From: Bryobacteraceae bacterium
GTDB lineage: Bacteria; Acidobacteriota; Terriglobia; Bryobacterales; Bryobacteraceae
Assembly (NCBI GenBank): GCA_023384675.1
Contig: JAHDVK010000034.1
Coordinates: forward strand, 1-54,010
Length of the DNA stretch: 54,010 nucleotides
Direction: 5' to 3'
In this document: positions 1-54,010 of the stretch, piece by piece
Numbering within the stretch: the stretch's first letter is position 1
Layout: each line of letters starts with the position of its first letter
Translations under genes and position numbers: made by a program
Notes under the pieces: generated by a model
Databases searched by the model: none
What the model was told of the DNA's origin: nothing
The model's input: the letters and a program-made list of their open reading frames with translations, nothing else

Positions 1-49
1 CGTACGCCGGGTGGCGTGACAGGGAAAGCGGGCGACCGCCCACCTATGT

Positions 50-538
50 CTATTGCACGATCCTCACGGTGTGTTCGAGTTCCACCGTCTTCGGAGGCAG
101 GCATTCGCGACTGTCGCAAGCCTGATAGCGCGCGGCGATCTTGAGCTGGACCTCGCCCGGCTTCACGTCGCGCAGCGTCTCGACGGGCACGATAAACTCA
201 GCCTCGCCGATGTAGGTCTCCACCTCCATCTCGAAGCCCTCGTCGAACGAAGTGATCCCCACCGGCGGCTCCACCCGTCCTGGCAGCCGGAACCATTGCG
301 GTCCGGGCAGCGTGATGGCGGTTGGAACCGGTCCCCCTTCCTTGGGGTCCATCGAATACAAGTGCCAGCCCTCCGCCACCCGGGCCAGCAGCGTGACGCG
401 GAAGATCTGGCCGGCTTTCGCCTGCTTCGGAGCGGAGACCAGCAGCCATTTCACCGGATCGGGCCGCTTCACCGGCTCATCAGCCCGCAATACGGGCGCC
501 ATCACCAGAACGGCCAGCGCCGGCAACAGTCTTGTCAT
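50..538 (-). CDS. Free-standing DsbD N-terminal-like domain protein
   Basis: A 162-residue exported protein. Residues 1-19 form a short signal peptide ending near LRADEP. The rest matches the immunoglobulin-like N-terminal domain of the thiol:disulfide interchange protein DsbD, with the family's WHLYS segment and a C-terminal YQACDSREC stretch. Its two cysteines are four residues apart and stand where nDsbD carries its redox pair. The membrane and thioredoxin domains of full DsbD are absent, so this is a single-domain version acting in the periplasm. Its ATG overlaps the stop of the upstream TPR-thioredoxin gene by four bases (ATGA), so the two are probably translated together and may act as a thiol redox pair. 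The family match is fairly secure; the partner role is inferred. Confidence 0.8.
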   Translation of the reverse strand: MTRLLPALAVLVMAPVLRADEPVKRPDPVKWLLVSAPKQAKAGQIFRVTLLARVAEGWHLYSMDPKEGGPVPTAITLPGPQWFRLPGRVEPPVGITSFDEGFEMEVETYIGEAEFIVPVETLRDVKPGEVQLKIAARYQACDSRECLPPKTVELEHTVRIVQ

Positions 539-2055
539 CTTGACGTCCTTTCCGCCACCGCCGCCTCCGCGAAGGCCGATTGCAGCACTTCGCGGCTCTC
601 CTGATCCTGGATGTAAGCCACCACGGCGAGATTGCTTTCGTTTATGCGGTCCATCCGCACCCGGAAACGGAATTCGCCATTCTTGTTGTGGCGCTTGTCG
701 AACTTCTCGAACTCATCCAGGTGCGCGCGCAGGGCGGCTTCCACTTCGGCGAGATCGAACCGGTGTTCCAGGGTTTTCTCGCCATTCAATTCAAACGAAG
801 CGATGCCGCGCGCCACCATCGGGTGGAACCGGATGCCGTTCTCTCCGGAATACCGGAGCATCTTCTCCACCAGCACCACCTGAAGCCGCAAATTCTCGCG
901 TTCCTTGGGCAATCCCTTCACGGCGGCCCGCACCGCCACGCTTTCGCCGTCCGGCATGGCCGCGAGTTCCAGACCGGCGCCCGCCGGCTTGGCCAGAGCC
1001 TGCTCCAGCAATTCCTGGTATTCACCGAACTTCTTCGCCGCGTGTTCCCGGTTGCCTCCACCCCTCACCACCGTGCCATCCACGGCGGCGGTTGGCACGC
1101 CCTGGCCCTTCTGCCAGTCCCACCGCGCGCGCGTATCGGAATTGGTCATCGGGTCCGGACGCGGCACATGAACGTGATAGATCACCACCGCCACGTCCCG
1201 CCGGGCGTAGCGCTCCAGCACGGCGTCGAAGGCCAGGTCGGCCGCGGCGCAGGGCGGACAGCCCGCGCCCGTGTAGAGTTCCGCCAGCACCGTCTTCTGC
1301 CCTCGTCCTTCGAAGCGCTCCGGGTGAAGCGGCGCGGGAAAAAGCGCGTGGTAGCGTTCGTCGAGATACTCATCGAGACCCTCGCTTCCCCCATGCAGCT
1401 TCGTCAGCCGCTCCCAGGCTTCGTTTGTCGGCCTGGCCAGGAAAGCGTGCGCGCGCAGGGCGAATGCATCGTCCTTGCGGCCCTCGGCTTCGGCCATCTC
1501 CGCCAGCACTGCCGCCGTCCGGAACCCTGAAGGGTTCGCCGCGAGCGCCGCCTCCAACTCGGGCCGGGCTTCCGCGTCGCGGCCGTTGGCGCGGAGCGCC
1601 AGTCCCAGAATCTCGTTGTACTGGTGCCGCGGACTCGCTTCCGGATACGAAGCCGCCCGGCGCGCAGCCTCGAGGGCGCGCGGCCCCTGCTTGCCGTCGT
1701 CGAGCAGCGCCGATGCCAGCGTACGATGCAACTCCGCCTGCTGTTCCGCCTTCAGCCCCTTCGCCAGCCTTTCGGCACGACTATGTGCTTTCTCCGGGGA
1801 CTGCCGCGCCACCGCCCGCACCAGTTCTTTCCGCGCGGTTTCCGCCCACCCGTCCGGCAAACCCTTTTGTTTGAGAAACCGCTCGATCGCCTGCACCCGC
1901 GCCCGCGGGCTCTTTTGACTGACTGCGCCTGAGAGCTGTCTGTTGTACTTCTCCATCTCCGCGGGCGCGGGCTGCGCATCCTGCGCCATCAGCCATCCCG
2001 CGCTCAACACGAAAACCAGCAGCGCCATTCTCATTCGCGGTGGTACCTTATTCAT
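535..2055 (-). CDS. Secreted TPR-like/thioredoxin-fold protein with CPPC motif
   Basis: About 506 residues. The signal peptide seems to begin at Met8 or Met10 (the MRMALL segment) and ends near LMAQDAQ, so the true start may be seven to nine codons inside this call. Residues ~40-240 are Ala- and Leu-rich helical pairs that resemble TPRs. A thioredoxin-like domain follows, with the redox motif GAGCPPC (cysteines about 265 and 268) and a GVPTAAVDG segment where thioredoxins have the cis-proline loop. The last ~150 residues are predicted beta-rich. A role in periplasmic thiol redox is likely because the next gene is an nDsbD domain overlapping by ATGA. The redox partner is unknown. The divergent acid phosphatase starts only a few bases away, so promoters must lie inside coding sequence. 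Confidence 0.7.
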   Translation of the reverse strand: MNKVPPRMRMALLVFVLSAGWLMAQDAQPAPAEMEKYNRQLSGAVSQKSPRARVQAIERFLKQKGLPDGWAETARKELVRAVARQSPEKAHSRAERLAKGLKAEQQAELHRTLASALLDDGKQGPRALEAARRAASYPEASPRHQYNEILGLALRANGRDAEARPELEAALAANPSGFRTAAVLAEMAEAEGRKDDAFALRAHAFLARPTNEAWERLTKLHGGSEGLDEYLDERYHALFPAPLHPERFEGRGQKTVLAELYTGAGCPPCAAADLAFDAVLERYARRDVAVVIYHVHVPRPDPMTNSDTRARWDWQKGQGVPTAAVDGTVVRGGGNREHAAKKFGEYQELLEQALAKPAGAGLELAAMPDGESVAVRAAVKGLPKERENLRLQVVLVEKMLRYSGENGIRFHPMVARGIASFELNGEKTLEHRFDLAEVEAALRAHLDEFEKFDKRHNKNGEFRFRVRMDRINESNLAVVAYIQDQESREVLQSAFAEAAVAERTSR

Positions 2056-2060
2056 TCAGT

Positions 2061-2861
2061 ATGAAGCATCTGCTCGCTCTCCTCCTGTTCCTCGCGGCCC
2101 TCGCGCCCGCGCAGGACAACCTCAACGCCATTCTCTGGCAGCAGACCGCCGCCGAATACCGCGCCGCCGCCGCTCAAGCCTATCGCGCCGCCGCCGCCGC
2201 GCTGCCTCGCGCGCTCGCCGACTCCCACTGGACCGCCGCCCTCGAACAGCGCTTCGCCACCCCCGCCAGCCTCGCCGGCTTGCCCCCCGCCATCGTCGTC
2301 GATGTGGACGAAACCATCCTCGACAACAGCCCTTCCGCCGCCCGCGACATCCGCGACCGCAACGGCGTCTTCACCCCCGAATCGTGGACGAAATGGACCC
2401 AGGAGGCCCGGGCCCGCGCCATCGCCGGCGCACGTGAATTCCTCGCCCACGCCCGCGCCCAGGGCGTCACCGTCTTCTATGTCACCAACCGCGGCTCCGA
2501 GGAAGCCGAAGCCACCCGCCGCAACCTGACCAGCGAAGGCTTCGAAGTGCTGAACCTCGACAACCGCCTGATGCCCTCCACCCTCCTGGTCAAGGACGAC
2601 GCCAAGGGCTGGGGTTCGGACAAAAGCACCCGCCGCGCGCTGATCGCACGAAATTACCGCATTGTGATGCTCTGCGGCGACGATTTGAACGATTTTGTGA
2701 GCGTCTACGGACTCACCCGCGAAGAACGCGACGCCCGCGCGCGCCTCTACGACGCCTGGTGGGGCGAGCGCTGGATCCTGATCCCCAACCCCGGCTACGG
2801 CACCTGGGAACGCGCCCTCGGCAAGGACAAGCGCGGCGCGCTCGATTCCGCGGAGAAGTGA
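2061..2861 (+). CDS. HAD-family acid phosphatase (5'-nucleotidase, lipoprotein e(P4) type)
   Basis: A secreted phosphatase of 266 residues. The ATG at 2061 puts the signal peptide MKHLLALLLFLAALAPAQ at the N-terminus; an upstream GTG at 2040 is possible but would bury it. Residues 79-90 hold the HAD signature VVDVDETILDNS, with the nucleophile Asp81 and the acid/base Asp83. Motif II (FYVTNRG) and the late acidic motif GDDLNDF are also visible. The order and spacing fit subfamily IIIB acid phosphatases, which remove phosphate from nucleotides and other monoesters in the periplasm or at the outer membrane. No lipobox cysteine is present, so unlike e(P4) it is probably soluble. Family assignment is strong; substrate is inferred. 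Confidence 0.88.
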   Translation: MKHLLALLLFLAALAPAQDNLNAILWQQTAAEYRAAAAQAYRAAAAALPRALADSHWTAALEQRFATPASLAGLPPAIVVDVDETILDNSPSAARDIRDRNGVFTPESWTKWTQEARARAIAGAREFLAHARAQGVTVFYVTNRGSEEAEATRRNLTSEGFEVLNLDNRLMPSTLLVKDDAKGWGSDKSTRRALIARNYRIVMLCGDDLNDFVSVYGLTREERDARARLYDAWWGERWILIPNPGYGTWERALGKDKRGALDSAEK

Positions 2862-2895
2862 TCGCCGCCCTCGATTTGTTAGGCTGAGAATCAGG

Positions 2896-3543
2896 ATGAG
2901 GAATCTGCTCGTACTCGGCTTTTTGGCAATCCTGGCGGCGGCTGCACCGCTCCAGGCCCAGGCGCCGGGCGAAGCGCATGGCCTCCCGCCGCGCCTCGCG
3001 CCGCTCGATTATCAGGTCCAGGCCAAGGTCGGCGACATCACCATCGCCGCCGAATTCACCGGCCACGGCGTCCCCACCATGGAGGACCCGCTCAATTCCG
3101 AGGATTACGTCGCCGTCGAACTCGGCATCTACGGTCCTCCCGAAGCCCGGTTAGTCATCACCGCCTCCGACTTCTCGCTGCGCCTGAACAAGCGCAAGGA
3201 GGCCCTGCCCAGCCAGCCGTGGGGCCTCGTGGCGCGCAATATCAAGGACCCCTCGTGGGTTGCACCCGACTCGCCCGCCGCGAAGAAATCCAAAGGCGGC
3301 CTCAGTAGCGGCGGCGGCGACCGCGAACCCGGCTCGCCCCCGCCCATCCCCGCGAAAGTTCCAGTCGAACTGCTCCGGACCTGGCAGCAGAGCCTTCGCC
3401 GTTCGGCGCTGCCCGAAGGCGACCGCCCTCTGCCCCAGGCCGGCCTGCTCTTCTTCCAGTACCGCGGCCGAACGGACCGTATCCGCTCCGTCGAACTTGT
3501 CTATGAAGGTCCGGCGGGCAAAGCGGTGATCCCGCTGCGCTAG
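2896..3543 (+). CDS. Secreted hypothetical protein
   Basis: A 215-residue protein with a clear Sec signal peptide (residues 1-22, ending LQAQA). The mature part begins with a beta-rich segment and has a central low-complexity Gly/Ser/Pro linker (about residues 138-150). It ends in a second short beta domain (SVELVYEGPAGKAVI). I do not recognise a family. It lies between the acid phosphatase and the M14 peptidase on the same strand, with gaps of 34 and 19 bases, so the three could be co-transcribed. Start chosen because the ATG immediately precedes the signal peptide. Confidence 0.65.
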   Translation: MRNLLVLGFLAILAAAAPLQAQAPGEAHGLPPRLAPLDYQVQAKVGDITIAAEFTGHGVPTMEDPLNSEDYVAVELGIYGPPEARLVITASDFSLRLNKRKEALPSQPWGLVARNIKDPSWVAPDSPAAKKSKGGLSSGGGDREPGSPPPIPAKVPVELLRTWQQSLRRSALPEGDRPLPQAGLLFFQYRGRTDRIRSVELVYEGPAGKAVIPLR

Positions 3544-3562
3544 ATTTCCTACACTGTTTCTC

Positions 3563-5335
3563 ATGTTCCGCTTCGCCGCGCTTGCCGTGGTCAGTGTGCC
3601 CCTGCACGCGCAAATCCCGCCCATGCCCCCGGTATCGCTCGCCGAAACCCCCGCGATGCGGGCTGCGGCCTCTATCGCCTCCTCCACCGCCGCCGCGGCG
3701 GAAGATTGGCGGACGCACGCCGAACGCACGGACTGGCGAGAAACCGGCTCCTATCGGGAGGCCGTGGAGTTTCACCAGCGCCTGGCCCGCGCTTCGCGCT
3801 TTGCGCAGCTTGAATCGATCGGGATCACGAGCGAAGGGCGGCCCCTGTATGTGCTGATCGCCTCGAAGGATCGCGCCTTCACGCCGGCCGCCGCGCGGCG
3901 CACCGGAAAGCCCGTGTTGCTGATTCAGAACGGTATTCATCCCGGCGAAAACGGCGGTAAGGACGCCGCGATGATGCTGCTGCGCGATCTGCTCGTCACC
4001 CGGCGGATGGCCGCGCTGCTCGATCGGGTGATCGTGCTGTCCATCCCGGTTCTCAATGCCGACGGTCATGAAAATGTTTCGCCGTACCACCGCCTCCACG
4101 AAAACGGACCCGCCGCAATGGGCTTCCGCGCCTCGGCCCTGAACCTGAATCTGAACCGCGACTACGTGAAGGCCGACTCGCCCGAAATTCGCGCTTTTTT
4201 GCGCGTTTTTGCCGCCTGGAACCCCGATTTTCTGCTCGATAACCACGTCACCAACGGCGGCGACGCCGAATATGACGTCACCATCGCCACGCACACCGAG
4301 CAGGACATCGACGAAGAGGTGGGTGCCTGGGTGAAAACGGACTACATCCCCGCACTGTTCGGCCGCCTGGAGCCGCTCGGCCACGTCGTGGGCTGGTATG
4401 GCGCGCCAAACGCCTTGACGGCCGCTCCGCGCTTTTCCACGGGCTACGCCGCGGCCCGGAACCGCGCCTCCCTGCTCGTGGAAACGCACGCCTTGAAGAG
4501 CTTCCGGACGCGCGCCTGGTCGCACTATGACATCATGCTCGCAACGCTCGAACTGCTCGCGGAGAAGGGCCGCGCGCTCGCAGCGGCCTCGCTCGCGGCG
4601 GACCGCCGCATGAGGGACCTCGCGCCCGGCACGCCGGTGTTTCTCGAGGGCGAACCAGGCGATCCCACCGAACCCTACACCATCCGGCGCCTGGCCACGG
4701 AAAACTACACCGGCGCGGCCTCCGGCGTGGAGACGCCCCGCTACGTCAACCGGCCCGCCTATGCCGTGACCCGGCTGAACCGCTCATTGAAGCCTCGGCT
4801 TGTGAAGCCGGCGCCCGCGGGCTACATTATTCCACGGCCCTGGCAGTCTGTGATCGATGTGCTGCGGGCCCACGGCGTGCGGATGGAGACGCTCGAGCGC
4901 GAGCGCGAGGAGATGTTCGAAACGTACCGCTTCGAGCAGGTGCAGTTCGCGCCCACCCCCTTCGAGGGCCGCTTTCTGTTGCGGTCGCTTCAGGCGATGC
5001 CGGTGAGGGAGCCGCGGCGGATGCCCGCGGGCAGCATATGGGTGCCCGTGGCGCAACCGGCCGGAAAGCTGGTGATGCACTTCCTGGAGCCGGAATCGGG
5101 CGATTCCGCCGTGAAATGGGGCTTTTTTCACGCGATTTTTGAGCAAAAGGAATACTTCAGCGATTACGCCTTCGAGCCTTATGCCGCCCGCATGCTTGAG
5201 GCCGATCCCGCGCTGAAGCGCGAATTCGAGGCCGCGCAACTGCCGCCCGGCCGTGCCCGGCTCGCCTGGCTTCACCGGCGCTCACCCTACCTGGAAAAGA
5301 CCAAGGACGCCTACCCTGTGGTGCGCGTGCCTTAA
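3563..5335 (+). CDS. M14 family zinc carboxypeptidase
   Basis: A 590-residue exported metallopeptidase. A short signal peptide (residues 1-16) is followed by an M14 catalytic domain. The zinc ligands are visible as His126 and Glu129 in GIHPGENGGKD and His228 in LLDNH. NRDY (Arg199) matches the substrate-binding Asn-Arg pair of carboxypeptidases. The C-terminal ~250 residues form a second domain common in large M14 proteins of environmental bacteria. It would trim peptides or peptidoglycan-derived peptides in the periplasm; the exact substrate cannot be told. Start is the only ATG in front of the signal sequence. Confidence 0.9.
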   Translation: MFRFAALAVVSVPLHAQIPPMPPVSLAETPAMRAAASIASSTAAAAEDWRTHAERTDWRETGSYREAVEFHQRLARASRFAQLESIGITSEGRPLYVLIASKDRAFTPAAARRTGKPVLLIQNGIHPGENGGKDAAMMLLRDLLVTRRMAALLDRVIVLSIPVLNADGHENVSPYHRLHENGPAAMGFRASALNLNLNRDYVKADSPEIRAFLRVFAAWNPDFLLDNHVTNGGDAEYDVTIATHTEQDIDEEVGAWVKTDYIPALFGRLEPLGHVVGWYGAPNALTAAPRFSTGYAAARNRASLLVETHALKSFRTRAWSHYDIMLATLELLAEKGRALAAASLAADRRMRDLAPGTPVFLEGEPGDPTEPYTIRRLATENYTGAASGVETPRYVNRPAYAVTRLNRSLKPRLVKPAPAGYIIPRPWQSVIDVLRAHGVRMETLEREREEMFETYRFEQVQFAPTPFEGRFLLRSLQAMPVREPRRMPAGSIWVPVAQPAGKLVMHFLEPESGDSAVKWGFFHAIFEQKEYFSDYAFEPYAARMLEADPALKREFEAAQLPPGRARLAWLHRRSPYLEKTKDAYPVVRVP

Positions 5336-5363
5336 CCAGCCCATCGGCCATTGACAGGCGGCA

Positions 5364-5383
5364 GACGCCTCCGAACAGGCGTC
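5364..5383. terminator. Hairpin between convergent genes
   Basis: A 7-bp perfect stem (GACGCCT / AGGCGTC) with a 6-base loop lies in the 70-bp gap between the converging M14 peptidase and acyltransferase genes. No long T tract follows, so it is only a candidate bidirectional terminator. Confidence 0.35.
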
Positions 5384-5405
5384 GTACGATCGAGCCTGGA
5401 TTCAT

Positions 5406-6626
5406 CTACGCATCCCGCACCGCTAGAAGCCTCGCCACGGCCCGTTGCGCTGACTCGCCGTCGCTGTCCGGGTGGGCCGCCGCACGCGGCAGCCCGCGCG
5501 CCATCCGGCGGCCGTTCAACAGCGCGCCCACCCAGGTGGGCCGCGCCCAGCGGTCGTAGGTCCAATAGAGCACCGGCACGGCAAAGGCGATCCCCAGCAC
5601 GAATTTAACCCCGCCGTTCACCGGCAGCGCCGTCATCGGCAGTTGGATCATCACCAGCGCCACCGGGTGCATCAGGTACACCCAATAGGCCGAATCGGAC
5701 AGATAGCGGCTCAAAGGGCTGGCCTCGGAGTATTTGCGCAGGAACAGCCCCATCAGCCCATAGATCATGAGCCAGACGGTGAAAGCCGTCAGCGCGGCCG
5801 TCGCCACATAAGGACCCCACAGACGCGTGCCCCGCTGCTCGAGTTGAGCGATGATGGCCAACAGCGTGGGCGCCACCAGCGCCACAGCTACGAGGATCTC
5901 CGGCCAGCCTCCGCGCCGCAGCACCGGCAGCGCTTCCCGGTTCCGGTACAACCCCCAGCCAAAGGCGAAGAACACCAAGTACGCCGCCACCACGTGCCAG
6001 TTCGGCGAAAAGCCCTTGGGCGTGTCCAGCAGCCCCACTTCGGTGATCAACAGGGTGGGGAACGTCACCAGCGCCATCGCAGCCCAGCCCCACCAGGCCG
6101 TCATCACCCGGCGGAACCAGCCGCCGCGCAGCCGGTCGAGCCAGCCCATCAGCGGCAGCGCCACCAGCAGCGTCCACAACAGCGTCTCGAGGAACCACAT
6201 ATGGCCCGGCTCCATCGTTTCGCCGAACCGGCCGCTCATCAGCCACGCCCAGGTGGCGGCCCAGGGTTCCGGCCCGCGCTGGGCGTAATGCGCATAAACG
6301 TTAAACACGCGCAGCACCGGGAAGATCGTTACCAGCGCGATCAGAAACGGCGCGCCGAGCCGGGCGAAACGGTTTTCCAGCATCGCCTGCCAGCCGCGCT
6401 TCTCCTTCAACAGGCAGGCGAAGAATCCGGCCATCACGAAGAACACCGGCAGGCGGAAGGCATGGATGAATAGGATCAGCGTGTCGGCCCAGCGGCCGGT
6501 TTCGGGATCCTTCATCCACCAGATCCCGTCGATGGTGGAATACATGGTTGCGCTGTGCAGCACCACCCCCAGCAGCATCATGGCGCCGCGCAGCGAATCG
6601 AAAGCGTGGTAACGTTCGGTGGTCAT
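5406..6626 (-). CDS. Acyltransferase family 3 (OpgC/MdoC-like) membrane protein
   Basis: About 406 residues from the ATG at 6626 (MTTERYHAFDSLRG); a TTG two codons upstream is less likely. The N-terminus carries the family signature (FDSLRGAMMLLGVVLH), with the conserved Arg and the catalytic-type His. About ten hydrophobic segments follow, including FRLPVFFVMAGFFACLL and the late YWVYLMHPVAL. These enzymes move acyl groups such as succinyl or acetyl onto glucans, O-antigens or other glycans across the inner membrane. The strongest resemblance is to the glucan-modifying OpgC branch. The substrate here is unknown. It is transcribed divergently from the TolB/TPR protein gene. Confidence 0.85.
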   Translation of the reverse strand: MTTERYHAFDSLRGAMMLLGVVLHSATMYSTIDGIWWMKDPETGRWADTLILFIHAFRLPVFFVMAGFFACLLKEKRGWQAMLENRFARLGAPFLIALVTIFPVLRVFNVYAHYAQRGPEPWAATWAWLMSGRFGETMEPGHMWFLETLLWTLLVALPLMGWLDRLRGGWFRRVMTAWWGWAAMALVTFPTLLITEVGLLDTPKGFSPNWHVVAAYLVFFAFGWGLYRNREALPVLRRGGWPEILVAVALVAPTLLAIIAQLEQRGTRLWGPYVATAALTAFTVWLMIYGLMGLFLRKYSEASPLSRYLSDSAYWVYLMHPVALVMIQLPMTALPVNGGVKFVLGIAFAVPVLYWTYDRWARPTWVGALLNGRRMARGLPRAAAHPDSDGESAQRAVARLLAVRDA

Positions 6627-6709
6627 GAGCAAAGTTTGCAGCCCAGGCGGCGCGAAAACGAGTAGCGCGGGGTAGAATTAACGGTAGCGCCACCGCGTAA
6701 CCCATTGAA

Positions 6710-8569
6710 ATGACGAAGGCTCCGCCATCCAGCGCCGATATCCGCACCGAACTGGAACGGGTGCTCGCCTCGCGCGGATTTCGCGACGCCGGCCGTCTCG
6801 CGCCCTTCCTGCGTCATCTGGTCGAACGCGCGCTGGAGGGTGAAACCACGGGTTTGAAGGAATCCGTGCTCGGGATCGAGGTCTTTCAGCGTCCCGCGGA
6901 CTACGATCCGCGCACCGACCCAATCGTCCGCGTGGAAGCCCGCCGCCTGCGCGCCCGTCTCGATGAATACTACGAAGGCGAAGGCGCGGCGAACCCGCTC
7001 CGCATCGGCCTGCCGAAAGGCGGTTATGTGCCGGCGTTCACGGCGCGGGCGCCTGAAGCCCGGCGGCCCACGGTTTTTTATATGCGGAAAGCCGTTTTGC
7101 TGGCCGGCGTCATTCTGCCGCTGCTGGCGGTGACCGCGATTCTGCTGGTGCGGCGCGGCGCGCCTGCCCCCGCCACCGGAGCCGCCACGGTCGCCGTGCT
7201 CCCCTTCCGCAGCCTCGATCCCGACCCGGCGAACGACTACTTCGCCGACGGACTCACCGAGGAACTGATCGGCCGCCTCGCTCGCATTCCCGATCTGAGC
7301 GTCGCCGCACGCGGGCTCACCGCGCCGTTCCGCGGCGCCAACGTGGACCTCCGCGAAGCCGCCCGCCAGGTAGGCGCTTCCGTGGTGGTTGAAGGCAGCG
7401 TGCGCCGCCAGCAGGACCGCCTCCGCGTTTCCGCCCGGCTTGTCGATGCCCCCACCGGCGCCGCCCTGTGGTCCGAAACCTACGACCGTCCGGCGCGCGA
7501 CATCTTCGCCATTCAGGACGAGATCGCCGCCGCCGTGGCCAACGCCTTGAGGGTTCGCATGCGGCCGGCCGCCGTGCCCGTGCCCAACCGCTATACGGCC
7601 AACATCGAGGCTTATCAAGCCTATCTGCGCGCGCGCCAGCAGGCTAACCGCTATTCTGCGGAGGGTTTCGATCAGGCCGTGCGCTACTATCGCGAGGCGC
7701 TGGTCCATCAGCCCGACTATGCGCCCGCCCTCGCGGGACTGAGCCAGGTGTACGCCCTCGCCTATTACTACAACGCCCTGCCGCCGGGCGTCGATTCTGG
7801 CGAACCGCGGCGCCTCGCCGAGCGCGCCATCGCGCTCGACCCCGCGCTCGCCGAAGCCCACGCCGCGCTCGGCATGATCCTGGGTATGGCGGACTATCAA
7901 TGGGATGCCGCCGAGGCCGCCGCCCGCCGCGCGATTGAACTCGATCCCCGCTCCGCGCTCGCCCACGGGCTCTTCGCCGCGGCCGTGCTCGCGCCGCAGG
8001 GCCGGTTTCCTGAAGCGCTCGCTTCCTTCCGCCGGGCGCTCGATCTTGAACCTCAGATCTCCTTCCTGAATTTCACATACGCCTTCTGCCTGCTCGCTTC
8101 GGGCGACACCACCGCCGCCATCGAGCAGTACCGCCGGACATTGTCGTTGCAGAACGTGCATCCCGACATGGAGTGGGACTACGGCATGGCGCTCGGCTTC
8201 GCTGACCGCCCTGCCGAAGCCGCCGAGGCCTTCGCCCGCGCCGGACGTCTGCGCGGCTCTCCGCCCGGCCGTGCTTTCGGCATCGAAGCGCTCTTCGCCG
8301 GCGATCGCGCGCAGGCCTTGCAGGACGCCCCGCGCGTCGATCAAGCCGCCCGTGAAGGCCGCACCAGCCGCATGGAAGCCGCCCGCATCTGGGCCATGCT
8401 GGGCGAAAAGGACCGCGCCCTCTACTGGATTGAACAGGCCATTGAAGCCCGGGAGACTCAAGCTGTCTGGCTCAAGGCGGATCCGCGGCTGCGCTCTCTC
8501 CGCGGCGATCCGCGTCTCGACGCCCTGGCGGAGAAACTGGGGCTCGCGGCCCGCATAATGGAGAGATGA
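6710..8569 (+). CDS. Signalling protein: N-terminal conserved domain, TM segment, TolB/FlgO-like domain, TPRs
   Basis: A 619-residue protein with a recognisable modular order. Residues ~8-110 form the conserved N-terminal domain seen in many TolB/TPR proteins of soil bacteria, including the YDPRTDPIVRVEARRLRARL segment. One transmembrane helix (about 127-147) follows. A TolB-N/FlgO-like domain (about 155-285) has the VAVLPFRSL, FADGLTEELI and VEGSVRR motifs. The C-terminus is tetratricopeptide repeats. Such proteins are thought to sense envelope or nutrient state. The stop overlaps the next gene's start (ATGA). A -10-like TAGAAT lies at 6673-6678, 31 bases before the ATG. Confidence 0.82.
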   Translation: MTKAPPSSADIRTELERVLASRGFRDAGRLAPFLRHLVERALEGETTGLKESVLGIEVFQRPADYDPRTDPIVRVEARRLRARLDEYYEGEGAANPLRIGLPKGGYVPAFTARAPEARRPTVFYMRKAVLLAGVILPLLAVTAILLVRRGAPAPATGAATVAVLPFRSLDPDPANDYFADGLTEELIGRLARIPDLSVAARGLTAPFRGANVDLREAARQVGASVVVEGSVRRQQDRLRVSARLVDAPTGAALWSETYDRPARDIFAIQDEIAAAVANALRVRMRPAAVPVPNRYTANIEAYQAYLRARQQANRYSAEGFDQAVRYYREALVHQPDYAPALAGLSQVYALAYYYNALPPGVDSGEPRRLAERAIALDPALAEAHAALGMILGMADYQWDAAEAAARRAIELDPRSALAHGLFAAAVLAPQGRFPEALASFRRALDLEPQISFLNFTYAFCLLASGDTTAAIEQYRRTLSLQNVHPDMEWDYGMALGFADRPAEAAEAFARAGRLRGSPPGRAFGIEALFAGDRAQALQDAPRVDQAAREGRTSRMEAARIWAMLGEKDRALYWIEQAIEARETQAVWLKADPRLRSLRGDPRLDALAEKLGLAARIMER

Positions 8570-9015
8570 TCCGCTTTTTCATCGCGCTCCTGGCCCTGGC
8601 GCTGCCCGCGGCCGCGCAGCTTCGCGAGGTGACGATCGAGATCCAACCCACCGAGTGCGTTTCCTGCACCGAATCGCTGCCGGCGCGGATGCAGCGCGTG
8701 CGGGGGGTTGCGCACGCCAATATGCGGGAGGCGCCGGCGCGGGTTGTGATCGAACTTGAAGCGGACAACCGCGTCCGGCTCACGCGGTTGCTGGATGTGG
8801 TGCGTCAGGACGGCACCGGGATCACTGCGGTCGCCGTGCATGCCGCCGGCGAGGTGTTCGACGAGGGCGGATGGCGGTTCCGGATTCTGCCGGGAGACCA
8901 GTCGCTTGAATGGCGCGGCCCCGCACCCGCAAAACCGGGCAAAATCGCGCTGGAAGGACGCATTTTGCCGCCTTTTGACGCCATTTCTGTCGAAAAAACG
9001 GAGGTCCAGCCATGA
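8566..9015 (+). CDS. Exported HMA-like CxxC protein
   Basis: A 149-residue protein with a signal peptide (residues 1-18, ending AAAAQ-like LPAAAQL). The next ~70 residues look like a heavy-metal-associated ferredoxin fold, with a CVSC pair where HMA domains bind Cu(I) or Zn(II), followed by a beta-rich tail. The spacing from the first strand (VTIEIQPTECVSC) agrees with HMA. It is coupled to both neighbours by four-base ATGA overlaps. A periplasmic metal or redox role is inferred; no enzymatic domain is visible. Confidence 0.6.
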   Translation: MIRFFIALLALALPAAAQLREVTIEIQPTECVSCTESLPARMQRVRGVAHANMREAPARVVIELEADNRVRLTRLLDVVRQDGTGITAVAVHAAGEVFDEGGWRFRILPGDQSLEWRGPAPAKPGKIALEGRILPPFDAISVEKTEVQP

Positions 9016-9827
9016 AGCTGAGCACGGCCGTCATCACCGGCGCCTCCTCGGGACTGGGCGAGGAGTTCGCCCGCCAGCTTGCCGCTCAAGGCGTGAATCT
9101 GATTCTCACCGCGCGCCGGACGGATCGCCTCGAACACATCAAGGCGGATCTGGAAACCCGCCACGGCGTTCAAGTGGAAATCATCTCTTGCGATCTGGCC
9201 GATGAAGCGCAATCTGCCGCTTTAGCCGGGCGCCTGGCGCAAATGCCTTCGCTCGATCTGCTGGTGAACAACGCCGGCTTCGGCACCCTTGGTCTCTTTC
9301 ACGAAACGGATTTCGAGCGGCAGGAGGCCATGCTCCGGGTTCATGTGCTCGCGACGATGCGCCTCACGCGCGCGGTACTGCCCGGCATGATCGAGCGCCG
9401 CCGCGGCGCGGTCATCCATGTCAGCTCTGTCGCCGCTTACTGGCGCAGCGCGCAAAACGCGATGTACTGCTCTACCAAGGGCTGGATGAACGACTTTACC
9501 GAGGCGCTGCGGCTGGAATTGGATCTGCTCCAATCGCCCGTGGTGGTGCAGGCGCTGTGTCCCGGCTTCACCTACAGCGAATTCCACGACACGCTGGGAG
9601 TGGACCGCGCCGCCGTCCCGAAACACCTCTGGTTGAAGGCGGATTTCGTGATCCGCGAGTCGCTGCGCGCGCTGGACCGCGGCAGCGTCTTTGTCATCCC
9701 GAACTGGAAATACCGCTTCATCGCGCGCTTGTCCGAGCTGCTGCCCGCGCGCCTGCGGATGGCGTTCGAGCGGCGCTCGCCGCACAAGCGGCGCAAGCCG
9801 GTCGCGCCCGCTCCGAATCTCACTTGA
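9012..9827 (+). CDS. Short-chain dehydrogenase/reductase (SDR)
   Basis: A 271-residue cytosolic oxidoreductase of the classical SDR family. The nucleotide-binding motif TGASSGLG is at residues 9-16, NNAG at 86-89, the catalytic Ser about 139 and the YxxxK pair Tyr152/Lys156. The pattern of acidic and basic residues after strand two (TARRTDRL) suggests NADP(H) preference. The substrate cannot be read from sequence. It is the last gene of a three-gene translationally coupled operon with the TolB/TPR protein and the HMA-like protein. Confidence 0.88.
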   Translation: MKLSTAVITGASSGLGEEFARQLAAQGVNLILTARRTDRLEHIKADLETRHGVQVEIISCDLADEAQSAALAGRLAQMPSLDLLVNNAGFGTLGLFHETDFERQEAMLRVHVLATMRLTRAVLPGMIERRRGAVIHVSSVAAYWRSAQNAMYCSTKGWMNDFTEALRLELDLLQSPVVVQALCPGFTYSEFHDTLGVDRAAVPKHLWLKADFVIRESLRALDRGSVFVIPNWKYRFIARLSELLPARLRMAFERRSPHKRRKPVAPAPNLT

Positions 9828-9864
9828 ATCGCGCAGCCGTGTTCTCACGGCTTACAGTGAAGGT

Positions 9865-10446
9865 ATGAAGATTTTCTGGCTGCTTTTATTCCTGCCTGTG
9901 CTGGGGGCGGCGCAGAGTTTTCACTGGGGCTTCCTGGGCGGCACCGTGATGCAGTCGCCTTATATCCCGCAGATCAACGAAGGAGTGGCCTTCACGCCCG
10001 GCGGGCTGGTGGAATTCCGGCTGCCGGGCCGCTTTGCCATCGAGGCCAATGCGCTCTACCGCAGGCAAGGCTATACCGGCCCGTTTCAGATCGACGAGAC
10101 GCCGAGTGACCTGGTGGGCGCGCTCACCAGCCGCTCGAACATCCTCGATGTGCCGGTGCTGGGCAAATACCGCCACCCGGTGCAAGACTTCATTAATGTC
10201 TTTCTCACCTCCGGTTACGTGCGGCGCTGGCGCAACGAGAGTTTTCGCGTCAGCGGCACGCGCGAGACCACCGGCCCCATCCCGCAATTCCCGAGCGAGC
10301 GTACGTCGCAAAGCGGCTTCGCCATCGGCGGCGGCGTGGAACTCGATGGCGGCACGCTGCGGATGTCGATCGGCTACCGCTATTCGCGCCTCGGCGAGTT
10401 CCGCAGCGACAAGTCGCACGACCTTCTGGTGAGCTTTATCTTCTAG
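9865..10446 (+). CDS. Outer-membrane beta-barrel protein (porin-like family)
   Basis: A 193-residue protein beginning at the ATG at 9865, with a signal peptide (MKIFWLLLFLPVLGAAQS). The mature part alternates amphipathic strands typical of small 8-stranded barrels (FAIEANALYRR, FINVFLTSGYVRRW, LRMSIGYRYSRLG) and ends in a terminal aromatic (LVSFIF), the usual BAM recognition feature. The family resembles the PorT/OmpA-like barrel proteins found in many Acidobacteriota. The RHS island begins 28 bases after its stop. Confidence 0.72.
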   Translation: MKIFWLLLFLPVLGAAQSFHWGFLGGTVMQSPYIPQINEGVAFTPGGLVEFRLPGRFAIEANALYRRQGYTGPFQIDETPSDLVGALTSRSNILDVPVLGKYRHPVQDFINVFLTSGYVRRWRNESFRVSGTRETTGPIPQFPSERTSQSGFAIGGGVELDGGTLRMSIGYRYSRLGEFRSDKSHDLLVSFIF

Positions 10447-10473
10447 CCTGGCAATGCGGGTTCCGCTCGCCCC

Positions 10474-12399
10474 TTGACGAAGACCTACACCGGCGGCGCA
10501 ACCCCGAGCGTCACCTACACCTACGACGGTCTCCGGCTCAGCTCCGTCGCCACCTCGGGCCGCATCGCCACCAGCACCCAATCCACCGGCGGCGTCCCAT
10601 ACTCCTTCGCCTACACGTACTATAAAGACGGGAGCCTCAAGTCGGTGACATATCCTTCCGGACGCCTCATCGAATACCCCAGCCTCGACCGGGCGGGCCG
10701 CGTCCTGAAGGTCCAGGGCACGCTGGCCGGCACGACCACGGAGTATGCCAAGGCGGTCACCTACAACGCCAGCGGCCAGATGAGCTCGCTCACCTTCGGC
10801 AATGACCTGATCGAGCGTTGGGACTACAACCCCAGGCGCCTGCAGCCCTGGCAAATCCGCCTCGGCACGGCTACCGTTGACGACGCCCGGGGCCGCTGGC
10901 AGTTCGGCTACTGCGCCGGCCTGAACTACAACCAGGACTGCGCCACCAACAACGGCAACGTGATGCACCAGCGCATCCTCCCGCTCAACATCTATCAGAC
11001 CTACGCCTACGACACCCTCAACCGCCTCTCGCTGTTCGAGGAGAAGGCCACCAACACGGCGCCGGCGTGCGCGGCCGGCGGCTCCACCCCCTGCCGCGCC
11101 TACGGCTATGACAACTGGAGCAACCAGTTCGTCACCCAGGCCAACGTCGTCACGCGCCACTCCTTCACCCCCGCGGCCGCCTCGAATTTCGACGCCGCCA
11201 ACCGCCTCATCATCCAGGGTTCGACCTACGACCCCGCCGGCAACCAGACCGCGATCGGCGGCTACACCTTCACCTACGACGCCGAAAACCGCCTGAAATC
11301 CTCGGCAATCGGCGGCAATACGACCACCTACGCCTACGACGGCGAAGGCCGCCGCGTGAAAAAGGGCAACGAAATCTACGTCTATGACGCCTTCGGCAAC
11401 CTCGCCGCCGAATACGGCGGCACGCCCTTAGCCGAAGGCGGCCCCCGCTACCTCACCACCGACCACCTGGGCTCCACGCGCCTCATCACCAAAGCAGACG
11501 GCGCCGTGGACCAGCGCATCGACTACCTCCCCTTCGGCAAAGCCATCCCCAACGGAGTCAGCGGCCGCACCACCGGCCAGGGCTACCAGACCACCAACTA
11601 CCTCGACCCGCTCAAGCCCGGCTTCACCGGCAAGGATCGGGATGGAGAGACAGGGTTGGATTACTTCGGGGCCAGGTATATGTCGGCGGCCCAGGGGCGG
11701 TTTACGAGCGCGGATGCTCCGTTTGCGGATCAGAATCCCGCGGACCCGCAGAGTTGGAATCTGTACCTGTACGTCCGCAACAATCCCATCATCTTCGTCG
11801 ATCCAACCGGACAGAGGATCGAGTTGACGGGAGCTACTGAGGAGGAGCGCAGGAAGCAACTTGCGGCGATCCAGGAGGCAGTTGGGGAAGAGGCAGGACA
11901 ACGCCTCACTATTCACGGTGATAAGAAGACTGGCTTCTATGTTGGAATTACGGGAGATCTGAGTAAGTTCCGCGATATCAATCCCGTTGCTAGTGCTTTC
12001 GCTACGATCATCACGCTGCAGGAGAGTGCGAAGTTTTACCTTGTCTCAAGCATGGAGCGTATGGACATGAGCGACGGCACCGAGTACACGCTGTACGCGT
12101 TGAAGGCGACAGGTGCAACGGTGAGAGATATCGACGGCCAATTGAGGGTGTTTGTACGTGAGCCAAGGGAAGGGTATCCTCGTGATCTGCCCTTTGGAAC
12201 CAGTAGCTGGATCGGTCTCGCAAATAATCTCGGCACCACTGTTGGCCACGAGTTTGGGCATGCCCTTGAGCATATGATGGGGAGGCTCGTCGGCAGACGT
12301 CCTACCAAGGTGGAAAGCAACAATGGCTCGTTGCGGCTAGAAAACATGGTAAGGCGACTTCAAGGGGGGCCTAATGCGGCGATCAGGCTCAGGCATTAG
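10474..12399 (+). CDS. RHS unit A: truncated RHS core with M91/NleD-like zincin tip
   Basis: A 641-residue RHS protein without any N-terminal secretion or docking domain. The reading frame opens at TTG 10474 with no clear ribosome binding site, only 28 bases after the barrel gene, so the 5' part of a longer RHS gene is probably missing. Residues ~1-445 are YD repeats and the RHS-associated core, ending RNNPIIFVDPTGQ. The tip (about 449-641) carries HEFGH at residue ~592 and a downstream LENMVRR, so a gluzincin HExxH...E arrangement is plausible and recalls M91/NleD peptidases found on other RHS tips. The tip is visibly less GC-rich than the core. The next gene starts inside this one, 26 bases before its stop. 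Confidence 0.75.
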   Translation: MTKTYTGGATPSVTYTYDGLRLSSVATSGRIATSTQSTGGVPYSFAYTYYKDGSLKSVTYPSGRLIEYPSLDRAGRVLKVQGTLAGTTTEYAKAVTYNASGQMSSLTFGNDLIERWDYNPRRLQPWQIRLGTATVDDARGRWQFGYCAGLNYNQDCATNNGNVMHQRILPLNIYQTYAYDTLNRLSLFEEKATNTAPACAAGGSTPCRAYGYDNWSNQFVTQANVVTRHSFTPAAASNFDAANRLIIQGSTYDPAGNQTAIGGYTFTYDAENRLKSSAIGGNTTTYAYDGEGRRVKKGNEIYVYDAFGNLAAEYGGTPLAEGGPRYLTTDHLGSTRLITKADGAVDQRIDYLPFGKAIPNGVSGRTTGQGYQTTNYLDPLKPGFTGKDRDGETGLDYFGARYMSAAQGRFTSADAPFADQNPADPQSWNLYLYVRNNPIIFVDPTGQRIELTGATEEERRKQLAAIQEAVGEEAGQRLTIHGDKKTGFYVGITGDLSKFRDINPVASAFATIITLQESAKFYLVSSMERMDMSDGTEYTLYALKATGATVRDIDGQLRVFVREPREGYPRDLPFGTSSWIGLANNLGTTVGHEFGHALEHMMGRLVGRRPTKVESNNGSLRLENMVRRLQGGPNAAIRLRH

Positions 12400-12934
12400 G
12401 GGTCGATTCATGCGTTGGGCGATCATTCTGCCCACAATCAACGCCGTGCTGTATGTTATCTTGGTTGCGCTGTCTCGCCCGCCGGGAATCCAGCGTGTCC
12501 CTGAGCATTGGGACGTAGATTTCTACACCACAGTTCCGGAGAGAATCCTCTATGCGGTGAATGCCCCCGCCCTTTGGCTTGCTGCGGGCATAACAGATGT
12601 GTTTGGTCAGGGTGAGCGCCGACTCATCTGGTTGATTGGTGCCGTATTTGCAGTAGGCCTTTGGTGCGCAATCGGGTTGTGGCTGGACAGATTACCGACG
12701 CGCGCTCGATCTTCCCCCCGGACGTTTTGGCGCGAACGCGAGCGCCAATATGGTGCAGTCATGTTATTTCTAGTCTTGCTCTTCATAGGCTTCACATGGC
12801 CTGAGGTTTTTGCAGACTGGCAATCTTCGGCGGGTGTTGGATTCGAGACGATCGCGGGTTTGTTACTTTGGCCCATATTGGTTGGCGTTGTCGCAAGCCT
12901 CACTCTCTTTAAAGGATTACAATATCGGCGATAG
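12374..12934 (+). CDS. Partner of unit A: four-helix membrane protein
   Basis: A 186-residue inner-membrane protein. The ATG at 12374 is preceded by a strong purine tract (AGGGGGG, 12362-12369); an internal ATG at 12410 is an alternative. Hydrophobic segments are visible at about residues 15-33, 60-75, 83-103, 126-145 and 152-172. No family is recognised. The overlap with unit A and the position directly behind a toxin-like tip suggest an immunity or export partner. That is inference from position only. Confidence 0.55.
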   Translation: MRRSGSGIRGRFMRWAIILPTINAVLYVILVALSRPPGIQRVPEHWDVDFYTTVPERILYAVNAPALWLAAGITDVFGQGERRLIWLIGAVFAVGLWCAIGLWLDRLPTRARSSPRTFWRERERQYGAVMLFLVLLFIGFTWPEVFADWQSSAGVGFETIAGLLLWPILVGVVASLTLFKGLQYRR

Positions 12935-12944
12935 TGGACGTGAA

Positions 12945-14372
12945 ATGAAGCATCGTACGCGCCTCCAAGCACCTGGACTGGCCGCGCCATCACCCTTCCC
13001 CATGCTCTCGCGGATGCCCGACACTGGTGCGCCAATGTGCCACAGCGGACATGTGGCGGGGCGTGCACACAAGTATGCCAACGTCGTCACGCGCCACTCC
13101 TTCACCCCCGCGGCCGCCTCGAATTTCGACGCCGCCAACCGGCTCATCATCCAGAGTTCGGCCTACGACCCCGCCGGCAACCAGACCGCCATCGGCGGCT
13201 ACACCTTCACCTACGACGCTGAAAACCGCCTGAAGACCTCGAAACTCGGCGAAATCACCACCACCTACGCGTACGACGGCGAAGGCCGCCGCGTGAAAAA
13301 GGGCAACGAAATCTACGTTTACGACGCCTTCGGCAACCTCGCCGCCGAATACGGCGGCACGGTGTCCGCCACGGGCACGCGCTACCTCACCACCGACCAC
13401 CTCGGCTCGACACGCCTCATCACCAAAGCGGACGGCGAAGTGGACCAGCGCATCGACTACCTCCCCTTCGGCAAAGCCATCCCCAACGGAGTCAGCAGCC
13501 GCGCCACCGGCCAGGGCTACCAGACCAACAACTACCTCGACCCGCTCAAGCCGGGCTTCACGGGCAAGGACCGGGATGGGGAGACAGGGCTGGATTACTT
13601 TGGGGCGAGATACTTCTCAGGGGCGCAGGGGCGGTTCACGAGCGCGGACCCGATGCTAAATGCTGCGAAGCCCTGGAACCCGCAGACTTGGAATCGCTAT
13701 AGTTACGCCCTGAACAATCCTTTGAGGTTTCTCGACCCGAATGGTCTCTACAATCTCGAAAACACCTGCAAGGAAGACGACGAGAAGTGCCACAAGCGAT
13801 TCAAGCAGAATGCGGCGAGTCTGAAGCAGGGGCTTGCGAACCTTCAGAAACGAGTGGGCAAGATGAAGGACGGTGTTGAAAAGCAGCGGCTGCAGGCTGC
13901 TTTAGGCGCCATGGGAACCGAAAACGACAAAAACAACGTGAACGTGCAGTTTGGACCAACCGGCGATGGAGCAGCAGCCCAAGTGAATCCGTTTTACAAC
14001 GAGCAGACGGGCAAGCTGGGGTTCAATGCCATCTTTGATCCCAAGCACATTACCGGCGACACTAACGATTGGGCTATCGCTGCCGCTCACGAAGGCACAC
14101 ACATTTCCGACATAAGCGACCCGCGTTTTAGCGACCCGGCAACAACGCTCAGTCCGTTTTCGTTGGAATATCGGGGTTACCAAACGTCAGCTTGGGCGGC
14201 TTCTGCTCTCGGTCTGCCTTCGCTTTCGTATGGCAAAGGCAGGTACGAAATCTGGAATAGAAGTTGGGGGCTGGTGGACAAGACCCTCACGAACTTCATC
14301 AACAACATGAAGAATTCGGCGGGGCGGCAAACCCATCCCGAGACGATTCCTCACAATCCTTGGGGCAACTAG
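12945..14372 (+). CDS. RHS unit B: short RHS core with HEGTH zincin tip
   Basis: About 475 residues from the ATG at 12945, ten bases after the unit A partner; an upstream in-frame ATG at 12810 would overlap that gene. The first ~45 residues are unique. RHS core homology begins at base ~13079 (NVVTRHSFTPAAASNFDAAN) and ends at about residue 265 (NNPLRFLDPNG). The tip carries FDPKH, then HEGTH at residue ~382 with Asp three residues on. A downstream SPFSLEYRGY supplies a candidate third ligand Glu. Units D and F share this family, and B and D also share a C-terminal HPETxPHNPW. Predicted zinc metallopeptidase; activity not shown. Confidence 0.72.
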   Translation: MKHRTRLQAPGLAAPSPFPMLSRMPDTGAPMCHSGHVAGRAHKYANVVTRHSFTPAAASNFDAANRLIIQSSAYDPAGNQTAIGGYTFTYDAENRLKTSKLGEITTTYAYDGEGRRVKKGNEIYVYDAFGNLAAEYGGTVSATGTRYLTTDHLGSTRLITKADGEVDQRIDYLPFGKAIPNGVSSRATGQGYQTNNYLDPLKPGFTGKDRDGETGLDYFGARYFSGAQGRFTSADPMLNAAKPWNPQTWNRYSYALNNPLRFLDPNGLYNLENTCKEDDEKCHKRFKQNAASLKQGLANLQKRVGKMKDGVEKQRLQAALGAMGTENDKNNVNVQFGPTGDGAAAQVNPFYNEQTGKLGFNAIFDPKHITGDTNDWAIAAAHEGTHISDISDPRFSDPATTLSPFSLEYRGYQTSAWAASALGLPSLSYGKGRYEIWNRSWGLVDKTLTNFINNMKNSAGRQTHPETIPHNPWGN

Positions 14373-14388
14373 AGTTGGAGGTGGCGCA

Positions 14389-14817
14389 ATGGCTTGCGGA
14401 TCGGTTATCAATGTAGCGGTACTTCTGGGGATGTTCATTCCAACGTTTGCTCCCCAGCAAAGCAAGGCCGTTCTGCCAATGATCGCGGGTGGAGCGGTGC
14501 CGCTCTACCCGCCACTAGCCCGCGCTGCAAAGGTCGAGGGTATTGTGCACGTGAAGGTGACCACGGATGGAGTGAAGGTCGTCACGGCACAGGCAGAGGA
14601 TGGTAACCGGCTGTTGGCCGATTCGGCAGAGGAGAATGCGCGAACGTGGCGGTTTTCGAAACATGAACCCACTTCGTTTACAGTGACCTACCGGTTTCGC
14701 CTCGACGCCAATGCCGATCCGAATAACCCTACGGTGACGCTCCGGTTTCCGGCCGAGGTTGATGTTTCAATAGCGCCTCTGGTGCTTAGCGACCCGGCTC
14801 CCGAAATTAGAAAGTGA
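14389..14817 (+). CDS. Partner of unit B: exported TonB C-terminal-domain-like protein
   Basis: A 142-residue protein with a hydrophobic N-terminus (about residues 6-22) that could be a signal peptide or anchor. Residues ~36-95 match the TonB C-terminal fold: YPPLARAAKVEGIVHVKV, then a Gly-rich turn and ENARTWRF where TonB family members have the Trp-(K/R)-(F/Y) end. It has no Pro-rich spacer or ExbB/ExbD partner, so an energy-transducing role is unlikely. An SD-like GGAGGTG (14378-14384) precedes the ATG. It lies 16 bases after unit B in the slot the other units give to a partner gene. Confidence 0.6.
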   Translation: MACGSVINVAVLLGMFIPTFAPQQSKAVLPMIAGGAVPLYPPLARAAKVEGIVHVKVTTDGVKVVTAQAEDGNRLLADSAEENARTWRFSKHEPTSFTVTYRFRLDANADPNNPTVTLRFPAEVDVSIAPLVLSDPAPEIRK

Positions 14818-14867
14818 TGCCTTCTGGTGTCTGAACCACGACGGTACGAGTAGTATCGCGCGGCGCG

Positions 14868-16649
14868 ATGCCTGCGGCGTCAGTCGCCTCTGCCACAACC
14901 ATCGTGCCGATCGTTCGACGCAGGCGGTGGTTTTCGTATCCTGGAATCTATAAAGACGGGAGCCTCAAGTCGGTGACATATCCTTCCGGACGCCTCATCG
15001 AATACCCCAGCCTCGACCGGGCGGGCCGCGTCCTGAAGGTCCAGGGCACGCTGGCCGGCACGACCACGGAGTATGCCAAGGCGGTCACCTACAACGCCAG
15101 CGGCCAGATGAGCTCGCTCACCTTCGGCAATGACCTGATCGAGCGTTGGGACTACAACCCCAGGCGCCTGCAGCCCTGGCAAATCCGCCTCGGCACGGCT
15201 GCCGTTGACGACGCCCGGGGCCGCTGGCAGTTCGGCTACTGCGCCGGCCAGCCCTACAACGAGGACTGCGCCAGCAACAACGGCAACGTGATGCACCAGC
15301 GCATCCTGCCGCTGAACCTCTACCAGACCTACGCCTACGACACCCTCAACCGCCTCTCGCTGTTCGAGGAGAAGGCCACCAACACGGCGCCGGCGTGCGC
15401 GGCCGGCGGCTCCACCCCCTGCCGCGCCTACGGCTATGACAACTGGAGCAACCAGTTCGTCACCCAGGCCAACGTCGTCACGCGCCACTCCTTCACCCCC
15501 GCGGCCGCCTCGAATTTCGACGCCGCCAACCGGCTCATCATCCAGGGTTCGACCTACGACCCCGCTGGCAATCAGACCGGCATCGGCGGCTACACCTTCA
15601 CCTACGACGCCGAAAACCGCCTGAAAACCTCGAAAATCGGCGACAACACGACCACCTATGCCTACGACGGCGAAGGCCGCCGCGTAAAGAAGGGCAACGA
15701 AACCTACGTCTACGACGCCTTCGGCAACCTCGCCGCCGAATACGGAGGCACGGCGGCGGCCGCGGGCACGCGCTACCTCACCACCGACCATCTGGGCTCG
15801 ACGCGCCTCATCACCAAAGCGGACGGCGAAGTGGACCAGCGCATCGACTACCTCCCCTTCGGCAAAGCCATCCCCAACGGAGTCAGCGGCCGCGCCACCG
15901 GCATGGGCTACCAGACCAGCAATTACCTCGACCCGCTCAAGCCCGGCTTCACCGGCAAAGAACGGGATGCCGAGACGGGGCTGGATTACTTCGGGGCTCG
16001 GTATATGTCGGCGGCGCAGGGGAGGTTCACGAGCGCGGATGCCCCGTTCGCGGATCAGATTCCCGCAGACCCGCAGAGTTGGAACCTCTTTGCCTATGCC
16101 CGAAACAACCCGCTTCGGTACGTCGACCGAGACGGCCGCTGTGTTTCTGGCGTTGACACGATCGTGTGTCTGGCCGTTGGCTGGGCCGCCACCGAGCTCG
16201 CCGAAGGGGTATGGAAAGTGAAAGCGAGCATGGATGAGCTCCAAGTGGTCGCCGACAATAATGCGGCGGCGATGGAGAATTTGGCAAAGGCCTGTCTTGA
16301 TGGAGGAAGTGATTGCTCAGCGGCAATCGAAACCGCCGCGCGGACATCGCAAAACCTGCGCAGTCGAGCGATGAATACGATCGGCGGGGCGCTGATGTTT
16401 CCGGGCACTTTCTTTGGTGGCTTTCCTCCCACGAGCAAGCAGGATTTGGTAGTTGCAGCACTAACAAACCGAGCTCTAAACGAGAAACTGGCTAGGGCCA
16501 AGGCCGCCGAATCCGAAAGACGCAGGAATGAGCAAGAAAACGTAAGAAGGCAAGAGCAGGACAGGCGGGCTAAGGAAGCGGAAGAAAAACGCCGCCGCGA
16601 GGAAGAAGAGCGAACCCGCAAGGAAAAGGAAAAGGCGGGGAAAGGGTGA
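14868..16649 (+). CDS. RHS unit C: RHS core with charged helical tip, no zincin motif
   Basis: 593 residues from an ATG at 14868, though translation could instead begin at GTG 14973 inside the core, which has GGGAG upstream. RHS core homology begins at base ~14949 and ends at RNNPLRYVDRDG. The tip (about residues 424-593) has a hydrophobic segment (DTIVCLAVGWAATELAEGVW), a Gly-rich helix, and then ~50 residues almost entirely of Arg, Lys and Glu, a probable single helix or coiled coil. No HExxH is present. I recognise no toxin family; the charged tail might be a tether. The stop overlaps the next start. Confidence 0.62.
   Translation: MPAASVASATTIVPIVRRRRWFSYPGIYKDGSLKSVTYPSGRLIEYPSLDRAGRVLKVQGTLAGTTTEYAKAVTYNASGQMSSLTFGNDLIERWDYNPRRLQPWQIRLGTAAVDDARGRWQFGYCAGQPYNEDCASNNGNVMHQRILPLNLYQTYAYDTLNRLSLFEEKATNTAPACAAGGSTPCRAYGYDNWSNQFVTQANVVTRHSFTPAAASNFDAANRLIIQGSTYDPAGNQTGIGGYTFTYDAENRLKTSKIGDNTTTYAYDGEGRRVKKGNETYVYDAFGNLAAEYGGTAAAAGTRYLTTDHLGSTRLITKADGEVDQRIDYLPFGKAIPNGVSGRATGMGYQTSNYLDPLKPGFTGKERDAETGLDYFGARYMSAAQGRFTSADAPFADQIPADPQSWNLFAYARNNPLRYVDRDGRCVSGVDTIVCLAVGWAATELAEGVWKVKASMDELQVVADNNAAAMENLAKACLDGGSDCSAAIETAARTSQNLRSRAMNTIGGALMFPGTFFGGFPPTSKQDLVVAALTNRALNEKLARAKAAESERRRNEQENVRRQEQDRRAKEAEEKRRREEEERTRKEKEKAGKG
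14890..14948 (+). repeat. Leader repeat in front of unit C (copy in front of unit G)
   Basis: This 59-base stretch differs at only three positions from 23281-23339, directly before the RHS core of unit G. Both end TCGTATCCTGGAATC and then join the core at exactly the same base. Outside the block the flanks are unrelated. It resembles the D/E leaders (ACCATC, CGCAGG, TCGTATCCTG), so it may be the same promoter-like element fused to the core further downstream. Confidence 0.6.
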
Positions 16650-17212
16650 TGGCGTTACCACTCCAGGCGACTCGTGCACAAGTGAGAACATTATCCGCGC
16701 TAATTCTGTTGTTGATCATTCTTGTATTCTGGCCAGGGCGACATCAATTACTGGCCATTCTCACACCTGAACGGGCTGTATCCACGGGACGGTTGGAGGT
16801 TATGATCCCACGCGGCTGGCAGGTCCGGACAGGCGAAACCGAGATCGACGCTTGGCGGACCGCCTTGTCTGTTTTCTCTGCAGGGCAGGTCACCTCGATA
16901 AGGGTGACGACTGTGAAAGAGCGACTAGCTGGGGAAAACCTTGCAGAATATGAATGGAGAGAATTGACTGAGGTTGTATTTGGCGAACGGGGTTACGCTC
17001 AGTCTGTCGAGCGCACATTCGTCGGCCGCTCCGGTCGAGTACTCTGCCTCGAAGCTTCAAGCCAGCGTTCAAGCCACACGACAGTCAGCTCTTGCTTCAT
17101 CGCTGACGATTCGCTTCTCGGCGTATTCGATGGCAATATTGAGCATTTACCAACCTTTTACGACGTCATGAAGACATGCATAAAGCGTAGCGCCAGCCCT
17201 GCCGTTCCGTAG
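16649..17212 (+). CDS. Partner of unit C: single-pass membrane-anchored protein
   Basis: A 187-residue protein starting at ATG 16649, which overlaps the unit C stop as TGATG; GTG 16646 is the alternative. The upstream run GGGGAAAGGG could serve as the SD. Residues ~12-34 form one hydrophobic helix (LSALILLLIILVFWPG), which leaves a ~150-residue domain outside the cytoplasm. That domain has a beta-rich segment (GRLEVMIPRGWQV), two cysteines (CLEAS, SSCFIAD) and a third late (TCIKR). No family recognised. Partner status is inferred from the overlap and the matching position in the other units. Confidence 0.55.
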   Translation: MALPLQATRAQVRTLSALILLLIILVFWPGRHQLLAILTPERAVSTGRLEVMIPRGWQVRTGETEIDAWRTALSVFSAGQVTSIRVTTVKERLAGENLAEYEWRELTEVVFGERGYAQSVERTFVGRSGRVLCLEASSQRSSHTTVSSCFIADDSLLGVFDGNIEHLPTFYDVMKTCIKRSASPAVP

Positions 17213-17224
17213 AGTAGCCTGCAT

Positions 17225-17308
17225 GGTCAGACGCATGAGACCATCGGCGCTGATGCCGCTTCCGACATACCGCGGCCGTCGTAAGCTGGGGAGCAGGAGG
17301 ATAGAATC
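17225..17308 (+). promoter_or_regulatory. Leader of unit D, colinear with the unit E leader
   Basis: An 84-base block beginning 12 bases after the unit C partner stop. It is colinear, without gaps, with 19270-19353 in front of unit E. Shared stretches include GGTCAGAC, ACCATC, GCGCTGATGCCGCTT and CGCGGCCGTCGTA. It ends in AGGATAG, a good SD, seven bases before the start codon. A -10-like TAAGCT (TATCCT in E) sits 16 bases after a TTCCGA/TTGCCG, so it may be a promoter. The promoter reading is inference; the conservation is seen directly. Confidence 0.55.
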
Positions 17309-18724
17309 GTGAATCCGGTGCCCGAAGCCTGCGCTCTCCTGCTCGATCCGTTGCCCTACGGCTATGACAACTGGAGCAACCAGTTCGTCACCCAGGCCGA
17401 CGTCGTCACGCGCGATGTGGAGACGCCTTCGGCCGCCTCGAATTTCGACGCTGCCAACCGGCTCATGATCCAGAGTTCGACCTACGACCCCGCCGGCAAC
17501 CAGACCGCGATCGGCGGCTACACCTTCACCTACGACGCCGAAAACCGCCTGAAAACCTCGAAAATCGGCGAAATCACCACCACCTACGCCTACGACGGCG
17601 AAGGCCGCCGCGTGAAAAAGGGCAACGAAACCTACGTCTACGATGCCTTCGACAACCTCGCTGCCGAATACGGAGGCACGCCCTTAGCCGAGGGCGGCCC
17701 CCGCTACCTCACCACCGACCACCTCGGCTCGACGCGCCTCATCACCAAAGCAGACGGCGCCGTGGACCAGCGCATCGACTACCTCCCCTTCGGCAAAGCC
17801 ATCCCCAACGGAGTCAGCGGCCGCGCCACCGGCCAGGGCTACCAAACCAACAACTACCTCGACCCCCTCAAGCCCGGCTTCACCGGCAAGGATCGGGATG
17901 CGGAGACGGGGCTGGACTACTTCGGGGCCCGCTATTACGCGGCGGCGCAGGGACGGTTCACGAGTGCGGACCCGTTGCTGAACTCAGGTAGGCCGTGGCT
18001 GCCGCAGTCTTGGAATCGTTACGCCTATGCGCTGAGCAACCCGCTGCGGTTCACGGACCCAACCGGTCTGTACGAGTGGGGCGCTTGCAGCGGCACAGAT
18101 AAGGAATGCGCGTCGTATAAGAAGGCCTTCAAGGACTCCCTTTCGCATCTCAAAATGGCCCGAGACTCTTTCGGCAAGAAGTCTCGCGAGTATAAGCGGT
18201 TGGACGCTGCGCTGGAAGCGTACGGGAAGGAGGGAAAGAAAAACGGCGTCAGTGTTGGCTTCGGCGATCTTGGTGACACCGCTGCGGGGCGAACGACGCC
18301 CGCGGGTGACCTGAAATCGTTCAGCGTCATGTTCGATCCGGCAAAGATGAGCAAGAACGATACAGCTAAGTGGCTGGCCATCGACTCTGGGCATGAGGGC
18401 ACGCACGTGGATGATTTGAGGCAGATATTCTCGGGGGCGGTCGAGCAACTATCACCTTTTTCAGTCGAATACCGGGGCTACGAAAGCTCAGCTTTCGTGT
18501 TCCAGGGCCTATTCACGCCCAGCCCTTTCGCGAATCAAGGAACCGTCATGGGTGGCGTAACTTCACGAACGCTTGGGTACGGCGGGAACATCATCTGGAA
18601 TACGTCTTGGGGAGCTGCGGACAAGAACGCTCTGCAGTGGAGAGACGCTGCGATCACCAACACCGTGATCCAGCGATATGGGCACCCGGAGACAACGCCG
18701 CACAACCCATGGGAGAACCAATGA
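17309..18724 (+). CDS. RHS unit D: short RHS core with HEGTH zincin tip
   Basis: 471 residues starting at GTG 17309. The start is supported by AGGA seven bases upstream and by colinearity with the TTG start of unit E (both read M-x-P-x-P). Sixteen unique residues precede the RHS core, which enters at YGYDNWSNQF (base ~17357) and ends at LSNPLRFTDPTG. The tip has FDPAKM, then HEGTH at residue ~362 followed by SPFSVEYRGYESSAF with a candidate third ligand Glu. The C-terminus (HPETTPHNPW) matches unit B. Predicted secreted-effector-type zinc peptidase, with no signal peptide of its own. Stop overlaps the next ATG (ATGA). Confidence 0.75.
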   Translation: MNPVPEACALLLDPLPYGYDNWSNQFVTQADVVTRDVETPSAASNFDAANRLMIQSSTYDPAGNQTAIGGYTFTYDAENRLKTSKIGEITTTYAYDGEGRRVKKGNETYVYDAFDNLAAEYGGTPLAEGGPRYLTTDHLGSTRLITKADGAVDQRIDYLPFGKAIPNGVSGRATGQGYQTNNYLDPLKPGFTGKDRDAETGLDYFGARYYAAAQGRFTSADPLLNSGRPWLPQSWNRYAYALSNPLRFTDPTGLYEWGACSGTDKECASYKKAFKDSLSHLKMARDSFGKKSREYKRLDAALEAYGKEGKKNGVSVGFGDLGDTAAGRTTPAGDLKSFSVMFDPAKMSKNDTAKWLAIDSGHEGTHVDDLRQIFSGAVEQLSPFSVEYRGYESSAFVFQGLFTPSPFANQGTVMGGVTSRTLGYGGNIIWNTSWGAADKNALQWRDAAITNTVIQRYGHPETTPHNPWENQ

Positions 18725-19260
18725 CACTGCCGAAATGCGCCTTGACAGTTCTCTGTGGGTTGACCCTGTTTGGCCAGTCGAGTGGCGGGACCTGTCCGCT
18801 GGACAGTGCAGAGAATGGCGACGTGGTGAAGCTCCGTGGCGAGGCGTTCTCTGCGGGGCACGACACGTTCATTCGACCAACTGCCTGTGCATTCGACCCA
18901 GCCAATCGAGTCATTCTGGTTTGGGCGGATGATCCGTTACTATCAACGAACAAAGCCAGCGTCCGGAGGGACGCCGACTTCACGGAGTTCACTCGCCTCC
19001 TGAAAGCGACCTTTCGCCTTCCTCCCAATGCTGGAGGCATTGGCCAGGCTCGATACCGTGTCTTTGCCGACTTTGAAGGTCGGCTGGAAGTCGCACCGTC
19101 TACCGGATTGAAGCGCGATCCCAGAAGCAAGAAGGTGGTGCGTCTCGAAGGCTTCGGGCATCCGATGCCTTTCACGCGGTTTAGACTGGTGGCAACCGGT
19201 GTGTCGCGGATCGAATCCGAAGAACAATCAGTCAAGCCCGATGCCAAAGAGCCGAAGTAA
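18721..19260 (+). CDS. Partner of unit D: exported hypothetical protein
   Basis: A 179-residue protein starting at ATG 18721, inside the ATGA shared with unit D. A Sec-type signal seems present (residues 1-18, MTLPKCALTVLCGLTLFG). The mature part has two cysteines (about 24 and 55), a beta-rich core (RYRVFADFEGRLEV) and a polar C-terminus. No family recognised. The overlap and export signal fit a periplasmic partner for the unit D tip; immunity is not shown. Confidence 0.6.
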   Translation: MTLPKCALTVLCGLTLFGQSSGGTCPLDSAENGDVVKLRGEAFSAGHDTFIRPTACAFDPANRVILVWADDPLLSTNKASVRRDADFTEFTRLLKATFRLPPNAGGIGQARYRVFADFEGRLEVAPSTGLKRDPRSKKVVRLEGFGHPMPFTRFRLVATGVSRIESEEQSVKPDAKEPK

Positions 19261-19269
19261 TGCTGCCGG

Positions 19270-19353
19270 GGTCAGACCTTCGGCACCATCAGCGCTGATG
19301 CCGCTTGCCGCAGGTCGCGGCCGTCGTATCCTGAGAAGCACTAGGATAGGGTT
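19270..19353 (+). promoter_or_regulatory. Leader of unit E, colinear with the unit D leader
   Basis: Begins nine bases after the unit D partner stop and runs gap-free against 17225-17308. The candidate -10 here is TATCCT, preceded after 16 bases by TTGCCG, and the SD is AGGATAG before TTG 19354. The leaders of units C (14890-14948) and G (23281-23339) share ACCATC and TCGTATCCTG with it, so all four are related. Confidence 0.55.
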
Positions 19354-20832
19354 TTGAGTCCGGCGCCCAACACTTCTTCGCTCAAGATCGGACCGCCGAC
19401 CTACGCCTACGACACCCTCAACCGCATCTCGCTGTTCGAGGAGAAGGCCACCAATACGGCGCCGGCGTGCGCGGCCGGCGGCTCCACCCCCTGCCGCGCC
19501 TACGGCTATGACAACTGGAGCAACCAGTTCGTCACCCAGGCCAACGTCGTCACGCGCCACTCCTTCACCCCCGCGGCCGCCTCGAATTTCGACGCCGCCA
19601 ACCGGCTCATCATCCAGAGTTCGGCCTACGACCCCGCCGGCAACCAGACCGCCATCGGCGGCTACACCTTCACCTACGACGCCGAAAACCGCCTGAAAAC
19701 CTCGGCAATTGGCGGCAATGCGACCACCTACGTCTACGACGGCGAAGGCCGCCGCGTGAAAAAGGGCAACGAAATCTACGTCTATGACGCCTTCGGCAAC
19801 CTCGCCGCCGAATACGGCGGCACGCCCTTAGCCGAAGGCGGCCCCCGCTACCTCACCACCGACCACCTGGGCTCCACGCGCCTCATCACCAAAGCAGACG
19901 GCGCCGTGGACCAGCGCATCGACTACCTCCCCTTCGGCAAAGCCATCCCCAACGGAGTCAGCAGCCGCGCCACCGGCCAGGGCTACCAGACCAACAACTA
20001 CCTCGACCCCCTCAAGCCCGGCTTCACCGGCAAGGATCGGGATGCGGAGACAGGGCTGGATTACTTCGGGGCGAGGTATCTTGCGGCGGCCCAGGGACGG
20101 TTTGCGAGCGCGGATGCACCTTTCGCGGATCAGTTCCCGGAGAATCCTCAAAGTTGGAATCTGTACAGCTATGTTCGCAACAGGCCGCTACTTTACGTTG
20201 ATCCAACCGGAGAAGCAGTGGAGTTGGTCGGAGACGAAGAGGAGCGGACGAGGCTGCTCAACGGCCTGATACGGGCAGTCGGACCCAGGGCTGGCGCCTA
20301 CCTGTACCAGAACAGGGTTGAGACGAAGAATAGGGATGGCAGCGTCTCGACTAGATACTTCGTCGGCGTTCTCGCTGGCGGCCAAAGTGGAAAAGGTCCC
20401 GACTTCGGAAGCATAAATGAAGCCTCCATGAACCTTGCGGCGGTGATCGCGGACAAACAGATTGGGCAAGTCGCATTGGTGAACGCGTTTGCACCGTTCG
20501 TCTATTTCAGCCCAACTGGAGCGCAAACAAGACTTGACAGTGAATACGTCGGACTAACCTCCCCCTTTAACGAGCCGAGCCCAATTAAGGTGTGGGTTCT
20601 GAATCCAGACAGCGCGCCATACCTTTCGGTGCCCGAGAAGATGGCAGGGAACTATCCAGGTGTGCGTGATTTGTCGACCGTGATGATGCACGAACTGGGA
20701 CACATGATGTGGCAGATGGATAAGAAAGCTGGGAGGCCGACGAACCCAGATCCATATGGCAATAGAAGGGCGCTTGATTACGAGAACAGTGTCCGGCAGA
20801 GAAGAGGCATGGGTACCCGGAGAGTTCACTGA
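19354..20832 (+). CDS. RHS unit E: RHS core with M91/NleD-like HELGH zincin tip
   Basis: 492 residues starting at TTG 19354 (MSPAPNTSSLKIGPP), seven bases after AGGATAG and aligned with the GTG start of unit D. The RHS core enters at TYAYDTLNRISLFEEK (base ~19400) and ends at RNRPLLYVDPTG. The tip carries HELGH at residue ~446, then GRPT and DYENSVRQ. Unit A's tip has the same order (HEFGH, GRRPT, RLENMVRR), so A and E are one family. A Glu in the ENxVR segment is a candidate third zinc ligand. M91/NleD-like assignment is by motif only. Stop overlaps the next start as TGATG. Confidence 0.75.
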   Translation: MSPAPNTSSLKIGPPTYAYDTLNRISLFEEKATNTAPACAAGGSTPCRAYGYDNWSNQFVTQANVVTRHSFTPAAASNFDAANRLIIQSSAYDPAGNQTAIGGYTFTYDAENRLKTSAIGGNATTYVYDGEGRRVKKGNEIYVYDAFGNLAAEYGGTPLAEGGPRYLTTDHLGSTRLITKADGAVDQRIDYLPFGKAIPNGVSSRATGQGYQTNNYLDPLKPGFTGKDRDAETGLDYFGARYLAAAQGRFASADAPFADQFPENPQSWNLYSYVRNRPLLYVDPTGEAVELVGDEEERTRLLNGLIRAVGPRAGAYLYQNRVETKNRDGSVSTRYFVGVLAGGQSGKGPDFGSINEASMNLAAVIADKQIGQVALVNAFAPFVYFSPTGAQTRLDSEYVGLTSPFNEPSPIKVWVLNPDSAPYLSVPEKMAGNYPGVRDLSTVMMHELGHMMWQMDKKAGRPTNPDPYGNRRALDYENSVRQRRGMGTRRVH

Positions 20833-21338
20833 TGATGTTGAAACCCCTGGGCCTGGTCCTTCCTGTGGTCTTGATGATCGGCTGCAATCCACAGGGTCCT
20901 CGCGGATCACATACGCTGGTGACGGTCCTTGATGATCTCATGTTCGTTGCGGCCACAGATCGACTGCCAGCCTCGGGGCCTGAGCCTGCTGTTTCAATGA
21001 TTCCCATGCCAGGGAAACTGGAAGCAGGCATTTTCTACGTTTTCCAAACGAGATCGCGCTTGACGACAGAGGAACTAGTGTTTCGAAGGCTCCCGATGAA
21101 GCTGCAGAGTGCTGGGGCGACAATCCGCTTCGCTCCGCAGTCTGATGCCGACATGACACAGCCGGAGGGCGATGGGGCCCCGCTGTGGAGCATAGTCTTC
21201 GAACTAGATGGTTGTCGGTACCTACTGCAAAATAGCCCGAATCGCCTGCTTGCCGAAAAGCGGAAGGATTGGCCGGCGGCTTCCAGAGATAACTATCTGC
21301 TGTCTGTGCAGCCGCCGCCACGGAATCCCTCAGATTGA
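20832..21338 (+). CDS. Partner of unit E: lipoprotein
   Basis: A 168-residue protein with ATG at 20832, or at 20835; the first overlaps the unit E stop. Residues 1-18 form a lipoprotein signal ending in the lipobox LMIGC, so Cys18 would be lipidated. The mature domain has a short cysteine-containing segment (LDGCRYLL) and no recognised family. An envelope-anchored partner for a zinc-peptidase tip is consistent with immunity, but only position supports it. Confidence 0.6.
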   Translation: MMLKPLGLVLPVVLMIGCNPQGPRGSHTLVTVLDDLMFVAATDRLPASGPEPAVSMIPMPGKLEAGIFYVFQTRSRLTTEELVFRRLPMKLQSAGATIRFAPQSDADMTQPEGDGAPLWSIVFELDGCRYLLQNSPNRLLAEKRKDWPAASRDNYLLSVQPPPRNPSD

Positions 21339-21352
21339 TTGACGGTTTCGGG

Positions 21353-21559
21353 GTTTCGGGGACAGTAGACTCAATCACCTGACTCGACCTGGGTCGCCGC
21401 AACCGCGGCCTGACGTCCTGATCTGATCCATAGGTGTGAAGAGTGCTATTTTCTTGATTTCACGTGGTGCTGCAGGCGAGGAATGCCCTTGGGCCGAGAT
21501 ACACCCCGTTGCCCGGCAGGACTGAGATTCGAGATAAAGTGATTGAGTGTCCCTGAAAC
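21353..21559. mobile_element. MITE-like element with terminal inverted repeats
   Basis: The left end (21353-21378) and right end (21539-21559) are inverted copies: GTTTC[G/A]GGGACA...CTCAATCAC agrees at 20 of 21 bases, with five extra bases in the left copy. About 160 bases lie between, with no open reading frame of note. The right repeat contains the GTG used as the start of unit F. No transposase is present, so if mobile it would need one elsewhere. Confidence 0.5.
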
Positions 21560-22671
21560 TCGTGAAAAAGGGCAACGAGATCTACGTTTACGACGCCTTC
21601 GGCAACCTCACCGCCGAGTACGGCGGCACGCCCTTAGCCGAGGGCGGCCCCCGCTACCTCACCACCGACCACCTCGGCTCGACGCGCCTCATCACCAAAG
21701 CAGACGGCGCCGTGGACCAGCGCATCGACTACCTCCCCTTCGGCAAAGCCATCCCCAACGGAGTCAGCGGCCGCGCCACCGGCCAGGGCTACCAAACCAA
21801 CAGCTACCTCGACCCGCTGAAGCCCGGCTTCACCGGCAAGGACCGGGATGGAGAGACGGGGTTGGATTACTTCGGGGCCCGCTATTACGCGGCGGCGCAG
21901 GGGCGGTTTACAAGCGCGGATGCTCCTTTTGCGGATCAGCTCCCGGCGGACCCGCAGAGCTGGAACGTCTATGCCTATGCCCGAAACAACCCGCTGCGAT
22001 TCGTGGATCCCACTGGGCAGTATGTTTGCGTGGCCATGACCAACGCCCAATGCGATTCCTTGGACCAAGCACTACAGGACGCGCAAAGCGCGGCGAATAG
22101 GATCGGAAGCCAGTACGGGAGGAACTCGCGACAGTACACCGACGCGCAGCGTGCGATTGATGCGTTCGGTAAGCGGGGTGTTGACAATGGTGTAGCTGTG
22201 ACCTTGGGATCTGTCCGTGCGGACGCAGCTGCACAAGTTGCGGTCGGCGGCAATTTGCTGCCGAAAACAGCGGATAACCCAACTGGGCAGAACATCGCCA
22301 TTACATTCGATCCGGGTCATTTCGGCTCAACAGCGGGCACAATTGTACTGGCCATTGTAGCCGCACACGAAGGCTCACATGTGGCTGATGGCTCCGAGTT
22401 CACGGCCTCCGGATTCAGCAATATGGCCAACCCGACGCAGTATATGACCGAAACTCGGGCGTTCGGCGTGACCGCAGCCATTGCCGAGGGATCTGGCGTC
22501 TACACGAATGGGTTCGCCTTCGGGGGCAATCCCCTCTGGCAGCCTGGTTGGACACCTTCACAGGTGCAGCAAGGCATCCAAAGTTTCCTTGCGGCGCCTG
22601 GGCTTTATGGCTACACCCCTAAGTCTCAGGGTGGAAGGGCCTTCAGCAAGCGGAACAAGGTGGTCCGGTGA
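21547..22671 (+). CDS. RHS unit F: minimal RHS core with HEGSH zincin tip
   Basis: 374 residues opening at GTG 21547. The first five codons lie in the right repeat of the upstream element, so the start looks acquired by insertion or deletion; the SD is weak. The RHS core enters only at VKKGNEIYVYDAFGN (base ~21562) and ends at RNNPLRFVDPTG. The tip has FDPGHF, then HEGSH at residue ~274, then MTETRAFG with a candidate Glu ligand. It belongs with the tips of B and D but has a divergent C-terminus. It may be silent unless transcribed from upstream. Stop overlaps the next start as GTGA. Confidence 0.68.
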   Translation: MSLKLVKKGNEIYVYDAFGNLTAEYGGTPLAEGGPRYLTTDHLGSTRLITKADGAVDQRIDYLPFGKAIPNGVSGRATGQGYQTNSYLDPLKPGFTGKDRDGETGLDYFGARYYAAAQGRFTSADAPFADQLPADPQSWNVYAYARNNPLRFVDPTGQYVCVAMTNAQCDSLDQALQDAQSAANRIGSQYGRNSRQYTDAQRAIDAFGKRGVDNGVAVTLGSVRADAAAQVAVGGNLLPKTADNPTGQNIAITFDPGHFGSTAGTIVLAIVAAHEGSHVADGSEFTASGFSNMANPTQYMTETRAFGVTAAIAEGSGVYTNGFAFGGNPLWQPGWTPSQVQQGIQSFLAAPGLYGYTPKSQGGRAFSKRNKVVR

Positions 22672-23249
22672 AGAAGACCTCGGCTAGTTCTTTCATTTTG
22701 ATCTGTCTTGTTTCTGGAGTGCTGTCAGGGCAGTCGCCCGATCGAGCGGGCTTTCTGATAGATGCAGATCGTCCCTTCGTAGATATAGTGTTTGATCGGA
22801 CCGGCCCCTGGATCCCTGTGTTCGATGGAGAATCGTCACATGGACTTTGGCTCACATTACGCAACAATTGTGCATATCCGATCATGGTTGACACGATCAC
22901 CGGACCGAAACAGAATGGTGTGTTGCTCGTTCACGAGATTCGAGAAGTCATTGGTGGCTTTCCGCATCCCCCAAGCGATAGTCGAGTGCCGCCGCCACTT
23001 AGCAATACCTATCGTGGGAGAGACATTCGGAATTCCATGCAAGTGCTGCCCGGAAGAACGCTACAATTTGGAATGCCTATCGAACACATTACCCGATCCA
23101 CCTGGGTGAGGATTGAGTTCGACATTCTCTTTCCAAAACGACCATCCGGCAGGCAGCCGAGGATGTATCTTGATTACTACTGGATTGACCTGCCGAAAGA
23201 AGCGCAAGCCCTTTCTGAGCAGGTGACATCAGCGCTGAAGGCGAAGTAG
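22668..23249 (+). CDS. Partner of unit F: exported hypothetical protein
   Basis: A 193-residue protein starting at GTG 22668, sharing GTGA with the unit F stop. The signal peptide is clear (MKKTSASSFILICLVSGVLSG). The mature part is rich in beta-strand and aromatic residues (WLTLRNNCAYPI, YLDYYWIDLP). No family recognised. The overlap matches the arrangement in units C, D and E. Confidence 0.6.
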   Translation: MKKTSASSFILICLVSGVLSGQSPDRAGFLIDADRPFVDIVFDRTGPWIPVFDGESSHGLWLTLRNNCAYPIMVDTITGPKQNGVLLVHEIREVIGGFPHPPSDSRVPPPLSNTYRGRDIRNSMQVLPGRTLQFGMPIEHITRSTWVRIEFDILFPKRPSGRQPRMYLDYYWIDLPKEAQALSEQVTSALKAK

Positions 23250-23280
23250 CAGGCGTGCGGCGCGCGCTGGGTCCACGCCC

Positions 23281-23339
23281 CTGCCACAACCATCGTGCCC
23301 ATCGTTCGGCGCAGGCGTTGGTTTTCGTATCCTGGAATC
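23281..23339 (+). repeat. Leader repeat in front of unit G
   Basis: Second copy of the unit C leader, with three mismatches over 59 bases, and joined to the same base of the RHS core. It begins 31 bases after the unit F partner stop. Confidence 0.6.
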
Positions 23340-23774
23340 TATAAAGACGGGAGCCTCAAGTCGGTGACCTATCCTTCCGGACGCCTCATCGAATACCCCA
23401 GCCTCGACCGGGCGGGCCGCGTCCTGAAGGTCCAGGGCACGCTGGCCGGCACGACCACGGAGTATGCCAAGGCGGTCACCTACAACGCCAGCGGCCAGAT
23501 GAGCTCGCTCACCTTCGGCAATGACCTGATCGAGCGTTGGGACTACAACCCCAGGCGCCTGCAGCCCTGGCAAATCCGCCTCGGCACGGCTACCGTTGAC
23601 GACGCCCTGGGGCGCTGGCAGTTCGGCTACTGCGCCGGCCTGAATTACAACCAGGACTGCGCCAGCAACAAGGCGGAGTTCAGTGACTGGAACCCAATTG
23701 ACGCATTACGAACGGTGACTGGCCCCCAATGCCCGAAAGGCGCGAGTCGGGTTTCTCTGCCTGCAAGCCTTTGA
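23295..23774 (+). pseudogene. RHS unit G: tipless RHS core remnant
   Basis: The frame reads through ~110 codons of RHS core that is almost identical to units A and C. It leaves homology at base ~23671 (after QDCASNK) and ends 34 codons later in unrelated sequence. It has no core end, tip or partner gene. The break lies ~12 bases before the first arm of the nested inverted-repeat element at 23683, so loss of its 3' part is probably linked to that element. Regarded as a broken copy. Confidence 0.7.
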
Positions 23775-23945
23775 TTTGTCTTTGGTTATGAGAAATCGTG
23801 ACGTTTTGCCGGCGTGATCTGGGGGCGGCTTTGCAGAGCCACAGAGACCGGGCCATCAAATGCATCACCCTTAAGTGATTGAGAACAGGTGGAGCTCATT
23901 GGGGGCCAGTCGCCGCCCGGGTCAGGGGAATTGGGGTCCAGTCAC
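23683..23945. mobile_element. REPIN/MITE-like element with two nested inverted repeat pairs
   Basis: The outer arms are 23683-23699 (GTGACTGGAACCCAATT) and 23929-23945, matching 16 of 17 when inverted. The inner arms are 23715-23731 (GTGACTGGCCCCCAATG) and 23897-23913, also 16 of 17. The two arms on each side resemble each other, so each end is a doublet, as in REP doublets. The 165-base middle has no gene. It marks the right edge of the RHS island; the rest of the 243-base gap before guaD shows nothing else. Confidence 0.55.
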
Positions 23946-24017
23946 CTAATGCCCCTACTGCGAGCATTCCACCCCACACCGATCAGCGTTCCAAACGAAT
24001 AGCAGCCCCTCCAAACC

Positions 24018-24485
24018 CTAATACCCCACCCGCCCCTCCGAAGCCAGCCAGAGCCGGAACGGCTCTTCCCCTTCCCCGCCCAGCAGCCGCATGCTGGGCA
24101 GCGACCGCTCATCCGGCGGCAGCGGCACTTGCCGGTACAGGAATTCGTCGTCGAAACCGGCGCGCGCCGCATCCTGCCGGGTGGCGGCGTAAAACAACGC
24201 GTCGAGCCGCGCCCAATAGATCGCAGCCAGGCACATCGGGCACGGCTCGCAACTCGAATAGATCGCCGCGCCGCGCAACTCGAACCGCTCAAGCCTTTGG
24301 CAGGCGTCGCGGATGGCGACGATCTCGGCATGGGCTGTCGGATCGTTCGCCGGGGTCACCTGATTGACCCCCTCGCCGATCACCTTGCCGTCCATCACCA
24401 CCACCGCCCCAAACGGCCCACCCTTGCCGAAGCGGGCATTGCCCGCCGCCAGCCGCAAAGCGTGGCGCAGGAAGTCTTCGTGCAT
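24018..24485 (-). CDS. guaD: Guanine deaminase (cytidine/deoxycytidylate deaminase fold)
   Basis: A 155-residue cytosolic enzyme that converts guanine to xanthine and ammonia. Zinc ligands are His52 in TAHAEI and Cys82/Cys85 in CEPCPMC; Glu54 is the proton shuttle. The C-terminal segment AGFDDEFLYRQV, typical of the Bacillus-type GuaD with its domain-swapped tail, separates it from tRNA adenosine and cytidine deaminases. Length fits the family. It stands alone downstream of the superoxide dismutase gene, with a strong hairpin between them. Confidence 0.82.
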   Translation of the reverse strand: MHEDFLRHALRLAAGNARFGKGGPFGAVVVMDGKVIGEGVNQVTPANDPTAHAEIVAIRDACQRLERFELRGAAIYSSCEPCPMCLAAIYWARLDALFYAATRQDAARAGFDDEFLYRQVPLPPDERSLPSMRLLGGEGEEPFRLWLASEGRVGY

Positions 24486-24493
24486 AAAGATAA

Positions 24494-24528
24494 ACCGGGG
24501 CCGCCCTTGTCGAAGGGACGTCCCCGGT
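24494..24528 (-). terminator. Terminator of the superoxide dismutase gene
   Basis: On the minus strand a GC-rich hairpin (ACCGGGG paired with CCCCGGT, the stem continued by CCCTT/AAGGG) is followed by TTTAT. It lies 27 bases after the dismutase stop and before guaD. Confidence 0.6.
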
Positions 24529-24555
24529 CCTCGGGCTGCCTCAAGTGTAGCGCGC

Positions 24556-25167
24556 CTACTTGCCGGCGTTGAAGCGCTGTTCGGCCTTCGCCCAGTCCAC
24601 CACGTTCCACCAGGCGCCGAGGTAGTCGGCGCGGCGGTTCTGATACTTCAGGTAGTAGGCGTGCTCCCACACGTCCACGCCGATGATGGCGAATTTGCCT
24701 TCCATCAGCGGGTTGTCCTGGTTCGGGGTGCTCATGATGTCCACGCCGTCGCCCGCTTTGATCAGCCAGGCCCAGCCGGAGCCGAACCGGGTCATGCCGG
24801 CGGCGCTGAACTGTTCCTTGAAGTGAGCGAAGTCGCCGTACTTGGCCGCGATGGCCTTGGCTAGATTGCCGGTGGGCTCGCCGCCGCCTTTGGGGGACAT
24901 GATCTCCCAGAACAGGGCGTGGTTCCAGTGGCCGCCGCCATTGTTGCGGACCGCGCCGCGGATATTGTCAGGCACGGCGGAAACGCCATTGGCCAGCAGT
25001 TCATCGAGCGATTTGCCGGCCAGTGCGGGCACGCTCTCCACGGCCTTGTTCAGGTTCGCCACGTAAGCGGCATGGTGCTTGCCGTGGTGAATCTCCATCG
25101 TCTGTTTATCGATATGCGGCTCCAGCGCGTCGAACGCGTAGGGGAGCGAGGGCAGGGTAAACGCCAT
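24556..25167 (-). CDS. sod: Iron/manganese superoxide dismutase
   Basis: A 203-residue enzyme that dismutates superoxide to peroxide and oxygen. The four metal ligands are His27, His83 (WNHALFW), Asp165 and His169 (DVWEHAYY). The QDNPL segment is closer to Mn-type than Fe-type members, but metal use cannot be decided. No signal peptide, so cytoplasmic. A strong SD (AAAGGAGG) lies before the ATG. Confidence 0.95.
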
Positions 25168-25251
25168 TCATAGCCTCCTTTGAGCTTGTCAACTATCCCA
25201 GATGATGATCGCGCCGCGAAAGTTGCGGCAGCGTTTTATCCCAGCGCGGGA

Positions 25252-26694
25252 TCAGACGGCGAAGCCGCCCGCCCGCTCGAACGCGCCGGCGATGCGGAAC
25301 ATCCCGGCCTCGTCGAAATGTTTCGTGAGGATCTGCATCCCAACCGGCAGACCCTCTTTAGTTGTACCGCAAGGAACGCTCATGCACGGAATTCCGGCCA
25401 GCGAACCGGTAATCGTATAGATGTCGCTCAGGTACATTTGCAGCGGATCGTCGAGCTTTTCGCCCAAACGGAAAGCCGGGAACGGCGACACCGGAGCGGC
25501 CAGCGCATCCACCTGCTCGAAGGCCTGCGCGAAATCGCGCGCGATCAGCGTGCGCACGCGCTGCGCCTTCAGATAGTAGGCGTCGTAGTAGCCCGAACTT
25601 AACACGTAGGTCCCCAGCATAATGCGGCGCTTCACCTCCGCGCCGAAGCCTTCGTCGCGCGTCAGCCGGTACATTTCGGCGAGCGTGCGCGCGCGCGGCG
25701 AACGCATCGTGTAGCGCACTCCGTCGTAGCGCGCGAGGTTGGCGCTGGCCTCGGCCGTGCAGATGATGTAGTAGCAGGCGATCGCGTATTCGGTGTACGG
25801 CAGGCTCACGTCCACGATCTCGCAACCGAGTTCGCGCAGTTTCGCGACACCCTTTTCGATCTGCGCGCGCGTGTCGCCTTCAAGGCCTTCGAGATACTCC
25901 TTCGGCAGCCCGACGCGCAGGCCCTTGATCTCTTCCCGCGCGGCGGCGCGGTAGTCGGGCACCGGGACATCCGCGCTGGTGGCGTCGCGCGGATCGCGGC
26001 CCGCGATCACGCCGAGCAGCGCGGCGGCGTCATCCACGTTCCTCGCGAACGGCCCGATATGGTCGAGCGAACTGGCGAAGGCCACCAGGCCGTAGCGCGA
26101 CACGCGTCCATAGGTCGGAGTGACGCCCACCACGCCGCAGAAGCTTGCCGGCTGCCGGATGGAGCCGCCGGTGTCCGAGCCGAGCGAAACGACGGCCGTG
26201 CCCTGCGCCACGCAGGCGGCCGAACCGCCGCTCGAGCCGCCCGGCACGCGGTCCGGCGCCACGGGGTTCTTCACGGAGCCGAAGGCCGAATTCTCGTTCG
26301 ACGAACCCATCGCGAATTCGTCGCAGTTGGCCTTGCCGACGATCAGCCCGCCCGCGGCTTCCAGCCGTTCGACGGCCGTGGCGTCGTAAGGTGGCACGAA
26401 ATTCTCGAGCATCTTCGAACCGCAGGTGGTGGTGATGTCCTTGGTGACAATCACGTCCTTCACGCCCACGGGCACGCCCGCAAGCGCGCCCGGCTCCTCG
26501 CCCGCGGCGAGTTGCTGGTCCACGCGCCGGGCCTGCGTGAACGCGCGTTCTTCGCACAGGCGCAGGTAGGCGTTGGTCCCAGGATTTTCGGCGGCGGCGA
26601 AGCGCAGGGCCTCGGCGGCGAGCTCGGCGGCGCTGAAACGGCGCGCGCGCAGGCCGTCGCGAATCGCGGAGATGGTGAGTTGCCGGACGTCCAT
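25252..26694 (-). CDS. gatA: Asp-tRNA(Asn)/Glu-tRNA(Gln) amidotransferase subunit A
   Basis: A 480-residue amidase-signature protein. The catalytic triad Lys79, Ser154 and Ser178 occurs at the same numbers as in well-studied GatA proteins, in [15 protein letters not shown] and SDTGGSIR. It releases ammonia from glutamine to amidate misacylated Glu-tRNA(Gln) or Asp-tRNA(Asn) with GatB and GatC. GatC is encoded immediately upstream with no gap; gatB is not in the window. The C-terminal end ([13 protein letters not shown]) is complete. Confidence 0.96.
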
Positions 26695-26994
26695 TTAGCG
26701 CTCGATCACCTTGGGAACCTTGAAGTGGCCCGAACCGGAAAGCGGCGCGTTGGCCAGCGCGGTTTCGCTCGAAAACGATTGTCCGGCCGCGTCTTCGCGC
26801 AACGTGTCGAAGGGGCCCGAATCGGCCAGATACTGCGCCATCGGCTCGACGCCGCTGGTGTCGAGTTCGTTCAGCTTGTCCATGTGCTCGAGGATGCCGT
26901 CCAGGTCGCGTACCATGCGCTGCACTTCCTCTTCGGTCAACGCCAGATTGGCGAGCTCCGCCACGTGGCGCACCTCTTTTTCGGTAATCTTCAC
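26695..26994 (-). CDS. gatC: Asp-tRNA(Asn)/Glu-tRNA(Gln) amidotransferase subunit C
   Basis: A 99-residue GatC, which wraps around the GatA-GatB interface and stabilises the complex. The N-terminus (VRHVAELANLALTEEEVQ) and the central HMDKLNELDTSGVEP segment are characteristic. It ends directly against the gatA start and overlaps the DciA-like gene by four bases (ATGA), so the three form one operon. Confidence 0.93.
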   Translation of the reverse strand: MKITEKEVRHVAELANLALTEEEVQRMVRDLDGILEHMDKLNELDTSGVEPMAQYLADSGPFDTLREDAAGQSFSSETALANAPLSGSGHFKVPKVIER

Positions 26995-27365
26995 GCGCCT
27001 GCCTTTCTGCGGGGAATCCGGTCTATGCTGCGGAGCGGGCCGGCGGCTGGCTCCGCCGCGGGCGGTACGGCGCGCGCGGGCGGACGGCGGGGCACGCCTA
27101 CGCGGAATTCGACCTCCCGCGGCGCCCGCCCGCCGAGCGTCTTCTCGAAGTTCGCCATGATTGGCTCGCGCAAGGCTTCAAGGTTGCGTTGCCACAGGGC
27201 GTCCTCGACGTCCACGATCAGCCGGCCGTCCACCAGCGCCACCGCGCGCGCCCGGTTTGCCAGCCGTTTGCCGATCACGGAGGGCCAGGCCGCCATGCAC
27301 AGCTCGGCGGGGGTGAGCGCGGATTTTCCCTTGAGCTTCGGGATCAGGCGTCCGGCGTGTTCCAT
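26991..27365 (-). CDS. DUF721 / DciA-like protein
   Basis: A 124-residue protein whose first ~90 residues fit the DUF721 domain (WPSVIGKRLANRARAVALVDGRLIVDVEDALWQRNLEALR). In many bacteria this domain forms DciA, which helps load the replicative helicase. The C-terminal third is Pro/Arg-rich and probably flexible. It leads the dciA-gatC-gatA operon. Family call is good; a replication role here is inferred. Confidence 0.8.
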   Translation of the reverse strand: MEHAGRLIPKLKGKSALTPAELCMAAWPSVIGKRLANRARAVALVDGRLIVDVEDALWQRNLEALREPIMANFEKTLGGRAPREVEFRVGVPRRPPARAVPPAAEPAAGPLRSIDRIPRRKAGA

Positions 27366-27384
27366 TTCGACGTCAAAAAGGCGA

Positions 27385-27412
27385 TTCTAGCACGCAAAAG
27401 CGTGCTAGATTC
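27385..27412. promoter_or_regulatory. Palindrome with mirrored -10-like elements between dciA-like and maf
   Basis: A perfect 10-bp stem (TCTAGCACGC / GCGTGCTAGA) flanks AAAA. Read leftward it contains TAGAAT (27390-27385), read rightward TAGATT (27407-27412). Both divergent genes could use their copy as a -10 box. No clear -35 is visible. Confidence 0.45.
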
Positions 27413-27420
27413 GTCGTTTC

Positions 27421-27987
27421 ATGCTCATTCTCGCATCGCAGTCGCCCCGGCGCCAGCAGCTTTTGCTCCAGGCGGGTATCCCCTTTCGAACGGCCGTCCC
27501 CGGGCTGGATGAACAACGGAGTGAGGGCGAAACGCCCGCCGCGTACGTCCTCCGCCTGGCCCGCGAAAAGGCCGAAGCCATCCAGACGGGCGCGAACGAT
27601 TGGGTGCTGGCCGCGGACACCACCGTCGTGCTGGACGATCATGTGCTCGAAAAGCCCATCGACAGGGCCGACGCCGCGCGCATGGTGCGCCTGCTGAGCG
27701 GGCGCGTGCATGAGGTGCTGACAGGCGTCTGCCTGCGGCGCGGCGCACAGATCTGGACGGACGTCGAAACGACGCGCGTCGAGTTCGCCGCCCTCACCGA
27801 AGCCGAAATCGAATGGTACGCCGCCAGCGGCGAACCGCTCGACAAGGCGGGCGGTTACGCCATTCAGGGCCTCGCCTCGCGCTTCATCCCGCGCATCGAA
27901 GGCTGCTACTTCAACGTGGTGGGCCTGCCGGTGGCGCTGGTGTACCGGCTGCTGCGCGAGGCGGGCTACCACTTGCCCCTGGGATAG
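27421..27987 (+). CDS. maf: Maf family nucleoside triphosphate pyrophosphatase
   Basis: A 188-residue Maf protein. The N-terminal ASQSPRRQ signature, the VLAADTTVV and KP motifs, and the late GGYAIQG are all present. The family hydrolyses non-canonical or pyrimidine NTPs to the monophosphate and is linked to septum control. Cytosolic and complete. Its 3' end overlaps the convergent EVE-domain gene by 22 bases. Confidence 0.92.
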   Translation: MLILASQSPRRQQLLLQAGIPFRTAVPGLDEQRSEGETPAAYVLRLAREKAEAIQTGANDWVLAADTTVVLDDHVLEKPIDRADAARMVRLLSGRVHEVLTGVCLRRGAQIWTDVETTRVEFAALTEAEIEWYAASGEPLDKAGGYAIQGLASRFIPRIEGCYFNVVGLPVALVYRLLREAGYHLPLG

Positions 27988-28376
27988 CGGGCGCGCATCC
28001 AATCGGCGAATTCGTCCGGCGCGGCCATGGTGGACAGCCGGCCCTGGCGAATCAGCGCCCACTGGCCGAACAGGCCCGCGGCCTTGATCTCTTTCAGCGT
28101 CACGGGCGGGGCGAAATCACGTAAAAACTCGAGTTCCACCACCCAGGATTTCGGGTTCGCGGCGTCGGGCCGGGGCGCCGAAACCACCCGCGCCAGCGCC
28201 ACGACGGCCGATTCGCCGCCGCTGTGGTAGATGAAGACGCGGTCCTTCGGACGCATGGTCTTGATGACATTGACGGCCTGGGCGTTGGTGACGCCATCCC
28301 AGACGGTGCGGCGCTCGGCGGCGAATTGCGCGGCGGGGTAGGTATCCGGGTCGGTTTTGGCAAGGAAGTAGGGCAT
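27966..28376 (-). CDS. EVE domain-containing protein
   Basis: 136 residues from the ATG at 28376 (MPYFLAKTDPDTY). A longer frame to 28583 would add an unrelated basic stretch. The fold signature is clear: KTDPDTY, WDGVTNAQAVNVIKTMRPKDRVFIYHSGGESAVV and KSWVVELEF. EVE domains bind modified bases in DNA or RNA. A single-domain member beside maf is common as a housekeeping gene; there is no restriction enzyme here. Confidence 0.88.
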   Translation of the reverse strand: MPYFLAKTDPDTYPAAQFAAERRTVWDGVTNAQAVNVIKTMRPKDRVFIYHSGGESAVVALARVVSAPRPDAANPKSWVVELEFLRDFAPPVTLKEIKAAGLFGQWALIRQGRLSTMAAPDEFADWMRARYPRGKW

Positions 28377-28582
28377 GGCGGGATCCGGCGCGGCGCGCGG
28401 CCGCTGAATCCAAAGTACCAGCCCCGAAGGCGCCATGGTTCCAGCGGGCTCCGCGGAGTCATAGTGTACAATCGGACACATAGGTGTATGACAAAAAGGC
28501 GGATAGATGTTCGGACGAGGCGCGTTCCGGGCGTCTGCCGGCGTGGCCCGCTCGCGCCGCGCATCCCACGGAGGGTTGAGCA

Positions 28583-29218
28583 ATGAGGAAACGAACGCCG
28601 CGGGCGGCCGGTTGGCTTCTTGCAGTGATGCTGTTTGGCGCCGCCGCGCCGGCGCAGCAGCCCGCGCCCCCGGCCGAGCCGCAGCCGCAGCCGCAACCGG
28701 CCACGGAGGAGCGCTCCGCGGGGCCGAACATCGCTGAACCGGTGGATCCGAACACTTATCTGATCGGTCCCGAGGACGTTCTCTACATTCGTGTCTGGCG
28801 GGAAAACGAATTGAGTTCGATGGTGAGCGTGCGTCCCGACGGCAGGATCACGCTGGCGCTGGTGGGCGACGTGGAGGCCGCCGGTCTCACTCCGCTGCAA
28901 TTAGCGGCGCGCGTGACGGAAGCCTACGGCAAGATCCTGAACAAGCCCGAGGTGATGGTGGAGGTGCGGCAGGTCCGCTCGAAGCGCTACTACATTTCCG
29001 GCAATGCGCTGAGAACAGGGCCACAGCCGCTGATTACGCCCACCACCGTGCTGCAGGCGCTCAGTTCGGCGGGTTTCCGCGACTGGGCCAAGACCAACAA
29101 GATCGTCATTATGCGCGGCACCCAACGGCTGAAGTTCAACTATAAAGACATTTTGAAGGGGAAGAAGCTCGAGCAGAACATTTATCTGCAGGATGGAGAC
29201 CACATCTACATCCCGTAG
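28583..29218 (+). CDS. Polysaccharide export protein (Wza-like)
   Basis: A 211-residue protein with a signal peptide (residues 1-24, ending PAQQ), then a Pro/Gln-rich linker (26-42). The polysaccharide-export domain (about 56-135, beginning YLIGPEDVLYIRVW) is followed by one SLBB-like unit (KRYYISGNA to DGDHIYIP). It would form the outer-membrane or periplasmic channel for an extracellular polysaccharide. No lipobox cysteine, unlike Wza. A good SD (GGAGGG, 28570-28575) precedes the ATG. First gene of a three-gene export set. Confidence 0.88.
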   Translation: MRKRTPRAAGWLLAVMLFGAAAPAQQPAPPAEPQPQPQPATEERSAGPNIAEPVDPNTYLIGPEDVLYIRVWRENELSSMVSVRPDGRITLALVGDVEAAGLTPLQLAARVTEAYGKILNKPEVMVEVRQVRSKRYYISGNALRTGPQPLITPTTVLQALSSAGFRDWAKTNKIVIMRGTQRLKFNYKDILKGKKLEQNIYLQDGDHIYIP

Positions 29219-29288
29219 GATGGACGGGTTGAAGCGGACGGCGTTGTCCCGGTCCGGAGAGTCGATCACGAGCGGGGGGAGAACGATC

Positions 29289-30971
29289 ATGCAACCAACG
29301 AACCAAGGCGAACTTTCCGGGAGCGTCGCCCGCCGTCCACTGGATGTCGAGGACTATCTGGACATCGCGCGCCGGCACCGGTCTTGGATCCTGGCTCCGG
29401 CCTTCGCCGGGCTGGTGATCGCGGTGGTGACCGCGTTTCTCTGGCCCGACTCCTACCGTGCCTCGGGGATGATCCGCGTGGTGCCTCCCAAGGTGCCGAA
29501 CCGCCTGATCCAGACCAATATCAGCGAGGCGATGACGCAGCGCGTGGCGAGCATCTACCAGGACATCCAAAGCCGGGGCACGCTCACGAACCTGATCCAG
29601 ACGCACAATCTATATCCCGACGATCGCAAGCGGCTGCCGATGGAGGACGTGGTCGAGAAGATGCGTTCGGCGATCGATGTCGGACAGATCGCGGGCATGC
29701 GGCGCAGCGACAGCGGCGCGGCGTTCCGCGTTTCGTTCTCTTATCCCGACAAGCGCATCGCCCAGAAGGTCTGCTCGGATCTGATCTCGCGTTTTATCGA
29801 TCTGAGCCTTTCGGCGCGGTCGTCGCAGTCGCTGATCACGACCGAATTTTTCCGCGATCAGTTGGAATCGGCCAAGGCGGAGATCGACGAGATCGACCGG
29901 CGCCTCACCGCCCTGCGCGTGCGCAATGCGGGTCAGACGCCCGATCAGGCCGACGGGTTGATCAACCGCATCAACTCGCTCGAATCCACTGTGCAATCGA
30001 TTAACTCCTCGTTGAATCGCGTGAACCAGGAGAAGCTGCAGCTCGAAACGAATCTGCGATTTCTGCGCGATCAGGCCACGGCAGCCGTGAAGGGCGAGCC
30101 GGCCGGCGCCGGCGCCGGTTCGCGCGCGGGCGGCGCTCCGCGAGTGGATCCCCGGCTGGCGCAGATCGAGTCCGAGATCGCGCGGTTGGAGTCGAGTCTC
30201 GCTCTGTTGCGGGAGAACTACAAGGAAGGCCATCCCGACGTGCAGCGCGCGCAGAGCTACCTCGACGCCAAGCGGCGGCAGTGGGAGGACATGCGCCGTG
30301 AAATCGAGGCCGGTTCGCTCGCCGGACCGCCGGCCTCCGCGGCGGCCGCCGCCTCCGCCGAACGCCGGGTACCCGTGGAGTTGAGCCGCTCGATCGCGCA
30401 GGTCCAAAGCGCGCTGCAGGCCAAGGACATGGAGATGGAGGACCTCAACCGGCAGATGCGCGCCACCCAGGACCGCATCCGCGAGATACAGGCCCGGCTG
30501 GAAGCAAGTCCCGCCACGCAGCAGGAATATATCCAGCTGATGCGCGACCGCAAGCTGATCGAGGACCGCTACAACGAACTCGCCACGAAGGCGAACGTCT
30601 CGGCCATGGCGACCGATCTCGAGAACCGCAAGCAGAGCGAGACTCTCGAGATTCTGGAGCAGCCCATCATGCCCACCGATCCCTATGCGCCGAACCGCCA
30701 GGTGATTATTCTCGGGGGCCTGTTCATCGGCATGGCCATCGGCGTGGCGTTGGCCACCGGACGCGAATTGAAGGACACATCGCTGAAGAACCTGAAGGAC
30801 GTGCGGGCCTACACCAAGCTCACGGTGCTGGGCAGTATTCCGCTGCTGGAGAACGATTTCATCGTCCGGCGCCGCCGCCGGCTCGGGTGGCTTGCCTGGG
30901 CTGCCAGTTTCCTGTTGGGCGTCCTGCTGATGGCCGGCTCGGTGGTGTATTACTACACCGCTCAGACGTGA
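29289..30971 (+). CDS. Wzz/GNVR-type chain-length determinant protein
   Basis: 560 residues from the ATG at 29289, preceded by GGGGGGAG; a longer frame from 29193 lacks support. It has a membrane helix near residues 30-50, a Wzz domain, a long coiled-coil middle (about 180-440) with an Ala/Gly-rich insert, a GNVR-like region (QQEYIQLMRDRKLIEDRYNEL), and a last helix (SFLLGVLLMAGSVVYY). It regulates polymer length and pairs with the BY-kinase encoded 45 bases downstream. Confidence 0.88.
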   Translation: MQPTNQGELSGSVARRPLDVEDYLDIARRHRSWILAPAFAGLVIAVVTAFLWPDSYRASGMIRVVPPKVPNRLIQTNISEAMTQRVASIYQDIQSRGTLTNLIQTHNLYPDDRKRLPMEDVVEKMRSAIDVGQIAGMRRSDSGAAFRVSFSYPDKRIAQKVCSDLISRFIDLSLSARSSQSLITTEFFRDQLESAKAEIDEIDRRLTALRVRNAGQTPDQADGLINRINSLESTVQSINSSLNRVNQEKLQLETNLRFLRDQATAAVKGEPAGAGAGSRAGGAPRVDPRLAQIESEIARLESSLALLRENYKEGHPDVQRAQSYLDAKRRQWEDMRREIEAGSLAGPPASAAAAASAERRVPVELSRSIAQVQSALQAKDMEMEDLNRQMRATQDRIREIQARLEASPATQQEYIQLMRDRKLIEDRYNELATKANVSAMATDLENRKQSETLEILEQPIMPTDPYAPNRQVIILGGLFIGMAIGVALATGRELKDTSLKNLKDVRAYTKLTVLGSIPLLENDFIVRRRRRLGWLAWAASFLLGVLLMAGSVVYYYTAQT

Positions 30972-31016
30972 GGTTCCCGGTGAGAATGAGCGAATCATGG
31001 CGCGAGGAGATCATCG

Positions 31017-31859
31017 ATGAGTCGAGTGCATGACGCGCTGAGGCGCATGGAGGGCGGCACGGCGCAGCCGCCGCCGGCCAGTGAAGTGCAGGTCCGCCCT
31101 CCGCTCCCCGCGCCGCCCCGGGAACTGCACGACCTGCTCGCAAAGGCGGAAGTGATCCCCTTCACACCCTCCCCGGATGCCTCGCTGCTCGACGCCAGCC
31201 ATCCGAACGAGACTCCCGGCGAGGAGTTCCGCAGCCTGCGCACGCGGCTCAACCACATGCAGAGCCTGCAGCCGATTCAGAGTCTGGTGATCACCTCCGC
31301 GTCACCCGCCGAGGGCAAGTCGTTCACGGCGGCCAACCTCGCGCTGGCGCAGTCTCATCTGGAGAACAACCTCACTCTGCTGGCCGATTTCGATTTCCGG
31401 CGCCCCGTGGTCCACAGCCTCTTCCAGGTGCCGCGCAGTCCGGGCATCACGGACTACCTGCGCGGCAAGGTGGAGTTGCACGAGATCGTGAAACGGATCG
31501 AAGGCAGCAACCTATGCATCATGCCGGCGGGCGAGGCGGTGCTGAATCCGCTGGAACTGCTGAACCTGCCCGAGGTAAAGGGGCTAATCGACCGGCTGCC
31601 CACGGTGTTCAACTGGGTGATTCTGGATACGCCGCCGCTGCTGTTCGCCGCGGACGCGAATCTGCTCTCCACCCTGTCGCACGGCCTGCTGCTGGTGGTG
31701 CGGATGGGCGTGACGACGATCGATTCGGTGACGCGCGCCATCAGTTCGCTGTGCCAGAACAACATGTTGGGCGTGGTGGTGAACGGCGCGGACAAGGGCG
31801 AGCTTTACAGCAAGTACACCTACTATCACTCGTATTACTACGCCAAGCCTGAGGAATAG
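31017..31859 (+). CDS. CpsD/CapB-type tyrosine kinase (BY-kinase)
   Basis: A 280-residue cytosolic P-loop kinase. Walker A is SASPAEGKS (Lys101), Walker A' LLADFDFRR and Walker B VILDTPP. The EEFRSLRTRL helix before the domain is the usual oligomerisation segment. The C-terminus ends in a tyrosine cluster (YSKYTYYHSYYY), the autophosphorylation tail. It would phosphorylate itself to control polymer export together with the Wzz-type protein. The 3' end overlaps the convergent ketosynthase gene by 22 bases. Confidence 0.9.
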   Translation: MSRVHDALRRMEGGTAQPPPASEVQVRPPLPAPPRELHDLLAKAEVIPFTPSPDASLLDASHPNETPGEEFRSLRTRLNHMQSLQPIQSLVITSASPAEGKSFTAANLALAQSHLENNLTLLADFDFRRPVVHSLFQVPRSPGITDYLRGKVELHEIVKRIEGSNLCIMPAGEAVLNPLELLNLPEVKGLIDRLPTVFNWVILDTPPLLFAADANLLSTLSHGLLLVVRMGVTTIDSVTRAISSLCQNNMLGVVVNGADKGELYSKYTYYHSYYYAKPEE

Positions 31860-33115
31860 CGCCCGGCCACGAGCGCGGAGTTCTTGCTGCCGAAAGCGAT
31901 ACAGTTGCACACGGCGTTTTCGATCCGCATAGGCCGGGCTTCGCCGGCGATGTAGTCGAGGTCGCACTCCGGGTCGGGCTGATCGACGTTCAGCGTCGGC
32001 GGCGCGAGGTTGTCGCGCATGGCGAGCAGCGTGGCGGCCAGGCCCGCAGCGCCGCAGGCGCCTTGCGGATGGCCGATCAGGCTTTTTACGCTCGATCCCG
32101 CCAGCCGGAAGGCGTGATCGCCGAAGGCCAGTTTCGTGGCGCGGGTTTCGATGCGGTCGTTCAGTTGGGTGGACGTGCCGTGGTAGTTGACATACTGGAT
32201 CTGCTCCGGCGCGAGCCTGGCCTGGTTGAGCGCAAGCCGCATGGCGCGGGCAGGTTCCTCGCCGCATTCCTCGAGCCGCACCCGGTGAAAGGCCTCGCAG
32301 GTGCTGCCGTAGCCCTTGATTTCGCCATAAATGCGGGCCCCCCGCGCGCGGGCGCGCTGTTCGCTCTCGAGAACGAAGAACCAAGCGCCCTCGCCGATCA
32401 CAAATCCGTCGCGATCCTTCGAGAAAGGGCGGGAGGCGCGCTCGGGTTCGTGATTCCAGCGGCTGGTCATGATCCGCATCAGTTGAAATCCGCGCAGGAT
32501 GAGCGGCGCGAGGGGCGCATCGGCGCCGCCAACCACCACACATTCCTCCTCGCCGTAGCGGATGGCGCGGAAGGCGTGGCCGATGGCGTCGGTGGCGGAG
32601 GTGCAGCCCGTCGAGACCACGTGGCTCGCGCCGCGGAAGCCGAAGCGCATCGAGATCTCGCTGGCGAGGGTGCCTGGCGTCGAGCTTGGAATCACGTACA
32701 CGCTGCACTGTTTCTGCAGGCCTTCGTAATACAGCCGGTATTGAGCTTCGGAGAACTCCTGGGCCGCTCCGCCCGTGCCGAGCATCACCGCGATGCGGCG
32801 CAACTCGCCGCGGTCCATCGAACCGGGCTGGAGACCGGCGTCTTCGACCGCTTCCGCGGCAGCGGCCACGGCCAGCGCGACGGTGCGCGAGACGTGCGGC
32901 CGGTCCTTGGGTTCGATCCAGCGGTCCGCGTCGAAGTCCGGGATCTCGCCGGCGATCTGAACCGAGTGCTGGGACACATCAAACCGGCTCACCCGCCGGA
33001 CACCGCTCCGGCCTTCCCGCGTGGCCTGCCAGAAGGCCTCCCGGTCGAGGCCGTTGGGGCTGACCGCGCCGATTCCGGTGACGGTAACCCGCTGTATTTT
33101 GTTCGTTTCATCCAC
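31838..33115 (-). CDS. Beta-ketoacyl-ACP synthase (FabF-like)
   Basis: A 425-residue condensing enzyme. The Cys-His-His triad is Cys171 (STGCTSATDA), His312 (YHGTSTQ) and His349 (LIGHPQGA). It extends acyl-ACP with malonyl-ACP. Similarity is to KASII/FabF and related secondary-metabolite ketosynthases. No ACP, reductase or chain-length-factor gene lies alongside, so whether it serves fatty acids or a specialised lipid is unclear. Confidence 0.9.
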   Translation of the reverse strand: MDETNKIQRVTVTGIGAVSPNGLDREAFWQATREGRSGVRRVSRFDVSQHSVQIAGEIPDFDADRWIEPKDRPHVSRTVALAVAAAAEAVEDAGLQPGSMDRGELRRIAVMLGTGGAAQEFSEAQYRLYYEGLQKQCSVYVIPSSTPGTLASEISMRFGFRGASHVVSTGCTSATDAIGHAFRAIRYGEEECVVVGGADAPLAPLILRGFQLMRIMTSRWNHEPERASRPFSKDRDGFVIGEGAWFFVLESEQRARARGARIYGEIKGYGSTCEAFHRVRLEECGEEPARAMRLALNQARLAPEQIQYVNYHGTSTQLNDRIETRATKLAFGDHAFRLAGSSVKSLIGHPQGACGAAGLAATLLAMRDNLAPPTLNVDQPDPECDLDYIAGEARPMRIENAVCNCIAFGSKNSALVAGRYSSGLA

Positions 33116-33144
33116 GGTAAGCCTACTATTGTCCCTAAATTAGG

Positions 33145-33909
33145 ATGCGGAACGGGTGTGCTAGGATGGGCATTCCGATGCGCGCGGTCAACACAGAGAC
33201 ACCTGCCGGCGGGGGTCTGTCCGAGCGCGCCTGCCGCATCCTGGCTGGTGCGGACGCCGGGATCGCGGGCGGCGCCCTGGTGCTGGCGTGGCTGGTGTTC
33301 GCATCCCGGCTGCAGGGCGGTTACTGGTGGACCAATTGGAACGTGGCCGGAGCGGTCTTTTATGGCGAGCGTGTGTACGGCATGGGTTGGGGCGCGGCCT
33401 CGATTACCGGCGCGGCGGTTCTGCTCCTGCTTTACGCCTTGCTCGGGGCGCTTTTTGCCTTCCTTGCCCGGCCGCGAGGGTTTGCGTTCAACTTGCTGGC
33501 GGGCGTGACCGTCGCGCTGCTGTGGCACCAGGCCGCGGCCTGGATCTTCTGGCCAAGGTGGGGTCCCGGGGTGATTTTTTATCTTCATCCCGCGGTCATG
33601 TTGCCAGCAAACCTGCTGTTCGGCATTTCTCTGATCCGCTTCGGCCCGCGTTTTCGCAAGGTGGCGACGGCGTTGGGGGGCGAGGAGTGGGCCGCGGAAT
33701 ACCGGCCGGTGCGCTTGCCCCCCCTGCCGCCGCCACCGCCGTTGCCGCGCGAATTTGGAGCGGCAGAGCCCCCGCAGAGCGAGGCGGCGCGGAGCGAACC
33801 TGCGCCACCGGTGGATACAGCCGGCCCCGGGCCGGAACCGGCGCCGGAGGTGGACGGCGAGGCCCCGTCCGGGGAGGAATCCAAAACAGATCGCCCCGCC
33901 GATTGTTGA
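33145..33909 (+). CDS. Membrane protein with proline-rich tail
   Basis: 254 residues; ATGs at 33145, 33166 and 33178 are all possible starts. Four hydrophobic segments are visible (about residues 37-55, 80-108, 115-133 and 142-160). The last ~75 residues are Pro/Glu-rich and likely cytosolic and disordered. Unrecognised. It is divergent from the ketosynthase with only 29 bases between. Confidence 0.55.
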   Translation: MRNGCARMGIPMRAVNTETPAGGGLSERACRILAGADAGIAGGALVLAWLVFASRLQGGYWWTNWNVAGAVFYGERVYGMGWGAASITGAAVLLLLYALLGALFAFLARPRGFAFNLLAGVTVALLWHQAAAWIFWPRWGPGVIFYLHPAVMLPANLLFGISLIRFGPRFRKVATALGGEEWAAEYRPVRLPPLPPPPPLPREFGAAEPPQSEAARSEPAPPVDTAGPGPEPAPEVDGEAPSGEESKTDRPADC

Positions 33910-33932
33910 ACCGCCGTGCGTTCCGCTAGAAT
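33903..33932 (+). promoter_or_regulatory. Candidate bamA promoter
   Basis: TTGTTG (33903-33908) and TAGAAT (33927-33932) are separated by 18 bases. The ATG of bamA lies ~105 bases downstream, and nothing else fills that leader. Confidence 0.45.
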
Positions 33933-34038
33933 AAGGAGTTTGAGCCTGCGTCCGGAATCGTTTCTTCAGTGAAACGCCTTCTCGATCCGGAACGTCCAGA
34001 GCGAAGGCTTTCATGAGAAAGGATTCAGTCTGCCAACG

Positions 34039-37000
34039 ATGACGTACAGGCGAAGAAGCCTGGTTGCCGCCCTCAATTGCTTTCTCCTGGCGTTGGCCAT
34101 TACCGGCCCCTTCGGAGTGCGGAGTGCGGCCCAGCAGACCCCTCCGGCGGCCCCCCCCAAACCTCCCGCCGCCAAGCCCGCAAGTCCTTTCGAGTCGGTC
34201 CCTCAGACCACCGAACCGGCGAAGCCTAAGCCCGCGAGCCCCTTCGAGTCCGTTCCTCAGACCACCGAGCAGGCCAAACCTAAACCGCCCGGCCCCTTTG
34301 AATCCGTCCCGGCTCCGTCCGAGGGCGCGAAGCCCGAAGAGGATGCGCCTCTCAGCCCGGACGAAGTGCCCGACATAGTGGAGGCCGTGGAATTCCGCGG
34401 CGCCCGCCGCGTGCCGCAGGACACGCTGCGGGCCTTGATATTCACCAAGGCCGGCGACCGCTACGACCCCGGCGCTCTGAACCGCGATTTCATGGCGCTG
34501 TGGAACACCGGTCGCTTTGACGACATTGTGCTCGAACGCGAGCCCGGGCGAAAGGGATGGATCCTGCGTTATCTGGTGACCGAGCGGCGCGTGATCCGCA
34601 AAATCGAGTACCCGGGCGCGAAGTCGGTCACGGTGTCGGAAATCCTCGATCGTTTCAAGGAACGGCGCGTGGGCCTGAGCGTCGAGCAGCAGTACGAACA
34701 GGCGCGCGTGCAGCGAGCCGCCGTTGTGCTGAAGGAGTTCCTGGCCGAGCGCGGGCGCCAATTTGCAACTGTAACGCCGGAAGTGCGCCAGATCCCGCCG
34801 TCCTCGGTGGAGGTGAACCTGCGCGTCGAGGAAGGCGCGAAGGTGAAGGTCGGCAAGATCGAGATCCTCGGAAACCAAGCCTTCGGCGACCGCGCGGTGC
34901 GCCGCGCGATGGCCAACTCGCGGCCCATCGGGATCCCCAAGTCGATCTTCCTTGAAAGCCTGTTCGCGAAGACGTTTGACTCGTCGAAACTCGAGGAGGA
35001 CAAGGATCGCATCCGGATGTTCTACTCGACCCGCGGCTACTTCCTGGCGCGCGCGACCGATCACACGGTCACCATGCGCGATACCCCCGGCGGGCGCATC
35101 TGGTGGTTCCCGCCGATGGCGTGGAAGAAGACCAAGCCGGGCAAGAAGGCCGATATTACGGTGACGATGGAAGAGGGGCGCCTGTACCGGCTGGGCAAGA
35201 TCAACTTCACCGGGGTCAAGCAGTTCAAGACGCTGGACGTGTTTGCGCCGGGGCTGTTCAAGATGAACACCGGCGACATCTTCTCCACCGAAAAGCTGGG
35301 CAAGGGCCTGCAGGAACTCAGCAAATTGTACGGCAACTTCGGCTTCATCGATGCCGTCGCCGAGCCTGACTTCGATCCGCGTCCGGACGGAACGATAGAC
35401 CTGACCTTGAACATCGATGAGGGCGAGCGCTTCTTCGTCCGCCGCATCGACTTCGAAGGCAACAACACGACGCGCGACAAGGTGATCCGCCGGGAACTGC
35501 TGCTCGACGAAGGCGATGTGTACAACACGCGGTTGTGGGAACTCTCCATCCTGCGCCTGAACCAGCTTGGCTATTTCGAGGCCCTGAAGGAAGAGGAAGC
35601 CGCGCAGATCACGCGCGACACGCGCAACAACACGATCGACATCACGCTGAAGGTGAAAGAACGCGGGCGGAACTCGGTGAGCCTGAACGGCGGCGTGTCG
35701 GGCATCGCGGGTTCGTTCATCGGCTTCGGCTACGCGACGAACAACTTCCTGGGCCTGGGCGAGACGCTCTCGCTCGATGCGCAATTAGGTGACCGCGTGC
35801 GCAACGTGACATTCGGGTTCACGGAACCGTACTTCCTCGACCGGCCGATGCAGCTTGGGTTCACGGTGTACACGCAGCGTTTCAACTTCGACCAGGCGCG
35901 CGAGGTGTCGCTGTTCTCGGGCCGCAACCTGATTCCGCTCTATGAATCGCTGGGCCGCGAAAACCTGCTGAACTATGTGACGAACGGCGTGGGCGCGACG
36001 GTGTTCTGGAGCTACCCGCTGCGGCGCTCGTTCGCTCGCGTGAGCCTGACCTATGGCCTCGACCGCCAGAACGTGCGCACGTTGAACGACGCCACCAACG
36101 ATCAGTTCCAGTTCTCGAACTTCCTGAACTTCGACGGGCCGAACCAGTTGTCGGGCATCATCACCAGCCGCGTCGTGCCATCGTATCAGTACAACACCAT
36201 CGACCACCCGATCACGCCGTCGCGCGGCAAGAGCATTTTCGCGTCGGTGTCGGTAGCAGGCGGTTTCCTGGGCGGCAACGTGAACACGATCGAGCCGACG
36301 CTGTCGTTCACTTATTTCCGGCCCGCCTTCCGCCGGGGCCACGTCTTCGGCATGCGCGTGTTGGGCCGCCTGATTGCGGGCTATGGGGGGCGTACGGCGC
36401 CGCCGTTCAACCGCGTCTTCATGGGCGGCGAAAACGACGTGCGCGGCTTCGAAATCTGGTCGATTCTGCCGGCCGTATTTATTCCGAGCGAGGGTATCAC
36501 CGAGGTGCTGAACGACGACGGTTCGGCGCGCCTGCAGCCCGTCATCATTGACGGCGAGCGCACCACGGTGATCGCCACGCAACGCATGCCGGTCTATCAG
36601 TTCATCCCTACCGGCGGCGACACGCAAGGCGTCGCCAACTTCGAGTACCGCATTCCGATCGTCGGCCCTGTGGTGCTGGCGGCGTTTTTCGACGCAGGCA
36701 CGAACCGCATCAGCCTGCCGAACCAGTTGCGCCTGAATCCGGGCCGCATCGACGAACTGAACTTCAACCATCCCGGCGCCGCGTTCGAAAACCAGTCGCA
36801 GGTGATTCGCGCGACGCAGCAGATCCGTACGTCCACGGGATTGGAACTACAGATCATGATGCCGGTGGTGAACGCACCCTTCCGGTTGTACTGGGCCTAT
36901 AATCCGACAGTCGTGCAGGACTTGTTCCGTCCCCCCATCGCGGCGGACCCTTCGATCTTCCCGAATCAGGCCACGCTGATCCGCGCGGCGCAGCAATTCG

Positions 37001-37065
37001 CATTGCCGCGGCCCTGGTTTGAACGCCGCAGCATGTTCCGGTTCACAATCAGCCGCACGTTCTAA
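34039..37065 (+). CDS. bamA: Outer membrane protein assembly factor BamA
   Basis: A 1008-residue Omp85 protein, longer than typical (~800). Signal peptide at residues 1-31. An unusual Pro/Lys-rich region with three ~17-residue repeats (about 45-96) follows. POTRA domains run from about 110 to 560, with motifs such as VEFRGARRV, KIEILGNQAF, KINFTGVKQF and RIDFEGNNTT. The C-terminal barrel carries the VRGFE motif (Val ~801) and ends RFTISRTF with a terminal aromatic. It inserts beta-barrel proteins into the outer membrane. A Skp-like chaperone gene follows. Confidence 0.95.
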   Translation: MTYRRRSLVAALNCFLLALAITGPFGVRSAAQQTPPAAPPKPPAAKPASPFESVPQTTEPAKPKPASPFESVPQTTEQAKPKPPGPFESVPAPSEGAKPEEDAPLSPDEVPDIVEAVEFRGARRVPQDTLRALIFTKAGDRYDPGALNRDFMALWNTGRFDDIVLEREPGRKGWILRYLVTERRVIRKIEYPGAKSVTVSEILDRFKERRVGLSVEQQYEQARVQRAAVVLKEFLAERGRQFATVTPEVRQIPPSSVEVNLRVEEGAKVKVGKIEILGNQAFGDRAVRRAMANSRPIGIPKSIFLESLFAKTFDSSKLEEDKDRIRMFYSTRGYFLARATDHTVTMRDTPGGRIWWFPPMAWKKTKPGKKADITVTMEEGRLYRLGKINFTGVKQFKTLDVFAPGLFKMNTGDIFSTEKLGKGLQELSKLYGNFGFIDAVAEPDFDPRPDGTIDLTLNIDEGERFFVRRIDFEGNNTTRDKVIRRELLLDEGDVYNTRLWELSILRLNQLGYFEALKEEEAAQITRDTRNNTIDITLKVKERGRNSVSLNGGVSGIAGSFIGFGYATNNFLGLGETLSLDAQLGDRVRNVTFGFTEPYFLDRPMQLGFTVYTQRFNFDQAREVSLFSGRNLIPLYESLGRENLLNYVTNGVGATVFWSYPLRRSFARVSLTYGLDRQNVRTLNDATNDQFQFSNFLNFDGPNQLSGIITSRVVPSYQYNTIDHPITPSRGKSIFASVSVAGGFLGGNVNTIEPTLSFTYFRPAFRRGHVFGMRVLGRLIAGYGGRTAPPFNRVFMGGENDVRGFEIWSILPAVFIPSEGITEVLNDDGSARLQPVIIDGERTTVIATQRMPVYQFIPTGGDTQGVANFEYRIPIVGPVVLAAFFDAGTNRISLPNQLRLNPGRIDELNFNHPGAAFENQSQVIRATQQIRTSTGLELQIMMPVVNAPFRLYWAYNPTVVQDLFRPPIAADPSIFPNQATLIRAAQQFALPRPWFERRSMFRFTISRTF
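34171..34326 (+). repeat. Tandem repeat in the BamA N-terminal region
   Basis: Three in-frame copies encode KP(A/P)(S/G)PFESVPxxxE, followed by Pro- and Lys-rich residues. The first two are nearly identical. They lie between signal peptide and first POTRA. Confidence 0.7.
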
Positions 37066-37124
37066 CGTCCTGGAAACAAGGCTGCGCCGTGTTAGCATCA
37101 AATAGTTTGAGGAGTCAACGCACC

Positions 37125-37712
37125 GTGAAAATTGATTTGAAAGTTCTGGGTCTGGCTGCCGCCGCGCTGATGCTGGCCGTGCCCGCCGCCCGCGCGCAGC
37201 AGGCCCCGTCGAAGATCGCCATCATCAACATCCAGAATGCGATTCTGGCCACCAAGGACGGCGAAAAAGCCCGCGAGCAGATCCGTGCCAAGTTCGAGCC
37301 GCGCTCGAAGGAGATCGAGGCCGCGGGAGGCGAAGTGCAGAAACTGCGTGAGCAACTGCAGAAGACGGCCAACGCCATCTCGGCAGAAGCCCGCGATAAA
37401 CTCTCGCGCGAGATCGACGACAAAAACAAGAAGCTGCAATGGGACAGCGAGGATTTCCAGCAGGATCTCCAGCAGGAAGAGCAGAAGCTGGTGGGGGAAA
37501 TCGGTCAGCGCATGATCCAGATCATCGACGAATACGCCAAGGCGAATAACTACTCGGTTGTCCTCGACGTCTCCAGCCAGGCCAGCCCGGTGCTGTGGGC
37601 CGCCACCGGCATCGACATTACGGTGGATATCGTGCAGCTTTACGACAAGAAGCACGGCGCCGGCGCGGCCGCCGCACCCGCGAAGCCAGCCGCCGCACCC
37701 GCGAAGCCGTAA
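37125..37712 (+). CDS. OmpH/Skp-family periplasmic chaperone
   Basis: 195 residues from GTG 37125, which fits the signal peptide (VKIDLKVLGLAAAALMLAVP) and has GAGGAG (37109-37114) upstream. Mature region: KIAIINIQNAI strand, then long coiled-coil arms (about 45-130), then a conserved C-terminal helix (VLDVSSQASPVLWAATGIDIT), and an Ala/Pro/Lys tail with a duplicated AAAPAKP. Skp holds unfolded barrel proteins on their way to BamA, encoded just upstream. Confidence 0.87.
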   Translation: MKIDLKVLGLAAAALMLAVPAARAQQAPSKIAIINIQNAILATKDGEKAREQIRAKFEPRSKEIEAAGGEVQKLREQLQKTANAISAEARDKLSREIDDKNKKLQWDSEDFQQDLQQEEQKLVGEIGQRMIQIIDEYAKANNYSVVLDVSSQASPVLWAATGIDITVDIVQLYDKKHGAGAAAAPAKPAAAPAKP

Positions 37713-37800
37713 GCTCGCTCGCTGAGCAGAGGGAGGCCCTTCAGCATTGGGCGCCGGGCTCTCCCGCGCCTGACGCGCTTTCTGCCGCTGGGCGGCCGTC

Positions 37801-38814
37801 TCAAAATCCTGCCGGCACGACGCGAAATACGCCCTTCCACTCCGCGCCGGCGCCAATCGACGGCAGCCCTTTGTACCAGCCCGCATGGGCAGCGTTGAAG
37901 GCGTTCGTGATCGCCGTCATCGGCTCGAAGCAGATGAAGCTGCGGCCCTTCGGCGCATACACGACCGCCACATCATAGCCGGAGCCGTATTCCACGGTCA
38001 CCGATTCCTGGCGGCCTTCCACCCGGAAACGAGCGAAGCCGTCCGCATCCCGGACCAGCCCGCCGAAAACATCGTCCAGCACCACATCGCCCAGCCGGAC
38101 GGGATTCGCGTGCGGATTGGGAGTCACTTCGCCCGTCGGAATTAGGCGGTTCGAAAGCACGTAGCGCTCGCGCGCCGCCAGCGTCACCTTCCACTCATCC
38201 TGAGGCGCGTCGTTCACCTGGAAATACGGGTGAAAACCGAGCGAAACCGGCATCGTCTCGCGCGATTCATTGCGGATGAGGGTTTCGACCTCCAGCGCCC
38301 CATCGCGCAGGCGGTATTCGATCTCGATCGTGTGCGCGAACGGGAATTGCGCCATCAGTTCGGGGTAGCGCCAGAACTCCAGCCGCGCCCGCATGGCCGA
38401 AGCTTCGCTTCGCACCACCTCCCAGCGCTTCTCGTATTGCAGCAGGCCGTGGATGGGCGTGTTGTTCGGACCCGGCCGGGCATTGCCGAGATCGGGGTTC
38501 AGCGTATACTTGCGTCCGTTCACAAAGTAGTGCATCCCGTCGATGCGGTTGGCCCAGGGCCACAGCAGCGGGTTGCCCAAGAACGTGGGTTTGGCGGCGA
38601 ACTCGCCCACGGTCTGGTACGGCGACCAGAAGACGCGTTTGCCCTTGACGGTCATCTCATAGCTGTTCATGCCGAGCGAGGGTGCGATGCGAACTTCGAT
38701 CTGGCGCGCGGCATCGCGCAGGATGTGCACTTCGATGTTGTCGATCATTTGGCGTTCAGCAACAGAGGGGAGGGTGGCCAGCAGAAGTGCGGCCGCGAGG
38801 AACCAGGCTCTCAT
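37801..38814 (-). CDS. Secreted aldose 1-epimerase (mutarotase)
   Basis: 337 residues with a signal peptide (1-19). Galactose mutarotase fold: GNPLLWPWANRIDG, NTPIHGLL, LGFHPYFQVND and the late CFEPMTAITNAF carrying the catalytic-type His and Glu positions. Interconverts alpha and beta anomers of hexoses. Export suggests it acts in the periplasm on sugars freed outside. Confidence 0.88.
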   Translation of the reverse strand: MRAWFLAAALLLATLPSVAERQMIDNIEVHILRDAARQIEVRIAPSLGMNSYEMTVKGKRVFWSPYQTVGEFAAKPTFLGNPLLWPWANRIDGMHYFVNGRKYTLNPDLGNARPGPNNTPIHGLLQYEKRWEVVRSEASAMRARLEFWRYPELMAQFPFAHTIEIEYRLRDGALEVETLIRNESRETMPVSLGFHPYFQVNDAPQDEWKVTLAARERYVLSNRLIPTGEVTPNPHANPVRLGDVVLDDVFGGLVRDADGFARFRVEGRQESVTVEYGSGYDVAVVYAPKGRSFICFEPMTAITNAFNAAHAGWYKGLPSIGAGAEWKGVFRVVPAGF

Positions 38815-38825
38815 GATCCGTCATC

Positions 38826-39257
38826 TTACCGCGCCCGCGCTTCGAGAGCCGGATCGCGCGGGTCGAAATCGGTCTCTTCCTGGCAGCACTGGCACTTGCC
38901 AGGCGAATACGTGCGAATCGCGCACACCTCGCACCAGTAGGTGATCACCAGCGCCTCGCCGCCGCGGATCACGAACATCGCCTTTTTATAGATGGGATCG
39001 ACGCGGAAGCCGCCCGTTCCCTCGAACCGGCCCACCGCTTCGAACACCTCGGCGCGAACGCGTTCGTCGTCCAGCACCGCGAGCGATTCCGGATCGGCCA
39101 ACAGGCGCAACCCGATCCCATCGGCGGTGCGCAGCATGGGCTCCGATCCCGTCGCGTGCGTCAGGCGGCCGCGCACACGTTCCTGCTCGCCCTCGAAAGC
39201 CGGCACGAGGGCGGGGCCGGACAGGCACAACATGATCGCTGATCGTCGCGTCAACAC
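38826..39257 (-). CDS. Exported hypothetical protein with cysteine cluster
   Basis: 143 residues. The first ~20 form a possible Tat-like or Sec signal (MLTRRSAIMLCLSGPALVP). The middle is beta-rich. Near the C-terminus, WCEVCAIRTYSPGKCQCC holds two CxxC/CxC pairs, a plausible zinc or cofactor site. No named family recognised. It is 11 bases upstream of the mutarotase and may share its transcript. Confidence 0.6.
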   Translation of the reverse strand: MLTRRSAIMLCLSGPALVPAFEGEQERVRGRLTHATGSEPMLRTADGIGLRLLADPESLAVLDDERVRAEVFEAVGRFEGTGGFRVDPIYKKAMFVIRGGEALVITYWCEVCAIRTYSPGKCQCCQEETDFDPRDPALEARAR

Positions 39258-39270
39258 TCTTGATTGGATG

Positions 39271-41439
39271 TCAGACCGGCGGTTTGCGATTCGCGCCCGC
39301 CGGGTGCAACAGGCGCAGGCCGTTGAACGTAACCAGGAACGTGGCGCCCATGTCGGCGAGTACGGCCATCCACAGTGTCGCCATGCCCGCCATCGCGGCC
39401 ACCAGAAAACCGGCTTTCAGCACCAGCGCGAGCGTGATGTTCTGCTTGATCACGGCCACCGCGCGGCGCGAGTGGCGCAGCAGAAACGGCAGGCGCGACA
39501 GATCGTTGGCCATGAAGACCACATCGGCGCTCTCGCGGGCCACATCCGTGCCCTGGCGGCCCAGCGTGATGCCGAGCGTGGACCGGCTCAGCGCCAGCGC
39601 GTCATTGACGCCGTCGCCGAGCATCGCCACATGGCCGTGGTCCCGTTTCAGAGCGTCCACGGCGGCGGCCTTTTCCTCGGGCAGCAGGCCCGCGCGCACG
39701 TCCTCGATGCCGGTAGCGGCGCCCACGGCGCGCGCCGTGGCTTCGTTGTCTCCACTCAGCATGACGGTCCGGGCGATGCCCATGGACTTGAGTTGTTCGA
39801 CCATCCAGCGCGCTTCCGGCCGCACAGGGTCGGAGATGCCCAGAACGGCCCAGACTTCTTCGTTGAGGCCGCACACCACTACGCTTTGCGCCTGCCCGCC
39901 GAGGCGCACGATTTCGGATCCCGCGAGCCCGGGAACAACCCCCTTTTCCGCAAGCAACCGCTCGCCGCCCGCCCAGAACAGGCCCTCTGCGTGCTCGGCT
40001 TCCGCGCCGCGCCCGCGCAAGTTGCGGAACGATTCCGCGGCCGGGGCCTGAATGCCCTGTTGCGCCCCATGCCGGAGGATCGCCTTTGCCAGAGGATGCT
40101 CGCTGGCCTGCTCGAGGCTCACCAGGCGGGCGAGCACTTCCTCGGCGGGACGGCCGTTGAGCGCTACCATCTCGCGCACTTCGGGACGGCCGCCGGTCAG
40201 AATGCCGGTCTTGTCGAAAGCCACCGCGCGGATGCGGGCTGCCTCCTCGAGAAACGCGCCGCCCTTGATCAACACGCCATGCCGCGCGGCCGACGCCAGC
40301 GCCGCCACCACCGTGACGGGCGTCGAGATCACCAGCGCGCAAGGGCAGGAGATCAGCAGCACCACCATACCCTGATAGAACCACTCGCTCCACACGCCGC
40401 CCGCGAAAAGCGGCGGCAGCACCATCACGCTGAAGGCCAGCAGGAAAACCGCCGGCGTGTAAATGCGTGTGAACTTCTCAACAAACTGTTCGCTCGGCGC
40501 GCGGCGCGCCTGCGATTCCTCCACCATGCGGATCATCCGCGCCAGCGTGGTGCTCTCGGCCGCTTGCGTCACGCGGATTTCCAGCATGCCGTCTTCGTTG
40601 ATCGTGCCCGCATACACGTGGTCGCCGGGGCGCTTGTCCACCGCCACGCTTTCGCCCGTGATCAGCGCCTGGTCCACCCGCGATTCGCCCCGCAGCACCT
40701 CGCCGTCGCAAGGAATGCGCTCGCCCGGCTTCACGCGGACGCGCGCGCCGGCCTGCACGCGGGCCATGGGCGTGAGGTGTTCGTGCTCGCTTTCGCCCTG
40801 GCCATGCAGCACCGCGGCCTCGGCCGGCGCCACCTGCAGCAGCTTCGCGATGGCGTCGCGGGCCCGCGTCATGCTCCAGCCCTCCAGCCACACGGCCAGA
40901 CAGAACAGGAAGGAGAGCGTGGCCGCCTCGGTCCACTCGCCCAGCGCCGAAGCGCCGATCAGCGACAGCACCACAAGCAGGTTCATGTCCGGACGCAACG
41001 TCCGCAGCGCGTGCCAGGCCTTCGGCAGCGCGTGGATCGCGCCGCTGATTATCGCGATCCAGTACAGCACCAGCACCCCGGCGGGAATGTCATGGTGATG
41101 ATTGTGGTCGTGCTGATGCGCCAGCAGGGTTTCCACAAGGTGGCCGGATTCCAGCCCCTGCCAGAGCATGCCGGCCAGCAGCGTGAGGCCGCTGACCCAG
41201 GTGAGCGCCCGGCGGCCGTGCCGGTCCCAGAGGCCGCGCTTCACCGCCGGATCCGCCTCCCACGGCTGGCAGCGCATGCCAGTGGCCTCCACTGCCCGCT
41301 CGATGGCGCTGGCCTCGACGCGCTGCGCGTCATATTCCACGGTCATCCGGGCCTGGAACACATCGAAGTGCAATTCGCGGATCCCCGCCACCTGGCTCAG
41401 CGCGCGCCGCAGCAGCGAGACCTCTTCGGCACAGTCCAT
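39271..41439 (-). CDS. Zn/Cd-type P1B-ATPase
   Basis: 722 residues from ATG 41439, but the true start is probably ATT 41472 (11 codons upstream), which restores the first strand of the HMA domain and has GAGGAG eight bases ahead. The HMA motif is GMDCAEEV, the single-cysteine Zn-type. A His-rich loop (HQHDHNHHHD) follows. Transport site SCPCAL, phosphorylation site DKTGILT, hinge GDGVND. Exports Zn(II)/Cd(II) from the cytoplasm. Divergent from the SmtB-type sensor gene. Confidence 0.92.
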   Translation of the reverse strand: MDCAEEVSLLRRALSQVAGIRELHFDVFQARMTVEYDAQRVEASAIERAVEATGMRCQPWEADPAVKRGLWDRHGRRALTWVSGLTLLAGMLWQGLESGHLVETLLAHQHDHNHHHDIPAGVLVLYWIAIISGAIHALPKAWHALRTLRPDMNLLVVLSLIGASALGEWTEAATLSFLFCLAVWLEGWSMTRARDAIAKLLQVAPAEAAVLHGQGESEHEHLTPMARVQAGARVRVKPGERIPCDGEVLRGESRVDQALITGESVAVDKRPGDHVYAGTINEDGMLEIRVTQAAESTTLARMIRMVEESQARRAPSEQFVEKFTRIYTPAVFLLAFSVMVLPPLFAGGVWSEWFYQGMVVLLISCPCALVISTPVTVVAALASAARHGVLIKGGAFLEEAARIRAVAFDKTGILTGGRPEVREMVALNGRPAEEVLARLVSLEQASEHPLAKAILRHGAQQGIQAPAAESFRNLRGRGAEAEHAEGLFWAGGERLLAEKGVVPGLAGSEIVRLGGQAQSVVVCGLNEEVWAVLGISDPVRPEARWMVEQLKSMGIARTVMLSGDNEATARAVGAATGIEDVRAGLLPEEKAAAVDALKRDHGHVAMLGDGVNDALALSRSTLGITLGRQGTDVARESADVVFMANDLSRLPFLLRHSRRAVAVIKQNITLALVLKAGFLVAAMAGMATLWMAVLADMGATFLVTFNGLRLLHPAGANRKPPV

Positions 41440-41553
41440 TCCCTGGATCCGATAGGTGGTCTTGGTATTAATGAGAACGTCTCCTCAATAACATTGTAGC
41501 CTGGAAAGCGGATTCGCTTGCGCGGACCAAACAACCAGAGTACACTGAGAACA

Positions 41554-41587
41554 GTTGAACAGATGTGCAAGTGTTCTATCTGTCAAC
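41554..41587. promoter_or_regulatory. Candidate SmtB/ArsR operator
   Basis: TTGAACA (41555-41561) and TGTTCTA (41572-41578) form an imperfect palindrome like the TGAACA half-sites of SmtB/CadC operators. A second inverted pair, GTTGAACAGAT and ATCTGTCAAC (41578-41587), overlaps. It lies between the ATPase and the regulator, close to the regulator start. Confidence 0.5.
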
Positions 41588-41596
41588 CGAACCAGC

Positions 41597-42007
41597 ATGG
41601 CACGCGCCACCAAGCCCGATTGTAAGCCGGCCGACCACCGCGGCGCGGCGCGTCACCTCCCGGTGAACCCGGAAGCGATGGACCGGGCCGCGGCCATTTT
41701 CCGGGCATTGAGCGAAGTCCCCCGCTTGCGGATTCTGGCGCTGTTGAGCCAGGGGCCGAGCTGTGTCTCAGAGCTGGCCGCCGCCGAGGGCGAGGATTTG
41801 TCGACCATTTCGCAGCGCCTGCGAGTGTTGCGCGCCGAGCGTCTAGTCAAGCGGCAGCGGGCGGGCAAGCACATCAACTATTCGCTGGCCGACCAGCATA
41901 TTCTGGATCTCGTTTTCAACGCGCTGGCGCACGCCAGCGAAGCGCCGGCCGCCGCGGCGGCCGCCTCCGAACCGTCCCCATCAGCAAAGAAAGGAAAATC
42001 CCGATGA
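41597..42007 (+). CDS. ArsR/SmtB-family zinc-responsive repressor
   Basis: 136 residues from ATG 41597; a TTG at 41555 lies inside the operator and is unlikely. Winged helix with recognition helix DLSTISQRLRVLR. The alpha-5 zinc site matches DxHx10HxxE exactly: Asp99, His101, His112 and Glu115, the SmtB/CzrA site. A Cys in CVSELA recalls the alpha-3 site. It would release the operator on binding Zn(II) and derepress the ATPase and the His-rich protein. Stop overlaps the next start (ATGA). The C-terminus is an Ala-rich tail. Confidence 0.92.
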   Translation: MARATKPDCKPADHRGAARHLPVNPEAMDRAAAIFRALSEVPRLRILALLSQGPSCVSELAAAEGEDLSTISQRLRVLRAERLVKRQRAGKHINYSLADQHILDLVFNALAHASEAPAAAAAASEPSPSAKKGKSR

Positions 42008-42351
42008 GCGAACATCGCATTCATGAAAACCATCCCCACGTCCATGGTGAAGGCTGCGGCCACACGGCCGTGAAGCACGCGGGCCATGTGGATTATCTGC
42101 ACGACGGCCACCTGCATTCACCGCACGGCGACCATGTCGATGAGCATGTCATCGAGGTAAGCCCAGCCAATCCCGCCGCATGCACGCCCGCGCATGCCTG
42201 CGGCGGCCACGACGCCGCGCACGTCCACGGCCAGGGTTGCGGGCATGAGGCGGTGCCGCATGGCGATCATGTGGATTACCTTGTCAGCGGCCATCTGCAC
42301 CACCCGCACGAAGGCCACTGCGACGACCACGGCCGCCTGGAACTGGCCTAG
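42004..42351 (+). CDS. Histidine-rich metal-binding protein with internal duplication
   Basis: 115 residues, about one quarter His. Two ~37-residue repeats (12-48 and 73-109) share HVHGxGCGHxAVxH, HVDYL, GHLHxPH. No signal peptide, so cytosolic. Probably a zinc buffer or chaperone, given its coupling (ATGA) to the SmtB-type sensor and the divergent Zn ATPase. It overlaps the convergent Crp-family gene by four bases. Confidence 0.8.
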   Translation: MSEHRIHENHPHVHGEGCGHTAVKHAGHVDYLHDGHLHSPHGDHVDEHVIEVSPANPAACTPAHACGGHDAAHVHGQGCGHEAVPHGDHVDYLVSGHLHHPHEGHCDDHGRLELA

Positions 42352-43058
42352 ACGACCGCGGGCTGGGCCCGCGGCGCCATGGAAGTCGAACCGCCGGCGT
42401 ACCGGGCCAGCAGGTCCGGCGCCGGCACCTCCACCGAGCCCCTTTTGAGGCGCAGAAGGCCTAGCTTCGTCATCGCGCTGAGACCCCGGTGAAGGGTCAC
42501 CCGTGTGCATCCGGCCATCCGCGCCAGGGCATCCTGCGTGAGAGGGATGCGGACACCGTCCGGTCCGGAGGGCGGGCGGTTGAGCGGTTCACAGAGGTCC
42601 CAAAGCATGCGCGGGAGCCGGTCTTCGATCGGCTCGGTGAGGCAGGCGGCGAGGCGCTGGAGAATCTCCTGCTGGCGCTCAACCGCCTGGGCGAGGGCCG
42701 TCAGGGAGAGCGCCGGATTCGCCGCGCAGGCCTCCAGCCAACGGGTGCGCTCGACGCGCAGCAGTTCGGATGTCACCAGGACACGCGCCTCCACGGGCAG
42801 TGGCCCCTGGGTCACCGCCTGGTCCAGTCCGATCCAATCGCCGGGCCGGATCACGCTCAGCATCATCTCCATGCTGGGCGTGGCGCGGTAGGTGACAAAG
42901 CCCGCACCGCGCTGCATCCGGTAGACATAGCGCGACGGCTCGCTCCGCCGCAAGAGCGGTCCGGCCTTGGGAGGCCAGTACACTAATTGAGCGCCCTTTC
43001 GGATCAGCGCGTCAACATCAAGAAACGGTCCAGACAGAAAGCCATTCTCGACTTGCAT
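42348..43058 (-). CDS. Crp/Fnr-family transcriptional regulator
   Basis: About 236 residues from ATG 43058, downstream of the TATAAT box. N-terminal cyclic-nucleotide-type beta-barrel (about 20-110) and C-terminal Crp HTH (IPLTQDALARMAGCTRVTLHRGLSAMTKLGLL). No N-terminal Fnr cysteines. Ligand unknown; key cAMP-contact residues cannot be confirmed. Confidence 0.82.
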   Translation of the reverse strand: MQVENGFLSGPFLDVDALIRKGAQLVYWPPKAGPLLRRSEPSRYVYRMQRGAGFVTYRATPSMEMMLSVIRPGDWIGLDQAVTQGPLPVEARVLVTSELLRVERTRWLEACAANPALSLTALAQAVERQQEILQRLAACLTEPIEDRLPRMLWDLCEPLNRPPSGPDGVRIPLTQDALARMAGCTRVTLHRGLSAMTKLGLLRLKRGSVEVPAPDLLARYAGGSTSMAPRAQPAVV

Positions 43059-43083
43059 GGAATCCCCGTATCCAATCCTCTGC

Positions 43084-43123
43084 ATTATACTCGCGATTTT
43101 CGCCAATAGCGAGAATATTTTTT
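43084..43123 (-). promoter_or_regulatory. Promoter region of the Crp-family gene
   Basis: TATAAT lies at 43089-43084 on the minus strand, about 26 bases before ATG 43058. Upstream is the small palindrome TCGC-CAATA-GCGA (43100-43112, plus-strand reading) and an A/T run. A near copy of this motif occurs at 53969. Confidence 0.5.
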
Positions 43124-43134
43124 GGGGGGGAGTG

Positions 43135-43992
43135 TTACCGGTTGGAATCCCGGTTCCGCAACAGGTTCGCGAAACCGGCGGCCGTTTCAAAATCCGAAAC
43201 AAGTTCACCGGTTTCCAATTTTTTTCGCAGATCGCTAATCCGGAGCTCCAACTCCTTTAGGACCGGCGCCACCTCGCCGTGATTTGTCGCCAGGATGTCG
43301 CGCCAGATCTCAAAGCTGCTCAAGGCCAGCCGGGTCATGTCCGTCAAACCCGGGCCCGCAACGGCGGCGACAGCGGCAGCGTCCGGGCGGGCGGCCAGCG
43401 CCGCCGCCAGGGCCGTGGACACCAGTTGCGGGCCGTGCGAGGCGGCGGCCACCAGCCGGTCGTGCTGATCGGCGGCGAGCCAGTCAATGCGCGCGCCGAT
43501 TTTCTCCAGCCACCCCACGAATTCCTTCGTCACTCCGGCCTCGCGCGCTTCGGGGCCGGCGGGCGTCAACAGATAAGGCCGGCCGCGAAACAAGTCCGCC
43601 TCGGCCGCCTCGACGCCGCGCGCCTCCTTGCCCGCCATCGGATGCCCGCCCAGAAAATGCGCGCCCGGAAGGCACACGCGCGCCTTTTCGACGATTGCGC
43701 TTTTCGTGCTGCCCGCGTCGGTGATCAGCGCTCCGGGCCGCGCCAGCGGGCCTAGCGCCTCGATCGTCTCGAGAATCCGGCTGATGGGCTGCGCGAGGTA
43801 GAGGACATCGGCGGCATGTGCGGCCTGCTCCAGGCTCACCCCTTCGTCGATTGCGCCTCGCGCCCGCGCGGCTTCGATCGTGGCCGGGGAACTGACCCCC
43901 CAGATGCGGCCCCCGAAGCCCGCCGAGCGCAGCGCCAGTCCAAACGAGCCGCCAATCAGACCCACCCCGGCGATGGCAATGGTCTCAATCAC
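43135..43992 (-). CDS. tyrA: Prephenate dehydrogenase
   Basis: 285 residues from GTG 43992 (IETIAIAGVGLIGG). The frame extends upstream with an Arg-rich stretch that lies within aroF and is not plausible. NAD-binding GVGLIGGSFG, then DAGSTKSAIV and FLGGHPMAGKE, the family signature. Oxidises prephenate to 4-hydroxyphenylpyruvate. Last gene of the trp/aro operon, ten bases after aroF. Confidence 0.92.
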   Translation of the reverse strand: MIETIAIAGVGLIGGSFGLALRSAGFGGRIWGVSSPATIEAARARGAIDEGVSLEQAAHAADVLYLAQPISRILETIEALGPLARPGALITDAGSTKSAIVEKARVCLPGAHFLGGHPMAGKEARGVEAAEADLFRGRPYLLTPAGPEAREAGVTKEFVGWLEKIGARIDWLAADQHDRLVAAASHGPQLVSTALAAALAARPDAAAVAAVAGPGLTDMTRLALSSFEIWRDILATNHGEVAPVLKELELRISDLRKKLETGELVSDFETAAGFANLLRNRDSNR

Positions 43993-44002
43993 GGTGCGTC
44001 CC

Positions 44003-45019
44003 TTACAGCGTCCGGTCCACCGCCGGCGCGATGATCCGCAACTGCGCCATGAGCGTCTCGAACTGATCCGGGTAGAGCGATTGCGCTCCGTCACTCAATG
44101 CCCGGTCCGGGTCCGGATGGACTTCCACCAGCAGACCATCGGCGCCCGCCGCCACGGCGGCGCGCGCCATCGGCAGCACTTTGTCGCGCCGCCCGGTGCC
44201 GTGCGAAGGGTCGGCCATGATGGGCAGGTGGGAGAGCTTTTTTACGACGGGGATTGCCGCCAGATCCATCGTGTTGCGCGTATAGGTCTCGAATGTGCGG
44301 ATGCCGCGTTCACATAAAATCACGCGGTAATTTCCGCCCGAAAGGATGTATTCGGCCGAAAGCAGCAGCTCTTCAATGGTGGCGGCGATGCCGCGTTTCA
44401 AAAGCACCGGCTTGGAACTCCGCCCGAGTTCCCGCAGCAGGTTGTAGTTCTGCATATTGCGCGCGCCCACCTGCAACAGGTCCACATATTGTTCAAGCAG
44501 CCCGATCTGCGTATGGTCCATCACCTCGCTCACCACCAGCAGGCCGTGCGCGTTGGCGGCCTCACGCAGCATGATCAATCCCTGCTCACCCAAGCCTTGA
44601 AAACTGTAGGGAGAACTGCGCGGCTTGAACGCGCCCGCGCGGATCAGCTTCGCTCCGGCCTTCGCCACCGAGGCGGCGATCGACTGGATCTGCGGCTCGC
44701 TCTCCACGCTGCACGGCCCGGCCGCCACCACCACCTCGGGTCCGCCGATGCGCACCCCGTTCGGAAACTCGACCACTGTGCCCTCGGGCTTGAAGGCGCG
44801 CGCCGCCAGTTTATAGGGCGAAGTCACGCGATGGCATTCCTTCACGCCGGGCATCACCTGCAGGTCGTCGGGCGAAAGATCGCCTTCGGGGCCCACGCCG
44901 CCGAGCACGGTATGAATCACGCCGGTCGAGCGGTGCACGGAGAAGTTGAGCATCACCAGCCGGTCGATGACGCCCTGGATCTGTTCTTCCGAGGCGCCGG
45001 CCTCCATTACCACGATCAT
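44003..45019 (-). CDS. aroF: 3-Deoxy-7-phosphoheptulonate synthase (DAHP synthase)
   Basis: 338 residues. The N-terminal ~70 form the ferredoxin-like regulatory domain of the Thermotoga/Bacillus-type class I beta enzymes. The barrel has [42 protein letters not shown] and [10 protein letters not shown]. Condenses PEP and erythrose 4-phosphate, the first shikimate step. Start overlaps the chorismate mutase stop (ATGA). Confidence 0.95.
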
Positions 45020-45318
45020 GCCTCGTTCTCCTTTTCCATCCGCTCGCGCTGCAGCGTCCGCATTTCGTCGATGATTCGTTCGAACAGGCGGCGTACGGCG
45101 GCCTCGGACAGCGGGCCCTGATTGCCGCGGGTGACGTTGCGGAAGACCGCGTCTTCGCGTTTCGGCTCGTAAATGGGCAATCGGGCTTCCTTTTTGATCG
45201 CGCCGATCCTCTCCACGACGCGTGCCCTTTCGTTGAGGCGTTCGAGGATGGCGAGGTCGATCTGATCGATCTCGTCGCGGTGCTCTTCGAGCAGCCGGAT
45301 CGCTTGTTCGGGGGTCAT
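45016..45318 (-). CDS. Chorismate mutase (AroQ class)
   Basis: 100 residues, all helical: [34 protein letters not shown] then PIYEPKRE. Converts chorismate to prephenate, feeding TyrA. Four-base overlaps on both sides. Free-standing, not fused to DAHP synthase or prephenate dehydratase. Confidence 0.92.
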
Positions 45319-46130
45319 CGGTCCGGCCCTCCGGAAGGCGTGGTCAGCGCGCGTGTGAACGCTTCCAGCCTGGCCGGCAGATCCGGCGCGGCGCCGTGTT
45401 CTTCCACCACCCGCATCAGGGCGCTGCCTACCACCGCGCCGTCGGCATAGGCGCCGATCGCCTGCACATGCTCGGCTCTCGATACGCCAAAGCCCACGGC
45501 CACAGGCAAATCGGTAAGACTCCGGATCCTTTCCACCAGCGGTCCCACGCCCGCCTGCACCGAATCCTGCTCGCCGGTGACGCCGGTTCGCGACACGACA
45601 TAGACGAACCCCGACGAATATTCGGCCACCAGTTTCAGACGGCGCTCGGTGCTGGTGGGCGCGGCCAGAAACACGGTGTCGAGGCCATGGGCGCGAAGCT
45701 GCCGCACCGGCTCTTCTGCTTCTTCGACGCTCAAGTCGGTCAGCAGCACTCCATCGATGCCGCGCCGGGCCGCTTCCTCGCCCAGGCGGTCGAAGCCATA
45801 GCGCAGCAGCGGGTTCATGTAGCTGAACAGCAGGATGGGCATTTCGCTGCGCTCACGGATGCGGCTGGCGATTTCGAGCACGCGCGCCACGGTGGCGCCC
45901 GCGTGCAACGCGCGGTCCGAGGCGCGCTGGATCACGGGGCCGTCGGCGATGGGATCGGAGAAGGGAACGCCCAGTTCGAGCACGTCCGCGCCGCCGCGCT
46001 CGAGCGCCAGCGCCAGTTCGGGCGTCAGGCCGGGCGAAGGGTCGCCCGCGGTGAGATACGCCACCAGCGCGGGCCGTTTTTGAAACCGGCAATGGGCGAA
46101 GCGCCGGCCGATTCGTTGACTACTTTCCAT
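45315..46130 (-). CDS. trpA: Tryptophan synthase alpha subunit
   Basis: 271 residues. Catalytic Glu52 ([10 protein letters not shown]) and Asp63 (IADGPV). Cleaves indole-glycerol phosphate to indole, which is passed to TrpB. The start overlaps the trpB stop by 11 bases. Confidence 0.96.
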
Positions 46131-47334
46131 CGGGATTGTCCAATTCCGGGAGATTTTCGCGGTAGATATCCGTATCCTTGTCGCCGCGCCCGGAAAGATT
46201 GATGAGGAAGATCTGACCCTTCGCCTCCGGCGCGCGCCGCAAGGCCTCCGCCACGCCGTGCGCGGATTCGAGCGCCGGAATCAGGCCCTCGGTGCGCGCC
46301 AGGGTTTTCGCGGCTTCCAGCGCCTCGCGGTCGGTGATCGATACATATTCGGCGCGCTTCTCATCGTGGAGCCAGGCGTGTTCCGGACCGATGAGCGCGT
46401 AATCGAGGCCCGCCGACACCGAATGGGTCAGCGACACCTGCCCTTCGCCATCCTGCAGCAGATAGCTGTAAGCCCCATGCAGCACGCCCGGGCTGCCGCC
46501 TTCGAAACGCGCGGCGTGCTCGCCCAGCGCGTGGCCGCGGCCGCCGGCTTCCACGCCGACCAGTGCGACGCCCGGCTCCGGCACAAACGCCGTGAAAATT
46601 CCGATGGCGTTCGAGCCGCCGCCCACGCATGCGAACACCGCGTCAGGCAGGCGCCCGGTGCGCTCGAGCATCTGCGCCCGCGCTTCGTCGCCCATGCAGC
46701 GGTGAAAATCGCGGACCATCATCGGATACGGATGGGCGCCCAGGGCCGAGCCCAGCAGATAGTGCGTGTCGTGGACATTCGTCACCCAGTCGCGCATCGC
46801 CTCGCTGATGGCGTCCTTCAGAGTACGGCTGCCGTTGGCGACGCCCACCACCTTCGTACCCAGCAGGCGCATGCGGAAGACATTCAACCGCTGGCGGCGC
46901 ATGTCCTCCTCGCCCATGTACACGGTGCAATCCATGCCGAACAGGGCGCAGACGGTGGCCGTGGCCACGCCGTGCTGGCCCGCGCCGGTCTCGGCGATAA
47001 CGCGCCGTTTGCCCATGCGCCGCGCCAGCAGCGCCTGCCCCAGGCAGTTGTTGATCTTGTGCGCGCCTGTGTGCAGCAGGTCCTCGCGCTTGAAGAACAG
47101 GCGTGCGCCGCCGAGTTCCTCGCTCAGGCGGCGGGCCTCGTACAGCGGCGTGGGGCGCCCGGCGTAGTTGTGCAGCAGGTCGTCGAGTTCGCGCTGGAAA
47201 TCGGGGTCGCGGCGGGCATCGCGGTAGGCCTGTTCGAGGTCCTCGAGCGGCGCCATCAGAGTTTCGGGGACATACCGACCGCCATAGGGGCCGAAATGCC
47301 CTTGCGCGTCGGGGTATTGGGGTTGGGTGCTCAT
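46120..47334 (-). CDS. trpB: Tryptophan synthase beta subunit
   Basis: 404 residues, the TrpB1 type. PLP Lys93 in HTGAHKINN; phosphate loop GGGSNAIG. Joins indole and serine to tryptophan. Overlaps trpF by four bases and trpA by 11. Confidence 0.97.
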
Positions 47335-47930
47335 CGGTCCACTTCCCGTACGGCCTTCACGAAGGCCCTTATCAATCTATGATCCTTCCGGCCGGGCTCA
47401 AACTCCAAGCGCGAACAGGCATCCACGCCCCAGGGGTGCACCGCGCGCACCGCTTCGCCCACGTTGTCCGGACCCAGGCCTCCGGCGAGGACAATCGCCC
47501 GGCCGGCTTCGCGCGCCAGTTCCCAATCGAACACGCGGCCCGTGCCGCCGCGCTCCTCGCCCGCCAGGGCGTCGAGCAGAATGAGTTCGGCTTCGCTCGC
47601 CCGCGCGCGTTCGAGCCAGCCCGGCGCGCCCGCGGCGATGGCCTGCCACCAGCGGCCGCGCACGGCGCGGTCCGCCGTTCCGTGCAGTTGCACGACGTCC
47701 AGGCCCACGAGCCCGGCGATCTCTTCCATCTCTTGAGCCGCCGCATCGACAAAGACGCCAACGCGCAACACGTCCGGCGGCAGATCGCGCACGATTTCCC
47801 GCGCCCGTTCCTCATCGACGTACCGCGGACTGCGCGGCCAGAAATTCAGGCCGATGGCGTCGGCCCCGGCTTCGGCCGCCGCTTGCGCGTCCCCGGCCGT
47901 CGTGATGCCGCAGATCTTGATGCGGGTCAT
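47331..47930 (-). CDS. trpF: Phosphoribosylanthranilate isomerase
   Basis: 199 residues, a TIM barrel with KICGITT (catalytic Cys7), VGVFVD, VQLHG and [10 protein letters not shown]. Isomerises phosphoribosylanthranilate before TrpC. ATGA overlaps with trpC and trpB. Confidence 0.95.
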
Positions 47931-48712
47931 GAACGCAACGCCCGCAGGGCCGCCGCGGGGTCTCCGGATTTCATCAGGTGCTCGCCCACCAGGAAAGCGT
48001 CAAAGCCCGCCTCGCGAAGCCGCCGCACATCTTCCGCTGAGTGAATCCCGCTCTCGGCTACTTTGACGACGCCCGCGGGCATGCGCGCCGCGAGGCGCTC
48101 GGAGGTTTCCAGGGAGACTTCAAACGTACGCAGGTCGCGATTGTTCACGCCCACTATTTGCGCGCCTGCTTCCAGCGCCCGGTCGAGTTCCGCTTCGTTG
48201 TGGACTTCCACCAGCGCCGCCATGCCGAAGGATTCGGCCTGCGTTCGGAACTCCTCGATCTGTGCGCGCGTGAGGATCGCGGTGATGAGCAGAATCGCGT
48301 CCGCGCCCGCGCCTGCCGCTTCCAGCACGTCGAGTTCGTCGATCGTAAAATCCTTGCGCAGTACGGGGAGCATCGCCGTGGCGCGCGCCATCTTGAGGTC
48401 GCTCAGCGAGCCCTGGAAGAAATCCCCGTCGGTCAGCACGGAGAGCGCCGCCGCGCCGCCCGCGAAATAGGCCCGGGCCTGCACGCCGGGATTGAAATCC
48501 TCGCACAGCAGGCCCTTGCTGGGACTGGCCTTTTTGATCTCGGCGATCACCGCCGGCGGCCTGGCTGTCAGCGCCGCCCTGAAATCGCGCCGCTGGCCGC
48601 TTTGATACCGCGCGTTCTGCTCCATGCCTTTGCGCAGGCGCGCCTTCTCGGCCACCTCCTGCTGCTTGCGCTCCACTATGCGCGCGAGTATGTCGGGGAT
48701 CTCCTGCGTCAT
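47927..48712 (-). CDS. trpC: Indole-3-glycerol phosphate synthase
   Basis: 261 residues from ATG 48712; the frame extends to 48859 through the terminator, which is implausible. Motifs VIAEIKKASPSKG, LRKDFTIDELDV, VGVNNRDLRTFEV and VAESGI. First gene of the trp/aro operon. A -10-like TATTCT lies about 20 bases before the ATG. No trp leader peptide is visible. Confidence 0.95.
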   Translation of the reverse strand: MTQEIPDILARIVERKQQEVAEKARLRKGMEQNARYQSGQRRDFRAALTARPPAVIAEIKKASPSKGLLCEDFNPGVQARAYFAGGAAALSVLTDGDFFQGSLSDLKMARATAMLPVLRKDFTIDELDVLEAAGAGADAILLITAILTRAQIEEFRTQAESFGMAALVEVHNEAELDRALEAGAQIVGVNNRDLRTFEVSLETSERLAARMPAGVVKVAESGIHSAEDVRRLREAGFDAFLVGEHLMKSGDPAAALRALRS

Positions 48713-48748
48713 TGAAGGGGAAACCTTCAGAATAGCAGACCAAAACGC

Positions 48749-48779
48749 GAAGGGACCCCCTTCGCAGGGGGCCCCTTTG
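48749..48779 (-). terminator. Strong hairpin terminator after the DUF4397 gene
   Basis: GC-rich stem (AAGGGxCCCCC paired with GGGGGxCCCTT) with a small loop, followed on the minus strand by TTCGCGTTTTGG. It lies between the DUF4397 gene and trpC. Confidence 0.65.
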
Positions 48780-48803
48780 CAAACTTCAGACCGGCGCAAA
48801 ATC

Positions 48804-49490
48804 CTAGTTCCGGTCGGGCAGGATGATGAAGTCGAACGGCGCGCCGCCGCCAACCGCATCCACCGCGATCACGGTGCGGATCATGTTGTTCCAGGTCACC
48901 AGACGGTGCGAGTCGATGGCCACGGTCTTGGTCCCCGCCACGGCCACGCGAGCCTGGTAGTTGCCCACGGGGACGGTCAGGTACCCGGAAGCGGCCTTGA
49001 AGCCAACGCCCGACAGGGTGGGGTTCTTGCCCATCAGCGTCTCAAACGGGGTCGTGACATACACGTCTACAGTGGGAGCGCCCGGAGCGCCGTGAACCAC
49101 GCGGATCTTTACCCCGTTGTCTGCAGGCAACATATTATTATCTTCCAGCACAACGACCTCAAACCCGGGAGTGCCGCCGCCGGCATAACCCATCGCGATG
49201 GCCGTGTAGTCGGCGCCGGCAGCCAGCGTCGCGGGCAGTGTGGCCACAACCGTGTCGGTGCCGGTCACATTGATGCCGAAGCTGTAAGAACCGGCGGGCA
49301 CCGAAAGGTATTCGGAGTACTCACGGAAAGGAAGGTTCTCCAAAACCTTGCCACCATTGACAGTGATGTCAACGGCGGGCGCGTCGGGTGAAGCGTGGAC
49401 GACGCGGATGCGGGCGTTGGTGGCCTGAGCGGAAGCGAAACCGCTCGTGAGGATCAGCAGCGCGGCTGCGGACAGGATAAACTTTCTCAT
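48804..49490 (-). CDS. DUF4397-domain secreted protein
   Basis: 228 residues with a signal peptide (1-22). Two beta-sandwich repeats, each opening with (I)RVVHASPDAPAVDI or (I)RVVHGAPGAPTVDV. Cell-surface or periplasmic, function unknown. Followed by a strong terminator, so a single-gene unit. Confidence 0.88.
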   Translation of the reverse strand: MRKFILSAAALLILTSGFASAQATNARIRVVHASPDAPAVDITVNGGKVLENLPFREYSEYLSVPAGSYSFGINVTGTDTVVATLPATLAAGADYTAIAMGYAGGGTPGFEVVVLEDNNMLPADNGVKIRVVHGAPGAPTVDVYVTTPFETLMGKNPTLSGVGFKAASGYLTVPVGNYQARVAVAGTKTVAIDSHRLVTWNNMIRTVIAVDAVGGGAPFDFIILPDRN

Positions 49491-49580
49491 CTTTTTCCCT
49501 CTGTGTTTGGAATCTCGGGGCTGTCTTGCCCTACATCTGGATAGGTGCCGGGAGTTGCCAAGCGGGTGTATTTTTTTAAC

Positions 49581-51518
49581 TCAGAATAATTCGTAGCGGA
49601 TTCCGGCCCGCACCAGGCGCGGCGCGCCCACGAGCGGCGTGGGACTGAATCCGGCCGCGATTTCGCGGTTGAGCAGGTTCTCCACCGCCACCACGCCCCA
49701 CCACCCTCCGCCCAGGCGACGCCGCCCCGTCACATGCGCCACTGCGTAGCCGGGCAGGCGGAAGCGGTTCAGGTCGTCCTCGAACTGCATCGATGTGCCG
49801 CGCACCCCCGCCGCCAGCCATGTGCGTTCGCTCATCCACTGCAACTGCCCCGAGAGTTGATGCCGCGGAATCTGCGGCAGCCAAGCCCCGCCCGCGAATT
49901 CCGATCGCGCCATCAGCCATTGTCCGTCGGCGCGCCAGCGGCCCCAGCGCCGTGTGATTGAAGCTTCGGCGCCATTCGACACCGCGCGCCCCGCGTTGTC
50001 GCGCTGCCTCGTGATCAGCGCCGGCGTGATGGAGCGCGTCACGTTCGTAATCAGATCGTCCAGTGAATTGCGGAACCACGTAATGGATAACTGTGTCTTC
50101 TCGCCGCGCCAGTCCGCGCCGGCCTCGATCCCCGTTAACGCCTCGGGCCCGAGCGCCGCGTTGGCGAGCGTCACGGCATTGCCGACGCGGAACTCGCGGT
50201 ACATCTCATTCAGCGTAGGCGCGCGGAACGCGCGGTAGCCGCTGGCGCGCGCCCGCCACTGTCCTTGTCCATAGGTGACGCCGGCGCTCGGGCTCCAGAA
50301 CTCGCGTGCGCCGGCCATGTGGCGCCGCAGGCCGCCCAACCAGCGTGTGCGCTTCCAGGCGCGGTCGGCCTGAACGAACAAACCGTGCTGGGTTTGTTCG
50401 CCGCCGCCTTCGCGCCGCCCGGCGGGGAAGAGAGTCTCGCGGCTCACGCCCTCGGCGCGGTTTACGTCGGCCCCGCCGAGCAGGTTCCAGCCCGCGCCGC
50501 CGCGCCTCCACAGCAGCGCGCCGCCTGTGGCTTCGGCCGGGACGCTTTGCAGGGAGGTCAGCCGCTCGGTCTCCCGACCGGCGCCGATCGCCGAAAAACT
50601 CGCGCGGTATTCGACGCGGCTGTGATAGCCCAGCGCCGAGATCAGCCCCGCGCTTGTGTCGTGCGTGTAGTGCGCGGCGGCTGTGCCGAGTCCGGTGGAA
50701 TTGCGTTGCAGCACCGTTCCGTTGGCGCGTTCTTCGGCGAGGATGTCCACGCGGGTGAACAGGCGGTTGCGCGCTCCGGCCCAGTCCGCGCGCGCCGCGC
50801 CGCCCGCGAAACGGACATTCGCCTTCGTGTCCACCGCGCCGCGCGCCTCCTCGGGCACGATGAAGTAGCCGTCCATCGCCAGCGCGCGTCCGTGCCCCGA
50901 CAGATACCAGCCGCGCGCCGGCTGCCACGACCCGCCCGCGCTCACCTGATGCGTGCCGCGGTTGCCCGCCTCATAGCCCGCGTTCCAGCGGCGCGCCGCG
51001 GGCTCGCGCGAGAACAGCGCCACCGCCCCGCCCATCGCGCGGTCGCCGAACACGCTTGTCGAGGCCCCGCGCGACACCTCAACGCGCTCCAATTCATCGG
51101 GCGCCAGCCGCGTCCAGTACACCCAGCCGCCGAAGGGGTCGTTCACCGGCACGCCATCCCACAACACCAGCGTCCGGCTTGCGCCCGTCGAACCCAGCCC
51201 GCGTAACGAAACGCCCTGCGTAGTAGGATTCGCGGCCAGCGAACTCGTGCGCCGGAACAGAGAGAAGCCCGGAATCATCCGCAGCCGGTCGTCGGCGTTC
51301 ACGCCCGGCGTGACCGCAAGTTCCTCGCGCCCCCAGGTGGTGACCGCCGCGGCGGCTTCGGTCTCCACGCGTTCGGCCACCGTGATGGTGGTGGACAAAG
51401 GCTCCGGCGGCTCAGTCGCGCTTTGCGCCCAGCAGGGCGCCAGGCCCCACAACGCGAGCGTCCAGCCAGCCGCTTTCCAACGGATCCATCGTCCTTGCCG
51501 TGAATAATACCTGCGCAC
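49581..51518 (-). CDS. TonB-dependent outer-membrane receptor
   Basis: 645 residues. Signal peptide about 1-32, then a TonB-box-like TTITVAE, plug domain (NADDRLRMIPGFSLFRR, VSLRGLG) and 22-strand-type barrel ending GIRYELF. Imports a siderophore, vitamin or glycan using TonB energy; ligand unknown, and small for the family. Its signal peptide is encoded within the 3' end of the DUF58 gene, a 107-base overlap in another frame. Confidence 0.9.
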   Translation of the reverse strand: MRRYYSRQGRWIRWKAAGWTLALWGLAPCWAQSATEPPEPLSTTITVAERVETEAAAAVTTWGREELAVTPGVNADDRLRMIPGFSLFRRTSSLAANPTTQGVSLRGLGSTGASRTLVLWDGVPVNDPFGGWVYWTRLAPDELERVEVSRGASTSVFGDRAMGGAVALFSREPAARRWNAGYEAGNRGTHQVSAGGSWQPARGWYLSGHGRALAMDGYFIVPEEARGAVDTKANVRFAGGAARADWAGARNRLFTRVDILAEERANGTVLQRNSTGLGTAAAHYTHDTSAGLISALGYHSRVEYRASFSAIGAGRETERLTSLQSVPAEATGGALLWRRGGAGWNLLGGADVNRAEGVSRETLFPAGRREGGGEQTQHGLFVQADRAWKRTRWLGGLRRHMAGAREFWSPSAGVTYGQGQWRARASGYRAFRAPTLNEMYREFRVGNAVTLANAALGPEALTGIEAGADWRGEKTQLSITWFRNSLDDLITNVTRSITPALITRQRDNAGRAVSNGAEASITRRWGRWRADGQWLMARSEFAGGAWLPQIPRHQLSGQLQWMSERTWLAAGVRGTSMQFEDDLNRFRLPGYAVAHVTGRRRLGGGWWGVVAVENLLNREIAAGFSPTPLVGAPRLVRAGIRYELF

Positions 51519-52542
51519 TGTCTTCCAAGAGGGGATGCAGCGGCTCCGCCTTCCGCCTGCGCGAGACCAGAGCCAGATACCTCAGAATAGCGTACACATC
51601 TCCTTCCACCGGCGTCTGCAAATCGAAGTCCTGCGTGCGGAACCGCACGCGCGCGCCCCGGCCTGTCAGCCGCCAGGCCAGATATGCGCAGCACTCCACG
51701 GCCTCCTCAAACCACGCATCCTGCTCCGGACCCGCCTGCAAATCCAGCGCCAGCGCCATCAGGTGTTCCTGCTCGCGCGCGAACTCGCGCACCTGCAATT
51801 CGCCCGTGTGGGCTGTGGCGCGCCAGTCCACATGCCGCGCGCTTTCCATCGGCTGATAAGGGCGGATGCGGTAGAAATCATGGCCCCGGCCGCGGAAGAT
51901 CGTCTCCGCTTCGCCTTCGACGTCCGCCAGCAGTTCGTCGAATGCGGGCTTCGGCTCGAGTGCCGGATACACGACCACATCCCGCCGCATCGTCACTTGC
52001 ATCCGCCGCTCCGCGAAGCCGAACGGGAAACGCGACGAAAACTGAAAGCTGTCCTCCCGATGCACGCCGCGCCTGCGGAAGCGCACCTCCATCGTCTCCT
52101 CGATCGTTCCCCCGCCGGGCAGCACCGGAAAGTACAGCGAACCCATAAAAACACTGTCTTCCACGCCTGACAGGTGCAAGGAAAACGAAGGAATCCACTT
52201 CTTTTCATTCTTCAGCAGGATGCGCGCCTCGGTGGTGCGCCGCGCGCAGACGTGGTCCGGCAGCAGCACATCCAGTTCGAGCCCCGACAGCCCCAGCCGG
52301 CTCACGAAGCCCGACACCATCAGCGTGGACAGCATCGCCGCCAGCAGCAGAAACAGCAGATTGTTGGCCGAAAGGAACGCCGCCAGGCCCACCATCACCG
52401 CCGCCGCGATGTACACCGCGCCGCCCTTGGTCACGCGCTCGCGCACGCGCATCTTCAGCCACCGGCGAAACCACCGGTAACGCCGCTCCACCCAGCTTCG
52501 GATTCTGCGCAGCTTCATTTCTGACGGGTTCGTCCCAACCAT
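51412..52542 (-). CDS. DUF58-domain membrane protein
   Basis: 376 residues from ATG 52542; Met9 (52518) is equally plausible and leaves more promoter room. Two N-terminal helices (about 44-80), then a beta domain and the DUF58 signature GRGHDFYRIRPYQPMESARHVDWRATAHTGELQVREF. Usually encoded with MoxR ATPases, which are absent here. Divergent from the permease by 17 bases. Confidence 0.85.
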   Translation of the reverse strand: MVGTNPSEMKLRRIRSWVERRYRWFRRWLKMRVRERVTKGGAVYIAAAVMVGLAAFLSANNLLFLLLAAMLSTLMVSGFVSRLGLSGLELDVLLPDHVCARRTTEARILLKNEKKWIPSFSLHLSGVEDSVFMGSLYFPVLPGGGTIEETMEVRFRRRGVHREDSFQFSSRFPFGFAERRMQVTMRRDVVVYPALEPKPAFDELLADVEGEAETIFRGRGHDFYRIRPYQPMESARHVDWRATAHTGELQVREFAREQEHLMALALDLQAGPEQDAWFEEAVECCAYLAWRLTGRGARVRFRTQDFDLQTPVEGDVYAILRYLALVSRRRKAEPLHPLLEDSAQVLFTARTMDPLESGWLDARVVGPGALLGAKRD

Positions 52543-52559
52543 GCCACAATGGCAGGTTT

Positions 52560-53897
52560 ATGTCGAGTCCCGCACAGCCGCGTCTGCAACGCTCGCTCGG
52601 CCTGTTCGAGCTGCTCATCATGGGCGTCATCATGGTGCAGCCCACCGCGCCCATGCCGCCGTTCGGGGCCATCAGCGACGGGGCGAAGGGCCACGTGGTC
52701 ACCGTCGTCCTCATGGCGATGTTCGCCATGATGCTCACCGCCATCAGCTACGGCCGCATGGCGCGCGCCTACCCGCTGGCCGGCTCCGCCTATTCCTATG
52801 TCGCCCGCGAAATCCATCCGGCGGCGGGCTACATCACCGGCTGGTCCATGCTGCTCGACTATGTCGTCAACCCCATCATTTGCACCATATGGTGCGCCAA
52901 GGCCCTGATGAATCTGTTCCCGCAGGCGCCTTACGCCTTCTGGGCCATCTTCTTCGCGCTGCTGTTCACCGGCCTGAACCTGCGCGGCATCCGCGCCACG
53001 GCGCGCACCAACCAGGTGCTCACCGCCATCATGATGGTGGTCGTCATCTGGGCGGTAGGCGCGATGATCCGCTTCGTCTTCGGACAGTCGCCCTCGCCGG
53101 CCGACTTCACGCGGCCCTTCTATGATCCCGACCTTTTCTCCTGGCGCTCGATTTCAAACGGCGCTTCCATCGCCGTGCTCACCTACATCGGCTTCGACGG
53201 CATCTCGACGCTCTCCGAAGAGGTGAAGAACCCGCGCCGCAACATCCTCTATGGCACCGTGGGCACCTGCCTCATCATCGGCGTCCTTTCGGTTGTGCAG
53301 GTCTATTGGGGGCAGATGGTCTGGCCCGCTTCCACCCCGTATCCGGATATCGACACGGCCTATCTCCACATCGCCGGGCGCGCGGGCGGCGATCTTCTGT
53401 TTCAAACATTGACCTGGATTCTTGTTCTGGCCACGGTCGGCTCGGCCTCCGGCGCCATGCTCGCCGGCGCGCGCCTGCTCTACGGCATGGGCCGCGACGG
53501 CGCCCTGCCCAAGGGCTTTTTCGGCTACGTTCACCCCGCCCGCCGCATCCCTTCGAACAACGTGCTGCTGATCGGTGTGGCCTGCATGATCGGCGCGTTT
53601 CTGATCAGCTACCAGATGGGCGCGGAACTGCTCAATTTCGGGGCGCTCATCGGCTTCATGGGCGTGAATCTGTCGTCCCTGATGCACTACTACGTCCGCA
53701 AGCGCGACCGCCACTGGTCCCACCTGGTGTTCCCCGCGGTGGGTTTCCTGGTCTGCTTCTATCTGTGGCTCAGCCTCAGCTGGTCCGCCAAGATCGTCGG
53801 CGCCTCCTGGATGACCTTCGGCGTGATCTACGGCGCCTGGAAGACCCACGGTTTCAAGAAGGACCTGATCAGGTTCGACGTGCCCACCGACGATTAG
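52560..53897 (+). CDS. APC-family amino-acid permease
   Basis: 445 residues with about 12 hydrophobic segments. The first (LGLFELLIMGVIMVQPTAP) is the unwound substrate-binding helix; SYVAREIHPAAGYITGWSMLLDY and GFDGISTLSEEVKNPRR are APC hallmarks. Imports an amino acid or amine by H+ or Na+ coupling; substrate unknown. Complete. Confidence 0.9.
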   Translation: MSSPAQPRLQRSLGLFELLIMGVIMVQPTAPMPPFGAISDGAKGHVVTVVLMAMFAMMLTAISYGRMARAYPLAGSAYSYVAREIHPAAGYITGWSMLLDYVVNPIICTIWCAKALMNLFPQAPYAFWAIFFALLFTGLNLRGIRATARTNQVLTAIMMVVVIWAVGAMIRFVFGQSPSPADFTRPFYDPDLFSWRSISNGASIAVLTYIGFDGISTLSEEVKNPRRNILYGTVGTCLIIGVLSVVQVYWGQMVWPASTPYPDIDTAYLHIAGRAGGDLLFQTLTWILVLATVGSASGAMLAGARLLYGMGRDGALPKGFFGYVHPARRIPSNNVLLIGVACMIGAFLISYQMGAELLNFGALIGFMGVNLSSLMHYYVRKRDRHWSHLVFPAVGFLVCFYLWLSLSWSAKIVGASWMTFGVIYGAWKTHGFKKDLIRFDVPTDD

Positions 53898-53968
53898 CAC
53901 GAAGCTGCCCTCCTCGTGGTCAGAGCGAACTGAACCTCACGCAAATCATCACTGCCCCCGCCCCGGTG

Positions 53969-53990
53969 TTCGCCAATAGCAAATATTTTT
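53969..53990. repeat. Second copy of the TTCGCCAATAGC motif
   Basis: TTCGCCAATAGC followed by AAATATTTTT repeats the motif at 43099-43123 in front of the Crp-family gene. The remainder of 53898-54010 shows no gene. Confidence 0.4.
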
Positions 53991-54010
53991 ATCCCGCCCC
54001 ATTTCAACGA

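Follow-up and report, generated by a model that had tools for sequence, protein, structure and literature searches.

Orphan RHS tips and putative immunity genes in an array without a parent RHS gene in a Bryobacteraceae bacterium

What is represented by a run of shortened RHS genes, each ending in its own tip, when no full-length RHS gene accompanies it? The question is raised by a stretch of 54,010 nucleotides from a Bryobacteraceae bacterium (assembly GCA_023384675.1, contig JAHDVK010000034.1, positions 1 to 54,010 of the forward strand), referred to here as the window. An earlier note had seen in it separately startable RHS-tip cassettes and a possible novel RHS arsenal. The reading that we consider probable is that of an orphan rhs-CT/rhsI array which lacks its parent, whose cores have recombined, and which would serve to store immunity genes together with tips that can be reused.

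The array itself is real, and its description in the earlier note is confirmed in part: seven RHS-core stretches, all on the forward strand, lie at 10468–23671, that is, over about 13 kb, with pairwise identities of 82–98%. Units A to F each end in a tip and an adjacent small partner gene in the same direction, a module repeated six times which places the locus among the orphan rhs-CT/rhsI arrays, while G is cut. The cores of the tipped units occupy 10468–11811 (A, the longest entry), 13074–13745 (B), 14948–16136 (C), 17297–18067 (D), 19379–20211 (E) and 21561–22017 (F), and are followed by the tipless remnant of G (23339–23671). Unit A is present as announced, only that its RHS homology runs from about 10468, upstream of the ORF start at 10474, which has no notable Shine-Dalgarno sequence (SD). 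TIGR03696 (Rhs_assc_core) scored above cutoff in all six tipped units, the tips diverging past the core end, which is conserved as NP....D.[TDN]G in five of them and as an RP variant in E. These six units are open frames, in a window devoid of N, and their lengths of 374–641 aa leave out the full-length RHS cage and the N-terminal secretion part. The GC content of the cores (0.646) is similar to that of the flanks (0.66), the tips having 0.56 and the partners 0.55. Between 9 and 25 kb, Rfam gave no hit at gathering scores; the tRNA search found none, and PADLOC no match for the six units and partner B.

The tips of A–F, of 170–218 aa, follow directly after the conserved core end. The earlier note had counted six different tips with a partner; six there are, each with its partner, but they are not all different, since A (11812–12399, +) and E (20212–20832, +) form one HExxH family, B (13746–14372, +), D (18068–18724, +) and F (22018–22671, +) form another, and only C (16137–16649, +), which lacks HExxH and for which no family was found, is unrelated. 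The motif is present in five of the six array tips versus 9/84 tips recruited by core. In the B/D/F alignment, whose rows are 13 of the 21 non-window tip matches, three core-scan loci and the three window tips, H, E, H and, further downstream, another E are conserved in 19/19 rows; this invariance is partly due to the choice of rows, since of the eight omitted tip matches, inspected later, four have HEGxH and four, one of them a partial match, do not. Together with the zincin-like fold modelled for the D tip and the list of structure matches, this alignment provides HExxH, a third ligand and a zincin fold, and suggests that the B/D/F tips are zincin metallopeptidases. For A/E there is the motif alone, and one of the four aligned rows (L056) lacks the exact HExxH. 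Five of the six tips are probably metal-dependent proteases. In relatives, B/D/F-type tips terminate RHS frames of 1416, 1810 and 1829 aa.

Pfam recovered no family above cutoff for the six tips, a result with which distant kinship to the Tox-MPTase families remains compatible; for the D tip there was none at 0.01, with two isolated matches among 19 family members. The PDB sequence searches gave a best E of 0.5 with the B/D/F tip profile and of 0.88, to the metallopeptidase myroilysin, with that of A/E. The D tip had no match in plasmids, and the A/E profile, run on 347 genomes of the phylum, matched in the own genome only, yet A/E relatives are present in L056 and L108.

Each of the six array partners has a hydrophobic N-terminus: A (12374–12934, +; strong SD), B (14389–14817, +; TonB_C-like), C (16646–17212, +), D (18721–19260, +), E (20832–21338, +; with a lipobox-like motif) and F (22668–23249, +; a distant relative adjoins the tip of L148). 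Tip and partner are paired in some relatives: those of B are kept together in L101, at 79% and 73%, respectively, and among 182 pairs with similar tips there are 29, one of them near-identical, in which the partners are similar as well. A further 13 partner pairs are similar without tip similarity, and in six of these both "partners" read as the next RHS unit. The partner genes are likely to be antidote (immunity) genes.

Moreover, the kind of tip and the kind of partner are associated. With the hydrophobic N-terminus as a stand-in for a signal predictor, and the start chosen in every row so as to make the N-terminus as hydrophobic as possible, 27/27 HExxH tips had such a partner versus 28/74 other tips. 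The sample of 101 resulted from 106 tips after removal of one near-duplicate and four without a partner ORF, and its HExxH rows comprise 5 from the window, 9 recruited by core and 13 recruited by tip similarity. Counted by partner family, with a gap of up to 60 and also leaving out three rows in which the next RHS unit had been taken as the "partner", the contrast was 12/12 versus 20/41 (p=0.0015); by tip family, 4/4 HExxH families were exported versus 17/30 others, as counted from the list. This association suggests that the HExxH tips are zincin toxins acting in the envelope and that their immunity partners are exported. Such a rule is simple, and would place an RHS toxin family in the periplasm and assign its immunity proteins. 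In our opinion this link, which lies outside what the earlier note had claimed, is the most interesting part of the locus; the D tip, for its part, has a zincin model and no Pfam family.

As regards the parent, no RHS N-terminus was found within the window, so that the earlier statement that it holds no full-length RHS gene stands, and the left border is a clean empty-site junction. The array sits at an exact empty site, between genes which are adjacent in a genome of the same genus (G001). In fact, an outer-membrane beta-barrel-like gene (9865–10446, +; Pfam OMP_b-brl just below cutoff) forms the left flank, RHS homology starting 22 nt past its stop, and in G001 the gene next to it is aldo-keto reductase-like, RHS sequence being absent between the two. 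Homology to G001 stops at 10452 (G001 9013), RHS sequence is present from 10468 at the latest, and the end of contig C32 carries the other side of the site (reductase-pheT), homologous again from G001 9022. The absence extends to the genome: a profile built from the N-terminal halves of six full-length relatives detected no full-length RHS gene at 1e-10 in the own 97%-complete assembly, and nothing in the genus relatives G001–G003. It matched in three of the eight genomes searched, in G015 over its whole length, but with the G015 sequence itself in the profile, and in G011 and G053 partially. A position downstream of a full-length rhs gene was not found here; the relatives L055 and L118 do have such a gene. 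A locus of three units in G011 (L045) has no N-terminal match in 19 kb, and neither has one of two units on a 9-kb contig (L052). L126 (85% local match) turned out to contain short broken pieces. The end of contig C42 cuts a second, more distant RHS array, and a parent RHS gene could hide past it.

The array cores have exchanged sequence by recombination, as seen in a permutation test on their polymorphic sites (0/2000 for A–E; p=0.001 for A–F). Repeated cores of this kind might also have been collapsed or mis-joined in assembly, making the unit order or the missing parent an artefact. A, C and G have exact runs of 222–253 bp in common, and for this reason the order of the units needs checking if it comes from short reads; the right border joins blocks found on different contigs in relatives, the right-flank block lying in G002 and G003 on another contig than the SDR gene of the left flank, and C32 ends 162 bp beyond the same breakpoint. 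Nevertheless, the first 150 bp of A occur once among those loci of the own genome that were compared, the remaining own core copies begin later than A, and the same uniqueness in the loci compared holds for the partner stretches of A, D, E and F and for the tip and partner of C. Similar parentless arrays are, furthermore, present in G011, an assembly of two contigs. An artefact is therefore considered very improbable.

According to the earlier note, each core is entered at a different base. Seven unrelated entries had to be rejected: C and G have one entry junction and a common leader of 66 bp (14885–14950, + and 23276–23341, +; 94% identical), and the leader of D (17225–17308, +) is related to the 84-bp leader of E (19270–19353, +), at 77% identity. 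The leader of D, searched in 61 genomes, was found in the own genome only. On contig C21, a core remnant has a leader that matches that of B (12954–13080, +; 127 bp) at 89% identity. Dispersed inverted-repeat elements, both unstranded, lie at two borders. One (21349–21559; a full-span 71% copy on C1 and many partial copies) ends where the core of F begins, its terminal inverted repeat containing the GTG start of F, and the second (23675–23954; an 84% copy on C50) is found at the cut of G. They gave 25 and 14 matches, respectively, self matches and multiple pieces included. Partial copies of the G element flank a Y1_Tnp gene on C42 on both sides, PF01797 is present in two genes adjoining relatives of the elements, and inverted arms are present. 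Dispersed, bounded by inverted repeats and also found next to a Y1 transposase gene, these are transposase-linked repeats, which we take to be of the RAYT/REP type. As a post hoc observation, 3 of 19 F-type places lie within 4 kb of RHS loci, where 0.17 were expected. Since the C/G junction and the D/E leader are common, and the entry of F and the end of G coincide with dispersed elements, the core entry points look inherited or accidental, not purpose-built.

Two further readings were considered. According to the first, parentless arrays in these bacteria would be free-standing envelope-zincin toxin/immunity islands, whose modules would spread and be kept without an RHS delivery gene, and in which the transposase-linked repeats set the borders, move or split the cassettes and supplied the start of F; we hold this to be unlikely. 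The second regards the locus as a dead remnant which lost its parent and is decaying while repeats invade it, a fate with which the cut of G at one element, the start of F at another and the further cut remnant on C21 would agree. However, tips and partners are open frames in 6/6 cases, HExxH is kept in five tips, the SDs of the partners are mostly good, and core dN/dS is 0.14–0.45 (15 pairs), so that decay also seems unlikely. Such dN/dS values below 1 could mean selection on the short cores as protein, although they may instead date from the time within full-length genes.

Translation signals were unevenly distributed. The earlier note had given both D and E an SD of their own, which is right for D, with AGGAGG 8 nt before the GTG at 17309 (−10.7 kcal/mol, a rank in the top 1.1% when 1903 start-like triplets of the + strand are compared), and does not hold for E, whose weak SD before the TTG at 19354 is unremarkable (−5.6, 23rd percentile). 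With D as the exception, six of the seven toxin units are without a strong SD at the listed starts, and the SDs of the six partners are better than those of the seven toxin units (listed starts; one-sided Mann-Whitney p=0.007), those of partners D and E ranking near the best 10–12%; five of the partner percentiles were computed and that of D (0.10) was bracketed, its value being −7.3, where −7.2 corresponds to 0.099. The scan for promoters of the sigma-70 type found 2 versus 3.3 expected, hence no excess, and that for terminators 15 versus 14.0. This resembles what has been published for orphan tips, which mostly have no initiation signals and lie next to immunity genes that can be expressed (PMC3150448). 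An own designed start for each unit was rejected in view of the SD ranks and common leaders, and the claim that the units are made for expression as short proteins finds no support as a general rule. One point speaks in its favour, an alternative ATG of B at 12945, not named in the earlier note, with an SD in the best 4.8%. Given the strong SD of D and this ATG, some short tip proteins may be produced. They could then be cytosolic and act inside the cell as toxin-antitoxin pairs, in the manner described for the Rhs orphans of Salmonella, whose tips are produced at low level, with transcription from internal promoters (PMC7043789); the signals of D and B would fit, D and E stay in frame downstream of their common leader, and the six tipped frames are open. 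Nevertheless, the weak listed starts and the lack of promoter excess oppose this explanation, as do the hydrophobic N-termini of the six partners, since a partner that is exported and a toxin that stays in the cytosol would not come into contact, and we find it rather unlikely.

The array is better described in terms of the store proposed at the outset. Six displaced RHS 3' ends, each a core remnant with a tip, would have retained their partner genes, the seventh being a remnant. The partners would be immunity proteins, and those of the five HExxH tips would be exported or membrane-bound because the tips would be zincin peptidases acting in the cell envelope. Partner genes would be translated and protective, while most toxin halves would not, or barely, be made. 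The cores (457–1344 bp in the tipped units) would offer homology for swapping a tip together with its immunity gene among units and, where a full-length secreted RHS exists, could likewise join both to it. Entry points would be historical breakpoints, left when cassettes were duplicated along with their leader and when transposase-linked repeats were inserted. The array looks more like a leftover toxin/antidote store than a new type of weapon. That parentless orphan arrays can persist at a definable empty site supports the immunity half, or a role as reservoir, as what keeps them.

To our knowledge, orphan RHS tip/immunity loci have been little described in this phylum. Nevertheless, the novelty suspected by the earlier note mostly disappears, since orphan arrays and orphan-only species have already been published, Gilliamella apicola being reported to encode orphan Rhs toxin domains only (PMC8125069). 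The comparisons which follow refer to the parts of the cited works drawn on here. The orphan rhs-CT/rhsI pairs (Poole 2011, PMC3150448; Koskiniemi 2014, PMC3967940) likewise consist of an RHS 3' end that has been displaced, with a remnant of the core, a tip and an immunity-like gene; in them the toxin part mostly lacks initiation signals, the immunity gene beside it is expressible (PMC3150448) and the core offers homology for recombination; the examples in those parts lie downstream of a full-length rhs, whereas none was found here, and the present cores are long and recombined among themselves. Gilliamella apicola, too, is reported to have orphan tips without full-length Rhs, with defence by linked immunity genes proposed, but it belongs to another phylum and a T6SS setting, and a single array of zincin tips is not described in the part consulted (PMC8125069). 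The Tox-MPTase zincin domains (Zhang 2012, PMC3482391) resemble the present tips as HExxH metallopeptidases behind RHS repeats; the six array tips, in contrast, have no Pfam match above cutoff, and no immunity partner is given for Tox-MPTase1-3 in the relevant part of that work, while here each counted HExxH tip has a partner with a hydrophobic N-terminus. With the internal toxin-antitoxin units of Salmonella (Starsta 2020, PMC7043789) the array shares short orphan tips that could be made intracellularly, and differs in its poor start signals, for the most part, and in partners that look exported or membrane-bound. Finally, the Vibrio T6SS immunity arrays (Kirchberger 2017, PMC5361080) are similar in that displaced immunity genes form a protective, exchangeable store, but orphan immunity genes are what is described there, whereas the present array also holds six intact toxin tips.

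Seven RHS core stretches, all of one core type and on the plus strand, occupy positions 10468-23671 of the window, which is an entire contig of 54010 bases with zero N. In six of them, units A to F, an open frame crosses the conserved end of the core and goes on to a tip 170-218 amino acids long, a partner gene lies 3' of each tip, and the TIGR03696 profile scores above cutoff (6/6), while the seventh, unit G, retains 333 bp of core and is then cut. The named relatives matched by core belong mostly to Bryobacterales and other Acidobacteria (39 loci). A parent, that is, a full-length RHS gene, is absent from the window, as the earlier note had stated, a profile of the RHS N-terminal half giving no match there. 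A wider search, of the bacterium's own genome with this profile at 1e-10, gave no match either, and the same was found for three genomes of the genus (G001-G003). The profile, built from six sequences including one of G015 itself, had matches in 3/8 genomes searched, at full length in G015 and partially in G011 and G053.

Related loci present several layouts. The classical one, a full-length RHS followed by an orphan, is found at two loci, L055 and L118; in the latter (4838-10954, Terriglobus albidus DSM 26559) the RHS-like frame spans 2038 amino acids, contains three CBM60 carbohydrate-binding stretches and precedes an orphan tip. Since the full-length relatives start with stretches that by eye resemble signal peptides, a parent RHS would likely be exported by Sec. 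In G011, a two-contig assembly, there are several orphan arrays of two to four units each (L045, L046 and L047): partial N-terminal RHS matches occur at L046 and L047, and none across the 19 kb of L045, where three orphan units lie. Another locus, L108 (8377-11881), has orphan units on both strands, two minus at left and two plus at right. The bacterium's own genome contains a second, divergent orphan array on contig C42 (L012, C42:122000-132514; 7424-10475 and 6031-6756 within the locus), with 49% identity to the core of A; being cut by the contig end, it could have a parent.

The cores bear traces of recombination. The closest relative of a given unit switches along the core, and permutation tests on polymorphic sites gave 0/2000 for A-E and likewise for A-C-E, p=0.001 for A-F, and a non-significant p=0.57 for A-C-G (10 polymorphic sites). 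In addition, D and E proved to have a common leader, the stretch 5' of the core, despite tips of different families, which is what tip exchange through the core would predict. The earlier claim of seven different core entries does not hold, C and G having a common leader and an identical entry. The leader of B is found again ahead of a cut core on contig C21, where a lone remnant (L013, C21:108000-118000; 4585-5228 within it) consists of this leader and 99 amino acids of core, with an F-type repeat element at most 16 nt ahead.

In the window, the F-type inverted-repeat element lies at 21349-21559, the F core beginning two positions past its right arm, and has a full-span relative on contig C1 (71%) as well as many partial ones (25 matches, counting the self-match and multiple pieces). 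A second element, of G type (23675-23954), begins four positions after the end of the G core and is 84% identical to an element on contig C50 (14 matches, counted likewise). F-type elements occur beside a Y1_Tnp-domain gene and G-type elements flank one on both sides; elements of this sort go by the name RAYT/REP. Because leaders are common to units and elements stand at the F and G borders, some core entries appear to have been carried along when cassettes were duplicated, and a mobile repeat appears to have fixed the position of at least one. Across the own genome, 3/19 places with F-type elements are less than 4 kb from RHS loci, against 0.17 expected, as noticed post hoc. At the C42 array, a transposase-like gene, by eye resembling the Y1_Tnp genes, is located about 270 bp past the last partner gene.

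As for the flanks, the same-genus genome G001 shows the insertion site empty: there, the outer-membrane gene of the array's left flank directly adjoins an aldo-keto reductase-like gene, with pheT after it (names read from the sequence). Homology to G001 ends at 10452 of the window and RHS begins by 10468; the reductase-pheT side picks up on contig C32, at most 9 nt from the G001 breakpoint, that contig ending 162 bp further. The right side of the array adjoins a deaminase-SOD-GatA block, which in G002 and G003, also of the genus, is not on the contig of the left-flank SDR gene. The contig (at 23675-24018) brings together two blocks which the genus relatives carry on separate contigs, with the array as the joint; its right border appears to reflect a rearrangement, a mis-join being less likely.

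Ribosome-binding sites (SD) of the partners were better than those of the toxins at the listed starts in a one-sided test (Mann-Whitney p=0.007). Toxin starts as listed had percentiles of 0.44 (A), 0.12 (B), 0.80 (C), 0.011 (D), 0.23 (E), 0.30 (F) and 0.99 (G), and partners A to F 0.009, 0.001, 0.040, about 0.10, 0.117 and 0.023. An own SD, formerly attributed to both D and E, is therefore strong in D and weak in E, as it is in the other toxin units. Scored by their best in-frame starts, B improves to 0.048 (ATG at 12945) and A, C, F and G to about 0.10-0.11, the latter with sites inside the core, which makes the contrast moderate. It is similar to that reported in PMC3150448, where initiation signals are mostly missing from orphan tips but present in immunity genes.

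The partners within the array are dissimilar to one another, though the tips are similar. Partner B is TonB_C-like and recurs together with its tip at L101 (73% partner, 79% tip); distant relatives of it stand beside tips at L147, L155, L163 and L166, the L155 tip not matching that of B. A hydrophobic N-terminus was found in the partners of 27/27 HExxH tips versus 28/74 other tips at a threshold of 2.0, 24/27 versus 27/74 at 2.2, and 23/27 versus 24/74 at 2.4; counted by partner family (gap of at most 60) the figures were 12/12 versus 20/41, and by tip family 4/4 versus 17/30 (hand count). Partner C, whose tip has no HExxH, has a hydrophobic N-terminus too. From these N-termini we infer that HExxH tips may act in the envelope, the partners being putative exported or membrane immunity proteins. 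The same feature counts against an internal toxin-antitoxin role of the units, of the kind described in PMC7043789, and makes it less likely.

Most likely, the partners are produced and protect the cell, and the tips constitute a reserve from which recombination could place one on a delivering RHS, as shown for Salmonella in PMC3967940. Because a parent is now absent, protection would be the likelier present benefit. Orphan arrays and orphan-only species are already published; full-text searches of one open library listed no title that deals with zincin-tipped RHS arrays lacking a parent, or with RHS cassettes that have transposase-linked repeats next to them. The benefit suggested here parallels the protective role proposed for Gilliamella apicola in PMC8125069.
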